Below are positions 1 through 50,297 of a DNA stretch of 50,297 nucleotides, one piece after another. The notes under the pieces are model-generated. The model saw nothing but the letters and a program-made list of their open reading frames with translations, had not been told where the DNA came from and did not search any database. The translations under genes and the position numbers were made by a program. The DNA is taken from positions 1 through 50,297 of the forward strand of contig JAJFUB010000011.1 of assembly GCA_021372615.1 (NCBI GenBank), given 5' to 3'. How positions within the stretch are numbered: the stretch's first letter is position 1; each line of letters starts with the position of its first letter. Origin of the DNA: a bacterium. Lineage in GTDB: Bacteria > Armatimonadota > Zipacnadia > Zipacnadales > UBA11051.

Positions 1-576
1 GAGGGCCAGGCGGCGTTCCTCGGTGGTGAGGCTGGGCCAGGGAAGCCAGGCGAGCTTTTGCGGGTCGCCGCGCTCGTAGTGGAGGATCGCGAGGAGTTCG
101 CGTGGGAGGTTGGAGAAGCGGACGCGGAGGGCGTCTTGGAGATGGGGGAGGAGGGCGAGGGTGCCTGCAAGATTGACGCATGTTTGTGGTGCGGTCGCGC
201 TCAGGGGAGCGCTCCTACCGGTTCCTTCGTCACTTGTTGGGTCGACGAGGCTGAGGTGGCGGGCGAGGGCCGGGAGAGCGTAGCCGGGGGCGTCTGGGAC
301 GGCGACCAGGGCGCCCTCGAAGAGGTCAATGAGATTGCCGAGGGGCTTGCGCGCCAGGGGCAGGATCTCGGTCTGGGAGAGCAGGTTGGTGAGCAGCCGG
401 GCGCGGTAGCAGACGATGGGGTGGTCGCCGCAGAAGAGCAGGAACTCCGTCAGCGGGGCGAGGCCGGAGCGCTGGCGGGTCTGCTGCCACGACCATTCGC
501 GGGTGGTGTCGTCCAGGCGCGCGGTGAGGTGGATGGTGCTGTCTTCGATTGTTACTGCGGTGTAGATGTAGGGCAT
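1..576 (-). CDS. Exonuclease-like / DinG-type N-terminal region, partial
   Basis: The reading frame is open for 192 codons from an ATG at 574-576 and runs off the left edge, so only the N-terminus is seen. The protein begins MPYIYTAVTIEDST. Residues about 45-110 (for example LTEFLLFCGDHPIVCYRARL and later PDAPGYALPALARHL) follow the spacing of a DnaQ/PolC-type 3'-5' exonuclease domain as found at the N-terminus of DinG-like helicases. The acidic DxE and following Asp residues that bind metal in active members are not visible. I infer a degenerate exonuclease fold, possibly the start of a DinG-family helicase; nothing of the helicase lies in the window. A hairpin repeat (197-218) is read through in frame as part of the coding sequence. 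The family call is tentative, but the frame is convincing as coding. Confidence 0.5.
   Translation of the reverse strand, partial: MPYIYTAVTIEDSTIHLTARLDDTTREWSWQQTRQRSGLAPLTEFLLFCGDHPIVCYRARLLTNLLSQTEILPLARKPLGNLIDLFEGALVAVPDAPGYALPALARHLSLVDPTSDEGTGRSAPLSATAPQTCVNLAGTLALLPHLQDALRVRFSNLPRELLAILHYERGDPQKLAWLPWPSLTTEERRLAL
197..218 (+). repeat. Small hairpin repeat with CTAC tail, copy 1 (inside coding sequence)
   Basis: GCGCTC, a 4-base loop and GAGCGC form a perfect 6-bp stem, followed directly by TCCTAC. Copy 5 (4929-4950) has exactly the same architecture with a different stem sequence. This copy lies within the partial gene at 1-576 and keeps its frame open. Confidence 0.55.
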
Positions 577-583
577 GAAAGGC

Positions 584-604
584 GTTGATGGTTGATCGTT
601 GATG
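584..604. repeat. Three tandem GTTGATN heptamers
   Basis: GTTGATG, GTTGATC and GTTGATG follow each other without gaps in the 115-base space between the two leftward genes. No function is visible. It may be a slippage product. Confidence 0.45.
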
Positions 605-637
605 GTAGAGGCGAAGGCGAGTCAGTCGCCACGGAGT

Positions 638-665
638 GTCGGTGCGGGACGCACCGACCTACGCG
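638..665 (+). repeat. Small hairpin repeat with CTAC tail, copy 2
   Basis: GTCGGTGCG, loop GGA and CGCACCGAC form a perfect 9-bp stem followed by CTACGCG. It is intergenic, just beyond the stop codon of the UroD-like gene (692-1732). Compared with copy 3, one stem pair is changed from C-G to G-C on both arms, which suggests that the hairpin itself is conserved. Confidence 0.65.
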
Positions 666-691
666 TTGGGAAGGAGGCGGTGCGAGAGCAG

Positions 692-1732
692 TTAGGCCAT
701 TTCGCGGGACACTTCGGCCATGGCGATGAAGTTTTTGGCGGCGCGGTCGGTGTAGGTGCCGGAGGCCGTGCCACCGAGGACGAAGTTGTCCGGGCCAGCC
801 TGGGCGAGGCGTTCGCGGGCTATGGCGCGGACCGTTGCCTCGGGCTCTTTGTCTATGACTTCCATATCATCAAGATTGCCGACGATGCAGACGCGTCCGG
901 CGAGGGTCTCGCGGGCTTTGACGAGGTCGCAATCTCCCCAGGGCGGGGCCTCGAAGCAGTCGGCGGCGTCCATGCCGATGTCGGCGAACATCTCGAGGTA
1001 CTTCATCACCGGGCCGTGGTTGTGGTAGTAGACGACGGCGCCGTGATCGTGCATGAGCTTGACTAGCTTGTGGTCGGGCTCGGTGACGGTCTGGCGGTAG
1101 GCGTAGGGGCCGAGTTGGGTTGAGGCGTATTCGCCGCCGATGATGCGGAAGCCGTCAATGCCCGCCTTGCACGCGGCCTCGGCAGCCTCAAGGGCGCGCT
1201 CGTTGGCGATGCGGATAAGCTCGATGAAAGCGTCTGGAGCGTCAACCCAGAGCAGGGCGAAATCTTCGGGCGAAAAGAGCGTGGCGGGTGTGCAGATGGC
1301 GTCGGAGAAGCCGCAGAGGACGAGGCCCTCGTCGCCGAGGCGGTTCTTCCATTGGTTGAAGACCGTGGGATCGGGTAGCACGGGCTCGTAGGGGACCGAG
1401 AGCGCTTTCTCGATGTCGTCGGCGGTCCGGCAGGGGAACTCCATGGTCGCCTGGGTGATGTCGGTGCGGCGGTTGAGCTGGTGGAGGTCGCCCTTGGGAG
1501 TGTGGTAGGTGAAGCGGGTGACGTAGCCCTCGGTCTCGACGGTGGTCTTGACGGCCCTGCCCCAGAAGCCGCCGCCGGCGCCGCCCACCGAGGCGATGAA
1601 GTCGGTCTTCTGAACCAGTTCGAGGCCGATCTCGCTGTCGGGATTGACGTGGCCGAAGCCGAAGGGGGCTACTGGCACGCGGTCGGGCTTCTGATGGGCG
1701 AAGGCGCAGAGGAGACGTTCGCGGGAGTTCAC
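692..1732 (-). CDS. Uroporphyrinogen decarboxylase (UroD/MtaA)-like family protein
   Basis: A 346-residue protein of the UroD superfamily. N-terminal NSRERLLCAFAHQKPDRVPV is the usual opening of the branch that includes corrinoid methyltransferases. Later come HNHG, with histidines where metal ligands lie in MtaA/CmuA-like relatives, and GNLDDMEVIDKEPEATVRA. Members of this branch usually transfer methyl groups or are linked to sugar catabolism rather than haem synthesis; the substrate cannot be read from sequence. I chose the GTG at 1730-1732 because CGGAG lies about 8 bases upstream. The frame stays open to 1852, but that extension translates a hairpin repeat and an A-rich repeat. Neighbours (lyase, oxidoreductases) suggest a carbohydrate-catabolism setting. 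Confidence 0.8.
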   Translation of the reverse strand: MNSRERLLCAFAHQKPDRVPVAPFGFGHVNPDSEIGLELVQKTDFIASVGGAGGGFWGRAVKTTVETEGYVTRFTYHTPKGDLHQLNRRTDITQATMEFPCRTADDIEKALSVPYEPVLPDPTVFNQWKNRLGDEGLVLCGFSDAICTPATLFSPEDFALLWVDAPDAFIELIRIANERALEAAEAACKAGIDGFRIIGGEYASTQLGPYAYRQTVTEPDHKLVKLMHDHGAVVYYHNHGPVMKYLEMFADIGMDAADCFEAPPWGDCDLVKARETLAGRVCIVGNLDDMEVIDKEPEATVRAIARERLAQAGPDNFVLGGTASGTYTDRAAKNFIAMAEVSREMA

Positions 1733-1762
1733 GTGTTGGGCTCCGGAGAGAGAGATGACGGC

Positions 1763-1797
1763 GAAAACAGAGAACAGAAAACAGAAAACGGAAGACA
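1763..1797. repeat. A-rich tandem repeat (GAAAACAGA units)
   Basis: Near-identical units of the form GAAAACAGA/GAACAGAAAAC repeat four times upstream of the UroD-like gene start. The A-rich run contrasts with the GC-rich surroundings. It is probably intergenic repeat sequence; a regulatory role is not shown. Confidence 0.5.
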
Positions 1798-1831
1798 GGG
1801 AGAGGCGAACGAGTCGGTTTTCTGTGGCGGT

Positions 1832-1859
1832 GTGGGTGCGGGACGCACCCACCTACGCG
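1832..1859 (+). repeat. Small hairpin repeat with CTAC tail, copy 3
   Basis: GTGGGTGCG, loop GGA and CGCACCCAC form a perfect 9-bp stem followed by CTACGCG. It is nearly identical to copy 2 except for a compensated base pair. It lies between the divergent UroD-like gene and the heparinase-like gene. Confidence 0.65.
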
Positions 1860-1924
1860 GGAAGGGCAGGTCTGAGACGGGTTGAGGGGTAATGATAGCA
1901 TATCTTTGGGTGATGAGGAACATT

Positions 1925-4888
1925 ATGCGATATTGGGCGCTTTGCGGTCTGCTTGCAGGGAGCCTGGGCTGGGGGCAGGCTGGCCCGGCTTTGGTTTGTT
2001 TTGGTGGGTTTGAGGAGGGGAAGGTGTGGCCGGGCGGGACTGTGAGCACCGACGTGGTGAAGGTGGGGAAGGGGGCGATGCGGTGGGTGCCGGCGAAGGC
2101 GGCGAGTCTGTCGGCGCAGGGGGTGCCTGCGGACTGGTCGGGGTATGACAGGCTGAGCTTCTGGCTGCACAGCGCTAAGGCGAATGGGCAGATCAATACC
2201 ATTGTGGCGACTTCGGAGAATCCGGCCAATGGCAAGGAAGAGTGGGACTATTACTTCTATCACCTGACTGTGGACTGGGCGGGCTGGCGGCAGGTGACGC
2301 TGCGGCGGGGCGTGGAGATGCAGGCGTCGCGGCGGCCGTTGGGGTGGGACCAGATCCAGGCGCTGACGTTCAACTCGGGCGGGTGGGACCATAAGGCGCT
2401 GGCGGATACGGAGTTGGTGCTGGATGAGGTGTGCCTGTCGCGGGACCCGGTGGCGGTGGAGATGGGGCAGGCCGAGCGCATGGAGGGGCCAGTGCGGGTG
2501 GTGCAGCGGGTGCAGGTTACGGGGCGGGATGACAAGCCGGTGCGGGTGAAGCTGGGGCTTGACCGGGCGGGGCTGAAGCTGTTTGAGGCGGAGGTCGAGA
2601 AGGAGGAACTGGGGCCGATACCGAGTGCGCAGACCGCGGAGGCCGTGGTGACGATGAGGCTAAAGGCAGGAGTGAAGGCGGAGCCGCTGGCGCGGGAGAC
2701 GGTGGGGCTGGAGGTGACACCGGTGGGCTACGAGCAGGCGGCACAGAGGGTGGAAGTGGCGGCGACGGTGCCGCTGGCGGCGCGGCCGCACCCACGGCTG
2801 TTCTTGACGGCGGCGGAGATCGCGGCGGCTAAGGAGCGGGCGGCGAGGTTGCCGTGGGCCGACGCGCAACTCAAGGGCATCATATCGCGCGGCGAGGCGG
2901 CGCTGAAGCTCAACTGCGCGGAGATACCGGACCGGGGAGGGCAGTGGGGGCACTACTATGTGTGCAAGACGTGCGGGGTGAGCCTGAAGAAGCTCGACAA
3001 CACGCACCACGAGTGCCCGAAGTGCAAGCAGGTCTACAGCGGTTGGCCGTGGGACGACGTGATCATCGCGAGTACCCACCACAGCTTCACCGATGGCATT
3101 GAGCGGCTGGGGCTGGCGTATGCGTTCAGTGGCGAGGAGAAGTATGCGGAGAAGGCGCGGGAGATATTGCTGGCGTATGGGGAGAAGTACCGGACGTTCC
3201 CGTACCATGACAGCCGCGGGGGCGACGCGCGCTCGGGCGGGAGGCTATACGCCCAGACGCTGGATGAGTCGGTGGACATCATCGGCGTGGCCTTTGGGTA
3301 TGACCTGGTGCATGACGCGAAGTGCTTCACGGCGGAGGATCATAGGAAGATCGAGGACGGGTATCTGCGGGAAGTTTGCCGGACGATCCAGCGGCATGAT
3401 GCGGGGATCTCGAACTGGCAGACATGGCACAACGCGGGTGTGGCGGCGGTGGGGTTCTGTCTCGATGACCCGGAGTTGATTGGATGGGCGATCAACGGCA
3501 AGAGCGGGCTGCGCTTCCAACTGAAGAACAGCGTGCTACCGGATGGCTTTTGGTATGAGGGGACGGCGGGGTATCATTTCTATGCGCTGGATGCCCTGCG
3601 GTACACCGTCGAGGCCGCGTATCAGGCGGGGATAGACTTCTACGGCGACCCGGTGTACAAGTCGCTGTATGAGGGGCCGATGCAGTATACGTTCCCGGAT
3701 GGGAATTTCCCGGCGATAAATGACAGCAGCAAGATGAGCATCTCGGGGCAGAGTCGGTTGTATGAGCTGGCGTATGCGCGGTTCAAGGACCCGAACTTCG
3801 CTTGGGTGGCAGGGTTTGGGAAGAGGGCGAGCCGGGAGGCATTCTTGTGGGGAGTGGAGGAGTTGCCGGCGGTGACGGCACCGAAGCTGGCGAGTAAGAA
3901 CTTCAACGGGCTCGGCGCGGCGGTGTTGCGCGTGGGCGAGGGGGCGGACGCGGCGTATGTGCACTTTGACTATGGGCCGCATGGCGGCGGGCATGGGCAT
4001 CCGGACAAGATGGTGGTGACGCTGTGGGGGCTGGGGCAGGAGATCGCACCCGATCCGGGGTGCCTGGCATATGCGGCGGCGCTGCATACGAGCTGGTACC
4101 GGCAGTCGGTGGCGCATAATGTGATTGTGGTGGATGGGAAGTCGCAGATGCCGACGGAGGGGAAGTGTGGGTTGTTTGCGTCATGGCCGGAGGCGGCGCT
4201 GGCGGCGGGGTCGTGTGAGACGGCGTATGAGGGCGTGACGTTGAAGCGGACGGTGCTGCTGACGCCGACGTATCTGCTGGACCTGCAGGGGGCAACGAGT
4301 GCCAAGCCGCATGTGTATGACTATGTGTGGCACAACGTGGGGGCGATGACCCCGAACGTGGCTGTGACGCCGAAGGAGGGGACGCTGGGGAAGGACGCGG
4401 GGTATCAGCACTTCACGGGGTTGCAGCAGGGGTCGGGGGAGAAGGACTGGAGTGTGGACTTCGTGCAGGCCGGAGCGGGCGAGACGCCCGCACTACGCGG
4501 GTCGGGGACGGTGCGGCTGACGATGGTGGGGGCAGCCGGGACGGAGTTGTACTTTGGGAGCGGGCTCGCGGGGCGGCCGCCGCAGCCGTGTCCGATGGTC
4601 GTGGCGAGGCGGCAGGCGGCGGAGACGCTGTTTGCGTCGGTGGTGAACTTCAGCAAGACGGCGCCGGAGGTTACGGCGGTGGAGTTGGTGCCGGTGACGG
4701 TGGAGGGGAAGGCGGCGAGTGCTCAGCAGGCGGTGGCGGTGAAGGTGACGCGCGGGGCGGCGGAGGATTGGCTGCTGGTGGCTACGGTGGGGGGAGAGAA
4801 GCGGTTTGGGGAGTTCACGACGACGGCGCGGGCGTGTTTTGTGACGCGGGAGGGCGGTAAGGTGGTGGGGATGCGGCAGGTGGAGTAG
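1925..4888 (+). CDS. Secreted heparinase II/III-family polysaccharide lyase
   Basis: A 987-residue secreted protein. Residues 1-18 form a signal peptide (MRYWALCGLLAGSLGWG). Residues about 20-170 look like a beta-sandwich carbohydrate-binding domain. Near residue 290, HPRLFLTAAEIAAAKERA opens the alpha-helical lyase domain. A four-cysteine cluster (CKTCG, then CPKCKQ) sits inside this domain. GISNWQTWHNAG, YEGTAGYHFYALDAL, HFDYGPHGGGHGHPDK and SVAHNVIVVDG are the conserved heparinase II/III blocks, carrying the Tyr and His residues expected for beta-elimination. The substrate is unknown; uronic-acid polysaccharides are typical. The start is the ATG at 1925, with AGGA five bases upstream; in-frame ATGs at 1892 and 1913 have weaker sites. 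Hairpin repeat copy 4 is translated inside it. It converges with the gene at 5028-6074 on a shared terminator. Confidence 0.88.
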   Translation: MRYWALCGLLAGSLGWGQAGPALVCFGGFEEGKVWPGGTVSTDVVKVGKGAMRWVPAKAASLSAQGVPADWSGYDRLSFWLHSAKANGQINTIVATSENPANGKEEWDYYFYHLTVDWAGWRQVTLRRGVEMQASRRPLGWDQIQALTFNSGGWDHKALADTELVLDEVCLSRDPVAVEMGQAERMEGPVRVVQRVQVTGRDDKPVRVKLGLDRAGLKLFEAEVEKEELGPIPSAQTAEAVVTMRLKAGVKAEPLARETVGLEVTPVGYEQAAQRVEVAATVPLAARPHPRLFLTAAEIAAAKERAARLPWADAQLKGIISRGEAALKLNCAEIPDRGGQWGHYYVCKTCGVSLKKLDNTHHECPKCKQVYSGWPWDDVIIASTHHSFTDGIERLGLAYAFSGEEKYAEKAREILLAYGEKYRTFPYHDSRGGDARSGGRLYAQTLDESVDIIGVAFGYDLVHDAKCFTAEDHRKIEDGYLREVCRTIQRHDAGISNWQTWHNAGVAAVGFCLDDPELIGWAINGKSGLRFQLKNSVLPDGFWYEGTAGYHFYALDALRYTVEAAYQAGIDFYGDPVYKSLYEGPMQYTFPDGNFPAINDSSKMSISGQSRLYELAYARFKDPNFAWVAGFGKRASREAFLWGVEELPAVTAPKLASKNFNGLGAAVLRVGEGADAAYVHFDYGPHGGGHGHPDKMVVTLWGLGQEIAPDPGCLAYAAALHTSWYRQSVAHNVIVVDGKSQMPTEGKCGLFASWPEAALAAGSCETAYEGVTLKRTVLLTPTYLLDLQGATSAKPHVYDYVWHNVGAMTPNVAVTPKEGTLGKDAGYQHFTGLQQGSGEKDWSVDFVQAGAGETPALRGSGTVRLTMVGAAGTELYFGSGLAGRPPQPCPMVVARRQAAETLFASVVNFSKTAPEVTAVELVPVTVEGKAASAQQAVAVKVTRGAAEDWLLVATVGGEKRFGEFTTTARACFVTREGGKVVGMRQVE
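4475..4497 (+). repeat. Small hairpin repeat with CTAC tail, copy 4 (inside the lyase gene)
   Basis: GCGGGCG, loop AGA and CGCCCGC form a perfect 7-bp stem followed by ACTACGCGG. It is translated in frame as AGAGETPALRG in the C-terminal part of the lyase, in a loop-like stretch with low conservation. Repeat insertion into a tolerant surface loop is the simplest reading. Confidence 0.6.
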
Positions 4889-4928
4889 TGGTTGGTGGAT
4901 TCGCGGCAGGTGGGCAGGGGAAGAGATC

Positions 4929-4950
4929 GCGGTCTGGTGACCGCTCCTAC
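4929..4950 (+). repeat. Small hairpin repeat with CTAC tail, copy 5
   Basis: GCGGTC, loop TGGT and GACCGC form a perfect 6-bp stem followed by TCCTAC. It lies between the lyase stop codon and the bidirectional terminator. Confidence 0.6.
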
Positions 4951-4973
4951 AGGCGATGGTAGCGTTGACGCAG

Positions 4974-5009
4974 TAAAATGGGACAGGCCTCGCGGCCTGT
5001 CCCATCTTC
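4974..5009. terminator. Bidirectional intrinsic terminator
   Basis: ATGGGACAGGCC and GGCCTGTCCCAT pair perfectly over 12 bp around a TCGC loop (4978-5005), with A residues on one side and T residues on the other. It lies between the convergent genes ending at 4888 and 5028, so it can serve both. Confidence 0.75.
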
Positions 5010-5027
5010 GTTGGTGAAGGCAGGTTA

Positions 5028-6074
5028 CTACAGCGGCAGGTTGACCTTGCAGCCGTCGTCGGCGCTCTTGTACATCGCGAGGGCGATTTCGAGGCTGCCG
5101 CGGGCCTTTTCGAGGGTGACCCACGGGTCTTTGCCCTCGTTGATGGCCTTGACCATGTCCTCGATCATGTACATGTGCTCGGTGAAGGCGAAGTCAGCCG
5201 CGCCGCCGGCAGCGGTGGTCTGGGCTGCATCGCCGATGCTCAGCATGTCGGCGTCGCCGGGCTGCTCCTCGCGGAACTTCCAGGTCGTGATGCGCTCGCC
5301 CTGCATGATCGCGGTGCCGTTCTCGCCGTTGATCTCGATGCGGATGTCGGTGCCGGGCCATAGGGCCGTGCTGGCCTCGACGATGCCCTTGCCGCCGTTC
5401 TCCCAGTCTATGAAAGCCTGCAGCGTGTCCTCAAGCTGGACCTCGGGGTGGGCAACGTTGAACATCCGGGCTTCCACGCCCTGGGCCTCGCCCATCAGGT
5501 GGTGGAGCAGGTCGATGTAGTGGAAGGCGTGCTGGATGGTGACCCCGGCGCCCTGGTCGCGCTTGCTGCGCCAGTCGTCGGAGAGGTAGTAGGCGGTGTC
5601 GCGGAACCACTTCATGTGCGCGCCGGCGTAGTAGAGCTTGCCGAAGCGGCCGCTCTGGATGGCGTTGTACATGGCCTGAATGGGCTTGCGGAAGCGGACC
5701 TGGAGCGAGATGGCGACCTTGACGCCGTTGCGGTCGCGCGCGGCGATCATCGCGTCAACCTTGTCCAGCGTCATGTCCGGCGGCTTCTCGATGACGACAT
5801 GCTTGCCGGCGTCCATGGCGGGGACGGCGAACTGCGCGTGCATGGCATTGGGGGTCAGGACATTGACGACATCAATGCGCGGGTCGGCCAGCAGCGCCTC
5901 GAACGACGCGGCGGCCTCACAGCCGAAGTCGGCGCAGAACTTGTCGAGCCGTTCCTGCTGGGGATCGGTGGCGGCGATAAGCTGCGCGCCGGCGGCGGCC
6001 TGAATGGCCTTGCCGTGGAACTGTGAGATGAGGCCGCAGCCGACGAGGCCGAAGCCGAGGGGGGTGGTGGACAT
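5028..6074 (-). CDS. Gfo/Idh/MocA-family oxidoreductase
   Basis: A 348-residue NAD(P)-dependent oxidoreductase. The N-terminal Rossmann fold has GLVGCGLISQFHGKAI (dinucleotide-binding glycines). EKPPDMTLDKVDAMI carries the EKP signature whose Lys is catalytic, and GAGVTIQHAFHYIDLLHHLMG matches the C-terminal substrate block with its conserved Asp-His. Such enzymes oxidise or epimerise sugars and inositols; the substrate is unknown. Start ATG at 6074 is set by GGAGG six bases upstream (the frame extends to 6149 without a better site). The next gene upstream (6104-6778) is only 29 bases away on the same strand but is unrelated in function. The terminator at 4974-5009 lies beyond the stop. Confidence 0.88.
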   Translation of the reverse strand: MSTTPLGFGLVGCGLISQFHGKAIQAAAGAQLIAATDPQQERLDKFCADFGCEAAASFEALLADPRIDVVNVLTPNAMHAQFAVPAMDAGKHVVIEKPPDMTLDKVDAMIAARDRNGVKVAISLQVRFRKPIQAMYNAIQSGRFGKLYYAGAHMKWFRDTAYYLSDDWRSKRDQGAGVTIQHAFHYIDLLHHLMGEAQGVEARMFNVAHPEVQLEDTLQAFIDWENGGKGIVEASTALWPGTDIRIEINGENGTAIMQGERITTWKFREEQPGDADMLSIGDAAQTTAAGGAADFAFTEHMYMIEDMVKAINEGKDPWVTLEKARGSLEIALAMYKSADDGCKVNLPL

Positions 6075-6103
6075 CCTGCGCCTCCGCGGGGTGGAGTAGA
6101 ACA

Positions 6104-6778
6104 TCAGTTGAGGCTGATGAAGAGATGCATCAACCTGATTGGCACACACGTCTCTCGCTGGCTATGGGTTGAGCAATAGAGATGCTGGTGATCGGGGAAA
6201 TCGTGCGCCCGTGAGAGCCCATCTTGGACGCCCAGCAAAGTAGCTTTCTTGGCCAATGCTCGACAGATGAAAGCGGCCGCTGATGCGGGATCACCTTCAA
6301 ACACATAACCCGCCATTACAGCACAGGGATGTCCCCGGCTGTAGCTGCAATCGACGAAACGTTGGACGCCGGCATTTATGTAATAACTGGTGTAGTTGCC
6401 AGCACGAAGTCCGCTGACCTTCTTGCACTCAATCCCAAGATACCTCTGCGGGTGCTGGAACGAACATGTGAATATGGCCAAGAAATCGGGCTCACCAGTC
6501 TTTGCCGATGAGTACTGGCCGCCAACGCCATCGGAGTAGACCGAACCCTCTGGGATCACATACACAGACGGGATACTGTGGCTTGCCTCATCGACAAGGT
6601 ATGGCCGGAGACGGGCATTGATGGGTACTTCCTTCATCCGCGCAACCCCCGGAGTAGCCAGCACCATGGACTGGACTGCCCTCTCCAGGATTCCCAGTAC
6701 ATGTCCCAGCAGGCCCGGCCGTAACTCAAAGAAGGGCGTTCCTATTCTGTCCGTTTCCCCGCTCGGTTCCATGTCCAC
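6104..6778 (-). CDS. PD-(D/E)XK restriction-endonuclease-like protein
   Basis: A 224-residue protein. Residues about 94-117 read GEPDFLAIF, then YLGIECKKVSG, giving the PD...ExK pattern of a PD-(D/E)XK nuclease, with Asp in PDF and Glu-x-Lys in ECKK. It is followed by INAGVQRFVDCSYSRG and AVMAGYVF, a helix-strand segment seen in restriction-type nucleases. It begins with GTG directly after the TGA of the upstream methyltransferase gene (6779-9808), so the two are translationally coupled. Context points to the cleavage subunit or a companion nuclease of a restriction-modification or defence pair. No named family was recognised. Base composition is visibly less GC-rich than in flanking genes, consistent with transfer. 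Confidence 0.6.
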   Translation of the reverse strand: MDMEPSGETDRIGTPFFELRPGLLGHVLGILERAVQSMVLATPGVARMKEVPINARLRPYLVDEASHSIPSVYVIPEGSVYSDGVGGQYSSAKTGEPDFLAIFTCSFQHPQRYLGIECKKVSGLRAGNYTSYYINAGVQRFVDCSYSRGHPCAVMAGYVFEGDPASAAAFICRALAKKATLLGVQDGLSRAHDFPDHQHLYCSTHSQRETCVPIRLMHLFISLN

Positions 6779-9700
6779 TCACAGATGGTCAGAAATGACG
6801 GCACCGGCATCTCTATGCGCCGCAGCCTTCGTCCAGTACCGCTTCTCTGCACGCTTGATGATCAGCAGGCCCGAGCCAGGGTCGTAGACACGGATGTTCC
6901 TGCGAACGGCAAGATTAGCGTCAACCTGATGGTGCAGCGTCCGAGACAGCGACCGCAGTACGACGCTCCCCGGAACGTCCTTGTGTTGCACTACCCTCGC
7001 GTCTTGCTCAACCAGACTCGTCTCAACCAGTTGGATTACCTGTAGGGGGTCGCTGTCACCGCACCATATCGTGATGGCTGCCTGTCTGCCAGATGGCTCA
7101 AGATACGGGTTCAGACTGGCTGCGAGCACGGCGGCGTACGCGTCAAGATCCTGTGCGTTCGGTGGTTCTGGAGCAAAGGACGCTTTCTTGCTCTCACGGA
7201 AGAAGCTGATAGTGGAGGTGACTACCTCATCGACGAAATCAGATTCCCGCGCCGTTAGCCTGTACACCTCAGCAACTAGCCGCTGGAGCTCCTCGTGCGC
7301 CGGCAACGCGTCCGCAGTGTCGTGGCCATGGCGCAAGAGCGTCTCCAGTTCGCAGATTCGCCCGCGCTGTTGAGCCGTGAGGTCATGCCATTCCGGAACC
7401 GGCAGCGCCGCGATCTCGCTCGGTAGCACATCATCTCGCTCTACCCCCCAACGAGACGACGTCAGGAAGAGGAAATACTGCGCCACGTCCGAATTGAGAA
7501 GCACGGACAGGTACTGTCCCAGCTGCTCATCAGTTTCCCCCAGGGATAGCCCCCAATATCGCGGCGAGAACACCACGCCTGATGGCACGTAGGCCGCCGT
7601 TATTCTGTCTTCCTTGGGCGAACGCCCGACGAGCAACTGTGGTCCCAGGAAGAGGTGCGGCGTCTTCTTGTCACGCCAACGGTCGGCACGATCGGTCTCT
7701 TGGACTGCCGACAGCACCAGCGAACTACCATACGGGGGTATGTCTTCCTCGCGCAGCAGCGGTCTGCCCACGAAGCTCGGTGGGGGAGGAGCGCCCTGAT
7801 CGCGGCGCTTTGACAGTGGTTTCCTGTCGAGATTGAATATCCCGCAGCCTGCTCCTCGCTGCCAGCCACGGCCGTCCGCAAGCTGCTCCAATGTAGGCTG
7901 CTCGCGCAGATGCTGAAGCAAGTTCCAGTCTGCAGCGCTGCCCCAGAACGACGCTTTCCAGATGGAATGATCGTGTCTGATCAAGTCGAGCGGCAGGTTA
8001 ACCTTGTCGTCATCCAGTATGACCACCTGCTTGGTGGTATCCACCGCTCGAGACACCTTAGGAGCATCATATCTCACCGTCGCGTCTTCCGTTGGTGGCC
8101 CGTTCTCGCACAGAACTACTGCTGGCGGGGCAGTGACCCCTCTGAATATCTCAGCGTCCCGAAGGTGCATGAGATTCACGACGTGCAGGTTACTGCACTC
8201 GCTCAGTAGCCGCTCAACCGTCCTACGCCCCCGCGGCTGGAAGAGCATCAAAGCCGGCACCATCATGGCGATGCGACTGCCATCTCGGCCGAGCTGCTGC
8301 GCTCGCCATAGGAATGCGTGATAGGGCTGGTTGTTGTCTAGGGGGAGGCCTCTCTTGTTGCAGTACGCAGAGGCAGAGGCGCAGTGCTCCCTCGACTGCG
8401 TCCAGGGCGGATTGCCGACCACTAGGTCGAATTCACATGATGCAAACGGCCATCGCGCATTATACACGGCATCTTCATCGAAGGCGTCCATACCAGAAAA
8501 CAACGAAATCCCCTCAAGGTGCGGCAACCGTATATCCGCTGCGCATGGGACCTCACACGCATTCTCCAGCAAGGCGAGATAGAGACTGAACGCGGCGATA
8601 CGGCCGGCATCCAAGCTAATCTCAAGGCCAAACACCTGCCCTGTCAGGATACGACTGAGTTCGGCAAAGGTAGGCGCGACCCCAGTTCGCTCGCGCCGGC
8701 GGAAAGCTAGCCGCCTGAAGACCTCCACGAGGAACGCACCTGATCCACAGGCAGGGTCAAGAACGAGGGCGCTGTCATCCAACCCTCGCATGGCTTCTTC
8801 TACGATTGAGCGGACCAACAGGGGGGGTGTATAGTGGACCCCGGTCTTGTTCTGAACCGGTTGCTCTTGGCCTGTCGCCGTGTTCTGCCCTGCCGGTTCG
8901 TCCTCACGGGTGAACATCTCGTATAAGCTGCTAATCAGTTCCACCGGGATCGTGGCGAAGTCGTATGGCCACAGGCGTCGTTGGCCAGTGCCCATCTGCT
9001 CGCCCGACAGGAACCTCTCCAGTACTCCCCAGTGCTGCGTCTTGAGGGCCGCGGTCTCATGATCCTCGAGAGGAAACAGATCCCCATTGAAAGCTTCGGC
9101 CATCCACCTGAACAGAGCGATGGCAGAGGTCTGATCGGTGAAGATGCCCGCCAAGACGTCCTGCCCAAACCGCTCACGGAGGAAATCCGGGCTAAGTACA
9201 CCGCGGTCCGTCAGGTATGACAGGAAGATCGCCCGGCCGAGAAGCGCCTGGGCTGTCTGAAGCGTTAGCTGCTCACCGACGAGGAGGTTGCGCGCGTCTG
9301 CGATGTCTTTGAGCAACTGGCTGTCCACGCGCTCTCGCGCGGTGATCTTCATCCCCGGAGTCGTCTGCCAGAAACTCCCGGTATCGAAGCAGACTCTCCC
9401 ATAGGTGTCCCGCAGTGTCTCATCGGTCAGGCTCAGGATACTGAGAAGCGCTCCGCTGTGTTCCTGTTCGCGCTCGTCGCCCTCGAGCTTCGATGGGTGC
9501 GCGTACGAATTGTATAGGTACACTACGTCGCCACTGACGAGGCAAAGGACTGGAGCGTCACCGCGATTCCAGGCCAGATGGTGCCATGCGCGACCGGCTT
9601 CGGCATTGATCTCGTCAAGCCACTTGAAGTAGATCTGGGGCATGCCGGAGATCGCATAGGCGGCATCCGCACGGGCGCTGGACAGGAAGTCGCCGTAGCT

Positions 9701-9808
9701 CAAGGCCACCGACTCCGTCTGCACGGAGGAACCGTCGGCTAGGGCCAGGCCCTCCGCCCCTGCATAGCCCATGCGGTCGATTGCCTCCATCAGCCGTGGG
9801 TCAGCCAT
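6779..9808 (-). CDS. N6-adenine DNA methyltransferase, type IIG/Eco57I-like
   Basis: A 1009-residue protein with an adenine-methyltransferase core. DPACGSGAF at residues 351-359 binds S-adenosylmethionine (motif I) and NPPW at 466-469 is the catalytic motif IV. The N-terminal 320 residues include SYGDFLSSARADAAYAISG and a helical region; such regions in type IIG enzymes carry nuclease or helical connector domains, though I see no clear PD-ExK triad there. The C-terminal half (for example SPRYWGLSLGE and LLNSDVAQYFLFL) matches the target-recognition region of Eco57I/PglX-like enzymes. The downstream nuclease gene (6104-6778) begins at the next base after its stop. Expected role: modification arm of a restriction or phage-defence system. 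Lower GC than neighbours suggests horizontal acquisition. Confidence 0.85.
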   Translation of the reverse strand: MADPRLMEAIDRMGYAGAEGLALADGSSVQTESVALSYGDFLSSARADAAYAISGMPQIYFKWLDEINAEAGRAWHHLAWNRGDAPVLCLVSGDVVYLYNSYAHPSKLEGDEREQEHSGALLSILSLTDETLRDTYGRVCFDTGSFWQTTPGMKITARERVDSQLLKDIADARNLLVGEQLTLQTAQALLGRAIFLSYLTDRGVLSPDFLRERFGQDVLAGIFTDQTSAIALFRWMAEAFNGDLFPLEDHETAALKTQHWGVLERFLSGEQMGTGQRRLWPYDFATIPVELISSLYEMFTREDEPAGQNTATGQEQPVQNKTGVHYTPPLLVRSIVEEAMRGLDDSALVLDPACGSGAFLVEVFRRLAFRRRERTGVAPTFAELSRILTGQVFGLEISLDAGRIAAFSLYLALLENACEVPCAADIRLPHLEGISLFSGMDAFDEDAVYNARWPFASCEFDLVVGNPPWTQSREHCASASAYCNKRGLPLDNNQPYHAFLWRAQQLGRDGSRIAMMVPALMLFQPRGRRTVERLLSECSNLHVVNLMHLRDAEIFRGVTAPPAVVLCENGPPTEDATVRYDAPKVSRAVDTTKQVVILDDDKVNLPLDLIRHDHSIWKASFWGSAADWNLLQHLREQPTLEQLADGRGWQRGAGCGIFNLDRKPLSKRRDQGAPPPPSFVGRPLLREEDIPPYGSSLVLSAVQETDRADRWRDKKTPHLFLGPQLLVGRSPKEDRITAAYVPSGVVFSPRYWGLSLGETDEQLGQYLSVLLNSDVAQYFLFLTSSRWGVERDDVLPSEIAALPVPEWHDLTAQQRGRICELETLLRHGHDTADALPAHEELQRLVAEVYRLTARESDFVDEVVTSTISFFRESKKASFAPEPPNAQDLDAYAAVLAASLNPYLEPSGRQAAITIWCGDSDPLQVIQLVETSLVEQDARVVQHKDVPGSVVLRSLSRTLHHQVDANLAVRRNIRVYDPGSGLLIIKRAEKRYWTKAAAHRDAGAVISDHL

Positions 9809-9851
9809 GATGGTTGATCCTCTGGTATCGATGGGTAGTCACTGCGAGGCG

Positions 9852-9877
9852 CCGTCAGCCTGACCAGCGGCTGACGG
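9852..9877. repeat. Hairpin with shared TGACGGC word
   Basis: CCGTCAGCC and GGCTGACGG pair over 9 bp with an 8-base loop, upstream of the methyltransferase gene. The following GCTGACGGCCACG recurs at 20075-20087, and a related word follows the hairpin at 48464-48478. The element is therefore probably an interspersed repeat rather than a terminator. Confidence 0.5.
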
Positions 9878-9988
9878 CCACGAACGGTAAGGTTACAGCA
9901 AGCCAATCGTGGTGTCAACGCAGCGCGGGGGTGCCCTCCCCCTCGGAGCGACCCCCTCCTCCCCGCTGTCAGAGCCGCGGCCCCCCCG

Positions 9989-10017
9989 TTGCCCCCTCCT
10001 CCCCTCACTGGTATGAT
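9989..10017 (+). promoter_or_regulatory. Sigma70-type promoter for the DUF302 gene
   Basis: TTGCCC (9989-9994), a 17-base spacer and TATGAT (10012-10017) lie 20 bases before the ATG at 10038, and an AGGAGG site follows. It probably drives DUF302 and mscL together. Confidence 0.5.
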
Positions 10018-10037
10018 ACCGCCCACAGGAGGCGACT

Positions 10038-10421
10038 ATGCTCTACGAGAAGCAAGCTAGCGGTACTGCCGAAGACATCCTCGCGCGGCTGGCCGCCGCG
10101 GTGGCCGCGCACAAGTTCGGCGTCATCAGCCAACTCGACCTGCAGGCCAAGCTGGCTGAGAAGGGCGTGGACCTCGCGCCGGTCTGTTGGGTCGTGGAGG
10201 TGTGCAACCCGGTGCAGGCCCAGCGCGTGCTGGAGCAGGAGATCACGCTGGCGACGATGCTGCCCTGCCGCCTCTGTCTCTACGAGCGCGCGGGGGCGCT
10301 GTGGGTCGGCACGCTGCGGCCCAGCCAACTCATTGGCCTGATGGGCCAGCCGGCGCTGGCGCCGGTGGCGGCCGAAGTCGAAGCGACACTCATCGCAATC
10401 ATTGACCAGACATGCGCCTGA
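10038..10421 (+). CDS. DUF302 domain protein
   Basis: A 127-residue DUF302-family protein. [28 protein letters not shown] and later [29 protein letters not shown] match the family core. The biochemical role of DUF302 is unknown; members fold as small dimeric alpha/beta proteins. CAGGAGG lies 6 bases upstream of the ATG. Its downstream neighbour mscL begins 26 bases after the stop with an almost identical ribosome-binding leader (CACAGGAGGCGAC in both), suggesting a duplicated leader and a two-gene operon under the promoter at 9989-10017. Confidence 0.8.
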
Positions 10422-10447
10422 GCGGGCGCACCACAGGAGGCGACGGC

Positions 10448-10912
10448 ATGCTCAAGGAGTTCAAGGAGTTCGCCATCAAGGGCAACATGCTGGACATGGC
10501 CGTGGGCATCATCATCGGCGCGGCGTTCGGCAAGATCGTCACGTCGTTCGTCGAGGATGTCATCATGCCGCCCGTCGGGCTGCTGCTGGGCAAGGTGGAC
10601 TTCTCCGCGCTGTTCCTGAGCCTCAACGGGCAGAGCTACGCCTCGCTCGCCGCCGCCAAGCAAGCCGGCGCCCCCACACTCAACTACGGGGCATTCCTCA
10701 ACAACATCCTCAGCTTCATCATCGTCGCCTTCGCCGTGTTCCTGCTGGTCAAGGCCGTGAACCGGCTGCGGCGGCAGGGCGAGGCCGCCGCGGAGGAGGC
10801 CGAAGAGGCGACCGAGAAGACCTGTCCGTTCTGTCGGTCGCAGATCTCCATGGAGGCCACGCGCTGCCCGCAGTGCACCTCGATGCTGGAGGATGAGCCC
10901 GCTGCCCACTGA
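10448..10912 (+). CDS. mscL: Large-conductance mechanosensitive channel MscL
   Basis: A 154-residue inner-membrane channel that releases solutes on hypo-osmotic shock. The N-terminal amphipathic helix [20 protein letters not shown] leads into TM1 ([23 protein letters not shown]), a periplasmic loop and TM2 ([23 protein letters not shown]). The C-terminus has an unusual ending for MscL, a glutamate-rich helix then a zinc-ribbon-like pair [18 protein letters not shown]. The ATG at 10448 is chosen because AGGAGGCGACGGC precedes it; the frame is open from 10412. It follows the DUF302 gene as a second cistron. Confidence 0.93.
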
Positions 10913-10960
10913 CACGCCGGACCCGGGGGCAGCCCTAGCATCCGGGGCGGGTTCAGCGAT

Positions 10961-10988
10961 TTGCCTGGCCGGGCGATCGTGCTATACT
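10961..10988 (+). promoter_or_regulatory. Sigma70-type promoter for the first thymidylate-kinase-like gene
   Basis: TTGCCT (10961-10966), a 16-base spacer and TATACT (10983-10988). The same -10 hexamer TATACT is seen before dnaA and dciA. Transcription would begin about 35 bases before the ATG at 11031. Confidence 0.5.
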
Positions 10989-11030
10989 CGTAGGCCCTGA
11001 CCCATCATCTTGCACCGCGAGTTGAGGACC

Positions 11031-11702
11031 ATGCGACCCAGCAGTGACTTTCCGGGCAAGCTCTTCGTCGTGGAGGGGATTGACGGCTCGGGCAAGAGCA
11101 CGCAGATGCACTTGCTGGATACCTGGCTGCAATCCCAGGGCTACAGCACGTTCTTCTCCGAATGGAACTCGTCGGAGCTGGTGAAGAGCGCGACCAAGCG
11201 CGGCAAGGCGCGCCACCTGCTGACCCCGCTGACCTTCAGCCTCATCCACGCCACGGATTTCGCCGACCGCACCGAGCGCAACATCGTGCCGCCGCTGAAG
11301 GCGGGCGCGGTGGTGCTGGCCGACCGCTATGCCTACACGGCCTTCGCGCGCGACGGCGCGCGCGGGTGCCACCCCGACTGGGTGCGGGAGCTGTACTCGT
11401 TCTCGGTGCAGCCGACGGTGGCGCTGTACTTCAAGGTGCCGCTGGAGGTCGCGCTCAACCGCATTCTGGTCGGCCGGCCGGAGCTGAAGTTCTACGAGGC
11501 CGGCATGGACATGGGGTGGAGCGACGACGTCTACCAGTCCTTCCGCATCTTCCAGGGCAAGATCCTGGAGCAGTATGAGGGCATGGTGGACGAGTTCGGC
11601 CTGCACGTGATTGACGCGACGCTGCCGATCCCGGATCAGCAGGAGCTGGTGCGCGAGGTCGTCCGCCCGCACCTGAACGGCCTGCTGCGCAAGCCGGGCT
11701 AG
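11031..11702 (+). CDS. Thymidylate kinase-like P-loop kinase, copy 1
   Basis: A 223-residue dTMP-kinase-like protein. The P-loop is complete (EGIDGSGKST, residues 15-24), DRYAYT carries the DR motif that orients substrate, and the length fits bacterial Tmk (about 205-215 residues). If active it would phosphorylate dTMP to dTDP. The canonical LID region is weakly matched, with FYEAGMDMGWSDDVYQSFR where Tmk usually has RLR-type residues, so the substrate may differ. ATG at 11031 is preceded by GAGGA at short spacing; a TTG 21 bases upstream (11010) is possible. A paralogue with an altered P-loop follows at 11805-12611, about 100 bases downstream. Confidence 0.75.
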   Translation: MRPSSDFPGKLFVVEGIDGSGKSTQMHLLDTWLQSQGYSTFFSEWNSSELVKSATKRGKARHLLTPLTFSLIHATDFADRTERNIVPPLKAGAVVLADRYAYTAFARDGARGCHPDWVRELYSFSVQPTVALYFKVPLEVALNRILVGRPELKFYEAGMDMGWSDDVYQSFRIFQGKILEQYEGMVDEFGLHVIDATLPIPDQQELVREVVRPHLNGLLRKPG

Positions 11703-11708
11703 AGGCGA

Positions 11709-11771
11709 GGGGCCTGACCCCACAATCACCCGATCCACCCGGGGTCAGCCCCCTCCCGGGCCTGCGGCCCG
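11709..11771. repeat. Two adjacent hairpins between the kinase paralogues
   Basis: CTGACCCC (11714-11721) pairs with GGGGTCAG (11741-11748), with extra G/C pairs outside. CGGGCC-TGC-GGCCCG (11757-11771) forms a second hairpin. No T-run follows, so these look like intergenic repeats or an mRNA-processing structure rather than a terminator. Confidence 0.45.
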
Positions 11772-11804
11772 TCCGGGGACAGACCCCTGCGACAGGAGCC
11801 TCCT

Positions 11805-12611
11805 ATGCACATCAAGAGCTACTGGCATCCCTACCCTGGCCTGGCCGAGGACGAGGAGTACCCGGGGCGGCTCATCGTGCTGGAGGGCACGGATGGCGTC
11901 GGCCGCTCGACGCAGATCACGCTGCTCAAGCGCTGGCTGGAAAGCTCCGGCATCGCGGTGTATGACACCGGCCTGACGCGCTCGAACCTCGCCGGCCGGC
12001 ATCTGCGCGAGGCCCGCGAGGGGCATACGATGGGGCGCATGACGCAGGCCCTGTTCTACGCCACGGACTTCGCGGACCGGCTGGAGAACGAGATGGTCCC
12101 GGCCCTGCGCGCCGGCTATGTCGTGCTCACCGACCGCTATGTCTACTCGCTCATCGCCCGAGGGATCGTCCGCGGGCTGGACCCGGACTGGATGCGCCGG
12201 ATCTACGGCTTCGCCATCCAACCCTCGGCGGTGTACTACCTGAAGATCACAATCCCCGACCTCATCCCGCGTGTGCTGGCCAGCGGCGGCTTCGACTACT
12301 GGGAGTCGGGCGCCGACTACTCCGCCGGTGGCGACCTCTATGACTGCTTCGTCAAGCACCAGTCGGCGCTGCTGGAGCAGTTCGAACAGATGGCCGACGA
12401 GTTCGGCTTCGTCAGCGTGGATGCCTCGGCCTCGATAGACCAGACCTTCCAGACGCTGCAGCAGCGCCTGAGCGAGATGATGCAGGATGCCTCGCTCAAG
12501 CCCGGCATGGCCACGCCGCTGCTACCGCCCCCGGCGGGGCGCCGGCCGTCAAGCGACCGCGTGGCCGAGGTGCTGCGGGAGTTCCTGGCGTCGCTGGAGG
12601 GCGAGGGCTAG
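11805..12611 (+). CDS. Thymidylate kinase-like protein, copy 2, with altered P-loop
   Basis: A 268-residue paralogue of the preceding gene. The P-loop reads EGTDGVGRST (residues 27-36), with Arg34 where the Walker A lysine is expected. Other blocks are kept: ALFYATDFADRLENEMVPALRAG and DRYVYSLIARG align with copy 1 (HATDFADRTERNIVPPLKAG and DRYAYTAFARD). The Lys-to-Arg change usually weakens or abolishes catalysis, so this copy may be regulatory, a nucleotide sensor, or a partner of copy 1. An extra C-terminal tail of about 50 residues (PPPAGRRPSSDRVAEVLREF) is absent from copy 1. A GGAG ribosome-binding site precedes the ATG. Confidence 0.75.
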   Translation: MHIKSYWHPYPGLAEDEEYPGRLIVLEGTDGVGRSTQITLLKRWLESSGIAVYDTGLTRSNLAGRHLREAREGHTMGRMTQALFYATDFADRLENEMVPALRAGYVVLTDRYVYSLIARGIVRGLDPDWMRRIYGFAIQPSAVYYLKITIPDLIPRVLASGGFDYWESGADYSAGGDLYDCFVKHQSALLEQFEQMADEFGFVSVDASASIDQTFQTLQQRLSEMMQDASLKPGMATPLLPPPAGRRPSSDRVAEVLREFLASLEGEG

Positions 12612-12649
12612 ACACCGCGACACCGACCACTGCCACGGGGGGTGATGAC

Positions 12650-13696
12650 GTGGACACAAGCATGGACGTGCCGGACGAGGCGTACGGGCAGTGGCTGGTG
12701 CAACTCAAGACGCGAATTCAGGGCGCCCAGCTACGGGCGGCCCAGTCGGTCAACTCCGAGCTAGTGCTGCTGTACTGGTCCATCGGCCGGGATATCCTCG
12801 AGCGCCAGCGTGAGCACGGTTGGGGGGCCCGGGTCATAGACCGCCTGTCGGCGGATCTGCGCCGCGAGTTCCCGGACCTCAAAGGGTTCTCCGTCCGCAA
12901 TCTCAAGTACATGCGCGCCTTTGCCGAGGCCTGGCCAGAGGAGGCAATTGTGCAACAGCTTGTTGCACAACTGCCCTGGGGGCACAACGTGCGTATCCTG
13001 GACGGCACGAGCGGAGTCGAGGAGCGCCTCTGGTACGTCAAGGCCGCCCTCACCCATGGTTGGTCGCGCAACATGCTGGTGCACCAGATTGAGAGTGGGC
13101 TGCACCTGCGGCAGGGCCAGGCCGTCACGAACTTCGCCCAGACGCTGCCGGCGCCACAGTCCGACCTGGCGCGAGAGATCCTCAAGGATCCCTACAACTT
13201 CGACTTCCTGACGATGTCCGACCAGGCACAGGAACGCGACCTGGAGCACGCGCTACTGGCGCAACTGCGTGATGCCCTGCTCGAGTTCGGCGGTGGCTTC
13301 GCCTTCGTGGGCAGTCAGTACCCCCTGGAAGTCGGCGGGGAGGACTTCTTCCTCGATCTACTGTTCTACCACCTACGGCTACGGTGCTTTGTGGTCGTTG
13401 ATCTCAAGGTCGGCAAGTTCAGGCCTGAGCACGCCGGCAAGATGAACTTCTACCTGTCCGCGGTGGACGATCTGCTCCGCCATCCGTCGGACCAGCCCTC
13501 GATCGGTCTGATCCTGTGCAAGACCAGGAACGGGGTCGTGGCGGAGTACGCGCTGCGCGACATGCGTAAGCCCGTGGGTGTGGCGAACTACCGGCTGGGG
13601 AAGGCCCTGCCCGACGCTCTGCAGGCGGCCCTGCCGTCGGTTCAGTATCTCCAGACGGAGTTGCAGCTAGCCGATGACGACGACAGCCAGTCCTGA
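12650..13696 (+). CDS. DUF1016 / YhcG-family PD-(D/E)XK nuclease
   Basis: A 348-residue protein that matches the whole DUF1016 (YhcG) family. The N-terminal winged-helix-like domain has LYWSIGRDILERQREHGWG and FSVRNLKYMRAF, the middle has LVAQLPWGHN and ALTHGWSRNMLVHQIE, and the C-terminal nuclease has GGEDFFLDLLFYH and FVVVDLKVGKF. The Asp and Asp-x-Lys residues of the PD-(D/E)XK site are present. Family members occur in defence islands and with type I restriction systems; the target is not established. Here it stands alone, and its last 23 bases overlap the next gene. GTG at 12650 has GGGGGGTGAT upstream; an ATG at 12662 is the alternative start. Confidence 0.88.
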   Translation: MDTSMDVPDEAYGQWLVQLKTRIQGAQLRAAQSVNSELVLLYWSIGRDILERQREHGWGARVIDRLSADLRREFPDLKGFSVRNLKYMRAFAEAWPEEAIVQQLVAQLPWGHNVRILDGTSGVEERLWYVKAALTHGWSRNMLVHQIESGLHLRQGQAVTNFAQTLPAPQSDLAREILKDPYNFDFLTMSDQAQERDLEHALLAQLRDALLEFGGGFAFVGSQYPLEVGGEDFFLDLLFYHLRLRCFVVVDLKVGKFRPEHAGKMNFYLSAVDDLLRHPSDQPSIGLILCKTRNGVVAEYALRDMRKPVGVANYRLGKALPDALQAALPSVQYLQTELQLADDDDSQS

Positions 13697-14795
13697 GCGC
13701 CCCGCCCGCACTATCAGCCAAGCCGCCGTCCTCGGCGCCGGGGGTGGGGGGAGAGCTTCTGCTTACATGCTCGCCGCCCATGGCCTGGCCGTCCGCCTGT
13801 GGGAAGCCCCGCAGTTCGCCGCTAACCTCACCGATCTGCAGGCGGGCACTCTCCGCCAGGATGCCGAGCCCGGCGGCGAGGTGGCCCTGCAACTCACCAC
13901 TACCGACCTCCCCACCGCCATCGCCGGCGCAGACCTCGTCGTGTCCTGTGTGCAGCGCGGCTCGCACCGCCTCATCGGCGAGCAGCTGGCCGACTGCCTG
14001 ACCGATGAGCAGATGCTGCTGCTGAACCCCGGCAGCCTCGGTGGGGCCCTGGAGATTGCTGCCCTCTTCCGGTCGCGCGGCCGGGCGTGTCCGCGGATCG
14101 CCGAGACGGGCACGTTGGCCCACTGCGCCCGGCCGGTCCCCGGCGGCGTGCGCACGACGCTGACTGTCCGCCATGTCTTCTGCGCCGCCCTGCCGGCCGC
14201 GCATACGGCGGCGATGTTGGAGGCCCTGCGGCCGTACTACCCGTATCTCGTGCCGGCGCAGTCTGTGCTGGAGACCGGCCTCTACAATGGCAACCCCGTG
14301 CTGCACCCGGCCATCGCCCTGCTCAACGCGGGGGCCCTGGAGCGCAATGACGGGACCTTTCGCTTCTACGGCGATGGCATGACGCCGGCGGTGGCGCGGC
14401 TGATCGAGGCCGTGGACGGCGAGCGCCAGAGGCTGGCCGCCGCCTACGGCCTGAAGCTGATCCCCGAGCCCACGCTGTCGGTCATGCAGGGCTATGCCGA
14501 CCACGAGGATTACCTGCGCTGCTACCGCGACAGCGCCATCTTTGCCCCCCTCGTCGCCCCGAACACACTGGACCACCGCTACTTCCACGAGGATGTCGGC
14601 GAGGGCCTCATCACCTGGCTGGCGCTGGCCGAGGTGGCAGGAGTGCGGCTGCCGCTCGTGGAAGCGATGGTGACGGTGGCGGAGACGATCACCGGCCAGG
14701 ACTACCGGAGCGGCCAGGCGGAGCGGCTGGCGCGGTTGGGGCTGGGCGGCCTGGACCGGGCGGGGATACTCGAATACGTGCTTAGCGGGGCATGA
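13674..14795 (+). CDS. Octopine/nopaline (opine) dehydrogenase-family protein
   Basis: A 373-residue protein with an N-terminal Rossmann fold (AVLGAGGGGRASAYMLAAHG, residues about 18-37) and the C-terminal NAD/NADP octopine/nopaline dehydrogenase domain (NGNPVLHPAIALLNAG, with the conserved His, then YFHEDVGEGLITWLALA). Enzymes of this family reductively join an amino acid with a 2-oxo acid, or act on related metabolites such as opine metallophores; the substrate cannot be told. The start overlaps the YhcG gene by 23 bases in another frame, which implies coupled translation although the functions look unrelated. A large AGGAT inverted repeat begins four bases after its stop. Confidence 0.82.
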   Translation: MTTTASPERPARTISQAAVLGAGGGGRASAYMLAAHGLAVRLWEAPQFAANLTDLQAGTLRQDAEPGGEVALQLTTTDLPTAIAGADLVVSCVQRGSHRLIGEQLADCLTDEQMLLLNPGSLGGALEIAALFRSRGRACPRIAETGTLAHCARPVPGGVRTTLTVRHVFCAALPAAHTAAMLEALRPYYPYLVPAQSVLETGLYNGNPVLHPAIALLNAGALERNDGTFRFYGDGMTPAVARLIEAVDGERQRLAAAYGLKLIPEPTLSVMQGYADHEDYLRCYRDSAIFAPLVAPNTLDHRYFHEDVGEGLITWLALAEVAGVRLPLVEAMVTVAETITGQDYRSGQAERLARLGLGGLDRAGILEYVLSGA

Positions 14796-14798
14796 AGC

Positions 14799-14924
14799 TG
14801 AGCTTGAGAGGATGGCGAGGATAGAGGCGAGGATGTAGAGGATGGCTCTGAGGTCGTCCAGGCCCTTTCTCTGTCGTTCATCCTCGATATCCTTGCCTCT
14901 ATCCTCGCCATCCTCTCAAGCTCA
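14799..14924. repeat. AGGAT-rich large inverted repeat, copy A
   Basis: A 30-base left arm (14799-14828) is the exact reverse complement of the right arm (14895-14924). Pairing extends inward to about 45 bp with three mismatches, leaving a loop of about 36 bases. Both arms are built from AGGAT-spaced units (GAGGATGGCGAGGATAG). It lies between an opine-dehydrogenase-like gene and an oxidoreductase gene, 26 bases before the latter's start. Confidence 0.85.
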
Positions 14925-14950
14925 CTGAGCTCAGTCCGCCAAGTTTCGGG

Positions 14951-15985
14951 ATGACCACCTTAGGCCTCGCCATCATCGGCGCCGGTGGCGCGAACATCGC
15001 CACCAGCAGTCACCTCCCTGCCCTGCGGCACATCCCGGAGGCGCGCCTGGTCGCGTTGCATGATGTCAATGCGGAGGGTGTGCGCCGCTTTGCCGACGAG
15101 TACGGCGCCGAGGCCTACACGGACCTCGCCGCGATGCTCGCGCGCGACGACGTGGAGGTCGTCGTCGTCGCCAGCCCCGACCGCTTCCACTGCGAGCATG
15201 TCGTGCAGGCCGCCCAGGCCGGCAAGCACATCCTGTGCCAGAAGCCCCTGGCCCTCAGCCTCGACGAAGCCCGGCGGATGGTCGCGGCCGTGACGGCGGC
15301 CGGGGTGCGCTTCGGCGCGGCGCAGTCGTTTCGCTACGAGGCGGGGGCGCGCCAGGCCCGGCAGCTCATCGCCGAGGGCGCCATCGGCCAGCCCGTGTAC
15401 GCCAGCTTCAGCGTCAAGGGCCGCTTCTATCCGTATCCCCCCGACAGCCCCTACCGGCGCCAGGACACCGGCGGGCAGTTCCTGCACAACGGCCCGCACT
15501 ACGTGGACCTGCTGTGCTGTCTGCTGGATGACCTGCCTGTCCGCGTGTTCGGCCAGAGCCGCGCGCACTACCCGACTGAGGACCGCCTGGAGACCGACAA
15601 CTACACGGTCTGCCTGCTGGACTTCGCCCGCGGGGCCCTGGGACGCGTCGAGCAGAACCTGACCATGCTCGACCCGCCCGGCTTTCCCCAGCGGCAGGAG
15701 ACGCGCGTCATGGGCACCGAGGGCAACCTCGTGTTCGGGACCGGCCAGACGCCCGCCTTGGAGGTCTTCGACGGCAGCGGCTTCTCGGTCGCCCAGCCGC
15801 AGACGATCCCGCCGGACGAGGAACCGTTCGTGCTGCTGCAGCGCGACTTCTTCCGCGCAGTCCTCGAGGACCGCGAGCCCCCGATCTCGATGGAGTGGTC
15901 GTTCCGGGTGCTGGAGGCGTGCCTGGGGACGCTGGAGTCATGCGCGACGGGAGAGCCGGTGGCGTTGGGGCGGATTGGGGCTTAG
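14951..15985 (+). CDS. Gfo/Idh/MocA-family oxidoreductase
   Basis: A 344-residue NAD(P)-dependent oxidoreductase. It has GLAIIGAGGANIATSSHLPA at the nucleotide-binding N-terminus and CQKPLALSLDEARRMV at the EKP position, where Gln replaces the usual Glu but the catalytic Lys is kept. GGQFLHNGPHYVDLLCCLL gives the C-terminal Asp-His block. The substrate is unknown, probably a sugar or cyclitol. It has only a weak ribosome-binding site because inverted repeat copy A ends 26 bases before the ATG. A similar repeat (copy B) follows its stop, before a second oxidoreductase gene. Confidence 0.87.
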   Translation: MTTLGLAIIGAGGANIATSSHLPALRHIPEARLVALHDVNAEGVRRFADEYGAEAYTDLAAMLARDDVEVVVVASPDRFHCEHVVQAAQAGKHILCQKPLALSLDEARRMVAAVTAAGVRFGAAQSFRYEAGARQARQLIAEGAIGQPVYASFSVKGRFYPYPPDSPYRRQDTGGQFLHNGPHYVDLLCCLLDDLPVRVFGQSRAHYPTEDRLETDNYTVCLLDFARGALGRVEQNLTMLDPPGFPQRQETRVMGTEGNLVFGTGQTPALEVFDGSGFSVAQPQTIPPDEEPFVLLQRDFFRAVLEDREPPISMEWSFRVLEACLGTLESCATGEPVALGRIGA

Positions 15986-15998
15986 CGGAGAACGGTGC

Positions 15999-16107
15999 TG
16001 AGCTTCAGAGGATGTAGAGGATAACGGCGTGGATGTCGAGGATGACTCTGTTGTTGTCCTTCATCCTCGCTATCCTTGCCTCTATCCTCTCCATCCTCTC
16101 AAGCTCA
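15999..16107. repeat. AGGAT-rich inverted repeat, copy B
   Basis: The right arm (16078-16107) matches the right arm of copy A except for one base. The left arm (from 15999, TGAGCTTCAGAGGATG) is diverged, so the stem is imperfect. It ends 23 bases before the next oxidoreductase start, the same placement as copy A. Confidence 0.8.
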
Positions 16108-16130
16108 GCCTCATCACTCGCCAACTGATC

Positions 16131-17174
16131 ATGGAAACGACTCTTGGCGTCGGTATCATTGGTAACGGCATTCGGGGCCGGCATGGCTACGAACACTTCC
16201 TGCGCGCCCATCCGGCGGTGCGGCTGCGGGCGCTCGCCCAGTACCCGGAGGCCTCCCCCGGCCTGCTCGAAGGCAAGACCGAGGACGACTTCCGGCGCTA
16301 TGCCGAGGGCCTGGGCGTCGCGTACCTGGGCTATGACGTGGACGCCTTGCTGGCGCGTGAGGACATTCAAGTCGTCAGCATGATGGTAGAGCCGGGACTG
16401 GCGGCGGAGTACGTCGAGCGGATCGCCGCGGCGGGCAAGCACATCGTGTCCGACAAGCCCATGGCCGGCAGCGTGGCACAGGGCCGGCGCATCGTCGAGA
16501 GCGTCCGCCGCCATGCCATCCAGTTCATGGTGGCGCTCAACGAGCGGTACTCCCCGCCCTTCCGCGAGGCGCAGCGGCGGTTGGCGTCGGGCGGCGTGGG
16601 CGAGTTACTCGCGGCCACCGTCACCTTCTGCCTGGGCGGGCCGCTGGCGGGCTTCACCGGCAACGCTGCCTACCGCGAGTCGTTCGGCGGGGGCGAGTGG
16701 GCCAACTTTGGCTGCTATTGCGCCGACTACATGAACTGGCTCGCGGGCAGCCGACCGGTCAGCGTGTGCGGGCATATGGGCACGTTCTTCTACGACGACT
16801 ACCGCGAGGCGGGGATGGAGGATCTGGCGGAGTGTGTCGTGCGGTACGAGAGTGGCGTGATCGGGACGCTCCTCGCCGGGCGGCCGAGGGCCGCGTACGC
16901 CGCCGGGTATGTCACCGCCGACCTAACGTGCGCGGGCGGGTCGCTGCGGGTCAATGGCAACATGCCACTGCTGGAGATCACCGCCGGGCAGTACGGCCGG
17001 CGAGGCTACGGCTCCACCGGCCTGAACGAGCTGTGTGGCGACTTCGTGGAGGCGGTGCTCCAGGATGGCCCCTCGCCGATCCCGGCTGAGGACGGCCTGC
17101 TGGCCCTGCAGGTCGTCCATGCGGCATACGAGTCGGCACGGACCGGGCAGCCGGTGGATCCCCTGGCGCTGTGA
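16131..17174 (+). CDS. Gfo/Idh/MocA-family oxidoreductase
   Basis: A 347-residue protein. GVGIIGNGIRGRHGYEHFL binds the dinucleotide and SDKPMAGSVAQGRRIVE holds the catalytic Lys (DKP in place of EKP). The C-terminal block NFGCYCADYMNWLAG keeps the Asp but has Cys/Ala where the family commonly has His, so the catalytic base may differ. It is distant from the previous oxidoreductase (14951-15985) despite the tandem arrangement. The ATG at 16131 is chosen because the longer frame from 16029 merely translates inverted repeat copy B. No strong Shine-Dalgarno sequence is visible. An AGGAT half-repeat (copy C) follows. Confidence 0.85.
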   Translation: METTLGVGIIGNGIRGRHGYEHFLRAHPAVRLRALAQYPEASPGLLEGKTEDDFRRYAEGLGVAYLGYDVDALLAREDIQVVSMMVEPGLAAEYVERIAAAGKHIVSDKPMAGSVAQGRRIVESVRRHAIQFMVALNERYSPPFREAQRRLASGGVGELLAATVTFCLGGPLAGFTGNAAYRESFGGGEWANFGCYCADYMNWLAGSRPVSVCGHMGTFFYDDYREAGMEDLAECVVRYESGVIGTLLAGRPRAAYAAGYVTADLTCAGGSLRVNGNMPLLEITAGQYGRRGYGSTGLNELCGDFVEAVLQDGPSPIPAEDGLLALQVVHAAYESARTGQPVDPLAL

Positions 17175-17197
17175 GGTGGTCGTCGCGAGGGCTTAGT

Positions 17198-17239
17198 GGA
17201 TGGTGACGGTGAGCTGGAGAGGATGGAGAGGATAGCAAC
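17198..17239. repeat. AGGAT-rich half repeat, copy C
   Basis: GGTGAGCTGGAGAGGATGG and a following GAGAGGATAGC match one arm of the AGGAT family, but no complementary arm is adjacent. Its outer end is a near-match, in inverted orientation, to the outer end of copy D (18309-18333). Confidence 0.6.
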
Positions 17240-17459
17240 TGTGTCGTGAGTCAAGGCTCTTGTGGCGCTCTTTGGGATAGGTTGTTGCCTGTGCTGCCGC
17301 GCCATGGGAAACGCGACGGATAAGTACCTGTCGCCGACTCCCGTCAGTGTGAGAGCCTCCAGCCGGCGCCAGGCACTTACCGCCACCACTTGCCACAGCC
17401 CCACCGAGTTCTCCACGACGCTGGGGTGGTGGCTAACCAGCGACCGCGGCCTGTCGGTT

Positions 17460-17549
17460 CCACAGCTGACGGCGTTTGAGCAACGTATTCATGATGATCG
17501 ACAGTTTGCGCATGCAGGCTACCACCGCTACCTTCGTGGGATTGCCAAG
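17460..17549 (-). pseudogene. IS110-family transposase remnant (C-terminal fragment)
   Basis: On the minus strand about 30 codons read LGNPTKVAVVACMRKLSIIM and NTLLKRRQLW. This is the conserved C-terminal block of IS110/IS116/IS902 transposases (GKPxKVAxxACMRKLLxxLN). The open frame around it (17433-17639) shows no other transposase motif, and no catalytic DEDD or Ser domain is present. It is therefore a decayed end of an insertion sequence. The 500-base interval 17175-17672 holds no other convincing gene; a plus-strand frame at 17262-17570 is the shadow of this remnant. Confidence 0.65.
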
Positions 17550-17672
17550 CCGAAGCGGAGGGGCCTGTGACCCCAACGGCCAATCCACACACCAGACGCG
17601 CGGCAGGTTGGCTTGTGAAGGAAGATGCCCACCTGACACGGGTGATTCCGATCAGGGGGAGAAGGGCGATGC

Positions 17673-18125
17673 ATGATGGGACCCGGGCGGAGCGGTCACA
17701 TACTGTCCTCCCTGAGCTTCCTGCCATTCCTGGCGGGCCTCGTCCTCATCACCATTCCAGAGACTGGGGGGCTGGGCGTGCTGCTGCTGCTGACCTGGCC
17801 GCTGCCGATCATCGTCTTGGACCGCCGTAAGGCCAGCGGAGCGGCCAGTCTCACCGCGACAGGCATAGCGGTCGCTCTGTTGGCAGCAGTGAAGCTGTTG
17901 ACTACCCAAGTGCATCGCCCTCCTGACGAGGTTGAGCTGGGGCTCACTGGCGCTGTCGCGTCGGTGCTCGCGGCACTCAGCTTGATCTCACTTCTGCTGG
18001 GAACCGGACTCGGAGTACGGGCGTACCGACGACGGCAGCCTGGCGGGAAGGCCGCACTGGTAGTCAACCTCGTCGCCCTGGGTGCGCCGGTTCTGCTGTG
18101 CTTGGTCGCTGAATTGCGGTCGTGA
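17673..18125 (+). CDS. Small multi-pass membrane protein of unknown function
   Basis: A 150-residue protein with about four hydrophobic segments: residues 10-27, 32-48, 58-77 and 91-111, then a further segment near the C-terminus (ALVVNLVALGAPVLLCLVAE). A basic loop RAYRRRQPGGK precedes the last segment. I do not recognise the family; it resembles short DUF4190-like membrane proteins only in outline. GGGGGAGAAGG lies about 9 bases upstream of the ATG. It is flanked by AGGAT repeat copies C and D in inverted orientation and by an IS110 remnant, so it may sit in an inserted segment. Confidence 0.55.
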   Translation: MMGPGRSGHILSSLSFLPFLAGLVLITIPETGGLGVLLLLTWPLPIIVLDRRKASGAASLTATGIAVALLAAVKLLTTQVHRPPDEVELGLTGAVASVLAALSLISLLLGTGLGVRAYRRRQPGGKAALVVNLVALGAPVLLCLVAELRS

Positions 18126-18225
18126 CCTGCCGCGTCTGGCGACACCATTGCCAGACTCAGCTAGACCTCTCCCTGATGCCCGTTGTCGCTGTCCGCCGGG
18201 CTTGGTACACTTCCTGCTACCTGCC

Positions 18226-18333
18226 GGAGGATAGCGACAAGGATGGCGAGGATGAGGGACATCGTTCTGGAGCCGTTCCCAATCCTCCATCATCTCTATC
18301 TCTGCCGTGATCCTCTCCAGTTCACCGTCATCC
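18226..18333. repeat. AGGAT-rich repeat, copy D (diverged)
   Basis: The left arm GGAGGATAGCGACAAGGATG and the right arm around 18309-18333 (GATCCTCTCCAG) keep the AGGAT/ATCCT spacing of the family but pair poorly. It lies upstream of the MATE transporter promoter. Confidence 0.6.
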
Positions 18334-18361
18334 GTTGCCATGCAACCGGGGTAGTCTCTCC

Positions 18362-18389
18362 TTGACGTTCCCCTCTGCTGGTCTATAGT
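18362..18389 (+). promoter_or_regulatory. Sigma70-type promoter for the MATE gene
   Basis: TTGACG (18362-18367), a 16-base spacer and TATAGT (18384-18389). The ATG at 18400 is only 10 bases past the -10 box, so the transcript would have almost no leader; no Shine-Dalgarno sequence is present. Confidence 0.55.
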
Positions 18390-18399
18390 GACTCCCGTC

Positions 18400-19869
18400 A
18401 TGTCTCCTGAGCATCGCCGCGACATCCTGAGCTTCCGCGGCCGCTGGGCCGCCACCTCGGGCTACCGCGAGGTGCTCGTGCTCGCCGGCCCGCTCATCCT
18501 CAGCACCGGCACCATGACGGTGCAGCAGTTCATCAACCGCATGTTCCTGTCGTGGTACTCGCCCGAGGCGCTGGCGGCGTCGCTGCCGGCGGGGACACTG
18601 GCCTACACCATGCTGTGCTTCTTCATCGGCACCGCCTCGTATGCCAACACCTTCGTGGCGCAGTACCACGGGGCGGGGCAGCCGCAGCGGATCGCAGCGG
18701 CGGTCTGGCAGGCGATCTACCTGGCACTGGCCGCCGGGGTCATCGTCATGCCGCTGGCGCTGGCGGGGCGACTGATCTTCTCGCTGTCCGGCCATGCTCC
18801 GGCAGTGGTGACCCAGGAGATCATCTACTTCGGCATCCTGGTGTGCGGGGGCGGCGTCGGCATTCTGTCATCGGCGGTGTCGGCTTTCTACACCGGGCGC
18901 GGCCTCACGCGCACCGTCATGGCCGTCAACATCGGCACCGCCCTGCTCAACGTGGTGCTCGACTACCTTCTCATCTTCGGCCACCATGGCTGCCCGCGGC
19001 TGGGCATCGCCGGAGCGGCCTATGCCTCCGTCGCTTCCTCGGGGGTGGGGGCGCTGGTGTTCCTGACGCTCTTCCTGGGCGGCCGGGACCGGCGCACCTA
19101 TGGCGTATGGGCGGCGCGGGGGCTGGACCGGGACCTGTTCACCCGGCTGCTGCGTTTCGGCGCGCCCAGCGGTCTACACTTCATGCTCGACTTGCTCGGC
19201 TGGTCGCTGTTCGTCATCTTCGTCGGGCGGCTGGGCGTGCGCGAGCTGGGCGCCACCAATCTTGCCTTCCAGGTCAACAGCTTCGTGTTCATGCCGATGA
19301 TCGGCATGTCCATCGCCACGGCGACGCTGGTGGGGCAGCGGCTGGGGGAGAACCGCCCCGAGCTGGCCGCCCGCACCACCTGGTCCTCCTTCCACCTCAC
19401 CTTCGCCTACATGGGCGCGTTCGCGCTGCTGTGCGTGCTGATCCCACATGTCTTCCTGCTGCCCTTCGGCGCGCGCGCCAACCCCACGGAGTTCGCGGCG
19501 CTCTCCGGCATGGCGGCCCGCATGCTCGTGTTCGTGGCCATCTACTCGCTCTTTGACGGCGCCAACCTGATCTTCTCGGCGGCGCTGAAAGGCGCGGGCG
19601 ATACGCTGTTCATCATGCTGACTTCGTCGGTGCTGGGGATGGTGCTGATGGTGCTGCCGACGTGGCTCGTGTGCCGCGACGGCCGGGGCAGCGTCTGGCT
19701 GGCGTGGGGCTTCCTGACGCTGTTCATCACCGTGCTGGCCGGCTGCTACCTGGCGCGATTCCTGCAGGGGAAGTGGCGGACGATGCGCGTCACGGAGGCC
19801 TTCCATGCACCCGTGACAACGGTGACGCCACCGCCGGAGGTGCCCCTGGTGGACGGCGAGGTCGTCTGA
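18400..19869 (+). CDS. MATE-family multidrug/cation efflux transporter
   Basis: A 489-residue inner-membrane protein with about 12 transmembrane segments in two homologous halves, as in NorM/DinF-type transporters. LVLAGPLILSTGTMTVQQFINRMFLSWYSPEALAAS and GAAYASVASSGVGALVFLTLF mark the N-terminal bundle. Residues about 250-270 (RFGAPSGLHFMLDLLGW) open the second bundle and VNSFVFMPMIGMSIATATLVGQRLGEN matches its signature. It exchanges H+ or Na+ for organic cations or drugs. I use the ATG at 18400 because of the promoter position; GTG at 18388 overlaps the -10 box. A strong terminator follows at 19921-19950. Confidence 0.9.
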   Translation: MSPEHRRDILSFRGRWAATSGYREVLVLAGPLILSTGTMTVQQFINRMFLSWYSPEALAASLPAGTLAYTMLCFFIGTASYANTFVAQYHGAGQPQRIAAAVWQAIYLALAAGVIVMPLALAGRLIFSLSGHAPAVVTQEIIYFGILVCGGGVGILSSAVSAFYTGRGLTRTVMAVNIGTALLNVVLDYLLIFGHHGCPRLGIAGAAYASVASSGVGALVFLTLFLGGRDRRTYGVWAARGLDRDLFTRLLRFGAPSGLHFMLDLLGWSLFVIFVGRLGVRELGATNLAFQVNSFVFMPMIGMSIATATLVGQRLGENRPELAARTTWSSFHLTFAYMGAFALLCVLIPHVFLLPFGARANPTEFAALSGMAARMLVFVAIYSLFDGANLIFSAALKGAGDTLFIMLTSSVLGMVLMVLPTWLVCRDGRGSVWLAWGFLTLFITVLAGCYLARFLQGKWRTMRVTEAFHAPVTTVTPPPEVPLVDGEVV

Positions 19870-19920
19870 GGGGTGGATGCCTCACGGCGCACCGACGACA
19901 TGGCGCAAGCGCAGACACGG

Positions 19921-19950
19921 CACGGGACAGCCCTTGGTGGCTGTCCCGTG
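19921..19950 (+). terminator. Intrinsic terminator-like hairpin after the MATE gene
   Basis: CACGGGACAGCC and GGCTGTCCCGTG pair perfectly over 12 bp with a 6-base loop, 52 bases after the MATE stop. The GGGACAG/CTGTCCC core is the same as in the terminator at 4978-5005. Only a weak T-run follows. Confidence 0.6.
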
Positions 19951-20074
19951 TGCGTTGCCTGCCCTTGTGCAGGGCACCCATTGCACTGTAGTTCAGCACG
20001 TCTGCCGGAGGGATGAGGCATAGGGAGGTTCTGCGATTGCGGACGGAAATGGTTGGTTACCCCACCCACCGGTC

Positions 20075-20155
20075 GCTGACGGCCACGGGTATCGGCCGAT
20101 GGCGACGGCGTGCCACATTGGCCGATGGCGACCGCGGTGTGCGGGGGCCGTCAGC
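20075..20155. repeat. Inverted and direct repeats in the gene-free interval
   Basis: GCTGACGGCC (20075-20084) pairs with GGCCGTCAGC (20146-20155). Between them GGCCGATGGCGAC occurs twice, 26 bases apart (20094-20106 and 20120-20132). The whole interval 19951-20599 has no convincing coding frame, only GC-rich repeats and hairpins such as TGCCCT/AGGGCA near 19959-19977. Confidence 0.55.
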
Positions 20156-20380
20156 GCCGGAGGCGCGGCTCATGCTAGGCGGGCGCGGCAGCGCCCGTCC
20201 ACCAGGTTCCCCTCATCCTCCCCCTCCGCCAGGAGCCCTGCAGGGGCGACACACCCGAGCTGCACGCGCGGCCACCGACGACGCGGCCGGAGGATGCCAT
20301 GGGCGCCAACCGGTCGTGGGGCCCCGCCCCTACGGGGCACCCCACGGCTCTATCGAGGGGAAGGGAACGGCCGGGTGGGA

Positions 20381-20440
20381 CGGGGGCTACCGCCCCCGCC
20401 TAGATTGAGTCGGCCCTCCGGGCCTCAACGGCAACGGCCC
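20381..20440 (+). repeat. Double-hairpin intergenic repeat, copy 1
   Basis: A GGGGGC/GCCCCC hairpin is followed by GGCCC-TCC-GGGCC (20412-20424) and then TCAACGGCAACGGCC. The layout matches 48434-48492, where the stems have other sequences but still pair. Confidence 0.55.
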
Positions 20441-20599
20441 CCCCGGGCAGTCACCGACGACACCGCCATGGGCGGACGGCGACGGCGACGGGCCGCCCCA
20501 TCGCCGCGCAGGCGGTGGTGTTTGCGGCCGAGATGCAGCAGCGCATCGCCGTAGCCGCGCCGGGTCCTGCCGCCGGCATTGGTCGTGAGCGGCGGGCGC

Positions 20600-22114
20600 C
20601 TACCGCAAGAAGTAGCCCTGGGCGGTGGGGTCGGCGTCGGTGGTGACGGCGATGCCCAGCTTGCGCAGGCCGGCTTCGTCGCCGGGCCCCGGCTCGTGAG
20701 TCAGATGCATCTGCGCCCCGCGCAGTTGCGGAAGCTGGTCCATCCCCGCCCGCGCCGCCGGGTTCGAGGCCGCGCTGATGCCCAGCGCCACCAGCACCTC
20801 CTGCACGTTCAGACTCGGCGACTGTGAGCCCAGGTAGTTGGCCTTCAGACCCGTCACGCTCTGCACCACCGCCTCCGGCAGCAGGTGGATGGCGTCGGGG
20901 ATGCCGGCCAGGCGCTTGAGGGCGTTGATGAGAGCCGCTGAGGCCGAGTGGAACAGCGGGGAGTTCTTGCCGGTGACGATGGTGTCGTCGGGGAGTTGCA
21001 GGGCGGCGCCGCAGTAGAAGCCTTCGTTGCCTCGCTGTGCTTTCTCGGCCGCCGCGGCGGCCTCGCGAGCAGGCGTAACGACCGGGCGGTCAGCGGGGGT
21101 GACACCCAGGCGCGCCATCAGGCGCTCGACGCGCTCGACGGCGTGACGCGAGGTGAGCCCACGCCGCGCCTCCCAGTAGTGCCGGAAGTACCGGCGGATG
21201 ACCTCCTGGGTGGAGGCCTCGCGCACCACGGCATCGTCCACGATCCCAGACCCCGCGCGGTTCACCCCCATCTCCGTCGGCGAGCGGTACGCGTGGTCGT
21301 CACCGACGATGCGCTGCATGATGAGCCGCAGGATCGGGAAGTTCTCCACGTCGCGGTTGTAGTTGACGGCCGGCTCGCCATAGGCCTGCAGGTGATGCGG
21401 GTCAATCATCACGATGTCGCCCAGGTCGGCCGTGGCGGCTTCGTAGGCGACATTGACGGGGTGCTCGACCGGCAGGTTCCAGATGGGGAAGGTCTCGAAC
21501 TTGGCGTACCCCGCCGTCACGCCGTGCAGGTGTTCGTGGTAGAGCTGTGACAGACAGGTGGACATCTTGCCGCTGCCCGGCCCGGTGCCGGTGATGACCA
21601 CCAGCGGCGCCGTGGTCGCCACGTGGGGGTTGCGGCCGTAGCCCTCGGTGGAGACGATCAGGTCAATGCCATTGGGGTAGTCGGCAATGGCGTAGTGAGC
21701 ATACACCGGGATCTCTGCCCGTTCCAGCCGCCGGATGAGGCGGTCACAGCCCGGGCCGGGCGTGTAGCGGGTGATGACGACCGCGGCGGTGGACAGACCC
21801 CAGTCGCAGAGGTCATCGAGCGCCTTCAGAGTCGCCAGGTCGTAGGTGATGCCGAAGTCGCCCCGGATGCGGCCCCGCTCAATGTCGTCAGCACACACGC
21901 AGAAGACGACCTCGGTGCGGTCCTTGAGGCCCTGGAGCAAGCGCATCTTCACATTCGGGTCATAGCCGGGCAAGACGCGCGCGGCGTGGAAGTCGAAGGT
22001 GAGCTTGCCGCCGAACTCCAGGTACAGCTTGCCGGAGAAGCGGCGGACACGCTCCAGAATCGCCTCGGTCTGCTCGCGCAGGTACTTGTCGTTGTCGAAC
22101 CCGATCTTGCTCAT
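20600..22114 (-). CDS. DUF1846 family protein
   Basis: A 504-residue protein matching DUF1846 along its length. MSKIGFDNDKYLREQTEAI opens the family, GGKLTFDFHAARVLPGYDPN and ITGTGPGSGKMSTCLSQLYH are conserved (the latter a P-loop-like glycine-rich segment), and KNSPLFHSASAALINALKRL lies in the C-terminal half. The structure of a family member is known but the reaction is not; nucleotide binding is plausible from the GTGPGSGKMST segment. Start ATG at 22114 has GGAGG upstream; the longer frame to 22267 overlaps the gene at 22155-23006 and is rejected. That gene, 40 bases upstream, is probably cotranscribed. Confidence 0.85.
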   Translation of the reverse strand: MSKIGFDNDKYLREQTEAILERVRRFSGKLYLEFGGKLTFDFHAARVLPGYDPNVKMRLLQGLKDRTEVVFCVCADDIERGRIRGDFGITYDLATLKALDDLCDWGLSTAAVVITRYTPGPGCDRLIRRLERAEIPVYAHYAIADYPNGIDLIVSTEGYGRNPHVATTAPLVVITGTGPGSGKMSTCLSQLYHEHLHGVTAGYAKFETFPIWNLPVEHPVNVAYEAATADLGDIVMIDPHHLQAYGEPAVNYNRDVENFPILRLIMQRIVGDDHAYRSPTEMGVNRAGSGIVDDAVVREASTQEVIRRYFRHYWEARRGLTSRHAVERVERLMARLGVTPADRPVVTPAREAAAAAEKAQRGNEGFYCGAALQLPDDTIVTGKNSPLFHSASAALINALKRLAGIPDAIHLLPEAVVQSVTGLKANYLGSQSPSLNVQEVLVALGISAASNPAARAGMDQLPQLRGAQMHLTHEPGPGDEAGLRKLGIAVTTDADPTAQGYFLR

Positions 22115-22154
22115 GCGGGCCTGCCTCCATGTGTGTGCGGCGTCCGGCCGCAGC

Positions 22155-23006
22155 CTATACCGGCAGCTCCAGTCCGTCGAAACCCACGAGGATGCCGTGG
22201 GGTGTGAAGTACTCCTCGAGCTGGTGGTGCAGCCAGCCGCCGTTGTGCGAGAAGTGGTTGGCCACAAAGCGGCAACCCTCGGCCAGAGCGCCGCGTCGGG
22301 CCAGCTCGTCGCGCACCTCGACTACCCATTCGCAGTTCAGATGATGTGACCCGACCCAGGACTTCTCCGCATCGCGGGGGCCGGTGCCCAGTGGCCCGGA
22401 GGTGCAGTCCATCACGACCACATGCAGTTCGTGCTGCGCCAGGAGGTCCCACACTTCCGGGACCCACCAACCCGTGTCATTGCCGATGACCACGCCGCGG
22501 CCCTCCCACACGAACAGGTAGTTGAGCGCCGTCTCATCATCGTCGGCATGGCTGGCGGTCAGGGAGATGGCGACGAGGCCGTCCTCCAACTCGAACCGCT
22601 CAAACGGCTCGGTGCGATGGAACGTCATCCGCAACGGGTCGGGGTCGGGGAACTCGGCGACGAAGCCCACCTCGGTCTGGCGGTTGCCATAGACAGTGAG
22701 CCAGGAGTCGTCGACTAGGCGTGAGAAGCCCGGCTTGCGCCAGGCCAGCTCCTCGGGGCACCAGTGATCCTGGTGGGAGTGGGTGATGAACAGGTGACGC
22801 AGGGGCGCGTAGTCCACGTTCAGAGCGACCATGCTGCTGTACGAGTCCGGGCCCCAGTCAATGTGCACGTTCTCGCCGAGCTGGTAGGTGGTGCGGCGGC
22901 GGATGTCTTTGCCGCCCCGACGGCGCGCCTCGACGCACGCCGAGCAAGCACAGAAGGTCGCCGGCCATCCCTCGGCGGCGGCGCTCCCCAACACTTTCAA
23001 GAACAT
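22155..23006 (-). CDS. Metallo-beta-lactamase-fold hydrolase, PhnP-like
   Basis: A 283-residue hydrolase. FLKVLGSAAAEGWP then CACSAC (a cysteine pair like the zinc site of PhnP), and HIDWGPDS match the opening of PhnP-like phosphodiesterases. HSHQDHW is the HxHxDH metal motif, and SHHLNCEW, GNDTGWWVPE and ANHFSHNGG supply further ligands. PhnP hydrolyses cyclic ribose phosphate in phosphonate degradation, but no phn genes are nearby, so the substrate is open. The ATG at 23006 has GGAGG nine bases upstream. A DnaA-box-like site (23006-23014) overlaps the start codon, and dnaA lies divergently on the other side of the interval. Confidence 0.8.
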   Translation of the reverse strand: MFLKVLGSAAAEGWPATFCACSACVEARRRGGKDIRRRTTYQLGENVHIDWGPDSYSSMVALNVDYAPLRHLFITHSHQDHWCPEELAWRKPGFSRLVDDSWLTVYGNRQTEVGFVAEFPDPDPLRMTFHRTEPFERFELEDGLVAISLTASHADDDETALNYLFVWEGRGVVIGNDTGWWVPEVWDLLAQHELHVVVMDCTSGPLGTGPRDAEKSWVGSHHLNCEWVVEVRDELARRGALAEGCRFVANHFSHNGGWLHHQLEEYFTPHGILVGFDGLELPV

Positions 23007-23284
23007 TTTCCACAACCTCCGGCAATCGTGACGGCGCCCCCGGACGCACGCTGAAAGTAGCTTGTTCGCGCTGCAGGACGGTCTCTCCTGCCTGTCCAAG
23101 TGCCCTTCCGACGCCCCGCAAGGCACCGATAGGGCCGATTCAGAGCCCGAGGGAGATTGTTTTGGACCGGGGAGGTGGGGACGCCGGCTACGGGGAAGGA
23201 TGGGCTGGCTCGGGGGGCCCGTAGTGCCCGAGGAACACCCGAAGTATGACACATTTTGGTCAACAAAAGTCGCAGAAATACCGT

Positions 23285-23313
23285 TTGACCTCCCCTATGG
23301 GTTGCGCTATACT
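23285..23313 (+). promoter_or_regulatory. Sigma70-type promoter, probably for dnaA
   Basis: TTGACC (23285-23290), a 17-base spacer and TATACT (23308-23313), close to consensus. DnaA-box-like sites start 28 bases downstream, which fits autoregulation. The dnaA start is about 580 bases farther, so the leader would be long unless another promoter exists. No convincing gene lies in 23007-23900. Confidence 0.6.
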
Positions 23314-23340
23314 CGGTTCATGAGCAAGCGGCTACACATT

Positions 23341-23443
23341 TTCTCCACACCTGTTGAAAAGGCTGTGGAAAACTGATTAGGCCTACAGGCTCAAGTGTTA
23401 GTTGCACTAGGTCGGTGCCGTCTGAGGGGTGGTTTTCTCCACA
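23341..23443. promoter_or_regulatory. DnaA-box-like cluster upstream of dnaA
   Basis: TTCTCCACA at 23341-23349, TGTGGAAAA at 23364-23372 (reverse orientation) and TTCTCCACA at 23435-23443 each differ from TTATCCACA by one base. A fourth site TTTTCCACA lies at 23006-23014. These are candidate DnaA-binding sites for origin function or dnaA autoregulation. Confidence 0.6.
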
Positions 23444-23900
23444 GGCGAGCCCGTTAGGGAGTTTTTGGACGCAATTGACACCAGTTGGACACGGGTTCGG
23501 GCAGAGGGCCCGTGGCCGACGCCAGGCGGACGTCGTAGCAGGACGCATCACCGGTATTTCGCTGTGAAGGGCGTGGTCCGGGAGAGGACCGCGCGAGTGG
23601 TGGAGAGACCTCAGGGAGCTGGGGATTCCCTTCGTCCGTAGCCAGACCGTCGAGCGCAAGCGACACTCCGGCTTCCATCATTGCTCTGATCTAGCCGCGC
23701 CACCGGAAGTCAACCACACCACCGTTCAGCCTGCCTCTGCCCGCACCATCGTCGCACGGGTGCATCGGGTCACCGATGTGCTGGTTTCGTCAGCGGTCGC
23801 CGCCCGTCCGGGGGCATCCGTTGGCGGGGTCGGCACCTGAGGGTCACCGGTGTTTCGCGGCCGCTGTGCACTTCGCAGGAACCAACAGGGAGGCTGGGGC

Positions 23901-25265
23901 ATGTCTGAGATGGTCATGACCGGCGAAGAGATCTGGTCGCACGTGTTGCCGATGCTGAAGGACCGCATCGGCCAGGCCACCTTCGATGCCGTGCTGCGCA
24001 GTGCTGCCCCGCTGGAGTACGACGGAGCGGCCTTCACCCTCTCTGTGCCCAACGACTTCATCCGCCGCATGCTCGAGGAGCGCCACCGGCCGCTGATCAC
24101 GGCCTGCTTGCAGGAAGTGCTCAAGGAGCCGGTGGACTTGCGCATGCGCGTGGTCGAGACGACGCTGGAGACGATGGAGCGCCCCGTGGTCTACGCGCCC
24201 CCGCCCCCTCTGCCCGTGCAGGAAGTGTTCGATACCGGACCGCTCAACCCACGCTATACCTTCGATAGCTTCGTGGTGGCAGACTGCAACCGCTTCGCGC
24301 ATGCGGCGGCCCTGCAGATCTGCCGCAACCCCGGGCGGTGCTATAATCCCCTGTTTATCCACAGCAAGGCGGGTCTGGGCAAGACCCACCTGATGCAGGC
24401 CATCGGGCACGGCATCCGCGAGCAGCACCCCAACATGCAGGTGGTGTACGTCTCGGCCGAGGACTTCGTCAATCAGCTCATCTCGGCCATCCGAGACAAC
24501 CGCACGGCCGAGTTCCGCCGGCGGTATCGCTATGTGGATGTGTGGCTGGTGGATGACATCCAGTTCATCGCCGCCATCGAGGGGCCGGCCTCGGAAGAGG
24601 AGTTTTTCCACACTTTCAACACGCTGTGCATGAACGACCGGCAGGTCGTCATCGCCTCCGACGCGCCGCCGCGCCAACTGCAGATCATGAACGACCGGCT
24701 CCGCAGCCGGCTGGAGATGGGCATCCTGGCGGACCTGCGCTGCCCGGATGTCGAGACCCGCGTCGCGATCCTGGAGAAGAAGGCGGCCGCCGAGCAGGTC
24801 TACATCCCGCGGGACATGCTGGAATACCTCGCCAAGAAGATCGAGTCCAACATCCGGGTGCTCGAGGGCGCGCTGCTGAAGCTCTGTGCGTACTCCTCGC
24901 TGCACGGGGGCGAGCTGACGCTGTCGATGGTGGACGAGATGGTGGCCGACTACTCCTCCTCGGCCTCGGAGCGGCGCATCAGCCTCAACGAGATCGCGTC
25001 CTACGTGAGCGAGCGGTTCGAGTGCCCCGTAAGCGACCTCACGGGCCCCAAGCGCAGCAAGGACATCGCCTGGCCGCGGCAGGTCGCCGTCTATCTGGCC
25101 CGGGAGTTGACCGACCACTCCCTTAGCGACATCGGCAACTTCTTCGGCGGGCGCGACCATTCCACGATCCTGTACGCCTACAACAAGGTCAGCGACATGG
25201 TCGTCGAGGATGAGAAGGTCCTGTGGGAGATGAACGACCTGAAGGCCGCCTTGCGCGACCACTAG
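23901..25265 (+). CDS. dnaA: Chromosomal replication initiator DnaA
   Basis: A 454-residue DnaA of normal length. Domain I (residues 1-90) interacts with partners and a proline-rich linker follows (PPPPLPVQE, about 100-108). The AAA+ domain has Walker A SKAGLGKT (155-162), Walker B VWLVDDIQFI and the sensor/arginine-finger region MNDRLRSRLEMG. Domain IV ends with GGRDHSTILYAYNKV, the DnaA-box-binding signature. It binds ATP and DnaA boxes to open the origin. The ATG at 23901 has GGGAGG seven bases upstream; the frame is open from 23850. dnaN and recF follow in the same direction, and the origin-unwinding element appears to lie just downstream. Confidence 0.97.
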   Translation: MSEMVMTGEEIWSHVLPMLKDRIGQATFDAVLRSAAPLEYDGAAFTLSVPNDFIRRMLEERHRPLITACLQEVLKEPVDLRMRVVETTLETMERPVVYAPPPPLPVQEVFDTGPLNPRYTFDSFVVADCNRFAHAAALQICRNPGRCYNPLFIHSKAGLGKTHLMQAIGHGIREQHPNMQVVYVSAEDFVNQLISAIRDNRTAEFRRRYRYVDVWLVDDIQFIAAIEGPASEEEFFHTFNTLCMNDRQVVIASDAPPRQLQIMNDRLRSRLEMGILADLRCPDVETRVAILEKKAAAEQVYIPRDMLEYLAKKIESNIRVLEGALLKLCAYSSLHGGELTLSMVDEMVADYSSSASERRISLNEIASYVSERFECPVSDLTGPKRSKDIAWPRQVAVYLARELTDHSLSDIGNFFGGRDHSTILYAYNKVSDMVVEDEKVLWEMNDLKAALRDH

Positions 25266-25467
25266 GGCGCGCAGTCCAGCCGCGCGCCGGCGTAGTAGCA
25301 CTCCACCAGGCCCTGTGGAAACGGTCTAGAGTGGCCGAAGGGCAATCTTGGATAACACGGCCACAGGGCCACCATGGTGGAGAGTGTGCAGAGCGGGTGC
25401 AGGTTACCTCCTTTCCCCTCCACAGCACCAGCCCAAGAGCCTCAGCGGCTGAAGGCCAATCTCAACA

Positions 25468-25520
25468 TTTTCAACAGAACTACTACTAATACTACTACAT
25501 ATGTATGTAAAAGGCTTTCC
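25468..25520 (+). other. oriC: Probable oriC unwinding element with DnaA-trio-like repeats
   Basis: In an otherwise GC-rich genome this stretch is strongly AT-rich. A DnaA-box-like TTTTCAACA (25468-25476) is followed directly by ACTACTACTAATACTACTAC (25479-25498), the pattern of DnaA-trio elements read on the top strand, then ATATGTATGTAAAA. Weaker box-like sites occur to the left (TGTGGAAAC at 25315-25323, CCTCCACAG near 25418-25426). The dnaA-dnaN interval (25266-25647) contains no gene. The layout resembles origins placed between dnaA and dnaN. Confidence 0.7.
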
Positions 25521-25544
25521 TCTAGGGCTGTACAAAACTACGCT

Positions 25545-25574
25545 TTGACACCGCAGCCCTCACGCATGTAAAAT
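25545..25574 (+). promoter_or_regulatory. Sigma70-type promoter for dnaN
   Basis: TTGACA (25545-25550, perfect -35), an 18-base spacer and TAAAAT (25569-25574), 73 bases before the dnaN start. It lies immediately right of the unwinding element. Confidence 0.6.
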
Positions 25575-25647
25575 CGTGCGATGTGGGGTTGGCGGACCTT
25601 TTGGGGCAGCCCATTCCAAGTAGAACCTGCAGGGAGGTTTCGGACGC

Positions 25648-26757
25648 ATGCTCAAGGTGTCATGTCCCCAGCATGATCTTGCTGAGATGGTCAGCATCGT
25701 GGCGCGAGGCGTGTCCGGGCGCAGCACACAGCCGATTCAGAGCAACGTGCTGCTGGAGGCCAAGGACCAGAAACTGCGGTTGGCGGCCAGCGACCTGGAG
25801 TATCTGAACATCGAGGGTGTGCTCCCCGTGGATGTCGTCGAAGAGGGCGCGACGACTGTCCCCTCCGACAAGCTGGGCGAGATCATGGCGCGCCTGCCCA
25901 ATGCCGACGTGCGCCTGACAGCCAAGGAGAACTACGGCCTAAACATCACCTGCGGCCGCGCGGTGTTCGACCTGCCGGGTAAGCCCGCCAGCGACTTTGC
26001 GACCCTCCCCCCCGCGGGTGACGCCTTCCGCTTTGAGGTCCCGCAGTCGGGCCTCCGCAAACTCCTGCAGCGCACCGTCTTCGCTACTTCGCGTGACGAG
26101 AGCCGCCCCATCCTCACCGGCGCCCTGTTCCGGTTGAGCACTGGTCAGATCGAGGTCGTCGCTACAGACACGTATCGGCTGGCCCTGCAGACGTTTGAGG
26201 CCCCGATTGAACTCCCCGAGAGCCGCTCGGTCATCCTGTCGCGACAGGCGCTCTCTGAAGTGCTCAAGATCGTCAGCCACAGTGACGATCCCATCTCCGT
26301 GGCGATCTCGGAGAGCCAGGCCGAGTTCGCACTGCCGGCCCTTACGCTGGCCACTCGCCTGATCGAGGGCCAGTTTGTGAACTATGGCAAGGTCGTGCCT
26401 AGCGGCTTCCAGCGGCGCGTCATCTGCGAGCGGCAGGAGCTGGCCGAAGCGCTGGCGCGTTCGGTCATCATCGCCAAGGACGACAACAACCGCGTAGTGC
26501 TGCGCACTGACGACGGTTCCCTGCGCATCACGGCCGAGGCGCCGGACCGCGGGGAAGTCGAGGAAGTCGTGTCCATCAAGCTAGAGGGCGAGGATATCGA
26601 GATCGCCTTCAACGCCCGTTACATGCTGGACATGCTCGAGGTGATAGACACCGATGAGGTCGCGTTGGAGCTGTCCGGTCCGCTCAACAGCGGCGCGCTC
26701 AAGCCCGTCGGCGACGATAGCTACCTGTACGTCCTGATGCCGATGCAGATCATGTAG
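25648..26757 (+). CDS. dnaN: DNA polymerase III beta subunit (sliding clamp)
   Basis: A 369-residue sliding clamp, the usual length. It begins MLKVSCPQHDLAEMVSIVARGVSGRST. FATSRDESRPILTGALF and VATDTYRLALQTFE are conserved domain-II blocks, and the C-terminus YLYVLMPMQIM matches the usual clamp ending. It encircles DNA as a dimer and tethers polymerase III. GGGAGG lies nine bases upstream of the ATG. It is the second gene of the dnaA-dnaN-recF cluster and appears to have its own promoter at 25545-25574. A G-rich tandem repeat and a terminator-like hairpin follow before recF. Confidence 0.97.
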   Translation: MLKVSCPQHDLAEMVSIVARGVSGRSTQPIQSNVLLEAKDQKLRLAASDLEYLNIEGVLPVDVVEEGATTVPSDKLGEIMARLPNADVRLTAKENYGLNITCGRAVFDLPGKPASDFATLPPAGDAFRFEVPQSGLRKLLQRTVFATSRDESRPILTGALFRLSTGQIEVVATDTYRLALQTFEAPIELPESRSVILSRQALSEVLKIVSHSDDPISVAISESQAEFALPALTLATRLIEGQFVNYGKVVPSGFQRRVICERQELAEALARSVIIAKDDNNRVVLRTDDGSLRITAEAPDRGEVEEVVSIKLEGEDIEIAFNARYMLDMLEVIDTDEVALELSGPLNSGALKPVGDDSYLYVLMPMQIM

Positions 26758-26762
26758 AGGCA

Positions 26763-26795
26763 GGGACTGGGGATTGAGGACTGGGGACTGGGAAC
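26763..26795 (+). repeat. G-rich tandem repeat (GGGACTG units)
   Basis: GGGACTGGGGATTGAGG and ACTGGGGACTGGGAACGG repeat a GGGACTG-like unit four times directly after dnaN. Four G-tracts are present, but one loop is long, so quadruplex formation is only possible. Confidence 0.5.
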
Positions 26796-26824
26796 GGCTT
26801 CGGATGAGGCCGTTCCTGTTGTTT
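26791..26824 (+). terminator. Terminator-like hairpin between dnaN and recF
   Basis: GGAACGGC (26791-26798) pairs with GCCGTTCC (26809-26816) around a 10-base loop, followed by TGTTGTTTG. It may attenuate transcription into recF. Confidence 0.5.
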
Positions 26825-26873
26825 GCGCTCCCTGAGGCCCAATGCCTAGCGTCCCACCCCAACTCGCATACCC

Positions 26874-28001
26874 ATGCACCTCACGCGCCTGACCCTCACC
26901 AACTTCCGCGTATACGAGCAGCTTCAGCTTGAACTGCAGCGCGGCCTCAGCGCCTTCATCGGGCCGAACGCGGCCGGCAAGACGAGCCTGCTCGAAGCGA
27001 TCCACGTCCTCGCGACGACCAAATCCCCCCGCACGAACAGTGACGCCGAACTGGTGCAGTGGGGGGCCAACATCTGCCGCATCGAGGGCGGCTTCGTGAC
27101 GCACGATGGGCGGGCTCTGCGGCTCGCCGTTGGGCTGGACGCCTCCGCCGGCGTCGGCGCCCTGGGGCGGCGGCTGGAGGTCGAGGGCGAGGCCGTCAGC
27201 GGACCGCGCGACTTCATCGGGCGCGCTACCGTCGTCATGTTCACCCCGGATGACCTGGCCATCATCAAGGGCGGTCCGGGCCTGCGACGGCGTTTCCTGA
27301 ACACGGCCATCGCGCAGCTTCAGCCGCGCTACCTGGACGACCTGAGCCGCTACAAGCGGGCCCTGCGGCAGCGGAACGAGCTACTCAAGACGCTGGGACA
27401 TGGCGCTCGACCGCCGGCTGAAGCGCAGGCGTGGACGGAGCAGCTCGTGCGCTCGGGGGCGGCTGTGGCCGTGACGCGGCGGCGCTTCATCGGCGCGCTG
27501 GATGTGCAGGCGCGGGAGGTGCACCGTCGCATCGCCGGTGAGGAGGAGTTGGCGCTGAGCTACGTGGGCGAGTTGGCGGACTGCGGCGAGGAGGACGCCG
27601 CGGCAGAAGTGTTCCGGGCGCGGCTGGAGGAGCTGGGGGATCTGGAGGTGCGGCGAGGCACGACGCTGGCCGGGCCGCACCGCGACGAGCTGCACGTGGC
27701 GATCAACGACGTGCCGGTGCGGCAGTTCGGCTCGCAGGGCCAGCAGCGGACGGCGGCGCTGAGCCTGAAGCTGGGACAAGCGCGCGTGGCTCAGGAGTGG
27801 AGCGATGAGCCGCCCCTGCTGCTGCTGGATGATTGCCTCTCAGAGCTGGACCCCGCCCGGGCCCGGGCCGTGCTCGACCTGGCCAACACTCTTGACGGCC
27901 TGATCGTGACGACGGCGAAGCTGGACCCGGTGTTGGCGGAACACCCGGAGGCGGTCTTCTACGATATCGGCGGGGGGAAGGCCCTCAGTCGGGGTGAGTG
28001 A
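26874..28001 (+). CDS. recF: DNA replication and repair protein RecF
   Basis: A 375-residue SMC-like ATPase. It has MHLTRLTLTNFRVYEQLQLE, Walker A FIGPNAAGKTSLLE (residues about 28-41), GPGLRRRFLN in the arm region, the RecF signature SQGQQRTAALSLKLGQ, and Walker B LLLLDDCLSELDP near residue 320. RecF acts with RecO and RecR to load RecA at gaps. The start codon context is poor (no clear Shine-Dalgarno before the ATG at 26874), but the N-terminal sequence fits the family start exactly. It is the last gene of the dnaA-dnaN-recF cluster, and gyrB does not follow as it does in many genomes. A strong shared terminator lies downstream. Confidence 0.95.
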   Translation: MHLTRLTLTNFRVYEQLQLELQRGLSAFIGPNAAGKTSLLEAIHVLATTKSPRTNSDAELVQWGANICRIEGGFVTHDGRALRLAVGLDASAGVGALGRRLEVEGEAVSGPRDFIGRATVVMFTPDDLAIIKGGPGLRRRFLNTAIAQLQPRYLDDLSRYKRALRQRNELLKTLGHGARPPAEAQAWTEQLVRSGAAVAVTRRRFIGALDVQAREVHRRIAGEEELALSYVGELADCGEEDAAAEVFRARLEELGDLEVRRGTTLAGPHRDELHVAINDVPVRQFGSQGQQRTAALSLKLGQARVAQEWSDEPPLLLLDDCLSELDPARARAVLDLANTLDGLIVTTAKLDPVLAEHPEAVFYDIGGGKALSRGE

Positions 28002-28027
28002 ACCGCCAGTTCGGACAGGAGAAGAAC

Positions 28028-28060
28028 AAAGACGGAGCCGGCACACCGGCTCCGTCTTTT
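28028..28060. terminator. Strong bidirectional terminator
   Basis: AAAGACGGAGCCGG and CCGGCTCCGTCTTT pair perfectly over 14 bp with a CACA loop, flanked by A and T runs. It lies between the convergent recF and the surface-protein gene. Confidence 0.9.
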
Positions 28061-28077
28061 CGCTTCAGTCCAGCGCT

Positions 28078-30207
28078 CTACTCGGTAGTGGCGCCCGTGA
28101 AGTCCGCGGTGGTCGTGCCGGGCGGGAGGGTCACGACCAGACGCGTCGGGTTGAACGTCATGTGGGTCCGCGACGGTATGACCACATACGTGCCGGCCTC
28201 CAGGTGGGCGAAGGTGTAGCGGCCCTCGTTGTTGGTCGCAGTGGCGCCCACGAGCGTGCCGGCCCGGTACAGGCGGACGGTGACTTCAGCGACCGCCGCC
28301 CCCGCGTGGGTCGTCACCTGCCCGGAGATCGTGTACACAGACCCGATGCCCACGAAATCCACACCCGTGGCACTCGGCGGGAGGACGACCGCCCTGACGG
28401 CCGGATCGAAGATGACCCCGGCCATGAGGGGCGCGACACTGTACGCGCCCGCATCCAGGTTCAGGAAGTAGTAGCGCCCGTTACTGGAGGTGGTGCGAGA
28501 GGCGACCAGGCTGCCATCCTTATACAGGCCGACGCTGACGCCGGCGATCCCGACGCCCTCGGCGGTCTTCACGGTGCCGCAGATCAGGTAACCGGCAACG
28601 AAGTTGGCAGTGGACGTCGAGGGCGGCAGAGCGATGGTGCGGTTGGCGGGATCGAAGGTCAGCAACTCGCCGAGCGGCCGGACGGAGTACGTGCTGGCGA
28701 CCAGATCCGCGAAGCAGTAGCGCCCCTCGGCGTTGGTGGTAGTCGTGGCCTTCTGGATGTCGCCCTGGTAGAGCGCAACCGTCACCCCGGCCAGGGCCGT
28801 CCCGGAAGCCGTCTTGATGGTGCCCGAGATCGAGTACGCGATGGCCACGGCGGTGAAGTTGGCCGTGCTCGTGCTGGGCGGCACGGTGATGACGCGGTGG
28901 GCGGGATCGAAGATCAGCCCGACATAGGCAGGCTTCACCACATACGTACCGGCCACAACTTCGCTGAAGGTGTAGCGGCCTTCAGCATCGGTGAGGGCGG
29001 TCTGCTTGAGCACCCCGGCCTGGTAGAGATTGACCGTGAGGCCGGGCCGTGTCGTCCCGCCGACGGACTTGATGACCCCTGAGATCGTGGAGGGCAGCGG
29101 GGTGGCGGCGAAGTGGGCCTTGGTCGTGCTGGGCCCGACGGTAACAGCCCGGGACGCGGGATCGAAGGTGTACCCGCTGGTCGTGGGCAGAACCAGGTAG
29201 GCGCCGGCGGTGAGTCCGCTGAAGGTGTAGCGCCCCGTACCATCGGTGAGCGCGGTCTGCTTGAGCACCCCGGCCTGGTAGAGACTGACGCCGATGCCGG
29301 GCAAGGGCGTGAGATCGGGCGGGGGGGTGAGGTTAGGCTTCACTATCAGCCCCGAGATCGTGTAGGTCTGCGGCGCTGCGGTGAAGTCCGCCGTGGTCGT
29401 GCTGGGGGGCACAGTGACGGAACGGCAGGCGGGATCGAAGCTCAGCCCGGTGCCCGTGGGCACCACCACGTACGTGCCGGGGGCTAGCTCGCTGAAGGTG
29501 TAGCGCCCCGTACCATCGGTGAGCGCGGTCTGCTTGAGGGCCCCGCCCTGGTAGAGGTTGACCGTGACGTCGGGCAGTGCCGCATCGCCGAGCCGGATCA
29601 CGCCCGAGACGGTGGACGGGTGAGTGTTGACGGTGAAGTCCGCAGTGTCGCAGTCGGGTGGGACAGTGATGGAGCGGGTGGCGGGATCGAACGCCAACCC
29701 GGCGCCCGCGGGCTGGACGGAGTACGTACCGGCCGTGAGTTCGAGGAAGGCGTAGGCCCCCGCGCCATTGGTGGCGGTTGATCGCTTGAACACTCCGCAC
29801 TGATAGAGGTTCATGGTCACGCCGAGCAGTGGCGCGCCCTCCGTGTTCTTGACGACACCCGAGATGTAGTGCGTACGTGCGAGGGCAGTGAAGTTGGCGG
29901 TCGTGCACTCCGGGGGCACGGTAACGACGCGGTGCGCCGGATCGAAACCGAACCCGGCGGCCCGGGGCACGACGACGTACGTACCGGGCAGGAGTTCACT
30001 GAAGGTGTAGACCCCGTCCGCCTCCGTGACACCGGTCCGCTTGAGCACTCCCGCCTGGTAGAGGCTGACCTCCACGCCCGGACTGGCGGCGCCGGCCTCG
30101 TTCCTGATGACGCCGGCGATACTGCTGTAGGTCATGTTGGCACACACGGGGGGGATCAGAGCGACAATGAGGAGCAAGACGATTGCGGCAAGGGCATACG
30201 CACGCAC
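28078..30207 (-). CDS. Secreted protein of eight carboxypeptidase-regulatory/SdrB-like repeats
   Basis: A 709-residue exported protein. The N-terminus RAYALAAIVLLLIVALIPPVCA is a signal peptide. The rest is eight tandem repeats of about 80-95 residues. Each starts near ISGVI, continues GVTVNLYQAGVLKQTALTD, then GRYTFSELAPGTYVV and FDPA, and ends VTVPPSTTTADFTA. These are beta-sandwich repeats of the CarboxypepD_reg/SdrD_B type, commonly rod-like surface stalks. Repeat 4 has a proline-rich insertion (PNLTPPPDLTPLPG). No catalytic domain, LPxTG motif or anchor is visible. I chose the GTG at 30207 because GGAGG ends eight bases upstream; the GTG at 30216 overlaps that site. The final repeat runs to the last residue. 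Confidence 0.8.
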   Translation of the reverse strand: MRAYALAAIVLLLIVALIPPVCANMTYSSIAGVIRNEAGAASPGVEVSLYQAGVLKRTGVTEADGVYTFSELLPGTYVVVPRAAGFGFDPAHRVVTVPPECTTANFTALARTHYISGVVKNTEGAPLLGVTMNLYQCGVFKRSTATNGAGAYAFLELTAGTYSVQPAGAGLAFDPATRSITVPPDCDTADFTVNTHPSTVSGVIRLGDAALPDVTVNLYQGGALKQTALTDGTGRYTFSELAPGTYVVVPTGTGLSFDPACRSVTVPPSTTTADFTAAPQTYTISGLIVKPNLTPPPDLTPLPGIGVSLYQAGVLKQTALTDGTGRYTFSGLTAGAYLVLPTTSGYTFDPASRAVTVGPSTTKAHFAATPLPSTISGVIKSVGGTTRPGLTVNLYQAGVLKQTALTDAEGRYTFSEVVAGTYVVKPAYVGLIFDPAHRVITVPPSTSTANFTAVAIAYSISGTIKTASGTALAGVTVALYQGDIQKATTTTNAEGRYCFADLVASTYSVRPLGELLTFDPANRTIALPPSTSTANFVAGYLICGTVKTAEGVGIAGVSVGLYKDGSLVASRTTSSNGRYYFLNLDAGAYSVAPLMAGVIFDPAVRAVVLPPSATGVDFVGIGSVYTISGQVTTHAGAAVAEVTVRLYRAGTLVGATATNNEGRYTFAHLEAGTYVVIPSRTHMTFNPTRLVVTLPPGTTTADFTGATTE

Positions 30208-30442
30208 GGCAAACACCTCCGTAGAGACGAGTCGAGAGAATGCCGGACCATGCTTCCCGGCGCGTCCACTTGCGGCTACGGCGACAGGTGAAGCCCGCCG
30301 ATGCCCTGGCGGGTAGCCTGAACGACAGACCGATCTGGTACGTGCTTACCGATTGTCTCCATATTACCGCAATGTCAGACCGAGGGCAACACAATAAGGA
30401 CGGAAAACCGGCACTGCGCATTCCCGTCGGAGCCGCGCGACC

Positions 30443-30472
30443 TTTACCGACGGCCCTGCCGCGGGCTATACT
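30443..30472 (+). promoter_or_regulatory. Promoter giving a nearly leaderless dciA transcript
   Basis: TTTACC (30443-30448), an 18-base spacer and TATACT (30467-30472). The ATG of the DciA-like gene is at 30479, six bases past the -10 box, so the RNA would start at or next to the start codon. The rest of 30208-30442 holds a GCCGG/CCGGC hairpin near 30242-30260 and nothing else recognised. Confidence 0.55.
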
Positions 30473-30478
30473 GACCAC

Positions 30479-31105
30479 ATGCCTCGCCACCCGATGAACA
30501 TGCGCACCGCGAAGCTGTCGCCGCTGGGCTCGGCCCTCAATGAGGTGCTGGCCGAGGGCGGGCACCTCGAGCGCGGCAAGAGCGCCGTGGCCGCCGAGAT
30601 CTGGCCGCAGATCGTCGGCCCCTGGTACGCCCGGCGCAGTTGCGTCATCGCCCTGAAGAAGAAGGAGCTGCGCGTCTTCTGCGACAGCCCGGCGGTGGCC
30701 CAACAGCTCCAGGCGGACCAGGAGACGATCACGACACGGCTGAACGAGCGCCTCGGCGGGCGCTATGTCACGAGCCTGCGGCCGTCCAGCGTCGGCCCCC
30801 GCGAGCAGCGGGCAACAGTGCGAGCGCAGGTGGCCCTGGAGCCTGACGGCCCCGACGAGGCCGAGCTGGCACAGGTGCCCGTGCCCCCCGAGGAGCTGGC
30901 GGCCATCCAACAGCGGGCCGCCGCCGTCGAGGCAGGGCCGCTCCGCGAGGCCTTCATCCGGTCCGCCGAACGCTGGTGGCGACTGGAGGAGTGGAAGCGC
31001 CAGCGGGGCTACCGGCAGTGCCCGGAGTGTGGCTGCCGGCATGACGACCTGACCGACCTGTGCTACGCCTGCCGCGTGATGCGGGCGCAGCCATATCTGC
31101 AGTAG
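30479..31105 (+). CDS. DciA-like (DUF721) replicative helicase loader
   Basis: A 208-residue protein. The N-terminal DUF721 domain (residues about 8-105) reads AKLSPLGSALNEVLAEGG, AAEIWPQIVGPWYARRSCV, KKKELRVFCDSPAVAQQLQ and NERLGGRYVTSLR, the DciA core that loads DnaB in bacteria without DnaC or DnaI. The C-terminus adds a four-cysteine zinc ribbon (CPECGCRHDDLTDLCYAC), which many DciA proteins lack. Placement within 5 kb of dnaA-dnaN-recF supports a replication role. No Shine-Dalgarno is present because the promoter is immediately upstream; ATGs at 30494 and 30500 are alternatives. rtcB follows by 32 bases. Confidence 0.78.
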   Translation: MPRHPMNMRTAKLSPLGSALNEVLAEGGHLERGKSAVAAEIWPQIVGPWYARRSCVIALKKKELRVFCDSPAVAQQLQADQETITTRLNERLGGRYVTSLRPSSVGPREQRATVRAQVALEPDGPDEAELAQVPVPPEELAAIQQRAAAVEAGPLREAFIRSAERWWRLEEWKRQRGYRQCPECGCRHDDLTDLCYACRVMRAQPYLQ

Positions 31106-31137
31106 CACCTCGCCGCCGGGGAAGGAGCGGATGGGCC

Positions 31138-32592
31138 ATGGCCATGCAGTACACCGGACAGATCGAGCAACTGGACGCCTGCCGCTTCCGCTTGCCCCGC
31201 AGCGGCGACATGCGGGCGGACGGCATCGTGTATGCCGACGAAGAGCTGTTCAAGGACCTGCGGCACGACGCGGCCCTGGCGCAGGTGGCCAGCGTCGCGT
31301 GCCTGCCGGGGATCGTCGGCCCGTCGCTGGCCATGCCTGACTGCCACTACGGCTACGGCTTCCCCATCGGCGGCGTCGCGGCGTTCGACGTTGAGGAGGG
31401 CATTGTCTCACCCGGCGGCGTGGGCTACGACATCAACTGCGGCGTGCGGCTCCTGCGCAGCGACCTGAACGTGGCTGAGGTGCGGCCGCGCCTGGACAAG
31501 CTCGCCTCGGCCATCAATGCCACCATCCCCGCCGGCGCCGGTGAGAAGGGCCCCCTGCGCCTGAGCGGCGCGCAACTGGCCGAGGTGCTGGTGCAGGGCC
31601 CCTCGTGGGTCGTCAAGCAGGGCTACGGCGTCGCGGAAGACCTCGAGCATACCGAGGACCGGGGCCGGCTGCCGGCTGCCGATCCGGACGCCCTGAGCAA
31701 GCGCGCCACTGAGCGGGGCGCCCCGCAGCTGGCCACCCTCGGCGGCGGCAACCACTTCCTGGAGATCCAGGCGGTGGACGACATCTACGACGAGCGCCTG
31801 GCGCGCGCGTTCGGCGTGGACGAGGTCGGGCAAGTCACCGTCATGATCCACTGCGGGTCGCGCGGGCTGGGCCACCAGGTCTGCGAAGACGCGCTGGACG
31901 TGATGACGGCGGCGGCTCGCCGGTATGGCATCAGCCTGCCCGACAAGCAGCTCGCCTGCGCGCCGGTCGGCTCGCCCGAGGGCCAGCACTACCTGGCGGG
32001 CATGGCCGCGGCCGCGAACTACGCCTGGGCCAACCGCCAGGCCATCATGTACTATGTGCGGGAGGCGTTCGAGCAGGTGCTGGGACGCGGGTGGCAGAAA
32101 CTGGGGCTGGACCTCGTCTGGGACGTGGCCCACAACATCGCCAAGCTGGAGGAGCACCACAGCGGCGGCGTGTCGCGCCGGCTGTGCGTGCACCGCAAAG
32201 GCGCCACGCGCGCCTTCCCCGCCGGCCGCCCCGAGTTGCCTGCCGTCTTCCGCGAGACCGGTCAGCCGGTGCTGGTGCCCGGCGACATGGGGTCGGCCTC
32301 GTACCTGCTGGTCGGCACCGTTGAGGCGCTAGAGCAGACGTGGGGCTCGACCTGCCACGGGGCCGGGCGCGTGCTCAGCCGCAGCGCCGCCATCCGCAAG
32401 CACCCCAGCGGGCAGGTGCGGCGCGAACTCGAAGCGCAGGGCATCGTCGTCCGCGCCTCGGGTCGCGACACGCTCGCCGAAGAGGCCCCGGATGCCTACA
32501 AGGACGTGGACCGCGTCGTGGCCGTGTGCCACCAGGCGGGGTTGTCGCACAAGGTGGCCCGGCTCCGGCCGCTGGCCGTCGTCAAGGGATAA
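31138..32592 (+). CDS. rtcB: RNA-splicing ligase RtcB
   Basis: A 484-residue GTP-dependent RNA ligase that joins 2',3'-cyclic-phosphate or 3'-phosphate ends to 5'-OH ends. AMPDCHYGYGFPIGGVAAF, GGVGYDINCGVRLL and LGGGNHFLEI carry the Cys and His residues of the manganese site, and MIHCGSRGLGH adds another. STCHGAGRVLSR holds the His that is guanylylated. Length and motifs are complete. The ATG at 31138 is preceded by GGAAGGAG; ATG at 31144 is also possible, and the frame from 31060 overlaps the DciA gene. No archease or rtcR gene is adjacent. The exchanger gene begins 15 bases after the stop. Confidence 0.94.
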   Translation: MAMQYTGQIEQLDACRFRLPRSGDMRADGIVYADEELFKDLRHDAALAQVASVACLPGIVGPSLAMPDCHYGYGFPIGGVAAFDVEEGIVSPGGVGYDINCGVRLLRSDLNVAEVRPRLDKLASAINATIPAGAGEKGPLRLSGAQLAEVLVQGPSWVVKQGYGVAEDLEHTEDRGRLPAADPDALSKRATERGAPQLATLGGGNHFLEIQAVDDIYDERLARAFGVDEVGQVTVMIHCGSRGLGHQVCEDALDVMTAAARRYGISLPDKQLACAPVGSPEGQHYLAGMAAAANYAWANRQAIMYYVREAFEQVLGRGWQKLGLDLVWDVAHNIAKLEEHHSGGVSRRLCVHRKGATRAFPAGRPELPAVFRETGQPVLVPGDMGSASYLLVGTVEALEQTWGSTCHGAGRVLSRSAAIRKHPSGQVRRELEAQGIVVRASGRDTLAEEAPDAYKDVDRVVAVCHQAGLSHKVARLRPLAVVKG

Positions 32593-32607
32593 GGAAGCAT
32601 CGTTTCC

Positions 32608-33609
32608 ATGGAGATCGTCGGACCCGCCGCTCTCGCTCTCGTCGCCCTGGGGATCATTCTGGCCGGATGCGAGCTGTTCACCAACGGCATTGAGTGGGTC
32701 GGCAGCAAGCTGAACCTGTCCACCGGCGCCGTCGGCAGTGTCCTCGCCGCCGTCGGCACCGCCCTGCCCGAGACCCTGGTGCCCATCGTCGCCCTGGTCT
32801 TCGTGCGGGGAGCCAAGGCGGAGGAGATCGGCATCGGCGCCATCCTGGGCGCGCCGTTCATGCTCAGCACCCTGGCCTTCATGATGACGGGTCTGGCCGC
32901 CATCGTCTACCACCGTCGCGGCCGCCGCGGCCTGAACCTGGCCGTGGACACCGATACCCTCGGCCAGGACATATCGTACTTCCTGGGCGTCTACCTCGTC
33001 GCCATCGGCCTGTCGTTCGTGCCGAGCAAGCCCCTGCAGGTCGCGGGCGGCATCGGCCTGCTCATCGCCTACGTCGTCTACGTGCGGCGGCACTTCTGCC
33101 GCGACTGCGCGGAGGAGGGCGAGCAGCTCAACCCCCTGCACCTGACCCGGTGGGTCGAGGTCCCGCGCCTGCGCTTCGTGGTGCTGCAGGTCATCGTGTC
33201 GCTCTCGGCCATCTTCTTCGGCGCGCACCTCTTCGTGCAGAACCTGGAGAGGATCTCGGAGTACTTCGGCATCTCCGCCCTGGTGCTGTCGCTGATCATC
33301 ACGCCGATTGCGACGGAGCTGCCCGAGAAGTTCAACAGCATCATCTGGGTAGGCCGGGGCAAGGACACGCTGGCCCTGGGGAACGTGACCGGCGCGATGG
33401 TCTTCCAAAGCTGCATCCCGGTGATGATCGGCGTGGCCCTGACGCCATGGCGCCTGGAGCCGCAGGCGCTGGCCTCAGCCGTCGTCGCGCTGGTCTCCGC
33501 GGCCATCGTGACGACAGCGATGCGGCTCAAGCACCGCCTCTCGCCCTACGTGCTGATCCTCGGCGGGCCGCTGTACGCCGCGTGGATCTGGTTCGCGCTG
33601 AGCCGCTAG
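32608..33609 (+). CDS. Sodium/calcium exchanger-family membrane protein
   Basis: A 333-residue protein with about ten transmembrane segments in two inverted repeats. The alpha-repeat motifs are GSVLAAVGTALPETLVPI in the first half and ITPIATELPEKFNS with GNVTGAMVFQS in the second, giving the paired Glu residues that bind cations in YrbG/NCX-type exchangers. It probably exports calcium in exchange for Na+ or H+; specificity is unknown. A cysteine-bearing loop (HFCRDCAEEGE) joins the halves. It starts 15 bases after rtcB and is probably cotranscribed. Its end converges with the gene at 33624-36593, 14 bases away, with no clear terminator. Confidence 0.87.
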   Translation: MEIVGPAALALVALGIILAGCELFTNGIEWVGSKLNLSTGAVGSVLAAVGTALPETLVPIVALVFVRGAKAEEIGIGAILGAPFMLSTLAFMMTGLAAIVYHRRGRRGLNLAVDTDTLGQDISYFLGVYLVAIGLSFVPSKPLQVAGGIGLLIAYVVYVRRHFCRDCAEEGEQLNPLHLTRWVEVPRLRFVVLQVIVSLSAIFFGAHLFVQNLERISEYFGISALVLSLIITPIATELPEKFNSIIWVGRGKDTLALGNVTGAMVFQSCIPVMIGVALTPWRLEPQALASAVVALVSAAIVTTAMRLKHRLSPYVLILGGPLYAAWIWFALSR

Positions 33610-33623
33610 GCGCGTGGCTCTGT

Positions 33624-36593
33624 CTATACGCCCAGCGTCTTCCGCCCCAGGGCGAAGGCCTGCGCCCCGGTCATCGCCTCGCCCTCCGCCTTCGCCCGCG
33701 CGAAGGCGTCGGCGGGCATCTCCGCGGCCAGGAGTTCCAGCAGTTCCTCGCACAGCAGCTTCCTAAACGGCCACAGGCTCTGGAGCCTTACCGCCACCAG
33801 CGTCACCTGCACCGCCTCCGCCAGCTTCCCGCAGACCCGCAGCACCTCCGCCACGGAGTACAGCCATGCGCCATTCTCAATGTCGCCCTCTTCGTCGAAC
33901 TGGCGCTGCGTCTGCAGGAGGGGAGCAATGGCTGCCATGGCCTGCTGACGGTCGCCGCCGCGAGCGTAGATGCGGGCCATGTTCGCCCCGGCCATGGGCG
34001 CCAGGCCGTCTGGGAGGTCGGCAATGGGCCACGGGCCGAGGTGCTGATCGGCCAGCTCAGCAGCCAGGTTCCACAGGCCGCCACTGGTGCAGACGAGGAC
34101 CGAAGTGAGTAGTTGGCTGGTGCGCAGGCCGGGTTCGAGCGTCCTGAGCCCAGCAATGACGGCCATGTGGTCGCGAGCCAGCCTGGCCGCCTCCGCTGTG
34201 TCTCCGCAGCGGGCCACGAGGGGGATAGCCGTCCGCCAGCCATACTGGGCAACTGCCGGGTCGGCGCTCAGAGGGCCCTTGACCAGTTGCACCAACTCAG
34301 CGACGTGGCGTCGTCCTCGCCTGAACTCCCCGACCTCGAGGTACACTGTGAGTGCCTGTGTGATGACAAAGCACCTGCTGCGGGGGTCGTCCGCGTCGCG
34401 GCTCTCGGCCACGGCGCGGTCGGCTTGCGCCAGCGCGCCCTGGGCGTCACCGGCGCGCCACAGTCTGGCTGCCAGGTTGCCCCGGTCGTGCGGGGTCTGG
34501 ACCCACCGGCCAAGCTCCCTCGTCCACCTGAGGCAGGCGGCGCGATCAACGCGCGTTGCCAGTCCTGAAGCCCAGAAGGCGCAGGCGTAGCGCAGGCGGT
34601 CATCCCCGGTGGCGTCAGCGAGGGCGAAGGCCTCCTCCGCACGGCTCAGGCCCTCCTCATATCGCCAGCCGTGGTAGAGACATACCAGCCTCACAGAGGC
34701 GGCGATGGCGGGCCACCTCTGGCCCTCATGGCCGGGGACCTGTCGCAATACCTCGTCGAGCAGAGGGAGTAGCCGCTCGGCGGCGCTGGGTGTCACCTCC
34801 AACTCGTCCTGCAGCAGGGCCAACAGCGACTCCGCTTCCGCCATGTGCCCTTGCCGGGCTGCTTGCCGCACTGCCGCCTCCACATTGGGCGCTTTGAGGG
34901 CCACGAGCGTCCAGTAGCCCCCGTCCCGCTGGCGCATTCCGTCAGGCCCACAGCCCTCTGCCCAGTCCGCATAGTACGTCCAGTGGCTCCGGCGTGTCTC
35001 GTCCGCTTCCCCCGCCTCCACCAGCTTCTCCTGGGCGAACTCGCGGATCGTCTCCAGCATGTGGAAGCGCTGCTGGCCCAGCGCCTCCTTCGCGTACAGC
35101 AGGGACTTGTCGTACAGGGTCATGACATGCTCGACTGCGTCCGGGCCGCAGACCGCCTCGGCCGCCTCCAGGAAGAACCCGCCCTGGAAGACCGACAGCC
35201 GGCGCAGCGTCCGCTGCTCCTCGGGGCTGAGCAGGCGGTAGGACCAGTCAATGGTATCGGCCACCGTCCGCTGGCGTTCGGCCACCCCACGCACGCGCGA
35301 CGTGAGCACCTGCGAGCGACCCCCGAGCCGCTGCAGGATGCGCAGGGGCGGGTACACCCGCACCCAGGCCGCCGCCAGCTCTAGCGCCAGCGGGATGCCG
35401 TCGAGCCGGAGGCAGATCTCCGCGATGGCCGCGGCGTTGTCCGCCGTGATGGCGAAGTCCTCCGACACCTCGCGGGCCCGGTGCAGGAAGAGATGGACGC
35501 TGTCGTACTGCGAGAGAGTCTGCATGTTGAGCGGCGGCTCGGGGAGGCCCAGCGGGAGAACGTGGAGCAACTGCTCGCCCCGCAGATGCAGCACCTCCCG
35601 GGAGGTCACCAGCAGGCGCACCTCGGCACTGAGGCGCAGCAGGGCGGCCAGGAAGTCGGCGGCCTCAACGAGGTGCTCGAAGTTGTCGAGCACGAGGAGA
35701 AGCTGGCGCTCGTGCGCGTGCGCGGCGATGGCTTGCGCCGGCGACTGCCCCGCCTGGGGCTGGAGCCTGAGGGCCTCCATGATGGCCGCGGGCACAGCCT
35801 CCACGGTGGTGAACTCCGCGAGCGAGATCCAGAAGACGCCGTCTGGGAAGCGTTCGAGGGCGTGGGCGGCTGCCTGCTGCGCCAGGCGTGACTTGCCGCT
35901 GCCCCCGGGGCCCGTGAGCGTGATGAGGCGATGGTCTGCGTCGGTGAGCAAGGCCGCCAGGCGCTCCAGGTCCTCCTCGCGACCCACGAAGCTGGTCACC
36001 TGGGCCGGGAGATTGGTTGGCACGTCGTCGAGAGTGCGCAGGAGCGGCCACTCCTGCTGCGGCCAGTGCGCCCGCGTGACCTGGAAGAGATGCTGCGGCT
36101 CACTGAGCCCCCGCAGACGGTGGCGGGAGAGATCAGTGACGCGGACCCCATCGCCGAGTTCGCCGCACGCCTCGAGCAGTTCCTCGGAGGCGAGTATCTG
36201 CCCGCCATGCCCGGCGGCGCAGATGCGCGAGGCGCGATTCACCTCGGACCCGAAGTAGTTCCCACCATGCTCGTGGGCCAGGCCATAGTGCAGCCCCAGG
36301 CGCACCCGCAAGTCCGGTAGCTGGTGCTGCGACCAGTCGTACGAGGCCAGACTCTCCTGCGACTGCAGGGCGAAGCGCAGCGCCGCCTGCGGGTGAGCGA
36401 ACACGCAGAAGAAGGCATCCCCCTCCTGATGGATGACCTGCCCCCCAATGGACTGACACGCGTCGCAAAGGAGGGCGTTATGTGCTTCAAAGGCGGAGAG
36501 GAAATCGTCCTGGTGCTCCTCCCAGAGCACTGAGGAGCCCTCAATGTCGGTGAAGACCAGAGCCAGCGGTGAGGAGGCGTCCAGAGAAGCCAT
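33624..36593 (-). CDS. Class III nucleotide cyclase–STAND ATPase–TPR signalling protein
   Basis: A 989-residue multidomain protein. Residues 1-170 are a class III adenylate/guanylate cyclase domain: VFTDIEGSS and HQEGDAFFCVF carry the two metal-binding Asp residues, and FGSEVNRASRICAAGHGGQ follows. Next is an NB-ARC/STAND ATPase with SFVGREEDLERLAALL, P-loop TGPGGSGKSRLAQ, Walker B LLLVLDNFEHL, and GIPLALELAAAW. The C-terminal 400 residues are TPR-like helices. Such proteins sense a ligand through the TPR region, though no DNA-binding domain is seen. I chose the ATG at 36593 (GGGGGA upstream), with 36617 an alternative. The frame is open to 37112, but that part is antisense to serS. Confidence 0.85.
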   Translation of the reverse strand: MASLDASSPLALVFTDIEGSSVLWEEHQDDFLSAFEAHNALLCDACQSIGGQVIHQEGDAFFCVFAHPQAALRFALQSQESLASYDWSQHQLPDLRVRLGLHYGLAHEHGGNYFGSEVNRASRICAAGHGGQILASEELLEACGELGDGVRVTDLSRHRLRGLSEPQHLFQVTRAHWPQQEWPLLRTLDDVPTNLPAQVTSFVGREEDLERLAALLTDADHRLITLTGPGGSGKSRLAQQAAAHALERFPDGVFWISLAEFTTVEAVPAAIMEALRLQPQAGQSPAQAIAAHAHERQLLLVLDNFEHLVEAADFLAALLRLSAEVRLLVTSREVLHLRGEQLLHVLPLGLPEPPLNMQTLSQYDSVHLFLHRAREVSEDFAITADNAAAIAEICLRLDGIPLALELAAAWVRVYPPLRILQRLGGRSQVLTSRVRGVAERQRTVADTIDWSYRLLSPEEQRTLRRLSVFQGGFFLEAAEAVCGPDAVEHVMTLYDKSLLYAKEALGQQRFHMLETIREFAQEKLVEAGEADETRRSHWTYYADWAEGCGPDGMRQRDGGYWTLVALKAPNVEAAVRQAARQGHMAEAESLLALLQDELEVTPSAAERLLPLLDEVLRQVPGHEGQRWPAIAASVRLVCLYHGWRYEEGLSRAEEAFALADATGDDRLRYACAFWASGLATRVDRAACLRWTRELGRWVQTPHDRGNLAARLWRAGDAQGALAQADRAVAESRDADDPRSRCFVITQALTVYLEVGEFRRGRRHVAELVQLVKGPLSADPAVAQYGWRTAIPLVARCGDTAEAARLARDHMAVIAGLRTLEPGLRTSQLLTSVLVCTSGGLWNLAAELADQHLGPWPIADLPDGLAPMAGANMARIYARGGDRQQAMAAIAPLLQTQRQFDEEGDIENGAWLYSVAEVLRVCGKLAEAVQVTLVAVRLQSLWPFRKLLCEELLELLAAEMPADAFARAKAEGEAMTGAQAFALGRKTLGV

Positions 36594-36751
36594 TGCAGCA
36601 TTCCCCCATGCGGTCATTGGGCGCAGGGCTGGGTGACGCGACAGGTTCTTCGTTCGCGCCGGCCTGGATCCCTGCTGTCGCGGGGCCGCGTCTTGAGATG
36701 TTTCCTCGCCCAATCTACACAGGAGCAACCACTGGCGCCGCGTCGCGCCGG

Positions 36752-36780
36752 TTGCCTTTCTCCCCCGCCTCTGCCATAAT
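36752..36780 (+). promoter_or_regulatory. Sigma70-type promoter for serS
   Basis: TTGCCT (36752-36757), a 17-base spacer and CATAAT (36775-36780), 41 bases before the serS ATG. No T-box-like leader is visible in the short gap. Confidence 0.5.
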
Positions 36781-36821
36781 GGGTGCCATTGCCGCGCCCG
36801 TGACGAACTGGAGGTTGTCTG

Positions 36822-38099
36822 ATGCTGGACCGCAAACTCATCCGCGAAGCGCCTGACCTCGTGCGTGAGGCCATCCGTAACCGCGGCTCCGACTTTGACG
36901 TGGATGAACTGATCCGCCTCGACGAGCGCCGGCGGGAGCTGCTGGACGTCGAGCAGCTCAAGGCCGAGCGGAATCGCCTGTCCAAGCAGATCGGGGAGAC
37001 GCTCAAGAGCGGCGGCCAGGCCGACGACTTGCGGGCACAGGTGAACGACCTCAAAGAGCGGATTGGGGCCATGGAGACGGAGTTGGCGGAGGTGGACGCG
37101 CTCTTCGAGCAAAGAATGTTAGAGATACCTAACATCCCTCTCCCGACCGTTCCCGTGGGTGGCGGCGAAGAGGACAATGTCGTCCTGCATGAGCACGGCG
37201 CCAAGCCCAGCTTCGACTTCGACCCTCTCCCCCACTGGGAAGTCGGCGAGCGACTGGGCATTCTCAACTTCGCCACCGCCGCGAAGATGGCCGGGGCGCG
37301 CTTTGCCTGCGACCTCGGCGGCGCGGCGCAACTCGAGCGCGCGCTGATGAACCTGATGCTCGACACGCACACGCGCCAGCATGGCTACACTGAGATCGGG
37401 CCGCCCTTCCTGGCCAACGCCCAGTCGCTGATCGGCACGGGCTCGCTACCCAAGTTCGAAGAGGACCTGTTCAAGACCACCGTCGGCACGTATCTCATCC
37501 CCACGGCCGAGGTGCCGCTGACGAACATGCACCAGGGCGAGATCCTCGAGGCCTCGGACCTGCCGCGGTGCTATACGGCATATACCCCCTGCTTCCGCAG
37601 CGAGGCCGGCGCAGCCGGTCGCGAATCGCGCGGCCTGATCCGCCTGCACCAGTTCAACAAAGTCGAACTGATGAAGTTCACGACACCGGAGACAGCCGAC
37701 GAGGAACTGGAGCAGCTCACGCGCAACGCGGAGACGATTCTGGAGATGCTGGGCCTGGCGTACCGGCGCATCATCCTGTGCACCGGCGACATGGGCTTTG
37801 GCTCGGCGCGGACCTTCGACCTGGAGGTCTGGATGCCGGGCATGGGCCGGTGGGTGGAGATCTCGTCGTGCAGCCAGTACGGCGACTTCCAGGCGCGGCG
37901 CTGCGAAACGCGCTACCGGCCGGAGCCCGATGGCAAGCCGGTCTTCGTCAACACGATGAACGGCTCGGGGCTTGCCATCGGCCGGAGCCTGGCCGCGGTG
38001 CTCGAGAACTACCAGCAGGCTAATGGCACTGTAGTGGTCCCTGAGGCCCTGCGGCCGTACATGGGCGGCCGTTCGGAGATCAATCGGCCGCTGCCCTGA
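36822..38099 (+). CDS. serS: Seryl-tRNA synthetase
   Basis: A 425-residue class II synthetase of normal length that charges tRNA-Ser. Residues about 28-105 form the long antiparallel coiled coil (EQLKAERNRLSKQIGETLKS and onward) that holds the tRNA. Motif 2 is FRSEAGAAGRESRGLIRLHQF, and motif 3 is NGSGLAIGRSLAAVLENYQ. TAEVPLTNMHQGE is the conserved serine-binding block and EISSCSQYGDFQARR is near the active site. GAGG lies six bases upstream of the ATG. It is divergent from the cyclase/STAND gene and followed 11 bases later by a secreted-protein gene. Confidence 0.97.
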   Translation: MLDRKLIREAPDLVREAIRNRGSDFDVDELIRLDERRRELLDVEQLKAERNRLSKQIGETLKSGGQADDLRAQVNDLKERIGAMETELAEVDALFEQRMLEIPNIPLPTVPVGGGEEDNVVLHEHGAKPSFDFDPLPHWEVGERLGILNFATAAKMAGARFACDLGGAAQLERALMNLMLDTHTRQHGYTEIGPPFLANAQSLIGTGSLPKFEEDLFKTTVGTYLIPTAEVPLTNMHQGEILEASDLPRCYTAYTPCFRSEAGAAGRESRGLIRLHQFNKVELMKFTTPETADEELEQLTRNAETILEMLGLAYRRIILCTGDMGFGSARTFDLEVWMPGMGRWVEISSCSQYGDFQARRCETRYRPEPDGKPVFVNTMNGSGLAIGRSLAAVLENYQQANGTVVVPEALRPYMGGRSEINRPLP

Positions 38100-38110
38100 A
38101 AGGGTTCGGA

Positions 38111-39202
38111 ATGCTGCCCGCCGGTGCCTTCGCCGTGGTCCTGATGCTGGGCGGCGCACAGGTCATGCTGCCCGCCCCGGCGTTCGTGCAGCAGGGCCGC
38201 GTGTGGGCGCCGGCGCGTGAAGTGCTGCAGCGCCTGGGCTACCATGTGCGGTGGCAACCCTCCCCGCGCGCGCTCATCGCCACCCGCGACAGCCAGAGCC
38301 TCACCTTCCCCGAGCTGCCGCCCCCGTGGCCGACTCCGACCACCGCCGACGAGGCGCGGTATGTGCGCCGCCTTGGTAACTTGCTCTATCTTCCCCTGCT
38401 CGCGCTACGCGCTCTGGACCTGCGGACGACGTGGGATGCGGGCGCGCGCCGCGTCACCATCCGGGACCCGGCGCCGATGCCAGTGACCCTCGCCACCATC
38501 CTCAACAGTCCCGCACAGTGGCTCGATCGGACCGTCACGCTGGCGGGCGAGTACCTCGGTTGGGACGCGTATCCCTTCTGCTACGCGACGCGGCCGGGGC
38601 CCCCCGTGGCCAGCGGCGACTGGGTCCTCGGCGGCGCCGACGGCGCGATCTACTGCACCCCCGCGCCCATCGCGGCGACCTTCACACGGACAGGCCTCGC
38701 GACAGTGCAACCGGCTGGCCCGGTACTCACCCCATACGCCGCTCTGGGACGCCGTATCAGCGTCACGGGTCGCGTGGCCCTGGCGCCGTCCGGCGTGCCG
38801 TACCTGCGGCACGAGAGCGTCACGTGGGTGACCGGGCGGGCGGGAGTGTCGTGCGAGTTGGTGCTCAATCAGCAGGCACGAGCGGCCGGCGAAAGGCTGG
38901 GCTGGGAACTGGTCATTCACAACCCGGGTCCGACCATCCTGGTCCTCCCACAGAGCAAGGAGATGCTCGTCTCGGTGGCCGCTCCGGGGGGCGCTCTCTA
39001 CGTTTCAAAACAAAGTTTGCCTGATGAAACAACACTGAGGGAGCTCGCACCCGAAGCAGAGCAGCGCCTTCCCGGAGCATGGCCGATACCAACAGACGCT
39101 CCAGCGGGCACGTACGCGATCACGGTGAGCTTGGCGGAGGGATTGCAGAGCATGGCGCGGCGCTTCGAGGTTGTGCGTCCGGTGCGGGGTGAGGCCCCGT
39201 GA
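38111..39202 (+). CDS. Exported protein with copper-amine-oxidase-like N-terminal domain
   Basis: A 363-residue probably exported protein. The N-terminus MLPAGAFAVVLMLGGAQVML is hydrophobic and signal-like, although short. Residues about 20-120 (VQQGRVWAPAREVLQRLGYHVRWQP, then TWDAGARRVTIRD) resemble the copper amine oxidase N-terminal (stalk) domain found in many exported proteins, here without catalytic parts. The C-terminal third (RLGWELVIHNPGPTILVL, PIPTDAPAGTYAITVSLAEGL) looks like a BsuPI-type beta-sandwich inhibitor domain. The function is unknown. It follows serS closely and overlaps the next gene by four bases (GTGA), suggesting coupled expression. Confidence 0.65.
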   Translation: MLPAGAFAVVLMLGGAQVMLPAPAFVQQGRVWAPAREVLQRLGYHVRWQPSPRALIATRDSQSLTFPELPPPWPTPTTADEARYVRRLGNLLYLPLLALRALDLRTTWDAGARRVTIRDPAPMPVTLATILNSPAQWLDRTVTLAGEYLGWDAYPFCYATRPGPPVASGDWVLGGADGAIYCTPAPIAATFTRTGLATVQPAGPVLTPYAALGRRISVTGRVALAPSGVPYLRHESVTWVTGRAGVSCELVLNQQARAAGERLGWELVIHNPGPTILVLPQSKEMLVSVAAPGGALYVSKQSLPDETTLRELAPEAEQRLPGAWPIPTDAPAGTYAITVSLAEGLQSMARRFEVVRPVRGEAP

Positions 39203-40035
39203 CGCGCAGGGCGCTCAAGGTCGGTCTGCTCGTGCTGGCTGTGGGTGCGGTGCTTGGGGTGAGTGTAGGGCTGGTGACACGCTCTGCCCCCAGGACGCGA
39301 CTGGCGATTTCTGCAGCAGTTGCTGCACCGCCGCCCGTGGCGCCAGAGGGGATCGTGTTCTCCCCCACCCCCCAGGAAGTGGCGGCCACCCCCGACGTCC
39401 TCCCCGCCGGGCTTGCCGCGGTGTACGCCTTCTACAACTTGGCTGAGACCGCCGGCGGTGGTGTCGTTACAGCAACTCTCAGCGTGGACGGCAAGCGGAC
39501 GGGAGCAGTCCGACGGGAGGACATCCGTCCCGACGCGACTCGTCCCGGGCGCGGAACTGTTACCATACGGGCACCCAGGGGGAAGCTTGCACCGGGGATC
39601 TACGAGCTCGAGCTGAAGACCACACGGCGGCGGTTCCGGGCGAGCTTCGTCGCAGCCGCCAACGCCCCACAGATACTGGCGCAGGCGGCGCCCGCCGAAG
39701 CGGCTCTCGCACTGCCACAGCACGGGATTGCGCTCGGGGTAGGTCCGAAGGGCGAGCCGATGCGGCCGACGAGCCGTGTTGGGGCGCGTGTGCGCGTGTA
39801 CTACGTGGTGAGGTACGAGGGGGCTGAGCCGGGGATGGCCGTCTGCATCAGGTGGTGGAGCGGGAGGACGGAACTGCGGACCGCACGGCGCGAGGTCGTG
39901 CTCCCCTCAGTGAGCGGGTGGGCCCATGCCTGGATGCAGGCCGCGGACGGGCTCCCCCGTGGTACCTACGAAGTGACTGCGACGACCTCTGGCGATGTCG
40001 AGCCGTTGGCTAGAGACCGCTTTACGGTCGAGTAG
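39199..40035 (+). CDS. Membrane-anchored protein of unknown function
   Basis: A 278-residue protein starting at GTG that overlaps the preceding stop by four bases. Residues 8-27 (VGLLVLAVGAVLGVSVGLVT) form a single N-terminal transmembrane anchor or signal. The exported part has two beta-rich halves, one near residues 70-150 (YAFYNLAETAGGGVVTATLS, GIYELELKTTRRRFRASF) and one near 190-278 (RVRVYYVVRYEGAEPGM, GTYEVTATTSGDV). They share an outline with Ig-like domains. I do not recognise a family. It is coupled to the gene at 38111-39202 and converges with parB six bases away. Confidence 0.65.
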   Translation: MTRRALKVGLLVLAVGAVLGVSVGLVTRSAPRTRLAISAAVAAPPPVAPEGIVFSPTPQEVAATPDVLPAGLAAVYAFYNLAETAGGGVVTATLSVDGKRTGAVRREDIRPDATRPGRGTVTIRAPRGKLAPGIYELELKTTRRRFRASFVAAANAPQILAQAAPAEAALALPQHGIALGVGPKGEPMRPTSRVGARVRVYYVVRYEGAEPGMAVCIRWWSGRTELRTARREVVLPSVSGWAHAWMQAADGLPRGTYEVTATTSGDVEPLARDRFTVE

Positions 40036-40041
40036 GCCCCG

Positions 40042-40944
40042 TCAGACTTCTTCCCCAGGCGTGGTCAGCGTCGTCAGGAGCCGCTCCAGGTCATTCTGGT
40101 CGTAGTAGCGGATGTGTATGACGCCGCCACGCTTCGCGCCGGGACGGATGACCACTTTGGCGGCCAGCGCCGTCCGGAGACGCTGCTCGGCGGCAGCCAC
40201 ATGAGGATCGCGCGCCACATCGCGCTGGTCTGCAGAGTCTGCCTTAACCGCCGTCGCGGCAGGCCGCACTGCAGTCTCCTCCACAGGCGAGATCTTCTCA
40301 CGCACCAGGCGCTCGGTCTCCCGGACGCTGAGCCCCTCCTCGCGCACGACCTTCACGATCTCCTCGTAGCCTTCGTGCCCCACCAGCGGCAGTAGGGCCC
40401 GTCCGTGGCCCTCTGAGAGTGTGCCCGCGCGGATGTCCTCCTGCACCTCCTGTGGTAGCTCGAGGATCCGCATCGTGTTGGCCACAGCCGAACGGCTCTT
40501 GCCGATCTTCTTGGCCACGTCGTCCTGTGTGAGCCCGAAATCGGATACCAGCATGCGATAGCCACGGGCGGCATCAATGGCGTTCAGGTCGTCACGCTGC
40601 AGGTTCTCGATCATGGCGAGCTCGAGCGCCTGGGCATCGTCTGCGGTCTGCACCAGACAAGGGATCGTGTGCAGGCCGGCACGTCGGGCGGCGCGCCAGC
40701 GGCGCTCACCCGCCACCAGTTGGTATCCAGCGCCCACGGAGCGCACGATGACGGGCTGTAGCACCCCGTGCGTCTCAATGGAGAGCGTCAGTTCTTCGAG
40801 GGAACTGTCGTCTATTGCCTGGCGCGGTTGGAGCGGATTGGGCTCGATGTCGTCGAGGGCGACCTCAATCACGGCACGGCTCTGCGCCAGCGTATCCCCG
40901 GAGAGAAGATCACTTAGTCCCCTGCCGAGACCTTTCCTACGCAT
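40042..40944 (-). CDS. parB: Chromosome partitioning protein ParB
   Basis: A 300-residue ParB. RRKGLGRGLSDLL at the N-terminus is the ParA-stimulating motif. ALDDIEPNPLQPR and GERRWRAARRAGL form the ParB/Srx CTPase domain with its GERRxRA motif. IENLQRDDLN and GKSRSAVANTMRILELP give the helix-turn-helix that reads parS. The C-terminal dimerisation segment includes IHIRYYDQNDLERLL. It binds the parS site at 42397-42412 and spreads as a CTP clamp. Its start overlaps the end of parA by eight bases. Confidence 0.96.
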   Translation of the reverse strand: MRRKGLGRGLSDLLSGDTLAQSRAVIEVALDDIEPNPLQPRQAIDDSSLEELTLSIETHGVLQPVIVRSVGAGYQLVAGERRWRAARRAGLHTIPCLVQTADDAQALELAMIENLQRDDLNAIDAARGYRMLVSDFGLTQDDVAKKIGKSRSAVANTMRILELPQEVQEDIRAGTLSEGHGRALLPLVGHEGYEEIVKVVREEGLSVRETERLVREKISPVEETAVRPAATAVKADSADQRDVARDPHVAAAEQRLRTALAAKVVIRPGAKRGGVIHIRYYDQNDLERLLTTLTTPGEEV

Positions 40945-41716
40945 TGCCGAAGACCTCCTTGTAGAGCATCCAGTAGCGTTTGGCGCCGACGCTGTGTGGA
41001 TCGTAGAGAACCGCCGGCATACGATGGCCCGGGGCCTCGGCTAGCCGGATATTGCGGGGGATCACCGTCTCGTACACACGCCCGCGGAAGGTGCTGCGGA
41101 CGTCCTCCGCCACCTCCATCGAGAGGTTGGTGCGGGAGTCGTACATCGTGAGCACCATGCCGGCGATCTGGAGGGCGGGGTTGATCTGGGTCTGTACCAG
41201 GTTGATGACCTTCATGAGCTGCGAGAGGCCCTCAAGGGCATAGTACTCACACTGGATGGGGATCAGTGCCTTCTGTGCGGCGGCGAGGGCGTTCACCGTG
41301 AGGATGCCGAGAGAGGGAGCAGTGTCAATGATGATGATGTCATAGGAGGCGCGTACGGGCTCCAGGGCGTGCCTGAGGCGCGTGTCGCGAGCAATGGCGC
41401 TCGCGAGGGTCATGTCGGCTCCGGCGAGGTTGATCGTGGCCGGGACGACGTCCAGACCCTCCACACACGTCGCCACCGTGACATCCTTGAGGCTCGTGGG
41501 CTGTCCTCCGCCGATATCCGAAGTGAGGACATCGTAGAGACAGTGCTGGAGAGCACGCCGATCCACACCGAGTCCGCTGGTGGCGTTGCCCTGGGGGTCG
41601 GCATCAACTAGAAGGACGCGCTTGCCGTCGGTGGCCGCCCAGGCCGCGACGTTGACAGCCGTCGTGGTCTTGCCGACGCCACCCTTCTGGTTGATGATGG
41701 CGTAGATATCCTGCAT
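40937..41716 (-). CDS. parA: Chromosome partitioning ATPase ParA/Soj
   Basis: A 259-residue ParA. The deviant Walker A reads NQKGGVGKTTTAVNVA at residues 8-23, Walker A' is LLVDADPQGNATSGLG, and DIIIIDTAPSLGILTVNAL is the Walker B region. The length and motifs are those of chromosomal Soj proteins that segregate origins with ParB. I chose the ATG at 41716 because GGGGAGG lies upstream; the frame continues to 41773, overlapping rsmG. Gene order rsmG-parA-parB is the conserved near-origin arrangement, here about 15 kb from dnaA. Confidence 0.96.
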   Translation of the reverse strand: MQDIYAIINQKGGVGKTTTAVNVAAWAATDGKRVLLVDADPQGNATSGLGVDRRALQHCLYDVLTSDIGGGQPTSLKDVTVATCVEGLDVVPATINLAGADMTLASAIARDTRLRHALEPVRASYDIIIIDTAPSLGILTVNALAAAQKALIPIQCEYYALEGLSQLMKVINLVQTQINPALQIAGMVLTMYDSRTNLSMEVAEDVRSTFRGRVYETVIPRNIRLAEAPGHRMPAVLYDPHSVGAKRYWMLYKEVFGNA

Positions 41717-41765
41717 ACGGGGGCCTCCCCACGACGGCCTGGATCGCGGCGCCGAAGGCGCCGGG

Positions 41766-42446
41766 TCAGACACGCTGGTATAGGGTCAGCACCAGGGACG
41801 GTACGTCAGTACGGTCCGTCCGCAGTGCATTCAAACCGTCGGGGGTAGGACACGCGCCCGGTTGACGCCATAGCGCGACTGTGCCACCAGGTCTAGCCCA
41901 GTCGGCAGAGGAGGCTAGGGAGGGCTCGGCCGGGCCAAAGGCACGGATCAGAACCGTGCCGAATCGCCCCTGCATGGCCTCTGGCGGCCTGTGTAGGTCC
42001 ACAAGCAACGATGTGCAGTTGCTCAGACCATGGCGCCGAATGGCGATATCCAGGAATTGTACCACACGCTGTCGCCGGTCCGCAAGCACAACTTCGAGTT
42101 CTGGCCACATGCAGCCCAGTGAAAGGCCTACAGCGCCGCATCCAGCGCCGAAATCGAGCGCAGGAGAGCTCAGGTGGGGACGCAGTGAGGGCGACAGTAG
42201 TTGGATGGCGGGAGCGACCAGGTTCTGTGCCAGGGAGAGGGGGTCGGCGTACTTGGTGAGTCCTATGTGATGCGAAGCCGGTGCCAGCCAGGACAAGAGC
42301 GAGGTGAGCGCGCCGAGGCGATCAGGAGCAACGCACAGCGCCAGGCGCTGCCGTAGGTCCGTCAGATAGCGGGCCAGACCGACCTGTTCGGTGGACTGTT
42401 TCACGTGAAACACCGGCAGGGGAGGGTGCGCAGATGCCCACAGCAT
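41766..42446 (-). CDS. rsmG: 16S rRNA (G527-N7) methyltransferase RsmG, divergent
   Basis: About 226 residues. VFHVKQSTEQVGLARYL at the N-terminus and LTKYADPLSLAQNLVAP match the RsmG start and its HxxDS-like region. LDFGAGCGAVGLSLGCMWPELEVVLADRRQRVVQFL is the S-adenosylmethionine site, where the usual GxGxGFPG is altered. The GG turn in DWARPGGTVALWRQPG replaces the common KG ending. RsmG methylates G527 of 16S rRNA. Position next to parA supports the call despite divergence. The start is uncertain: ATG at 42446, TTG at 42470 or GTG at 42413. The parS site lies in the 5' end of the coding region. Confidence 0.8.
   Translation of the reverse strand: MLWASAHPPLPVFHVKQSTEQVGLARYLTDLRQRLALCVAPDRLGALTSLLSWLAPASHHIGLTKYADPLSLAQNLVAPAIQLLSPSLRPHLSSPALDFGAGCGAVGLSLGCMWPELEVVLADRRQRVVQFLDIAIRRHGLSNCTSLLVDLHRPPEAMQGRFGTVLIRAFGPAEPSLASSADWARPGGTVALWRQPGACPTPDGLNALRTDRTDVPSLVLTLYQRV
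42397..42412. promoter_or_regulatory. parS: parS centromere site
   Basis: TGTTTCACGTGAAACA is a perfect 16-bp match to the bacterial parS consensus. It lies within the first codons of rsmG and encodes part of FHVKQ. It is the only copy in this window. ParB encoded at 40042-40944 should bind it. Confidence 0.95.
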
Positions 42447-42478
42447 AGCGCTCAGATGGCGCGAATGCAAGGAGTTCT

Positions 42479-43483
42479 TCAGTTCTGGGCAGATGAGGGG
42501 GGAATCATCGGGCTGACCGTGCGGAGGATCTGGTCGGCCGAGGTATTCGTGGGGTCATCCACAACGGCAGCCTGCGCCTCGCTCTGGGCTACTTGCAGCC
42601 AGGCCATAGCATTCTCGAGTGCGTCAGCCTGCATCGCGGCGGCGGCGCGGATATACGCCGTCAGGGCGAGACTGGCGTGCGCAAACGCCCGCAGGCGAGC
42701 CGGGGTGCGGATGCGCTGGTCCATGAGTTGCTTCCCGGGGGGCAGCCTCCGGCCGATCTCAATGGTCTTGCGGAACCACTCGTCGGCGAGGTCCAGTTCG
42801 CGCGTCTGACCGTTCTCTGCACGCGTCACCAGGTCCTGGATTGACTGCATGAGGGCCGGGTCGCCAATGCTCAGGTAGGTCGTACCCATCGAGAAGGCGG
42901 CCAGACCCATATCCGGGTCGAGTTCTAGCGCCTTCTGGTAGTGCTGGCGCGCGTCATCGAAGCTCGCATGGAGCTGGGCCTGCAGACCGAGCCGATATTC
43001 GCGCTTGGCGCGCTGCGCCGGTTGCATGTAGATGGCGATGGGTATCGCCGCGGCAAGCGCCAGCAGCAACACCGACCCGATCAGACCACCGACGAAGCAA
43101 CCTCGGTGAGAACGGGCGGGTGGAAGCTCCTCTTCGAGCGGCTCAGGAGCGTGTGAGGGCATACCGGGAGCGGTGGACGGCAATGGAGCTGTCCCGAGGC
43201 GCGCGCAGCGCGGGCAATGCGTCTCCAAGGGACGCAATGCATAGCCGCATCGCGGGCAGACGCCCGAGGAGAGCATGGGCAGATCTCCCGCGGAGTTGTC
43301 GTCCGATGGTGGTGCGTTCTGCGGCTTGTCCGCTTTGGCAGGCGGGATGCCTGCAGATGGAGGAGGGGACAGCGGGCCACTTGGCTCGAACTCAATCTCC
43401 AGCACACTGTCGGAGGACGCCGGCCGCTCTCCGCCGTCGTCATCAAAGCTGATGTCCAGCACATCGTCGTGGTCGTCTCTCAT
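42479..43483 (-). CDS. Membrane-anchored zinc-ribbon/TPR protein of the ubiquitin-like operon
   Basis: A 334-residue protein. The acidic N-terminus holds two similar motifs, DDVLDISFDDD (residues 5-15) and DSVLEIEFEPS (25-35). A zinc ribbon follows (CPRCGYALRPLETHCPRC, about 76-93). One transmembrane helix (FVGGLIGSVLLLALAAAIPIAI, about 130-151) separates it from TPR-like helices (REYRLGLQAQLHASFDDARQ, HYQKALELDPDMGLAAFSMG). By the one-helix topology the zinc ribbon is probably cytoplasmic and the TPR part external. It is the last gene of the operon, 50 bases after the second JAMM gene, and may be a scaffold or substrate-recruiting factor; an E3-like role is only a guess. Start ATG at 43483 has a weak ribosome-binding site, and a possible internal promoter lies at 43507-43535. 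Confidence 0.7.
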   Translation of the reverse strand: MRDDHDDVLDISFDDDGGERPASSDSVLEIEFEPSGPLSPPPSAGIPPAKADKPQNAPPSDDNSAGDLPMLSSGVCPRCGYALRPLETHCPRCARLGTAPLPSTAPGMPSHAPEPLEEELPPARSHRGCFVGGLIGSVLLLALAAAIPIAIYMQPAQRAKREYRLGLQAQLHASFDDARQHYQKALELDPDMGLAAFSMGTTYLSIGDPALMQSIQDLVTRAENGQTRELDLADEWFRKTIEIGRRLPPGKQLMDQRIRTPARLRAFAHASLALTAYIRAAAAMQADALENAMAWLQVAQSEAQAAVVDDPTNTSADQILRTVSPMIPPSSAQN

Positions 43484-43506
43484 CGCAGGACCATAGGAGG
43501 CATCTT

Positions 43507-43535
43507 TGTATATGTTTAACGTTTTATCTTGTACT
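43507..43535 (-). promoter_or_regulatory. Possible internal promoter before the zinc-ribbon/TPR gene
   Basis: On the minus strand a conspicuously AT-rich stretch contains AGTACA, 17 bases and TATACA (43507-43512), ending 23 bases before the start codon at 43483. The -35 match is weak (3 of 6). Confidence 0.35.
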
Positions 43536-44211
43536 AACGACGGAACCAGGACAGCAGACCCTTCCTTGGATCGCGCCGTTCAGGTGCGTACTTCATGTCG
43601 GCAAGGAGCACAGTCAGTTCCTCCGCCCGCTCCGCATCATCGTATAGCAGGCAACCCGGCAGGCGCTCGAGCGTGCCCTCGCGCCAGGCGAAGACTGCGA
43701 GCAGTTGCTGGACAGGATCCAATACAAGCGCAACATGACGCGGGTGGGAGAAGAAGTTCTCGTGGATGAACCGGTCGTGGGCGGACAGGAAGGGCCCAAA
43801 CCCGGGGTGGGTGTGGTACCACCCCACGATGCAGAGGCCGTCGTCGCGCTTGTCGAGGGCGGCATGGATGCGGTCCCAGGCATCGTGGGTGAAGGTCACA
43901 TGGGTCAGGCTGGACTCGTTGCTGTCGGCGATGACGATGTCCGCCACCCGCGTCATGGGTCCGCGGGGCGTCTGGACGAAGTCGCCCAGCAGAACGCCGG
44001 CCACCTCACGGTCGGTACAGTCACTGCCGTGCCCGATCATGTCATAGAGCGTATCGGCCGCAAAGGCGGCGAGCGGCGAGGGCGGGGACTCCCCCAGCAG
44101 CGCCACGCGGACGCTCTCATCATGCCAGGGATCCCAGTCGCGCAACGTCTCCTGGTCGCTGGAGAGCTCCAGCATCAGATCGTCGTCGCCGGGAGGATCC
44201 GTGGCGTTCAC
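43534..44211 (-). CDS. JAMM/MPN metalloprotease (JAB domain), soluble
   Basis: A 225-residue JAB/MPN protein. The complete JAMM site is present: Glu69 in REVAGVLLGD, His133 and His135 in YHTHPGFGPFLSAHD, Ser143 and Asp146. Such zinc proteases cleave isopeptide bonds in ubiquitin-like systems, or process the modifier precursor. No membrane segment is seen. The N-terminus carries DDDLMLELSSDQ, similar to motifs in other products of this operon. It starts with GTG overlapping the TGA of the previous JAMM gene, so the two are translationally coupled. A paralogue with a membrane anchor is encoded just upstream. Confidence 0.88.
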   Translation of the reverse strand: MNATDPPGDDDLMLELSSDQETLRDWDPWHDESVRVALLGESPPSPLAAFAADTLYDMIGHGSDCTDREVAGVLLGDFVQTPRGPMTRVADIVIADSNESSLTHVTFTHDAWDRIHAALDKRDDGLCIVGWYHTHPGFGPFLSAHDRFIHENFFSHPRHVALVLDPVQQLLAVFAWREGTLERLPGCLLYDDAERAEELTVLLADMKYAPERRDPRKGLLSWFRR

Positions 44212-45146
44212 GGTGACGGCGCTCCCGGGGTAGTTGGTGGGGGCTCTGACGCCGCCGGCGGGGGAGAAGGCCCGGACGGCCCCGACTGTGGAGCCGCCTC
44301 CGGAGCAGGCGAAGGAGAGGAGGCCTCATGCCCCTGCTCGGCCTGTGACAGGTCGAGGACGCGGTCGCGGATGGCGGTCAACTCATGCGACATCCCGCTG
44401 ACCTGCTCGTTGAGGCCAGCAACCTGTCCCTTGAGCACCCGCACGTCGTTGTAGGTGGCGAGGGACACGCCGATCAGAAGCGCCAGCAGGAGACCGATGA
44501 GGCCCAGGGCCCAGGTGATGCCGCGGGTCGGCACGTCTGGCGCCGGCGCAGGGATGATGATCGGTGCCGGCTGGGGCGCGGGCGCAGCCGAGGCGCTCTG
44601 CGGCGCGCCCGCTGCGGCCCACTGGACGGCCACGGTATGCACGTCAGGCTCCTGCGACAGCTCCTGGCCGTGCCAGGTGAAGCAGCCCCAGGACTTGGCG
44701 AGTGGATCGGCCACGACCGCCACCTGCCAGGGGGTGTTGAAGAAGTTCTGGTGGATGAACAGGTCATGCCCCGAGAGGAACAGCCCGAACCCGGGATGAC
44801 TGTGGTACCAGCCTACGATCTTCAGGTCGGGGTACTCGTTGTCCTTGACGGCGTTGATCTCATTCCAGGTCTCGTGGGTGAAGGTGACACTACCGCGAGA
44901 GTGCGCCATGGCGTGACCACGGATAGCGGCCTCGACCAGCACGACTGGCCGCGGGCCATCTATCACCGAGCCCACGAGGATGCCGCCGATCTCATGCTCC
45001 GGCTCCTCGGCGGCGTGGCTGTTCACATCAGCCAGGGCTGTCTCGAGCACGAAGACGGCCGGTCCGGTGCTAGACTGCTGCACATCTTTGTCAGAGTCTT
45101 GAGCCTCAAGTTGTACATCCGTATCCAGGACGTCGGGATCGTCCAT
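44208..45146 (-). CDS. JAMM/MPN metalloprotease with membrane anchor
   Basis: A 312-residue protein. The JAMM site is complete: Glu52 in HEIGGILVGS, His115 and His117 in YHSHPGFGLFLSGHD, Ser125 and Asp128. A proline/alanine-rich linker is followed by a transmembrane helix (TWALGLIGLLLALLIGVSLA, about 208-228). A short coiled coil comes next (VRVLKGQVAGLNEQVSGMSH and on) and then a Pro-rich tail. The N-terminus has DPDVLDTDVQLEAQDSD, an acidic/hydrophobic motif shared with neighbours. It probably removes the ubiquitin-like modifier at the membrane surface. Its ATG overlaps the TGA of the E1-like gene (TGATG). Confidence 0.88.
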   Translation of the reverse strand: MDDPDVLDTDVQLEAQDSDKDVQQSSTGPAVFVLETALADVNSHAAEEPEHEIGGILVGSVIDGPRPVVLVEAAIRGHAMAHSRGSVTFTHETWNEINAVKDNEYPDLKIVGWYHSHPGFGLFLSGHDLFIHQNFFNTPWQVAVVADPLAKSWGCFTWHGQELSQEPDVHTVAVQWAAAGAPQSASAAPAPQPAPIIIPAPAPDVPTRGITWALGLIGLLLALLIGVSLATYNDVRVLKGQVAGLNEQVSGMSHELTAIRDRVLDLSQAEQGHEASSPSPAPEAAPQSGPSGPSPPPAASEPPPTTPGAPSP

Positions 45147-46339
45147 CAGGCAATGCTCCCCAGCGCCAGCTCACGGTCGGCGCGCAGCAAGTAGTACTTC
45201 ATGGTCATTCCCTCGCGGCCGGTGATGATGTCGTAAGGTGGCAAGCCCAGCTCAGCAAGGGTGCGGTCGAGGTAGTCCTCACTGCCGTCCAGCTTGTGCG
45301 TCAGTAGCGGGTCGCAGACTTCGCCGCAGTCCGGGCACGTCGCCTCGGCAATGGTGACCTTGCCCAACGAGCGGAAGAAGTCGCGGGTATGGTCACACTT
45401 GGGGCAGTGCAGCCGGGTGCACAGCTCGCGCTCGAACTCGACCTGGGCGTGCGGCCCCACCTCGGCACGGACGAGGTCGAGCATCTGACGGCCAGTCACG
45501 TCGCCGACCCCGTAGTCAGTGTCGACGACATCGTACATCTGTTCGTGTGCGGGGCAGTCGTCGCGGCGCTGATAGGTGATGAGGTATGAATCGTGGGTCA
45601 GACCGTTGAAGAAGAAACCGCGCCCGGCGAGGTCAGGCAGGTTGCGGTCGGCGTGGAGGAGCTTGATGCCCTCTTGCACCTGGATGCCGCCGATGATCGA
45701 GGCAATCGTGGGAGTCGTGGGCACCTTGCCCTGCAGCACATCATCGCGCGAGAGCAGAGCGCAGGAGCGCCGCTGGCTGAGCAGCTTGTAGTCCAACTCG
45801 GACATGGTGCACTCGTAGCACGGAGCCTCCTCGCCGGGGACGAACACCCGGGCGACCCCCTGCATCAGCTCAATCGCCCCGTCAATCCACGGGCGTCCGA
45901 GCTTCCAGCAGTTCGCGTTGATGGCGACGCGCGCTTCGCGGTTGTCCAGCGCGCCGAAGACCAGGTCCATCTCGCGGAAGGCGCCGAGGCCGAGGTCGTA
46001 GTTGATATCGCCCACCAGCGCTTGGGCGCGGACATCGGGGTTGACTTCCATGACGCGCTCGGCGGCGACCTCGGCCTTGTGGCGGCCGCGGTCACCGGCG
46101 CGGAAGAGGATGGCGCGGGTGAGGTTCGTGTCCTCGATGGTGTCGAGATCGGCGATGAGGATACGGCCGACGCCGAGGAGGGCGAGGTTCTTAAGGATCT
46201 CGTTGCCGAGGGCTCCGGCCCCGACGACCAACACACGCGCCTGGCGCAGGCGCTCCTGATCCCACCACGGGATCAGCCGCAGCCGATCATAGCGGTCTTC
46301 AGCCAGCTCGACCTGCAGTTCGTCCTGTTGCTCGGGCAC
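45146..46339 (-). CDS. E1-like ubiquitin-activating (ThiF/UBA) enzyme
   Basis: A 397-residue E1/ThiF-fold adenylyltransferase. VVGAGALGNEILKNL (residues 38-52) binds ATP, ADLDTIEDTNLTR (63-75) has the metal and arginine residues for adenylation, and Cys193 in RSCALLSRDD occupies the position of the thioester or persulfide Cys. PTTPTIASIIGGIQVQEGIKLL is the usual C-terminal helix. Beyond it are two extra CxxC pairs, CPKC (312-315) and CPDC (335-338), plus CYEC at 174-177. The ending LAELGLPPYDIITGREG resembles E1-like C-terminal domains. It should adenylate the Gly terminus of the modifier encoded just upstream and pass it to the E2-like protein. GTG at 46339 has GAGGAG seven bases upstream. 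The N-terminus carries DELQVELAED. Confidence 0.9.
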   Translation of the reverse strand: MPEQQDELQVELAEDRYDRLRLIPWWDQERLRQARVLVVGAGALGNEILKNLALLGVGRILIADLDTIEDTNLTRAILFRAGDRGRHKAEVAAERVMEVNPDVRAQALVGDINYDLGLGAFREMDLVFGALDNREARVAINANCWKLGRPWIDGAIELMQGVARVFVPGEEAPCYECTMSELDYKLLSQRRSCALLSRDDVLQGKVPTTPTIASIIGGIQVQEGIKLLHADRNLPDLAGRGFFFNGLTHDSYLITYQRRDDCPAHEQMYDVVDTDYGVGDVTGRQMLDLVRAEVGPHAQVEFERELCTRLHCPKCDHTRDFFRSLGKVTIAEATCPDCGEVCDPLLTHKLDGSEDYLDRTLAELGLPPYDIITGREGMTMKYYLLRADRELALGSIA

Positions 46340-46377
46340 AGGCGGTCTCCTCGGGGAGGGATGGCAGCGGCGGGCTG

Positions 46378-46647
46378 TCAGCCGGCAGTGATCTCCGGCT
46401 GCAGGCGGAGGACGTCGCCATCCTTCACTTCGGCTTCGGCCAGCGTCTGCTCGTCGGTGAGCTGCTTGCCGGAGGCCTTGTGGTGGAACTTGTAGCTGAG
46501 CGGCTGACCGTCGGGGCCCGTCACGGGCAGGGCCATCATCTGCACGAGCTTGGCGATGATCCGGCGCACCGGCGCATCGTCAGGCAGCGAGGCCTTCTGC
46601 TCCTTGCTGCCGGTGGTGTCCATGATGACCACATTCACCTTACCCAT
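46378..46647 (-). CDS. Ubiquitin-like modifier protein
   Basis: An 89-residue beta-grasp protein. VNVVIMDTTGSKEQKASLPD gives the first beta hairpin, VRRIIAKLVQMMALP the helix, SYKFHHKASGKQLTDEQTLA the middle strands, and EVKDGDVLRLQPEITAG the last strand with a single Gly at the C-terminus (Ala88-Gly89). The fold resembles YukD/EsaB and ubiquitin. A free terminal Gly suits direct E1 activation without trimming. The ATG at 46647 has GGGAGG six bases upstream; the frame continues to 46698. Genes for the E1 and for the protease and E2 flank it on both sides, which supports the role of transferable modifier. Confidence 0.85.
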   Translation of the reverse strand: MGKVNVVIMDTTGSKEQKASLPDDAPVRRIIAKLVQMMALPVTGPDGQPLSYKFHHKASGKQLTDEQTLAEAEVKDGDVLRLQPEITAG

Positions 46648-46711
46648 GTCTGCCTCCCTGTGTAGACCTGTATAGGCTTTCTCGCTAATCTGTGACAAAT
46701 GTGTACCGTAC

Positions 46712-47746
46712 TCAGCGCAACTCTATGTCAATGTCGCTAAGGTCATCCTGCGGTCTCGGCTGCGGCTGGGGGACGGGCGCGGGCGCTGCAGAAGGCGCAG
46801 ACGGGACCGGAGCGGCGCCCCAACCGGGAGCCGAGTATGGCGGCGGTGCCATGTAGGCGACCGGGGCGACGACCCCACGTGCTACCGACTTAGCGACCAC
46901 AAGCGAGGTGATCAGCGCAACCAGAAAGGCTACCACGGCTGCCGCCACCAACCACATCCATGGCTGCAGCGTGAACGAGGGTGCGGGTGGCGAGGCAGCC
47001 GGGGGAGCCCCGGGCGCGCCGGCCTCGGGTACCGCCGCTGCTGGCGGAGGCGTCGCGCCCTCGGCAGGTGCTTCGGCCGCCGCCGGCGCATCGAGTGTCG
47101 AATAAGTTAGCTTTGCCTCATCTAGAAAGGCCATCGCATCATCACTAGGGATGGCGAAGCCCATGTTCTCGGCCTTCTTGGCGACCAGCGTCGCCACCCC
47201 GACGACCTGCCCCTGATCGTTGATGATCGGGCCCCCGGAATTGCCCTGGTTGAGCGCCGCGTCTATCTGGACGAACTTCTGGCCGTCAATGTCGCGGCTG
47301 GCCGAGGAGACGATGCCCTTGGTCAGCGTGTCGGACAGGCCGAAGGGCGCGCCGATGGCCGCGACTTCCGTTCCCTGCTTGAGCTTGGCGGAGGAGGCGA
47401 AGATCACGTTTGGCAGATGCGGGCGGTCCACGCGCAGCACGACCAGGTCGCGCGTCTCGGAGGCCTTCACCAGCTCGGCCGGCAGCTCGTCCCCGTTGGC
47501 GAGCTTGACCGTGGCCTTGGTGGCCTTATCCAGCACGTGCTTGTTGGTGAGCACATAGCCCTCGCCGTTGACGATGAAGCCGGTGCCCATGCGCTTCTCC
47601 AGCATCACGGTGACGACAGCATCGCGGATCTTGTCGGCGGCCTGCGCGAAGTCCGCGTGGGCCAGGGGGCAGGCGCACAGCAGCGTCAACAGCACCACCA
47701 CCGGCAGCAGCGGGCGCGCGCCTGGGGACCATCGGCGTCCGGACAT
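46712..47746 (-). CDS. Membrane-anchored HtrA/trypsin-like serine protease
   Basis: A 344-residue protein. Residues 1-31 are a signal peptide. The trypsin-like domain has the triad His70 (LTNKHVL), Asp100 (TRDLVVL) and Ser170 (LNQGNSGGP), as in HtrA/DegP, but no PDZ domain follows. A Pro/Ala-rich linker leads to a transmembrane helix (LVAAAVVAFLVALITSLVVA, about 251-270). A second Pro-rich segment comes next and the C-terminus is DDLSDIDIELR, which would be cytoplasmic. The protease therefore faces outside while its tail could contact the cytoplasmic modifier machinery. The ATG at 47746 has GAGGG upstream. It lies 27 bases after the E2-like gene and 64 before the modifier gene in the same operon. 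Confidence 0.85.
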   Translation of the reverse strand: MSGRRWSPGARPLLPVVVLLTLLCACPLAHADFAQAADKIRDAVVTVMLEKRMGTGFIVNGEGYVLTNKHVLDKATKATVKLANGDELPAELVKASETRDLVVLRVDRPHLPNVIFASSAKLKQGTEVAAIGAPFGLSDTLTKGIVSSASRDIDGQKFVQIDAALNQGNSGGPIINDQGQVVGVATLVAKKAENMGFAIPSDDAMAFLDEAKLTYSTLDAPAAAEAPAEGATPPPAAAVPEAGAPGAPPAASPPAPSFTLQPWMWLVAAAVVAFLVALITSLVVAKSVARGVVAPVAYMAPPPYSAPGWGAAPVPSAPSAAPAPVPQPQPRPQDDLSDIDIELR

Positions 47747-47773
47747 GAGCCATCCCTCGCTTCCTGGAGCACG

Positions 47774-48274
47774 TCATGCCACATATACGGCCAACGGGCG
47801 GTCATCCACCGGCAGGGCCGAGGCATGGGCTTCGGCCCACGCCGCCGCCTCCGGGTTGAGCACGTCGTCGGGGTTGTACAACCGGAACTGGATCATCTCA
47901 CCGACGCGCAACACGAGGTCGGCCAGCGACTCCGAGGGCGTCCAGCCACCGATGCACACGCCGCCCCCGTCGCTGGCGGACAGGATATTCGGGTGAAAGA
48001 TCAGGGTGCGCCAGATGATCTGCGGCGGCCGCCGCGGGTAGTCGCGGTGCAGGTAGAACTCGCCCTGGTGGCGATCAGCCAGACCGGGCTCGGCCGCCCC
48101 CGGCGCCCAGACCAACCCGCGACAGGTGTAGGTGACAAGATAGCGGTCGGGCGGGTTGCCTTCGGCGTCACAGGTGATGAAGTCGGAGGCGCGAACGAGT
48201 TCGCGCATGGCCGCCATGTCGGCATGCAGCCGCCGCAGCCGCGGACTGGAGGAGGCTGGTTCGTGAGCGATCAT
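47774..48274 (-). CDS. E2-like ubiquitin-conjugating (UBC-fold) enzyme
   Basis: A 166-residue protein with the E2 fold. SPRLRRLHADMAAMRELV is helix 1, PPDRYLVTYTCRGLVW and HQGEFYLHRDYPRRPPQI give the sheet, and FHPNILSASDGGGVCIGGW contains the HPN motif (94-96) and the candidate catalytic Cys107, 11 residues later. LADLVLRVGEMI and LNPEAAAWA match E2 helices at the C-terminal side. It would accept the modifier from the E1-like protein as a thioester and attach it to a target. It is the first gene of the operon. I use the ATG at 48274, although TTG at 48289 is in frame. The 315 bases upstream contain only repeats. Confidence 0.87.
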   Translation of the reverse strand: MIAHEPASSSPRLRRLHADMAAMRELVRASDFITCDAEGNPPDRYLVTYTCRGLVWAPGAAEPGLADRHQGEFYLHRDYPRRPPQIIWRTLIFHPNILSASDGGGVCIGGWTPSESLADLVLRVGEMIQFRLYNPDDVLNPEAAAWAEAHASALPVDDRPLAVYVA

Positions 48275-48433
48275 AGCCAAGTAAGCCAACGTCGGCAGTA
48301 GAGGGAGAGTTCCACATGAAGACAGGGGACACCTGCCGGCGGCGTGGGGGAGGAGGCGTGCATGCGCGTGAGCACCGGTGTGTGTCTCCCCTCCGGGGCT
48401 CTGGCCACAAGGGGAGAGGGGGCGCCGTGGTCC

Positions 48434-48492
48434 ACGGGCTGCCGCCCGGGGCTACTATCTATCGCCCGCTTCGCGGGCTGACGGCGACGGCC
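48434..48492 (+). repeat. Double-hairpin intergenic repeat, copy 2
   Basis: GGGC-TGCC-GCCC is followed by GCTACTATCTATC, then GCCCGC-TTC-GCGGGC (48464-48478), then TGACGGCGACGGCC. Copy 1 (20381-20440) keeps the layout with different paired stems. The interval 48290-48604 has no convincing gene. Confidence 0.55.
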
Positions 48493-48604
48493 CTTGGCGC
48501 ACTGCCTCCCGCCTTGCGGCGCCTCCGGCCTATGGTGTACGATGGCACACGCCAAGACAGCCACGGCCCGCAGCGACCGTGGCGGGAGTTACTGTACCCG
48601 CTCG

Positions 48605-49222
48605 CTAGGGCTTCGGGTGGGTGGCATCGCCGTTGGGCCAGAAGTGCCAGGCGGCGATGGCGACCTTGCCCGTCGCGCTGTCATAGCCGCCGTCGGGCTT
48701 GAGCCACTTGGCGTGTCCGTCAAAGAAGGTGCAGTTGATGCCGTCATTGTGCGGGCACGGCACCAACCCGGGCGAGTAGAAGACGCCCTGACCGTGACCA
48801 TTGGTGCCGCCCGAGCAGTTCAGGTAGATGTTATAGTTGTCCGCCATCATGAGTTGCTCAGACGGGGATGAGATGCTGCCGAGGCTCAGGCCAGTGCCGT
48901 GGGAGGTGCTGAAGCCGTAGCCCGGGTAGGTCGTGCTACGGCTGGGGCAGATGAAGACCTGGGTGTTCTTGCAGTAGGGGGCAATGAACTGATACCAGTA
49001 CATCCCGGCTTCAGACCCCTGGTTGCCGTATATGACATTGGCCTCGTCGAAGTCCTGCGCGTACGACAGCGCCGCGAGAGCAAGCTGCTTGACGTTCGAC
49101 AGGCAACTGCTCTGCCGCGCTTTCTCGCGTGCCTTGGCAAAGACCGGGAAGAGGATCGCGGCGAGGATCGCGATGATGGCGATGACGACCAGTAGCTCAA
49201 TGAGTGTGAAACCCTTGCGCAT
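48605..49222 (-). CDS. Prepilin-like protein (type II secretion/DUF1559-like)
   Basis: A 205-residue pseudopilin-like protein. The N-terminus [20 protein letters not shown] carries the prepilin peptidase site (Gly4-Phe5) and the conserved Glu, followed by [33 protein letters not shown] and a C-terminal beta-rich domain with [13 protein letters not shown]. This arrangement is typical of the large prepilin families of Armatimonadota. It would be cleaved and inserted in the inner membrane. AAGGAGG lies upstream of the ATG at 49222. No pilus or secretion genes are adjacent. It diverges from leuS. Confidence 0.88.
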
Positions 49223-49362
49223 GTCAGTACCCTCCTTGCAGTTTGCCGGCTGAATGTGCGCGCACTTCGTTGTGCGCAGTTCGCACACCTGCAGACGCAT
49301 CGCGTTCTCTGCAGATTGCACCAGTTTCTGTTGAGTCCCGGAAAGGCGTGCCAACCGTGCCC

Positions 49363-50297
<935 letters not shown>

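Follow-up and report, generated by a model that had tools for sequence, protein, structure and literature searches.

Based on profile searches, structure models and residue conservation, we propose that seven adjacent genes in the window, i.e. the whole stretch of 50,297 nucleotides analysed, from an Armatimonadota bacterium, encode a system for reversible, membrane-associated ubiquitin-like protein modification. We consider this highly probable as far as the conjugation mechanism is concerned, while a further role in envelope quality control is plausible from the membrane topology, with a likelihood just short of even. Conjugation is favoured because family and structure matches agree with invariant catalytic residues, an invariant PEITAG motif followed by variable tails in the modifier, the presence of RING proteins and the enrichment of a shared short motif. 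A membrane location is indicated by LysM-TM-JAB proteins and by the TM segments in the RING and FHA proteins of the system.

Table 1 Features of the operon and their supporting matches.
Feature	Position	Strand	Evidence
E2-a, ubiquitin-conjugating (UBC-fold) enzyme, 166 aa	47774..48274	-	Pfam UQ_con 2.6e-7; HPN94-96, catalytic Cys107
HtrA-like trypsin-fold protease	46712..47746	-	Pfam Trypsin_2 9.8e-33; GNSGG and TNKHV motifs
HtrA C-terminal tail DLSDIDIELR, copy of the shared motif	46715..46744	-	motif search
Ubl, YukD-type ubiquitin-like modifier, 89 aa, ending ...LRLQPEITAG	46378..46647	-	Pfam YukD 1.6e-14, ubiquitin 7e-4
PEITAG C-terminus of Ubl, Gly89 the last residue here	46381..46398	-	invariance among homologous Ubls
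E1, ThiF-type adenylation domain, Cys193, C-terminal domain aligned with UFDs	45146..46339	-	Pfam ThiF 5e-53; AlphaFold
JAB1, JAMM protease, then TM 213-231 and coiled/proline-rich tail	44208..45146	-	Pfam JAB 3.5e-9; hydropathy TM
JAB2, soluble JAMM protease, 225 aa, no TM	43534..44211	-	Pfam JAB 3.2e-11
Zinc-ribbon (CxxC...CxxC) - TM 133-151 - TPR protein	42479..43483	-	Pfam TPR_1 3.9e-5, DZR 0.036; hydropathy TM
First motif copy LDISF, within HDDVLDISFDDDG, TPR protein N-terminal tail	43445..43459	-	motif search
Second motif copy LEIEF, within SDSVLEIEFEPSG, TPR protein N-terminal tail	43388..43402	-	motif search

The seven open reading frames at 42479-48274 were verified at the coordinates listed; all are co-directional on the minus strand and, as the original prediction describes, closely spaced or overlapping. 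Starting at the E2 and ending at the TPR gene, the intergenic distances are +27, +64, +38, -1, -4 and +50 bases. The central part of that prediction, a ubiquitin-like conjugation and deconjugation operon with membrane-anchored parts located outside a defence island, is supported. Proximity to the origin is likewise borne out, dnaA lying on the same contig at 23934-25250, about 17-23 kb away. The rsmG-parA-parB flank recurs in the sibling genus (L034) and is not found in more distant relatives, in some of which the operon lies near argH/pyrK/pyrD. As this context is common to the sibling genus only, origin proximity was rejected as a functional clue beyond it.

The E1-like protein carries the expected adenylation domain and Cys193, the latter invariant in 15 homologues and again in 28, in agreement with the original assignment. 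The AlphaFold model (pLDDT 90) aligns over residues 17-388, including the C-terminal domain, to the SUMO E1 UBA2 (Z 27.2, 302 residues), and over residues 11/12-387/388 to UBA7, UBA6 and UBA1. C174, C177, C262 and H265 are likely zinc ligands, and the domain aligned with eukaryotic UFDs has an embedded CxxC...CxxC (312/315/335/338). In the profile search UBA7/UBA1 (1e-42) rank ahead of ThiF/MoeB (1e-26), whereas NCBIfam favours ThiF (136 bits) over Ube1 (81), so that the closeness to eukaryotic E1s depends on the method. E2-a, in which HPN94-96 and Cys107 are invariant among 20 homologues, matches Ubc13/UBE2K at 1e-11, and structure comparison of its model (pLDDT 92) returns a UBC fold with a best Z of 13.8, confirming the predicted E2.

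The modifier is a beta-grasp protein, judged by profile, with a conserved C-terminal Gly and a putative processing site. It ends in Gly as had been noted, and PEITAG is invariant in 78 Ubl cores. In 53 of 79 homologous Ubls the PEITAG Gly is followed by variable, dissimilar tails, by sequence the pattern of ubiquitin precursors. Two observations count against conjugation, namely the single rather than double terminal Gly and the report that B. subtilis YukD, of the same Pfam family, is unconjugated (PMC1779556). Both JAMM proteases are intact, as originally proposed, with a metal site of Glu and HxH...SxxD and with E52, H115, H117, S125 and D128 invariant in 16 homologues. The JAB1 counterparts of several relatives (L040, L077) have the arrangement LysM-TM-JAB.

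The remaining two proteins have predicted membrane segments. In the HtrA-like protease a signal/TM segment at 13-31 precedes the protease domain, TM 266-284 and a tail, as read from hydropathy and the positive-inside pattern, which would place the tail in the cytosol and the protease outside the membrane. The triad His70/Asp100/Ser170, assigned by motif, is present, and the earlier description as a membrane serine protease thus stands. No PDZ match was found in this protein; TM and tail take the place of the C-terminal PDZ of HtrA/DegP. Planctomycetes have RING-protease fusions, which tie the protease to the ligase; the planctomycete fusion has two predicted TM helices, so that protease and RING would lie on one side of the membrane, which conflicts with a protease placed outside. 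The zinc-ribbon/TPR membrane protein, likewise retained from the original prediction by its Pfam matches and predicted TM, is the weakest call of the seven because TPR_1 and DZR both score under the curated cut-offs; a homologue in the sibling genome is 44.5% identical.

A short acidic/hydrophobic motif is shared by non-homologous components of the system. It occurs in 36 of 37 HtrA tails and in 1 of 434 other proteins, with a local-shuffle expectation of 2.9%. Enrichment extends to the E1, E2, JAB, RING, FHA and TPR proteins, with Fisher p values from 3e-4 to 1e-14 (rows not independent). It resembles SUMO-interacting motifs (SIM-like). The E2-a, E1 and JABs encoded in the window do not match its strict form, which is also absent in planctomycetes; both points count against the proposed mechanism.

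The original prediction had called the operon complete and different from known clusters. Relatives' operons additionally carry RING-finger (Prok-RING_1) and FHA membrane genes, and since both are missing here the operon is incomplete. The genome has only two RING genes, both on contig C171, where they adjoin the gene of a second E2 (E2-b); as Prok-RING_1 proteins encoded outside the window operon they are candidate E3 partners. No full-length FHA protein was found in this genome. A proteasome link was set aside: PF00227 matched on contig C85, but that locus, when translated over the range of the match, fell into no family. Neither is the system peculiar to this operon: Armatimonadota, Clostridia, Planctomycetota, Kiritimatiellota/Lentisphaerota and Chloroflexota have E1s of 48-73% identity, in most cases together with Ubl, E2, JAB and RING. 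The HtrA-like protease and the two JAMM genes, which had been thought to set the operon apart, belong to the usual make-up of this system, which spans several phyla, and were discarded as unusual traits.

From these data we infer the following enzymatic activities and order of transfer, together with the partner of the motif, the topology and the role in envelope quality control. E1 would adenylate the Ubl at Gly89 and then load it on Cys193, upon which its UFD-like C-terminal domain would present the Ubl to an E2, either Cys107 of E2-a or E2-b. The RING membrane proteins beside E2-b presumably act as ligases, bringing the charged E2 to targets in or near the membrane, while the two JAMM proteases would strip the Ubl again and would, where relatives have a tailed Ubl, process that tail as well. 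The motif found in HtrA, E2-b, E1, JAB, RING, FHA and TPR proteins may allow them all to bind one partner, for which the Ubl itself is the best candidate, in the manner of SUMO-interacting motifs. With the HtrA-like protease outside and its motif-bearing tail inside, tagging could be coupled to envelope proteolysis. We tentatively extend this to a constitutive, non-defence, membrane-anchored system, common in gut Clostridia as well as in planctomycetes and Armatimonadota, in which a SIM-like motif binding the Ubl wires the components together and HtrA is a dedicated downstream arm, an extension that we judge possible rather than probable.

Bacterial E1/E2/JAB systems of known biology mostly serve defence (PMC10097602, PMC13373217, PMC12687455), and an anti-phage system of the Bil, CBASS or Bub sort, placing the Ubl on phage proteins or an immune effector, would fit the PADLOC matches of E1 to E1-E2 profiles (1.7e-15) and of HtrA to RT-Protease_XI (3.6e-21). 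Taken as system assignments these two matches were rejected, as they reflect shared domains only. However, PADLOC gave no match for Ubl, E2, TPR or RING and none for BilA or BilB, its Bil models matched only E1 and JAB, weakly (BilD 22 bits, BilC 12.9 bits), and the operon holds no CD-NTase or effector gene. Presence follows clades (f1 6/7, f6 4/4, f5 one marginal match only, f4 0/2), the flanks are dnaA/rsmG/parAB or argH/pyrK/pyrD, and the Ubl is 75-93% identical within Armatimonadota, across an order. Hence, with inheritance being clade-wise and the neighbours housekeeping genes, we regard defence as unlikely. The Pfam family of the Ubl, its match to EccD and the unconjugated B. subtilis YukD could instead point to a YukD/EsaB-like factor that acts non-covalently in assembling a type VII or other secretion machine, the E1- and E2-like genes serving another end, in line with FHA/YscD-like domains in relatives and the VgrG-like and DUF4280 genes adjoining the Clostridium weizhouense operon. 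Yet no WXG100 protein was found in this genome and no secretion ATPase is among the operon genes, whereas PEITAG with its tails, the intact E1, E2 and JAMM active sites and the RING proteins lead us to predict covalent use of the Ubl, so that such a factor is very unlikely. A sulfur-carrier pathway of the ThiS/MoaD/Urm1 type, in which E1 makes a Ubl thiocarboxylate, draws on the good scores of the adenylation domain against ThiF and MoeB; given two E2s with catalytic Cys, the UFD-like E1 domain, RING proteins and several JAMMs, an E1 without a rhodanese domain in Pfam, and an operon without cofactor genes, it appears extremely improbable.

A signalling role with the same chemistry deserves more weight, and we hold it to be a real, if minority, possibility. 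Here FHA proteins would recognise targets or partners in their phosphorylated form, and the membrane parts would sense the wall, via LysM, or the state of the envelope. The FHA membrane protein, which many operons encode and which in Clostridia forms a fusion with E2, is consistent with this, as are LysM-TM-JAB and a TPR domain outside the membrane by predicted topology; on the other hand, no full-length FHA protein was found in this genome though the other parts are kept, and the window operon has no kinase gene. Signalling is an alternative to envelope quality control only; the chemistry of our explanation would stay the same.

Among known systems, those that Burroughs, Iyer and Aravind (2011) reportedly predicted, comprising YukD-like Ubl, E1 with UFD, E2, RING and JAB, resemble ours in the YukD-type Ubl, UFD-like E1, HPN-type E2, Prok-RING_1 and JAB; by this definition the operon very probably is a member, here divided between two loci and with two classes of E2. 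A literature search found no experiments on such YukD-like Ubl/E1/E2/RING systems. Our analysis adds the motif shared by the tails, the precursor pattern at PEITAG, the two kinds of fusion (LysM-JAB and RING-protease) and the distribution of the system. The 2011 work is cited in PMC11354881 and PMC12687455. Iyer et al. 2006 (PMC1779556) describe similar bacterial sets of Ubl, E1, E2 and JAB as operon groups 6a-6e; in their description these have no RING, HtrA or FHA partners, and the group 6d E2 has no classical His, unlike the HPN of E2-a. YukD/EsaB of type VII secretion shares the Pfam family of our Ubl, but is reported not to be covalently conjugated (PMC1779556). Type II CBASS Cap2/Cap3 uses the same E1, E2 and JAB chemistry, with an E1-E2 fusion whose target is a cGAS-like enzyme (PMC10097602), whereas here the genes are separate and the operon has no cyclase gene. 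Bil and Bub also combine Ubl, E1, E2 and peptidase in a single operon, but are tied to phage defence or DNA-damage control (cited in PMC12687455 and PMC13373217). The Caldiarchaeum subterraneum cascade (PMC5654768) has Ub, E1 with a C-terminal UBL domain, E2, a small RING and JAMM, the JAMM/Rpn11 trimming the tailed Ub precursor and removing conjugates; it differs in being archaeal, in its di-Gly terminus and in that neither HtrA nor FHA nor a membrane-anchored RING is described in that account, and it was reconstituted in vitro, while our operon is known from sequence and models.

In contrast to the mostly defence-serving bacterial systems, the one presented here combines clade-wise inheritance, housekeeping flanks and a very strongly conserved modifier. 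If the cell's own proteins are tagged, ubiquitin-like housekeeping control would exist in common, partly culturable bacteria, with Clostridium weizhouense, Massiliimalia massiliensis and Anoxynatronum buryatiense as culturable hosts of related systems, and the shared tail motif offers a concrete hypothesis for component recognition. With E1 (including a UFD-like domain), E2, RING and JAMM as separate parts, the system resembles the eukaryotic cascade.

The seven co-directional genes of the original prediction are all present at 42479-48274 of the window, on the minus strand and separated by -4 to +64 bases. In the alignments, the HPN motif and Cys107 of the E2, Cys193 of the E1 and the JAMM residues of the JAB proteases show no variation among aligned relatives. 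The operon had also been called complete, which it is not. The usual gene order in related genomes is HtrA-Ubl-E1-JAB-JAB-E2-RING-JAB, HtrA being the membrane trypsin-fold protease and Ubl the YukD-type modifier, with an FHA membrane protein added in some. In the genome of the window, the only two Prok-RING_1 genes (2.8e-9 and 3.5e-10) lie on another contig, C171, adjoining a second E2 (E2-b), and a genome search for a full-length relative of the FHA protein found none. The sibling genome G001 is split likewise, with second E2, RING and FHA on a different contig (L034, L035).

Features of the operon and of related loci
Feature	Location	Coordinates	Match
E2	operon, minus strand		Pfam UQ_con 2.6e-7
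Trypsin-like protease (HtrA)	operon, minus strand		Pfam 9.8e-33
YukD-type Ubl	operon, minus strand		Pfam 1.6e-14
ThiF/E1	operon, minus strand		Pfam 5e-53
Two JAB genes	operon, minus strand		Pfam 3.5e-9 and 3.2e-11
TPR protein with zinc ribbon	operon, minus strand		weak Pfam matches
Second E2 and two Prok-RING_1 genes	C171, L033	8911-9462, 9581-10387, 10414-11022	
RING-TM-TM-trypsin fusions	planctomycetes, L132; L127	12995-14386; 13348-14697	Prok-RING_1 + Trypsin_2
Ubl, zinc ribbon with TM after ITAG	L084	7375-7965	
Ubl, lipoprotein-like domain after ITAG	L101; L107	6424-7932; 6705-7928	
Ubl-E2 fusion ORF	L043	4289-5212	YukD 1.6e-4, UQ_con 2.5e-8
E2-multi-TM-FHA protein	Clostridia, L077 and other loci	9195-11075 (L077)	
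Prok-RING_1/TPR-like proteins	Lachnospiraceae, L080; L083	4295-6751; 4608-6818	
Baseplate/VgrG-like and DUF4280 genes	Clostridium weizhouense, L113	14195-17167	
Proteasome/HslV-like gene	C85, genome of the window	172477-172992	PF00227
Pseudopilin-like gene	window	48605-49354	

The AlphaFold models of E1 and E2 (pLDDT 90 and 92) are in agreement with the predicted enzyme classes. The E2 adopts the UBC-fold, with UBE2S as best match (Z 13.8, rmsd 3.0, 131 residues) and many further E2s within about 1 Z unit. Residues 12-266 of the E1 align with MoeB (Z 29.2) and ThiF (Z 27.8), while the SUMO E1 UBA2 covers residues 17-388 including the C-terminal domain (Z 27.2, rmsd 3.7, 302 residues), and UBA7, UBA6 and UBA1 extend to residue 387/388 at rmsd 5.3-7.2. 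This is a strong indication that the C-terminal domain of the modelled E1 is UFD-like and that a zinc ribbon (C312/C315/C335/C338) is embedded in it, but no proof, as the alignment ranges give first and last residues only. Searched as a single protein, the E1 matches the NCBIfam ThiF model best, whereas a profile from 28 E1s places UBA7/UBA1 (1e-42) first, followed by UBA3 (1e-35), UBA2 (1e-33) and ThiF/MoeB (1e-26). The two E2 types separate in a tree of 76 E2s, with a supported clade (100/99) uniting E2-b, planctomycete E2s and Clostridia E2-FHA fusions; E2s upstream of HtrA fall nearly all outside it, L098 being the one exception. The Clostridia fusions, of about 570-650 aa, join an E2 to a multi-TM region and an FHA domain, and so combine in a single chain what are otherwise E2-b and a separate FHA membrane protein.

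Excluding two more distant operons, the Ubls of Armatimonadota share 75-93% identity with that of the window, compared to 52-73% for the E1. PEITAG is invariant across 78 full-length Ubl cores from several phyla, and conservation ends sharply at the Gly. In the Ubl of the window this is the last residue (Gly89), whereas 53 of 79 Ubls extend beyond it by 1 to 318 residues, in tails unlike one another, a pattern that has the appearance of a processed modifier. In Caldiarchaeum, pro-ubiquitin is trimmed by a JAMM protease (PMC5654768). The tailed Ubls of L084, L101 and L107 are possibly modifier precursors or tethered modifiers. A more distant relative, L043, carries a Ubl-E2 fusion adjoined by E1 and JAB.

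In HtrA, an N-terminal signal/TM precedes the protease domain, and a further TM leads into a tail with positive flanks, so the protease is predicted to lie outside and the tail inside. JAB1 likewise has a TM, followed by LysM in relatives, and TM helices are predicted in RING and FHA proteins, which together point to a membrane-anchored system. We hypothesize a role in envelope quality control. The planctomycete fusions are at odds with an external protease, as two predicted TMs ahead of it would place RING and protease on the same membrane side. Upstream of the operon, Lachnospiraceae encode large proteins, of 818 and 736 aa, that combine N-terminal Prok-RING_1 with TPR-like parts.

The motif [ILVFM][DE][ILV][DENQST][ILVFM], scored in the last 14 residues, occurs in 36/37 HtrA proteins and 14/23 Armatimonadota E2s, in comparison to 1/434 other proteins of the same loci; tail shuffling predicts 2.9% and 1.9% for HtrA and E2, respectively. 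With acidic flanks, it is also enriched in E1 (9/15, mostly N-terminal), FHA (4/5), TPR (3/3), RING (7/19) and JAB (9/39), against 8/199 others, and never in the Ubl. The p-values are a guide only, since homologous rows are not independent; the weight of the result lies rather in recurrence across unrelated proteins of one operon. The motif was spotted by eye in Armatimonadota, and 24 of 25 HtrA tails from a mainly Clostridia set unused in spotting contain it. Given its likeness to the SUMO-interacting motif, we infer that it may bind the Ubl. Planctomycetes lack the motif; in them, protease and RING domain are joined in a fusion protein instead.

Scanning species genomes with the alignment of E1s yielded at least 468 relatives. 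The best 80 (48-73% identity) derive from Armatimonadota, Clostridia (Lachnospiraceae, Oscillospiraceae and Clostridiaceae), Planctomycetota, Kiritimatiellota, Lentisphaerota, one Chloroflexota and one 'Synergistales' record (L089), a Clostridia-like copy reflecting transfer or a misassigned record. Ubl, E2 or E2-FHA, JAB and RING adjoin E1 in most sufficiently long loci, and HtrA in many. In Armatimonadota the Ubl is present in 40/291 genomes and distributed by clade: among family-level clades, f1 (6/7), f2 (2/3), f6 (4/4) and most of f3, with one marginal match in f5 (E 8e-4) and none in f4. Two of the gaps, G005 and G012, are fragmented genomes, both with an E2.

A defence system would fit the PADLOC matches, but these are domain-level only, and the flanks are of housekeeping type: dnaA, rsmG, parA and parB in the window (rsmG and the par genes by inspection of the sequences), and argH, pyrK and pyrD in f3. 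Together with the clade-wise inheritance, the flanking genes make a defence role improbable. YukD-type modifiers could also suggest type VII secretion, a role that is unlikely because no WXG100 protein was found in the whole genome of the window. Separately, we note the pseudopilin-like gene that lies, in the same orientation, upstream of the operon, and the proteasome/HslV-like gene on C85. In C. weizhouense, the operon is followed by genes of phage-baseplate/VgrG-like and DUF4280 type, reminiscent of an injection apparatus.

Burroughs, Iyer and Aravind (2011) reportedly added prokaryotic RING fingers and UFD-bearing E1s to such systems and proposed that YukD-like Ubls are conjugated. Bacterial Ubl/E1/E2/JAB operons had been described in a 2006 survey, which called YukD unconjugated (PMC1779556). 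As a literature search for experiments on YukD-like Ubl/E1/E2/RING systems found none, we count the system, in light of that survey and the 2011 prediction, with a known, predicted kind, here in a new form.

What the first reader, a model, noticed from the sequence alone, without database searches (positions are those of the whole stretch)
42479..47746. Shared acidic/hydrophobic short motif in five proteins of the conjugation operon
A motif of the form Asp-rich, then alternating hydrophobics, recurs near protein ends: DDVLDISFDDD and DSVLEIEFEPS (zinc-ribbon/TPR), DDDLMLELSSD (JAMM 2), DPDVLDTDVQLE (JAMM 1), DELQVELAED (E1) and DDLSDIDIELR (protease C-terminus). It resembles SUMO-interacting motifs (short hydrophobic strand flanked by acids). 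In each protein it lies on the side predicted to be cytoplasmic, and it is absent from the modifier itself. I propose it as a docking motif for the modifier, like eukaryotic SIMs.
Basis: partly seen in the sequence, partly recalled or inferred. Interest (0 to 1): 0.72.

Follow-up and report, generated by a model that had tools for sequence, protein, structure and literature searches.

The report
Shared docking motif in bacterial ubiquitin-like system
Nearly every enzyme of a bacterial ubiquitin-like tagging system carries the same short acidic-and-hydrophobic peptide on a floppy end, which looks like a built-in docking tag of the kind known from eukaryotic SUMO and UFM1 enzymes; what it docks to is still unproven.

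Summary
It recurs in orthologous operons of Armatimonadota and Firmicutes on proteins of unrelated folds: HtrA-like protease C-terminus (18 of 18), a second E2 C-terminus (20 of 22), JAMM and E1 N-termini, plus FHA, RING-linker, TPR and M48 proteins. The modifier never carries it (0 of 23). A profile trained only on protease and E2 C-termini recognises JAMM and E1 N-termini (AUC 0.93 and 0.91). In the window the protease copy is far outside background; E1, TPR and JAMM2 lie at about 0.5-1.2% of background; JAMM1 alone is not significant (8%). This genome's second E2 lies on another contig and still carries two copies. That the motif binds the modifier is inferred: in minimal four-gene operons the modifier is the only component without it, and modifiers lacking a helix-1 Lys/Arg accompany operons lacking the motif (0 of 7 loci against 33 of 39; confounded by clade). 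Two AlphaFold runs on tethered chains showed no docking. Closest analogues: eukaryotic UFIM and SIM.

The parts
46715..46747 (-). motif copy at the extreme C-terminus of the HtrA-like membrane protease (DDLSDIDIELR-COOH)
   Evidence: conserved in 18 of 18 orthologues, last ten residues 80% vs 31% for the 35 before (n=19); 25.8 bits vs background maximum -0.7
46295..46324 (-). motif copy at the N-terminus of E1 (DELQVELAED), directly before the conserved DRYxRLRLIPWWDQ start of the enzyme
   Evidence: 9.1 bits, 0.46% of background
45105..45140 (-). weak motif copy at the N-terminus of JAMM1 (DPDVLDTDVQLE)
   Evidence: 2.5 bits, 8.3% of background; JAMM orthologues as a class carry it (24 of 47 above the 99th percentile)
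44155..44187 (-). motif copy at the N-terminus of JAMM2 (DDDLMLELSSD)
   Evidence: 6.8 bits, 1.2% of background
43436..43468 (-). first motif copy at the N-terminus of the Zn-ribbon/TM/TPR protein (DDVLDISFDDD)
   Evidence: by reading, orthologue L071 also has two copies
43379..43411 (-). second motif copy of the Zn-ribbon/TM/TPR protein (DSVLEIEFEPS)
   Evidence: 9.1 bits, 0.46% of background
46378..46698 (-). YukD-family ubiquitin-like modifier, proposed receptor; no motif; likely true start ATG at 46647; ends ...PEITAG
45146..46339 (-). E1-like ThiF-family activating enzyme
   Evidence: Pfam ThiF 5e-53
44208..45146 (-). JAMM1 metallopeptidase with one TM
   Evidence: Pfam JAB 3.5e-09; TM 213-231
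43534..44211 (-). JAMM2 metallopeptidase
   Evidence: Pfam JAB 3.2e-11
42479..43483 (-). Zn-ribbon/TM/TPR protein
   Evidence: Pfam TPR_1 3.9e-05, below its cut-off; TM 133-151
46712..47746 (-). HtrA/DegS-like trypsin-type protease with signal segment and C-terminal TM anchor
   Evidence: Pfam Trypsin_2 9.8e-33; NCBIfam DegP/HtrA subfamily 1.4e-52, below its cut-off
47774..48289 (-). E2-like enzyme a (UQ_con); no motif
   Evidence: 0 of 6 orthologues with terminal motif

Best explanation
The peptide is a true short linear docking motif of one bacterial ubiquitin-like conjugation system. Consensus (shown): one to three acids, then three hydrophobics on alternate positions with mostly acidic or polar residues between, e.g. 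D-[DE]-[LIV]-[DEG]-[IVL]-[DETQ]-[LF], on N-termini, C-termini or linkers. It sits on E1, second E2, JAMM peptidases, RING, FHA, TPR and membrane-anchored protease, but not on the modifier. Inferred mechanism: the motif is disordered alone and adds as an extra beta-strand to the beta2/alpha1 groove of the modifier, its acids facing the basic helix 1, so that all enzymes and membrane adaptors can hold free, charged or conjugated modifier. This would pass the modifier along E1, E2, RING and JAMM, and recruit conjugates to the cytosolic tail of the periplasm-facing protease. The step 'conserved system-wide motif' is shown; 'receptor is the modifier' and 'beta-strand addition' are inferred.
For: Terminal motif (regex) in protease 18 of 18, second E2 20 of 22, E1 12 of 26, JAMM 14 of 47, modifier 0 of 23, first E2 0 of 6, TPR 0 of 2, against 6 of 682 genes of the own genome. 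Of the ten hits among 195 'other' genes of those loci, nine are by reading or Pfam further system proteins and one (L034) has no Pfam match. Cross-class profile: JAMM 24 of 47 and E1 6 of 24 above the background 99th percentile, AUC 0.927 and 0.912; UBL AUC 0.27. Acid-matched N-termini (8 or more D/E in 40): 23 of 47 against 0 of 50. Tail conservation: protease last ten 0.80 vs 0.31, second E2 last seven 0.68 vs 0.28. The unlinked second E2 of the same genome has two copies. Minimal operons L057/L058. UBL helix-1 Lys/Arg in 39 loci, 33 with motif; 7 loci with Val/Asn, none with motif. The modifier model matches ubiquitin/SUMO folds, several from SIM complexes. Precedents read in passages: UBA5 UIS (PMC5428781), UFBP1 UFIM on UFM1 beta2 (PMC10937380), C53 sAIM (PMC10183829), SIM at the SAE2 C-terminus (PMC12687455).
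Against: AlphaFold2 on a protease-tail+UBL chain left the tail near pLDDT 50 without a strand; on a tail+UBL+E1 chain neither the protease tail nor the E1 motif docked. The chains were artificial, and a UIS fused to UFM1 also bound only in trans in its crystal (PMC5428781 passage), so this is weak, but it is negative. The UBL helix/motif association rests on about two motif-less clades. In E1 the composition shuffle is modest (6 of 24 at p<=0.05). JAMM1 of the window is not significant. Many system proteins miss the threshold (23 of 47 JAMM, 18 of 24 E1).
Confidence: 0.6

Rival explanations
1. The motif is a real docking motif, but its receptor is another hub, such as the E1, E2 or JAMM domain or an unlinked scaffold, so that it builds an enzyme complex rather than reads the modifier.
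For: AlphaFold runs showed no UBL docking; components of one genome can be unlinked, so an unseen hub is possible; the motif sits directly beside the E1 fold.
Against: In the four-gene operons L057/L058 every component except the modifier bears the motif by reading; a hub that also bears it would have to bind itself. The modifier is the best-conserved protein of the set and never has it.
Confidence: 0.25
2. The motif is a degradation or processing tag read by a protease or AAA+ unfoldase, most clearly at the exact C-termini of protease and second E2.
For: In the 19 protease and 25 second-E2 tails the last hydrophobic lies one residue before the carboxylate, as position-fixed C-terminal tags do.
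Against: In E1, JAMM, FHA, TPR and RING proteins it is N-terminal or internal; acids are unusual for bacterial C-degrons (recalled, no call).
Confidence: 0.07
3. Chance resemblance between acidic disordered tails.
For: The tails are acid-rich; JAMM1 of the window alone is at 8% of background.
Against: Acid-matched controls 0 of 50 against 23 of 47 and the position-specific conservation across phyla.
Confidence: 0.03
4. Each copy is an intramolecular strand or autoinhibitory lid on its own enzyme.
For: Strand-like alternation; adjacency to the E1 domain.
Against: The same sequence on about eight unrelated folds; the E1 motif region is unpaired at pLDDT about 40 in the chain that holds E1.
Confidence: 0.05

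Closest known systems
UFM1-interacting motif (UFIM/UIS/LIR) of UBA5, UFBP1 and C53/CDK5RAP3
   Same: Short motif outside the catalytic domain, on the E1 and on further components of one UBL cascade, several copies in some; reads the modifier at beta2/alpha1 (passages of PMC5428781, PMC10937380, PMC10183829). The human UBA5 core WGIEL(V) (recalled, no call) resembles bacterial DLGIELL.
   Different: No aromatic anchor here in Armatimonadota; motif on far more components including peptidases and an HtrA-like protease; no homology shown; binding not measured.
SUMO-interacting motif (SIM)
   Same: Short hydrophobic strand next to acids, disordered until bound, on E1, E3 and effectors (passages of PMC12751080, PMC12687455).
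   Different: SIM cores hold about three hydrophobics in four adjacent residues; here they alternate strictly in the protease tail; the modifier is a YukD-family protein, not SUMO.
Predicted prokaryotic UBL systems with E1, E2, JAB and RING (Iyer, Burroughs, Aravind)
   Same: The system holds a YukD-type UBL, ThiF-type E1, E2, JAMM and Prok-RING_1 proteins (passages of PMC1779556, PMC7159879).
   Different: The passages read mention no shared motif in the tails; the 2011 and 2012 papers on RING systems cited there were not looked up by id.
Bil and Bub anti-phage conjugation systems
   Same: Complete E1-E2-UBL-protease sets in bacteria (review passages PMC11354881, PMC12687455).
   Different: BilA has two UBL domains, here one; only a weak BilD match (9.9e-06); primary papers not held.

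Membership tests
SUMO-interacting motif | four-residue core with at least three hydrophobics | tested here: not met
   protease tails such as DLSDIDITLH hold at most two V/I/L in any four (read from the tails); some E2 tails (IELL) and the first TPR copy (VLDI) meet it
SUMO-interacting motif | flanking acidic stretch | tested here: met
SUMO-interacting motif | non-covalent binding to the beta2/alpha1 groove of the modifier | tested here: inconclusive
   no docking in two artificial single-chain AlphaFold2 models; no binding data
UFM1-interacting motif | on the E1 outside its adenylation fold | tested here: met
   E1 N-terminus, residues 6-15, ahead of the ThiF match at 22-263
UFM1-interacting motif | aromatic anchor residue | tested here: not met
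   no Trp in the tails listed; Phe at the first hydrophobic in Firmicutes only
UFM1-interacting motif | same kind of motif on other components of the cascade | tested here: met
prokaryotic UBL/E1/E2/JAB/RING system | all five component types in one genome | tested here: met
   (RING and second E2 on contig C171)
Bil/Bub system | Bil- or Bub-type proteins and operon | tested here: inconclusive
   PADLOC: among nine proteins a weak BilD match for E1 only; no Bub-named match was listed

The most novel reading that the evidence does not exclude
Bacteria have their own modifier-reader code: a YukD-type ubiquitin-like protein recognised through one SIM/UFIM-like strand motif that is displayed by nearly every other component of its cascade, soluble and membrane-bound, and that arose independently of (or before) the eukaryotic SIM and UFIM. 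The motif could then be used as a bait to find unlinked substrates and effectors.
Probability: 0.5. Interest if true: 0.85.

Novelty: new variant of a known kind. Interest (0 to 1): 0.75.

Why it matters
Bacterial ubiquitin-like systems are known mostly as catalytic parts; how their components find the modifier is open. A strand motif shared by E1, E2, RING, JAMM and a membrane protease would give them a reader code like those of SUMO and UFM1, would explain how a periplasm-facing protease is tied to a cytosolic tagging system, and gives a sequence handle for finding unlinked members, as the second E2 of this genome illustrates. It is directly testable with a 12-residue peptide and a 90-residue protein.

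Tried and rejected
Chance acidic tails: rejected by acid-matched and shuffled controls. A strict regex misses true-looking copies (in one search it missed JAMM2, JAMM1 and the second TPR copy), so a profile was used. A Trp-anchored UFIM and a canonical SIM core were looked for by reading the tails and not found as rules. No solved structure of this family was among the listed matches of E1, UBL or E2b. Fold search placed the E1 with ThiF/MoeB and the modifier with archaeal ubiquitin and SUMO. Literature: searches showed, in the rows listed (titles and starts of abstracts), no report of such a motif in a bacterial system; primary Bil/Bub papers are not held, so priority is not established.
Full report
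Setting. The region is an operon on the minus strand: E2a (47774-48289), an HtrA-like protease with signal segment and C-terminal membrane anchor (46712-47746), a YukD-family ubiquitin-like protein (UBL, 46378-46698), a ThiF-type E1 (45146-46339), two JAMM peptidases (44208-45146 and 43534-44211) and a Zn-ribbon/TM/TPR protein (42479-43483), followed by a GidB/RsmG-like methyltransferase and ParA/ParB-like genes (named by reading, no call). Relatives found by E1 include records named 'Candidatus Zipacnadia' and Armatimonadetes. E1 relatives at E<=1e-30 occur in 29 of 101 genomes searched, own genome included, and in 39 loci of genome contigs.

Observation. I then asked whether orthologues keep them. 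Loci were searched with the seven window proteins and their termini read. Protease orthologues end in (E/D)DLSD(I/V)DI(T/D)L-x-COOH. A second E2 (E2b), not in the window, ends in DD(L/I)(D/E/G)IEL-x-COOH. E1 starts with LDIDLEEDRYHR-like sequence. JAMM proteins start with peptides such as SSEELEVELV.

Counts with a fixed regex in the first 45 or last 25 residues (27 loci, nearly all of Armatimonadota, plus six E2b loci): protease 18 of 18, E2b 20 of 22 (the two tails that differ by eye are those of L087), E1 12 of 26, JAMM 14 of 47, TPR 0 of 2, UBL 0 of 23, E2a 0 of 6, other genes 10 of 195. Of those ten, five are E2b and one a JAMM-like gene that the labelling had not covered, three are FHA-type proteins (Pfam FHA for two of them, the third by reading) and one (L034) has no Pfam match. 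Background: 6 of 682 genes called in 1,004,920 bases of the own genome (with a slightly narrower N-terminal limit of 40). Gene calls come from a simple caller of my own, so starts are approximate.

Profile test. An eight-column profile was built only from 38 protease and E2b C-termini (L087 left out, window left out) and run on the first 60 residues of other classes, proteins cut at a contig start dropped. JAMM: 24 of 47 above the 99th percentile of 654 background N-termini, AUC 0.927, Fisher 1.6e-25. E1: 6 of 24, AUC 0.912, Fisher 1.5e-06. TPR: 1 of 2. UBL: 0 of 23, AUC 0.27. E2a: 0 of 6. Orthologues are related to each other, so these p-values overstate independence. Shuffling the first 40 residues gave p<=0.05 for 30 of 47 JAMM and 6 of 24 E1. 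In the window: protease 25.8 bits (background maximum -0.7 over 647 C-termini), E1 and TPR 9.1, JAMM2 6.8, JAMM1 2.5.

Among background N-termini with at least 8 acids in 40 residues, 0 of 50 pass; E1 plus JAMM with the same acidity 23 of 47 (Fisher 1.4e-09); with at least 6 acids 1 of 157 against 29 of 62. Acidic C-termini of the background pass, anywhere in the last 30 residues, in 5 of 142 (at least 5 acids in 25). Trained on one tail class and tested on the other, median scores (12.1 and 12.8) exceed the 99th percentile of the best score anywhere in background tails (6.6 and 8.2), though few exceed the background maximum (1 of 20 and 6 of 18).

Conservation within tails. Protease (19 with the window): mean identity 0.80 in the last ten residues, 0.31 in the 35 before. 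E2b (25): 0.68 in the last seven, 0.28 before. The last hydrophobic is always one residue from the carboxylate.

Breadth. In Firmicutes other than Gelria/Syntrophomonas the protease tail holds RTDF(D/E)I(D/E)I in 11 of 11 loci that show a protease, and most JAMM N-termini with a good score read F(D/E)I(D/E)(I/L). Gelria/Syntrophomonas loci carry the motif on protease and E2b, more weakly or in part on E1 and JAMM, and L056 has it at the C-terminus of an M48 peptidase. FHA-type proteins (including L034, which has no Pfam match) pass the threshold in 4 of 9 checked; RING-type proteins (Pfam Prok-RING_1 for the three scanned, the rest by reading) have it in a linker in 3 of 9 checked. Acidobacterial loci have none above threshold in 6, planctomycete-named loci none in 2.

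A further member. Searching the own genome with E2b found it on another contig, C171. It ends PEIDLDIELHDFGAEPEDDLDIQLG, two copies, near a Prok-RING_1 gene. The motif follows the system, not the locus.

Receptor. In L057 and L058 only UBL, E1, E2 and JAMM of the system lie side by side; by reading, E1, E2 and JAMM bear the motif (E1 of both and JAMM of L058 score below the threshold); the UBL does not. The UBL is the best-conserved component against the window (83-89% in many loci where E1 is 60-66%). At one helix-1 position 39 loci have Lys/Arg and 33 of these have at least one partner above threshold (four of the six without were scored on a single partner); 7 loci have Val or Asn and none passes; the acidobacterial UBLs also have Pro in the beta2 stretch. 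This fits a beta2/alpha1 groove but is confounded with clade.

Structure. AlphaFold2 with alignment A1 (protease tail, stop read as Gly, UBL; L035) gave a good UBL and a tail at pLDDT about 50 without strand. Alignment A2 (tail+UBL+E1; L073) again left the protease tail and the E1 motif undocked; in the tail only residues 25-29, the motif core, escape the segments below 50. I count these as negative but weak: the linker was short in the first, the alignment gives little signal in tails, and a UIS fused N-terminally to UFM1 bound only a neighbouring molecule in its crystal (passage of PMC5428781). Foldseek matches the UBL model to archaeal ubiquitin and SUMO1, several from SIM complexes, and the E1 to ThiF/MoeB.

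Comparison. From passages read: UBA5 holds UFM1 by a short sequence outside its adenylation domain, Kd about 8 uM (PMC5428781); UFBP1 has the same kind of motif on UFM1 beta2, 2.2 uM (PMC10937380); C53 has several (PMC10183829); SAE2 has a SIM at its extreme C-terminus (PMC12687455); SIM definition from PMC12751080. The bacterial motif works like these if the inference holds, but it is not shown to be a member: no aromatic anchor, different hydrophobic spacing, no measured binding.

Verdict. A genuine, system-wide short linear motif (about 0.95 in my judgement); receptor most likely the modifier (0.6).

Noticed in passing
own genome contig C171, locus L153:9911-12019: Second, unlinked locus of the same system: E2b with two motif copies, a small membrane (DUF4190/CD225-like, below cut-off) protein and a Prok-RING_1 protein.
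   Followed up: yes
L056:4498-5331: M48 peptidase inside a Syntrophomonas operon ends in SSSELEIELK, the motif at its exact C-terminus.
   Followed up: partly
L172:4380-8945 and 9109-13776: An E2b-like match lies near the end of a 1522-aa open frame (stretch with unknown bases), next to a 1556-aa protein that starts like STAND/DUF4062 proteins (recalled resemblance); possible defence locus.
   Followed up: no
L084:4832-5971: A gene that reads like an AAA-type ATPase sits between E1 and JAMM, interrupting the operon.
   Followed up: no
window 46378-46698: The UBL ends in a single Gly (PEITAG); some orthologues have extra residues after it (L033, L037, L079), so processing may be needed only in some.
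   Followed up: partly
window 40042-42470: The operon lies beside an RsmG-like gene and ParA/ParB-like genes; ParA/ParB-like genes also follow it in L071, so it may be near the replication origin.
   Followed up: no
L060, L068, L087 E2 C-termini: Planctomycete-like systems end their E2 in a different acidic-hydrophobic form (PDVLYIG, PDILFLD, DDDLLVIE), perhaps a diverged version of the motif.
   Followed up: no
L040 and L056 E2a C-termini: In these two loci E2a, otherwise without motif, ends in DDEIIIL or NDEIIIS, closer to a classical SIM.
   Followed up: no
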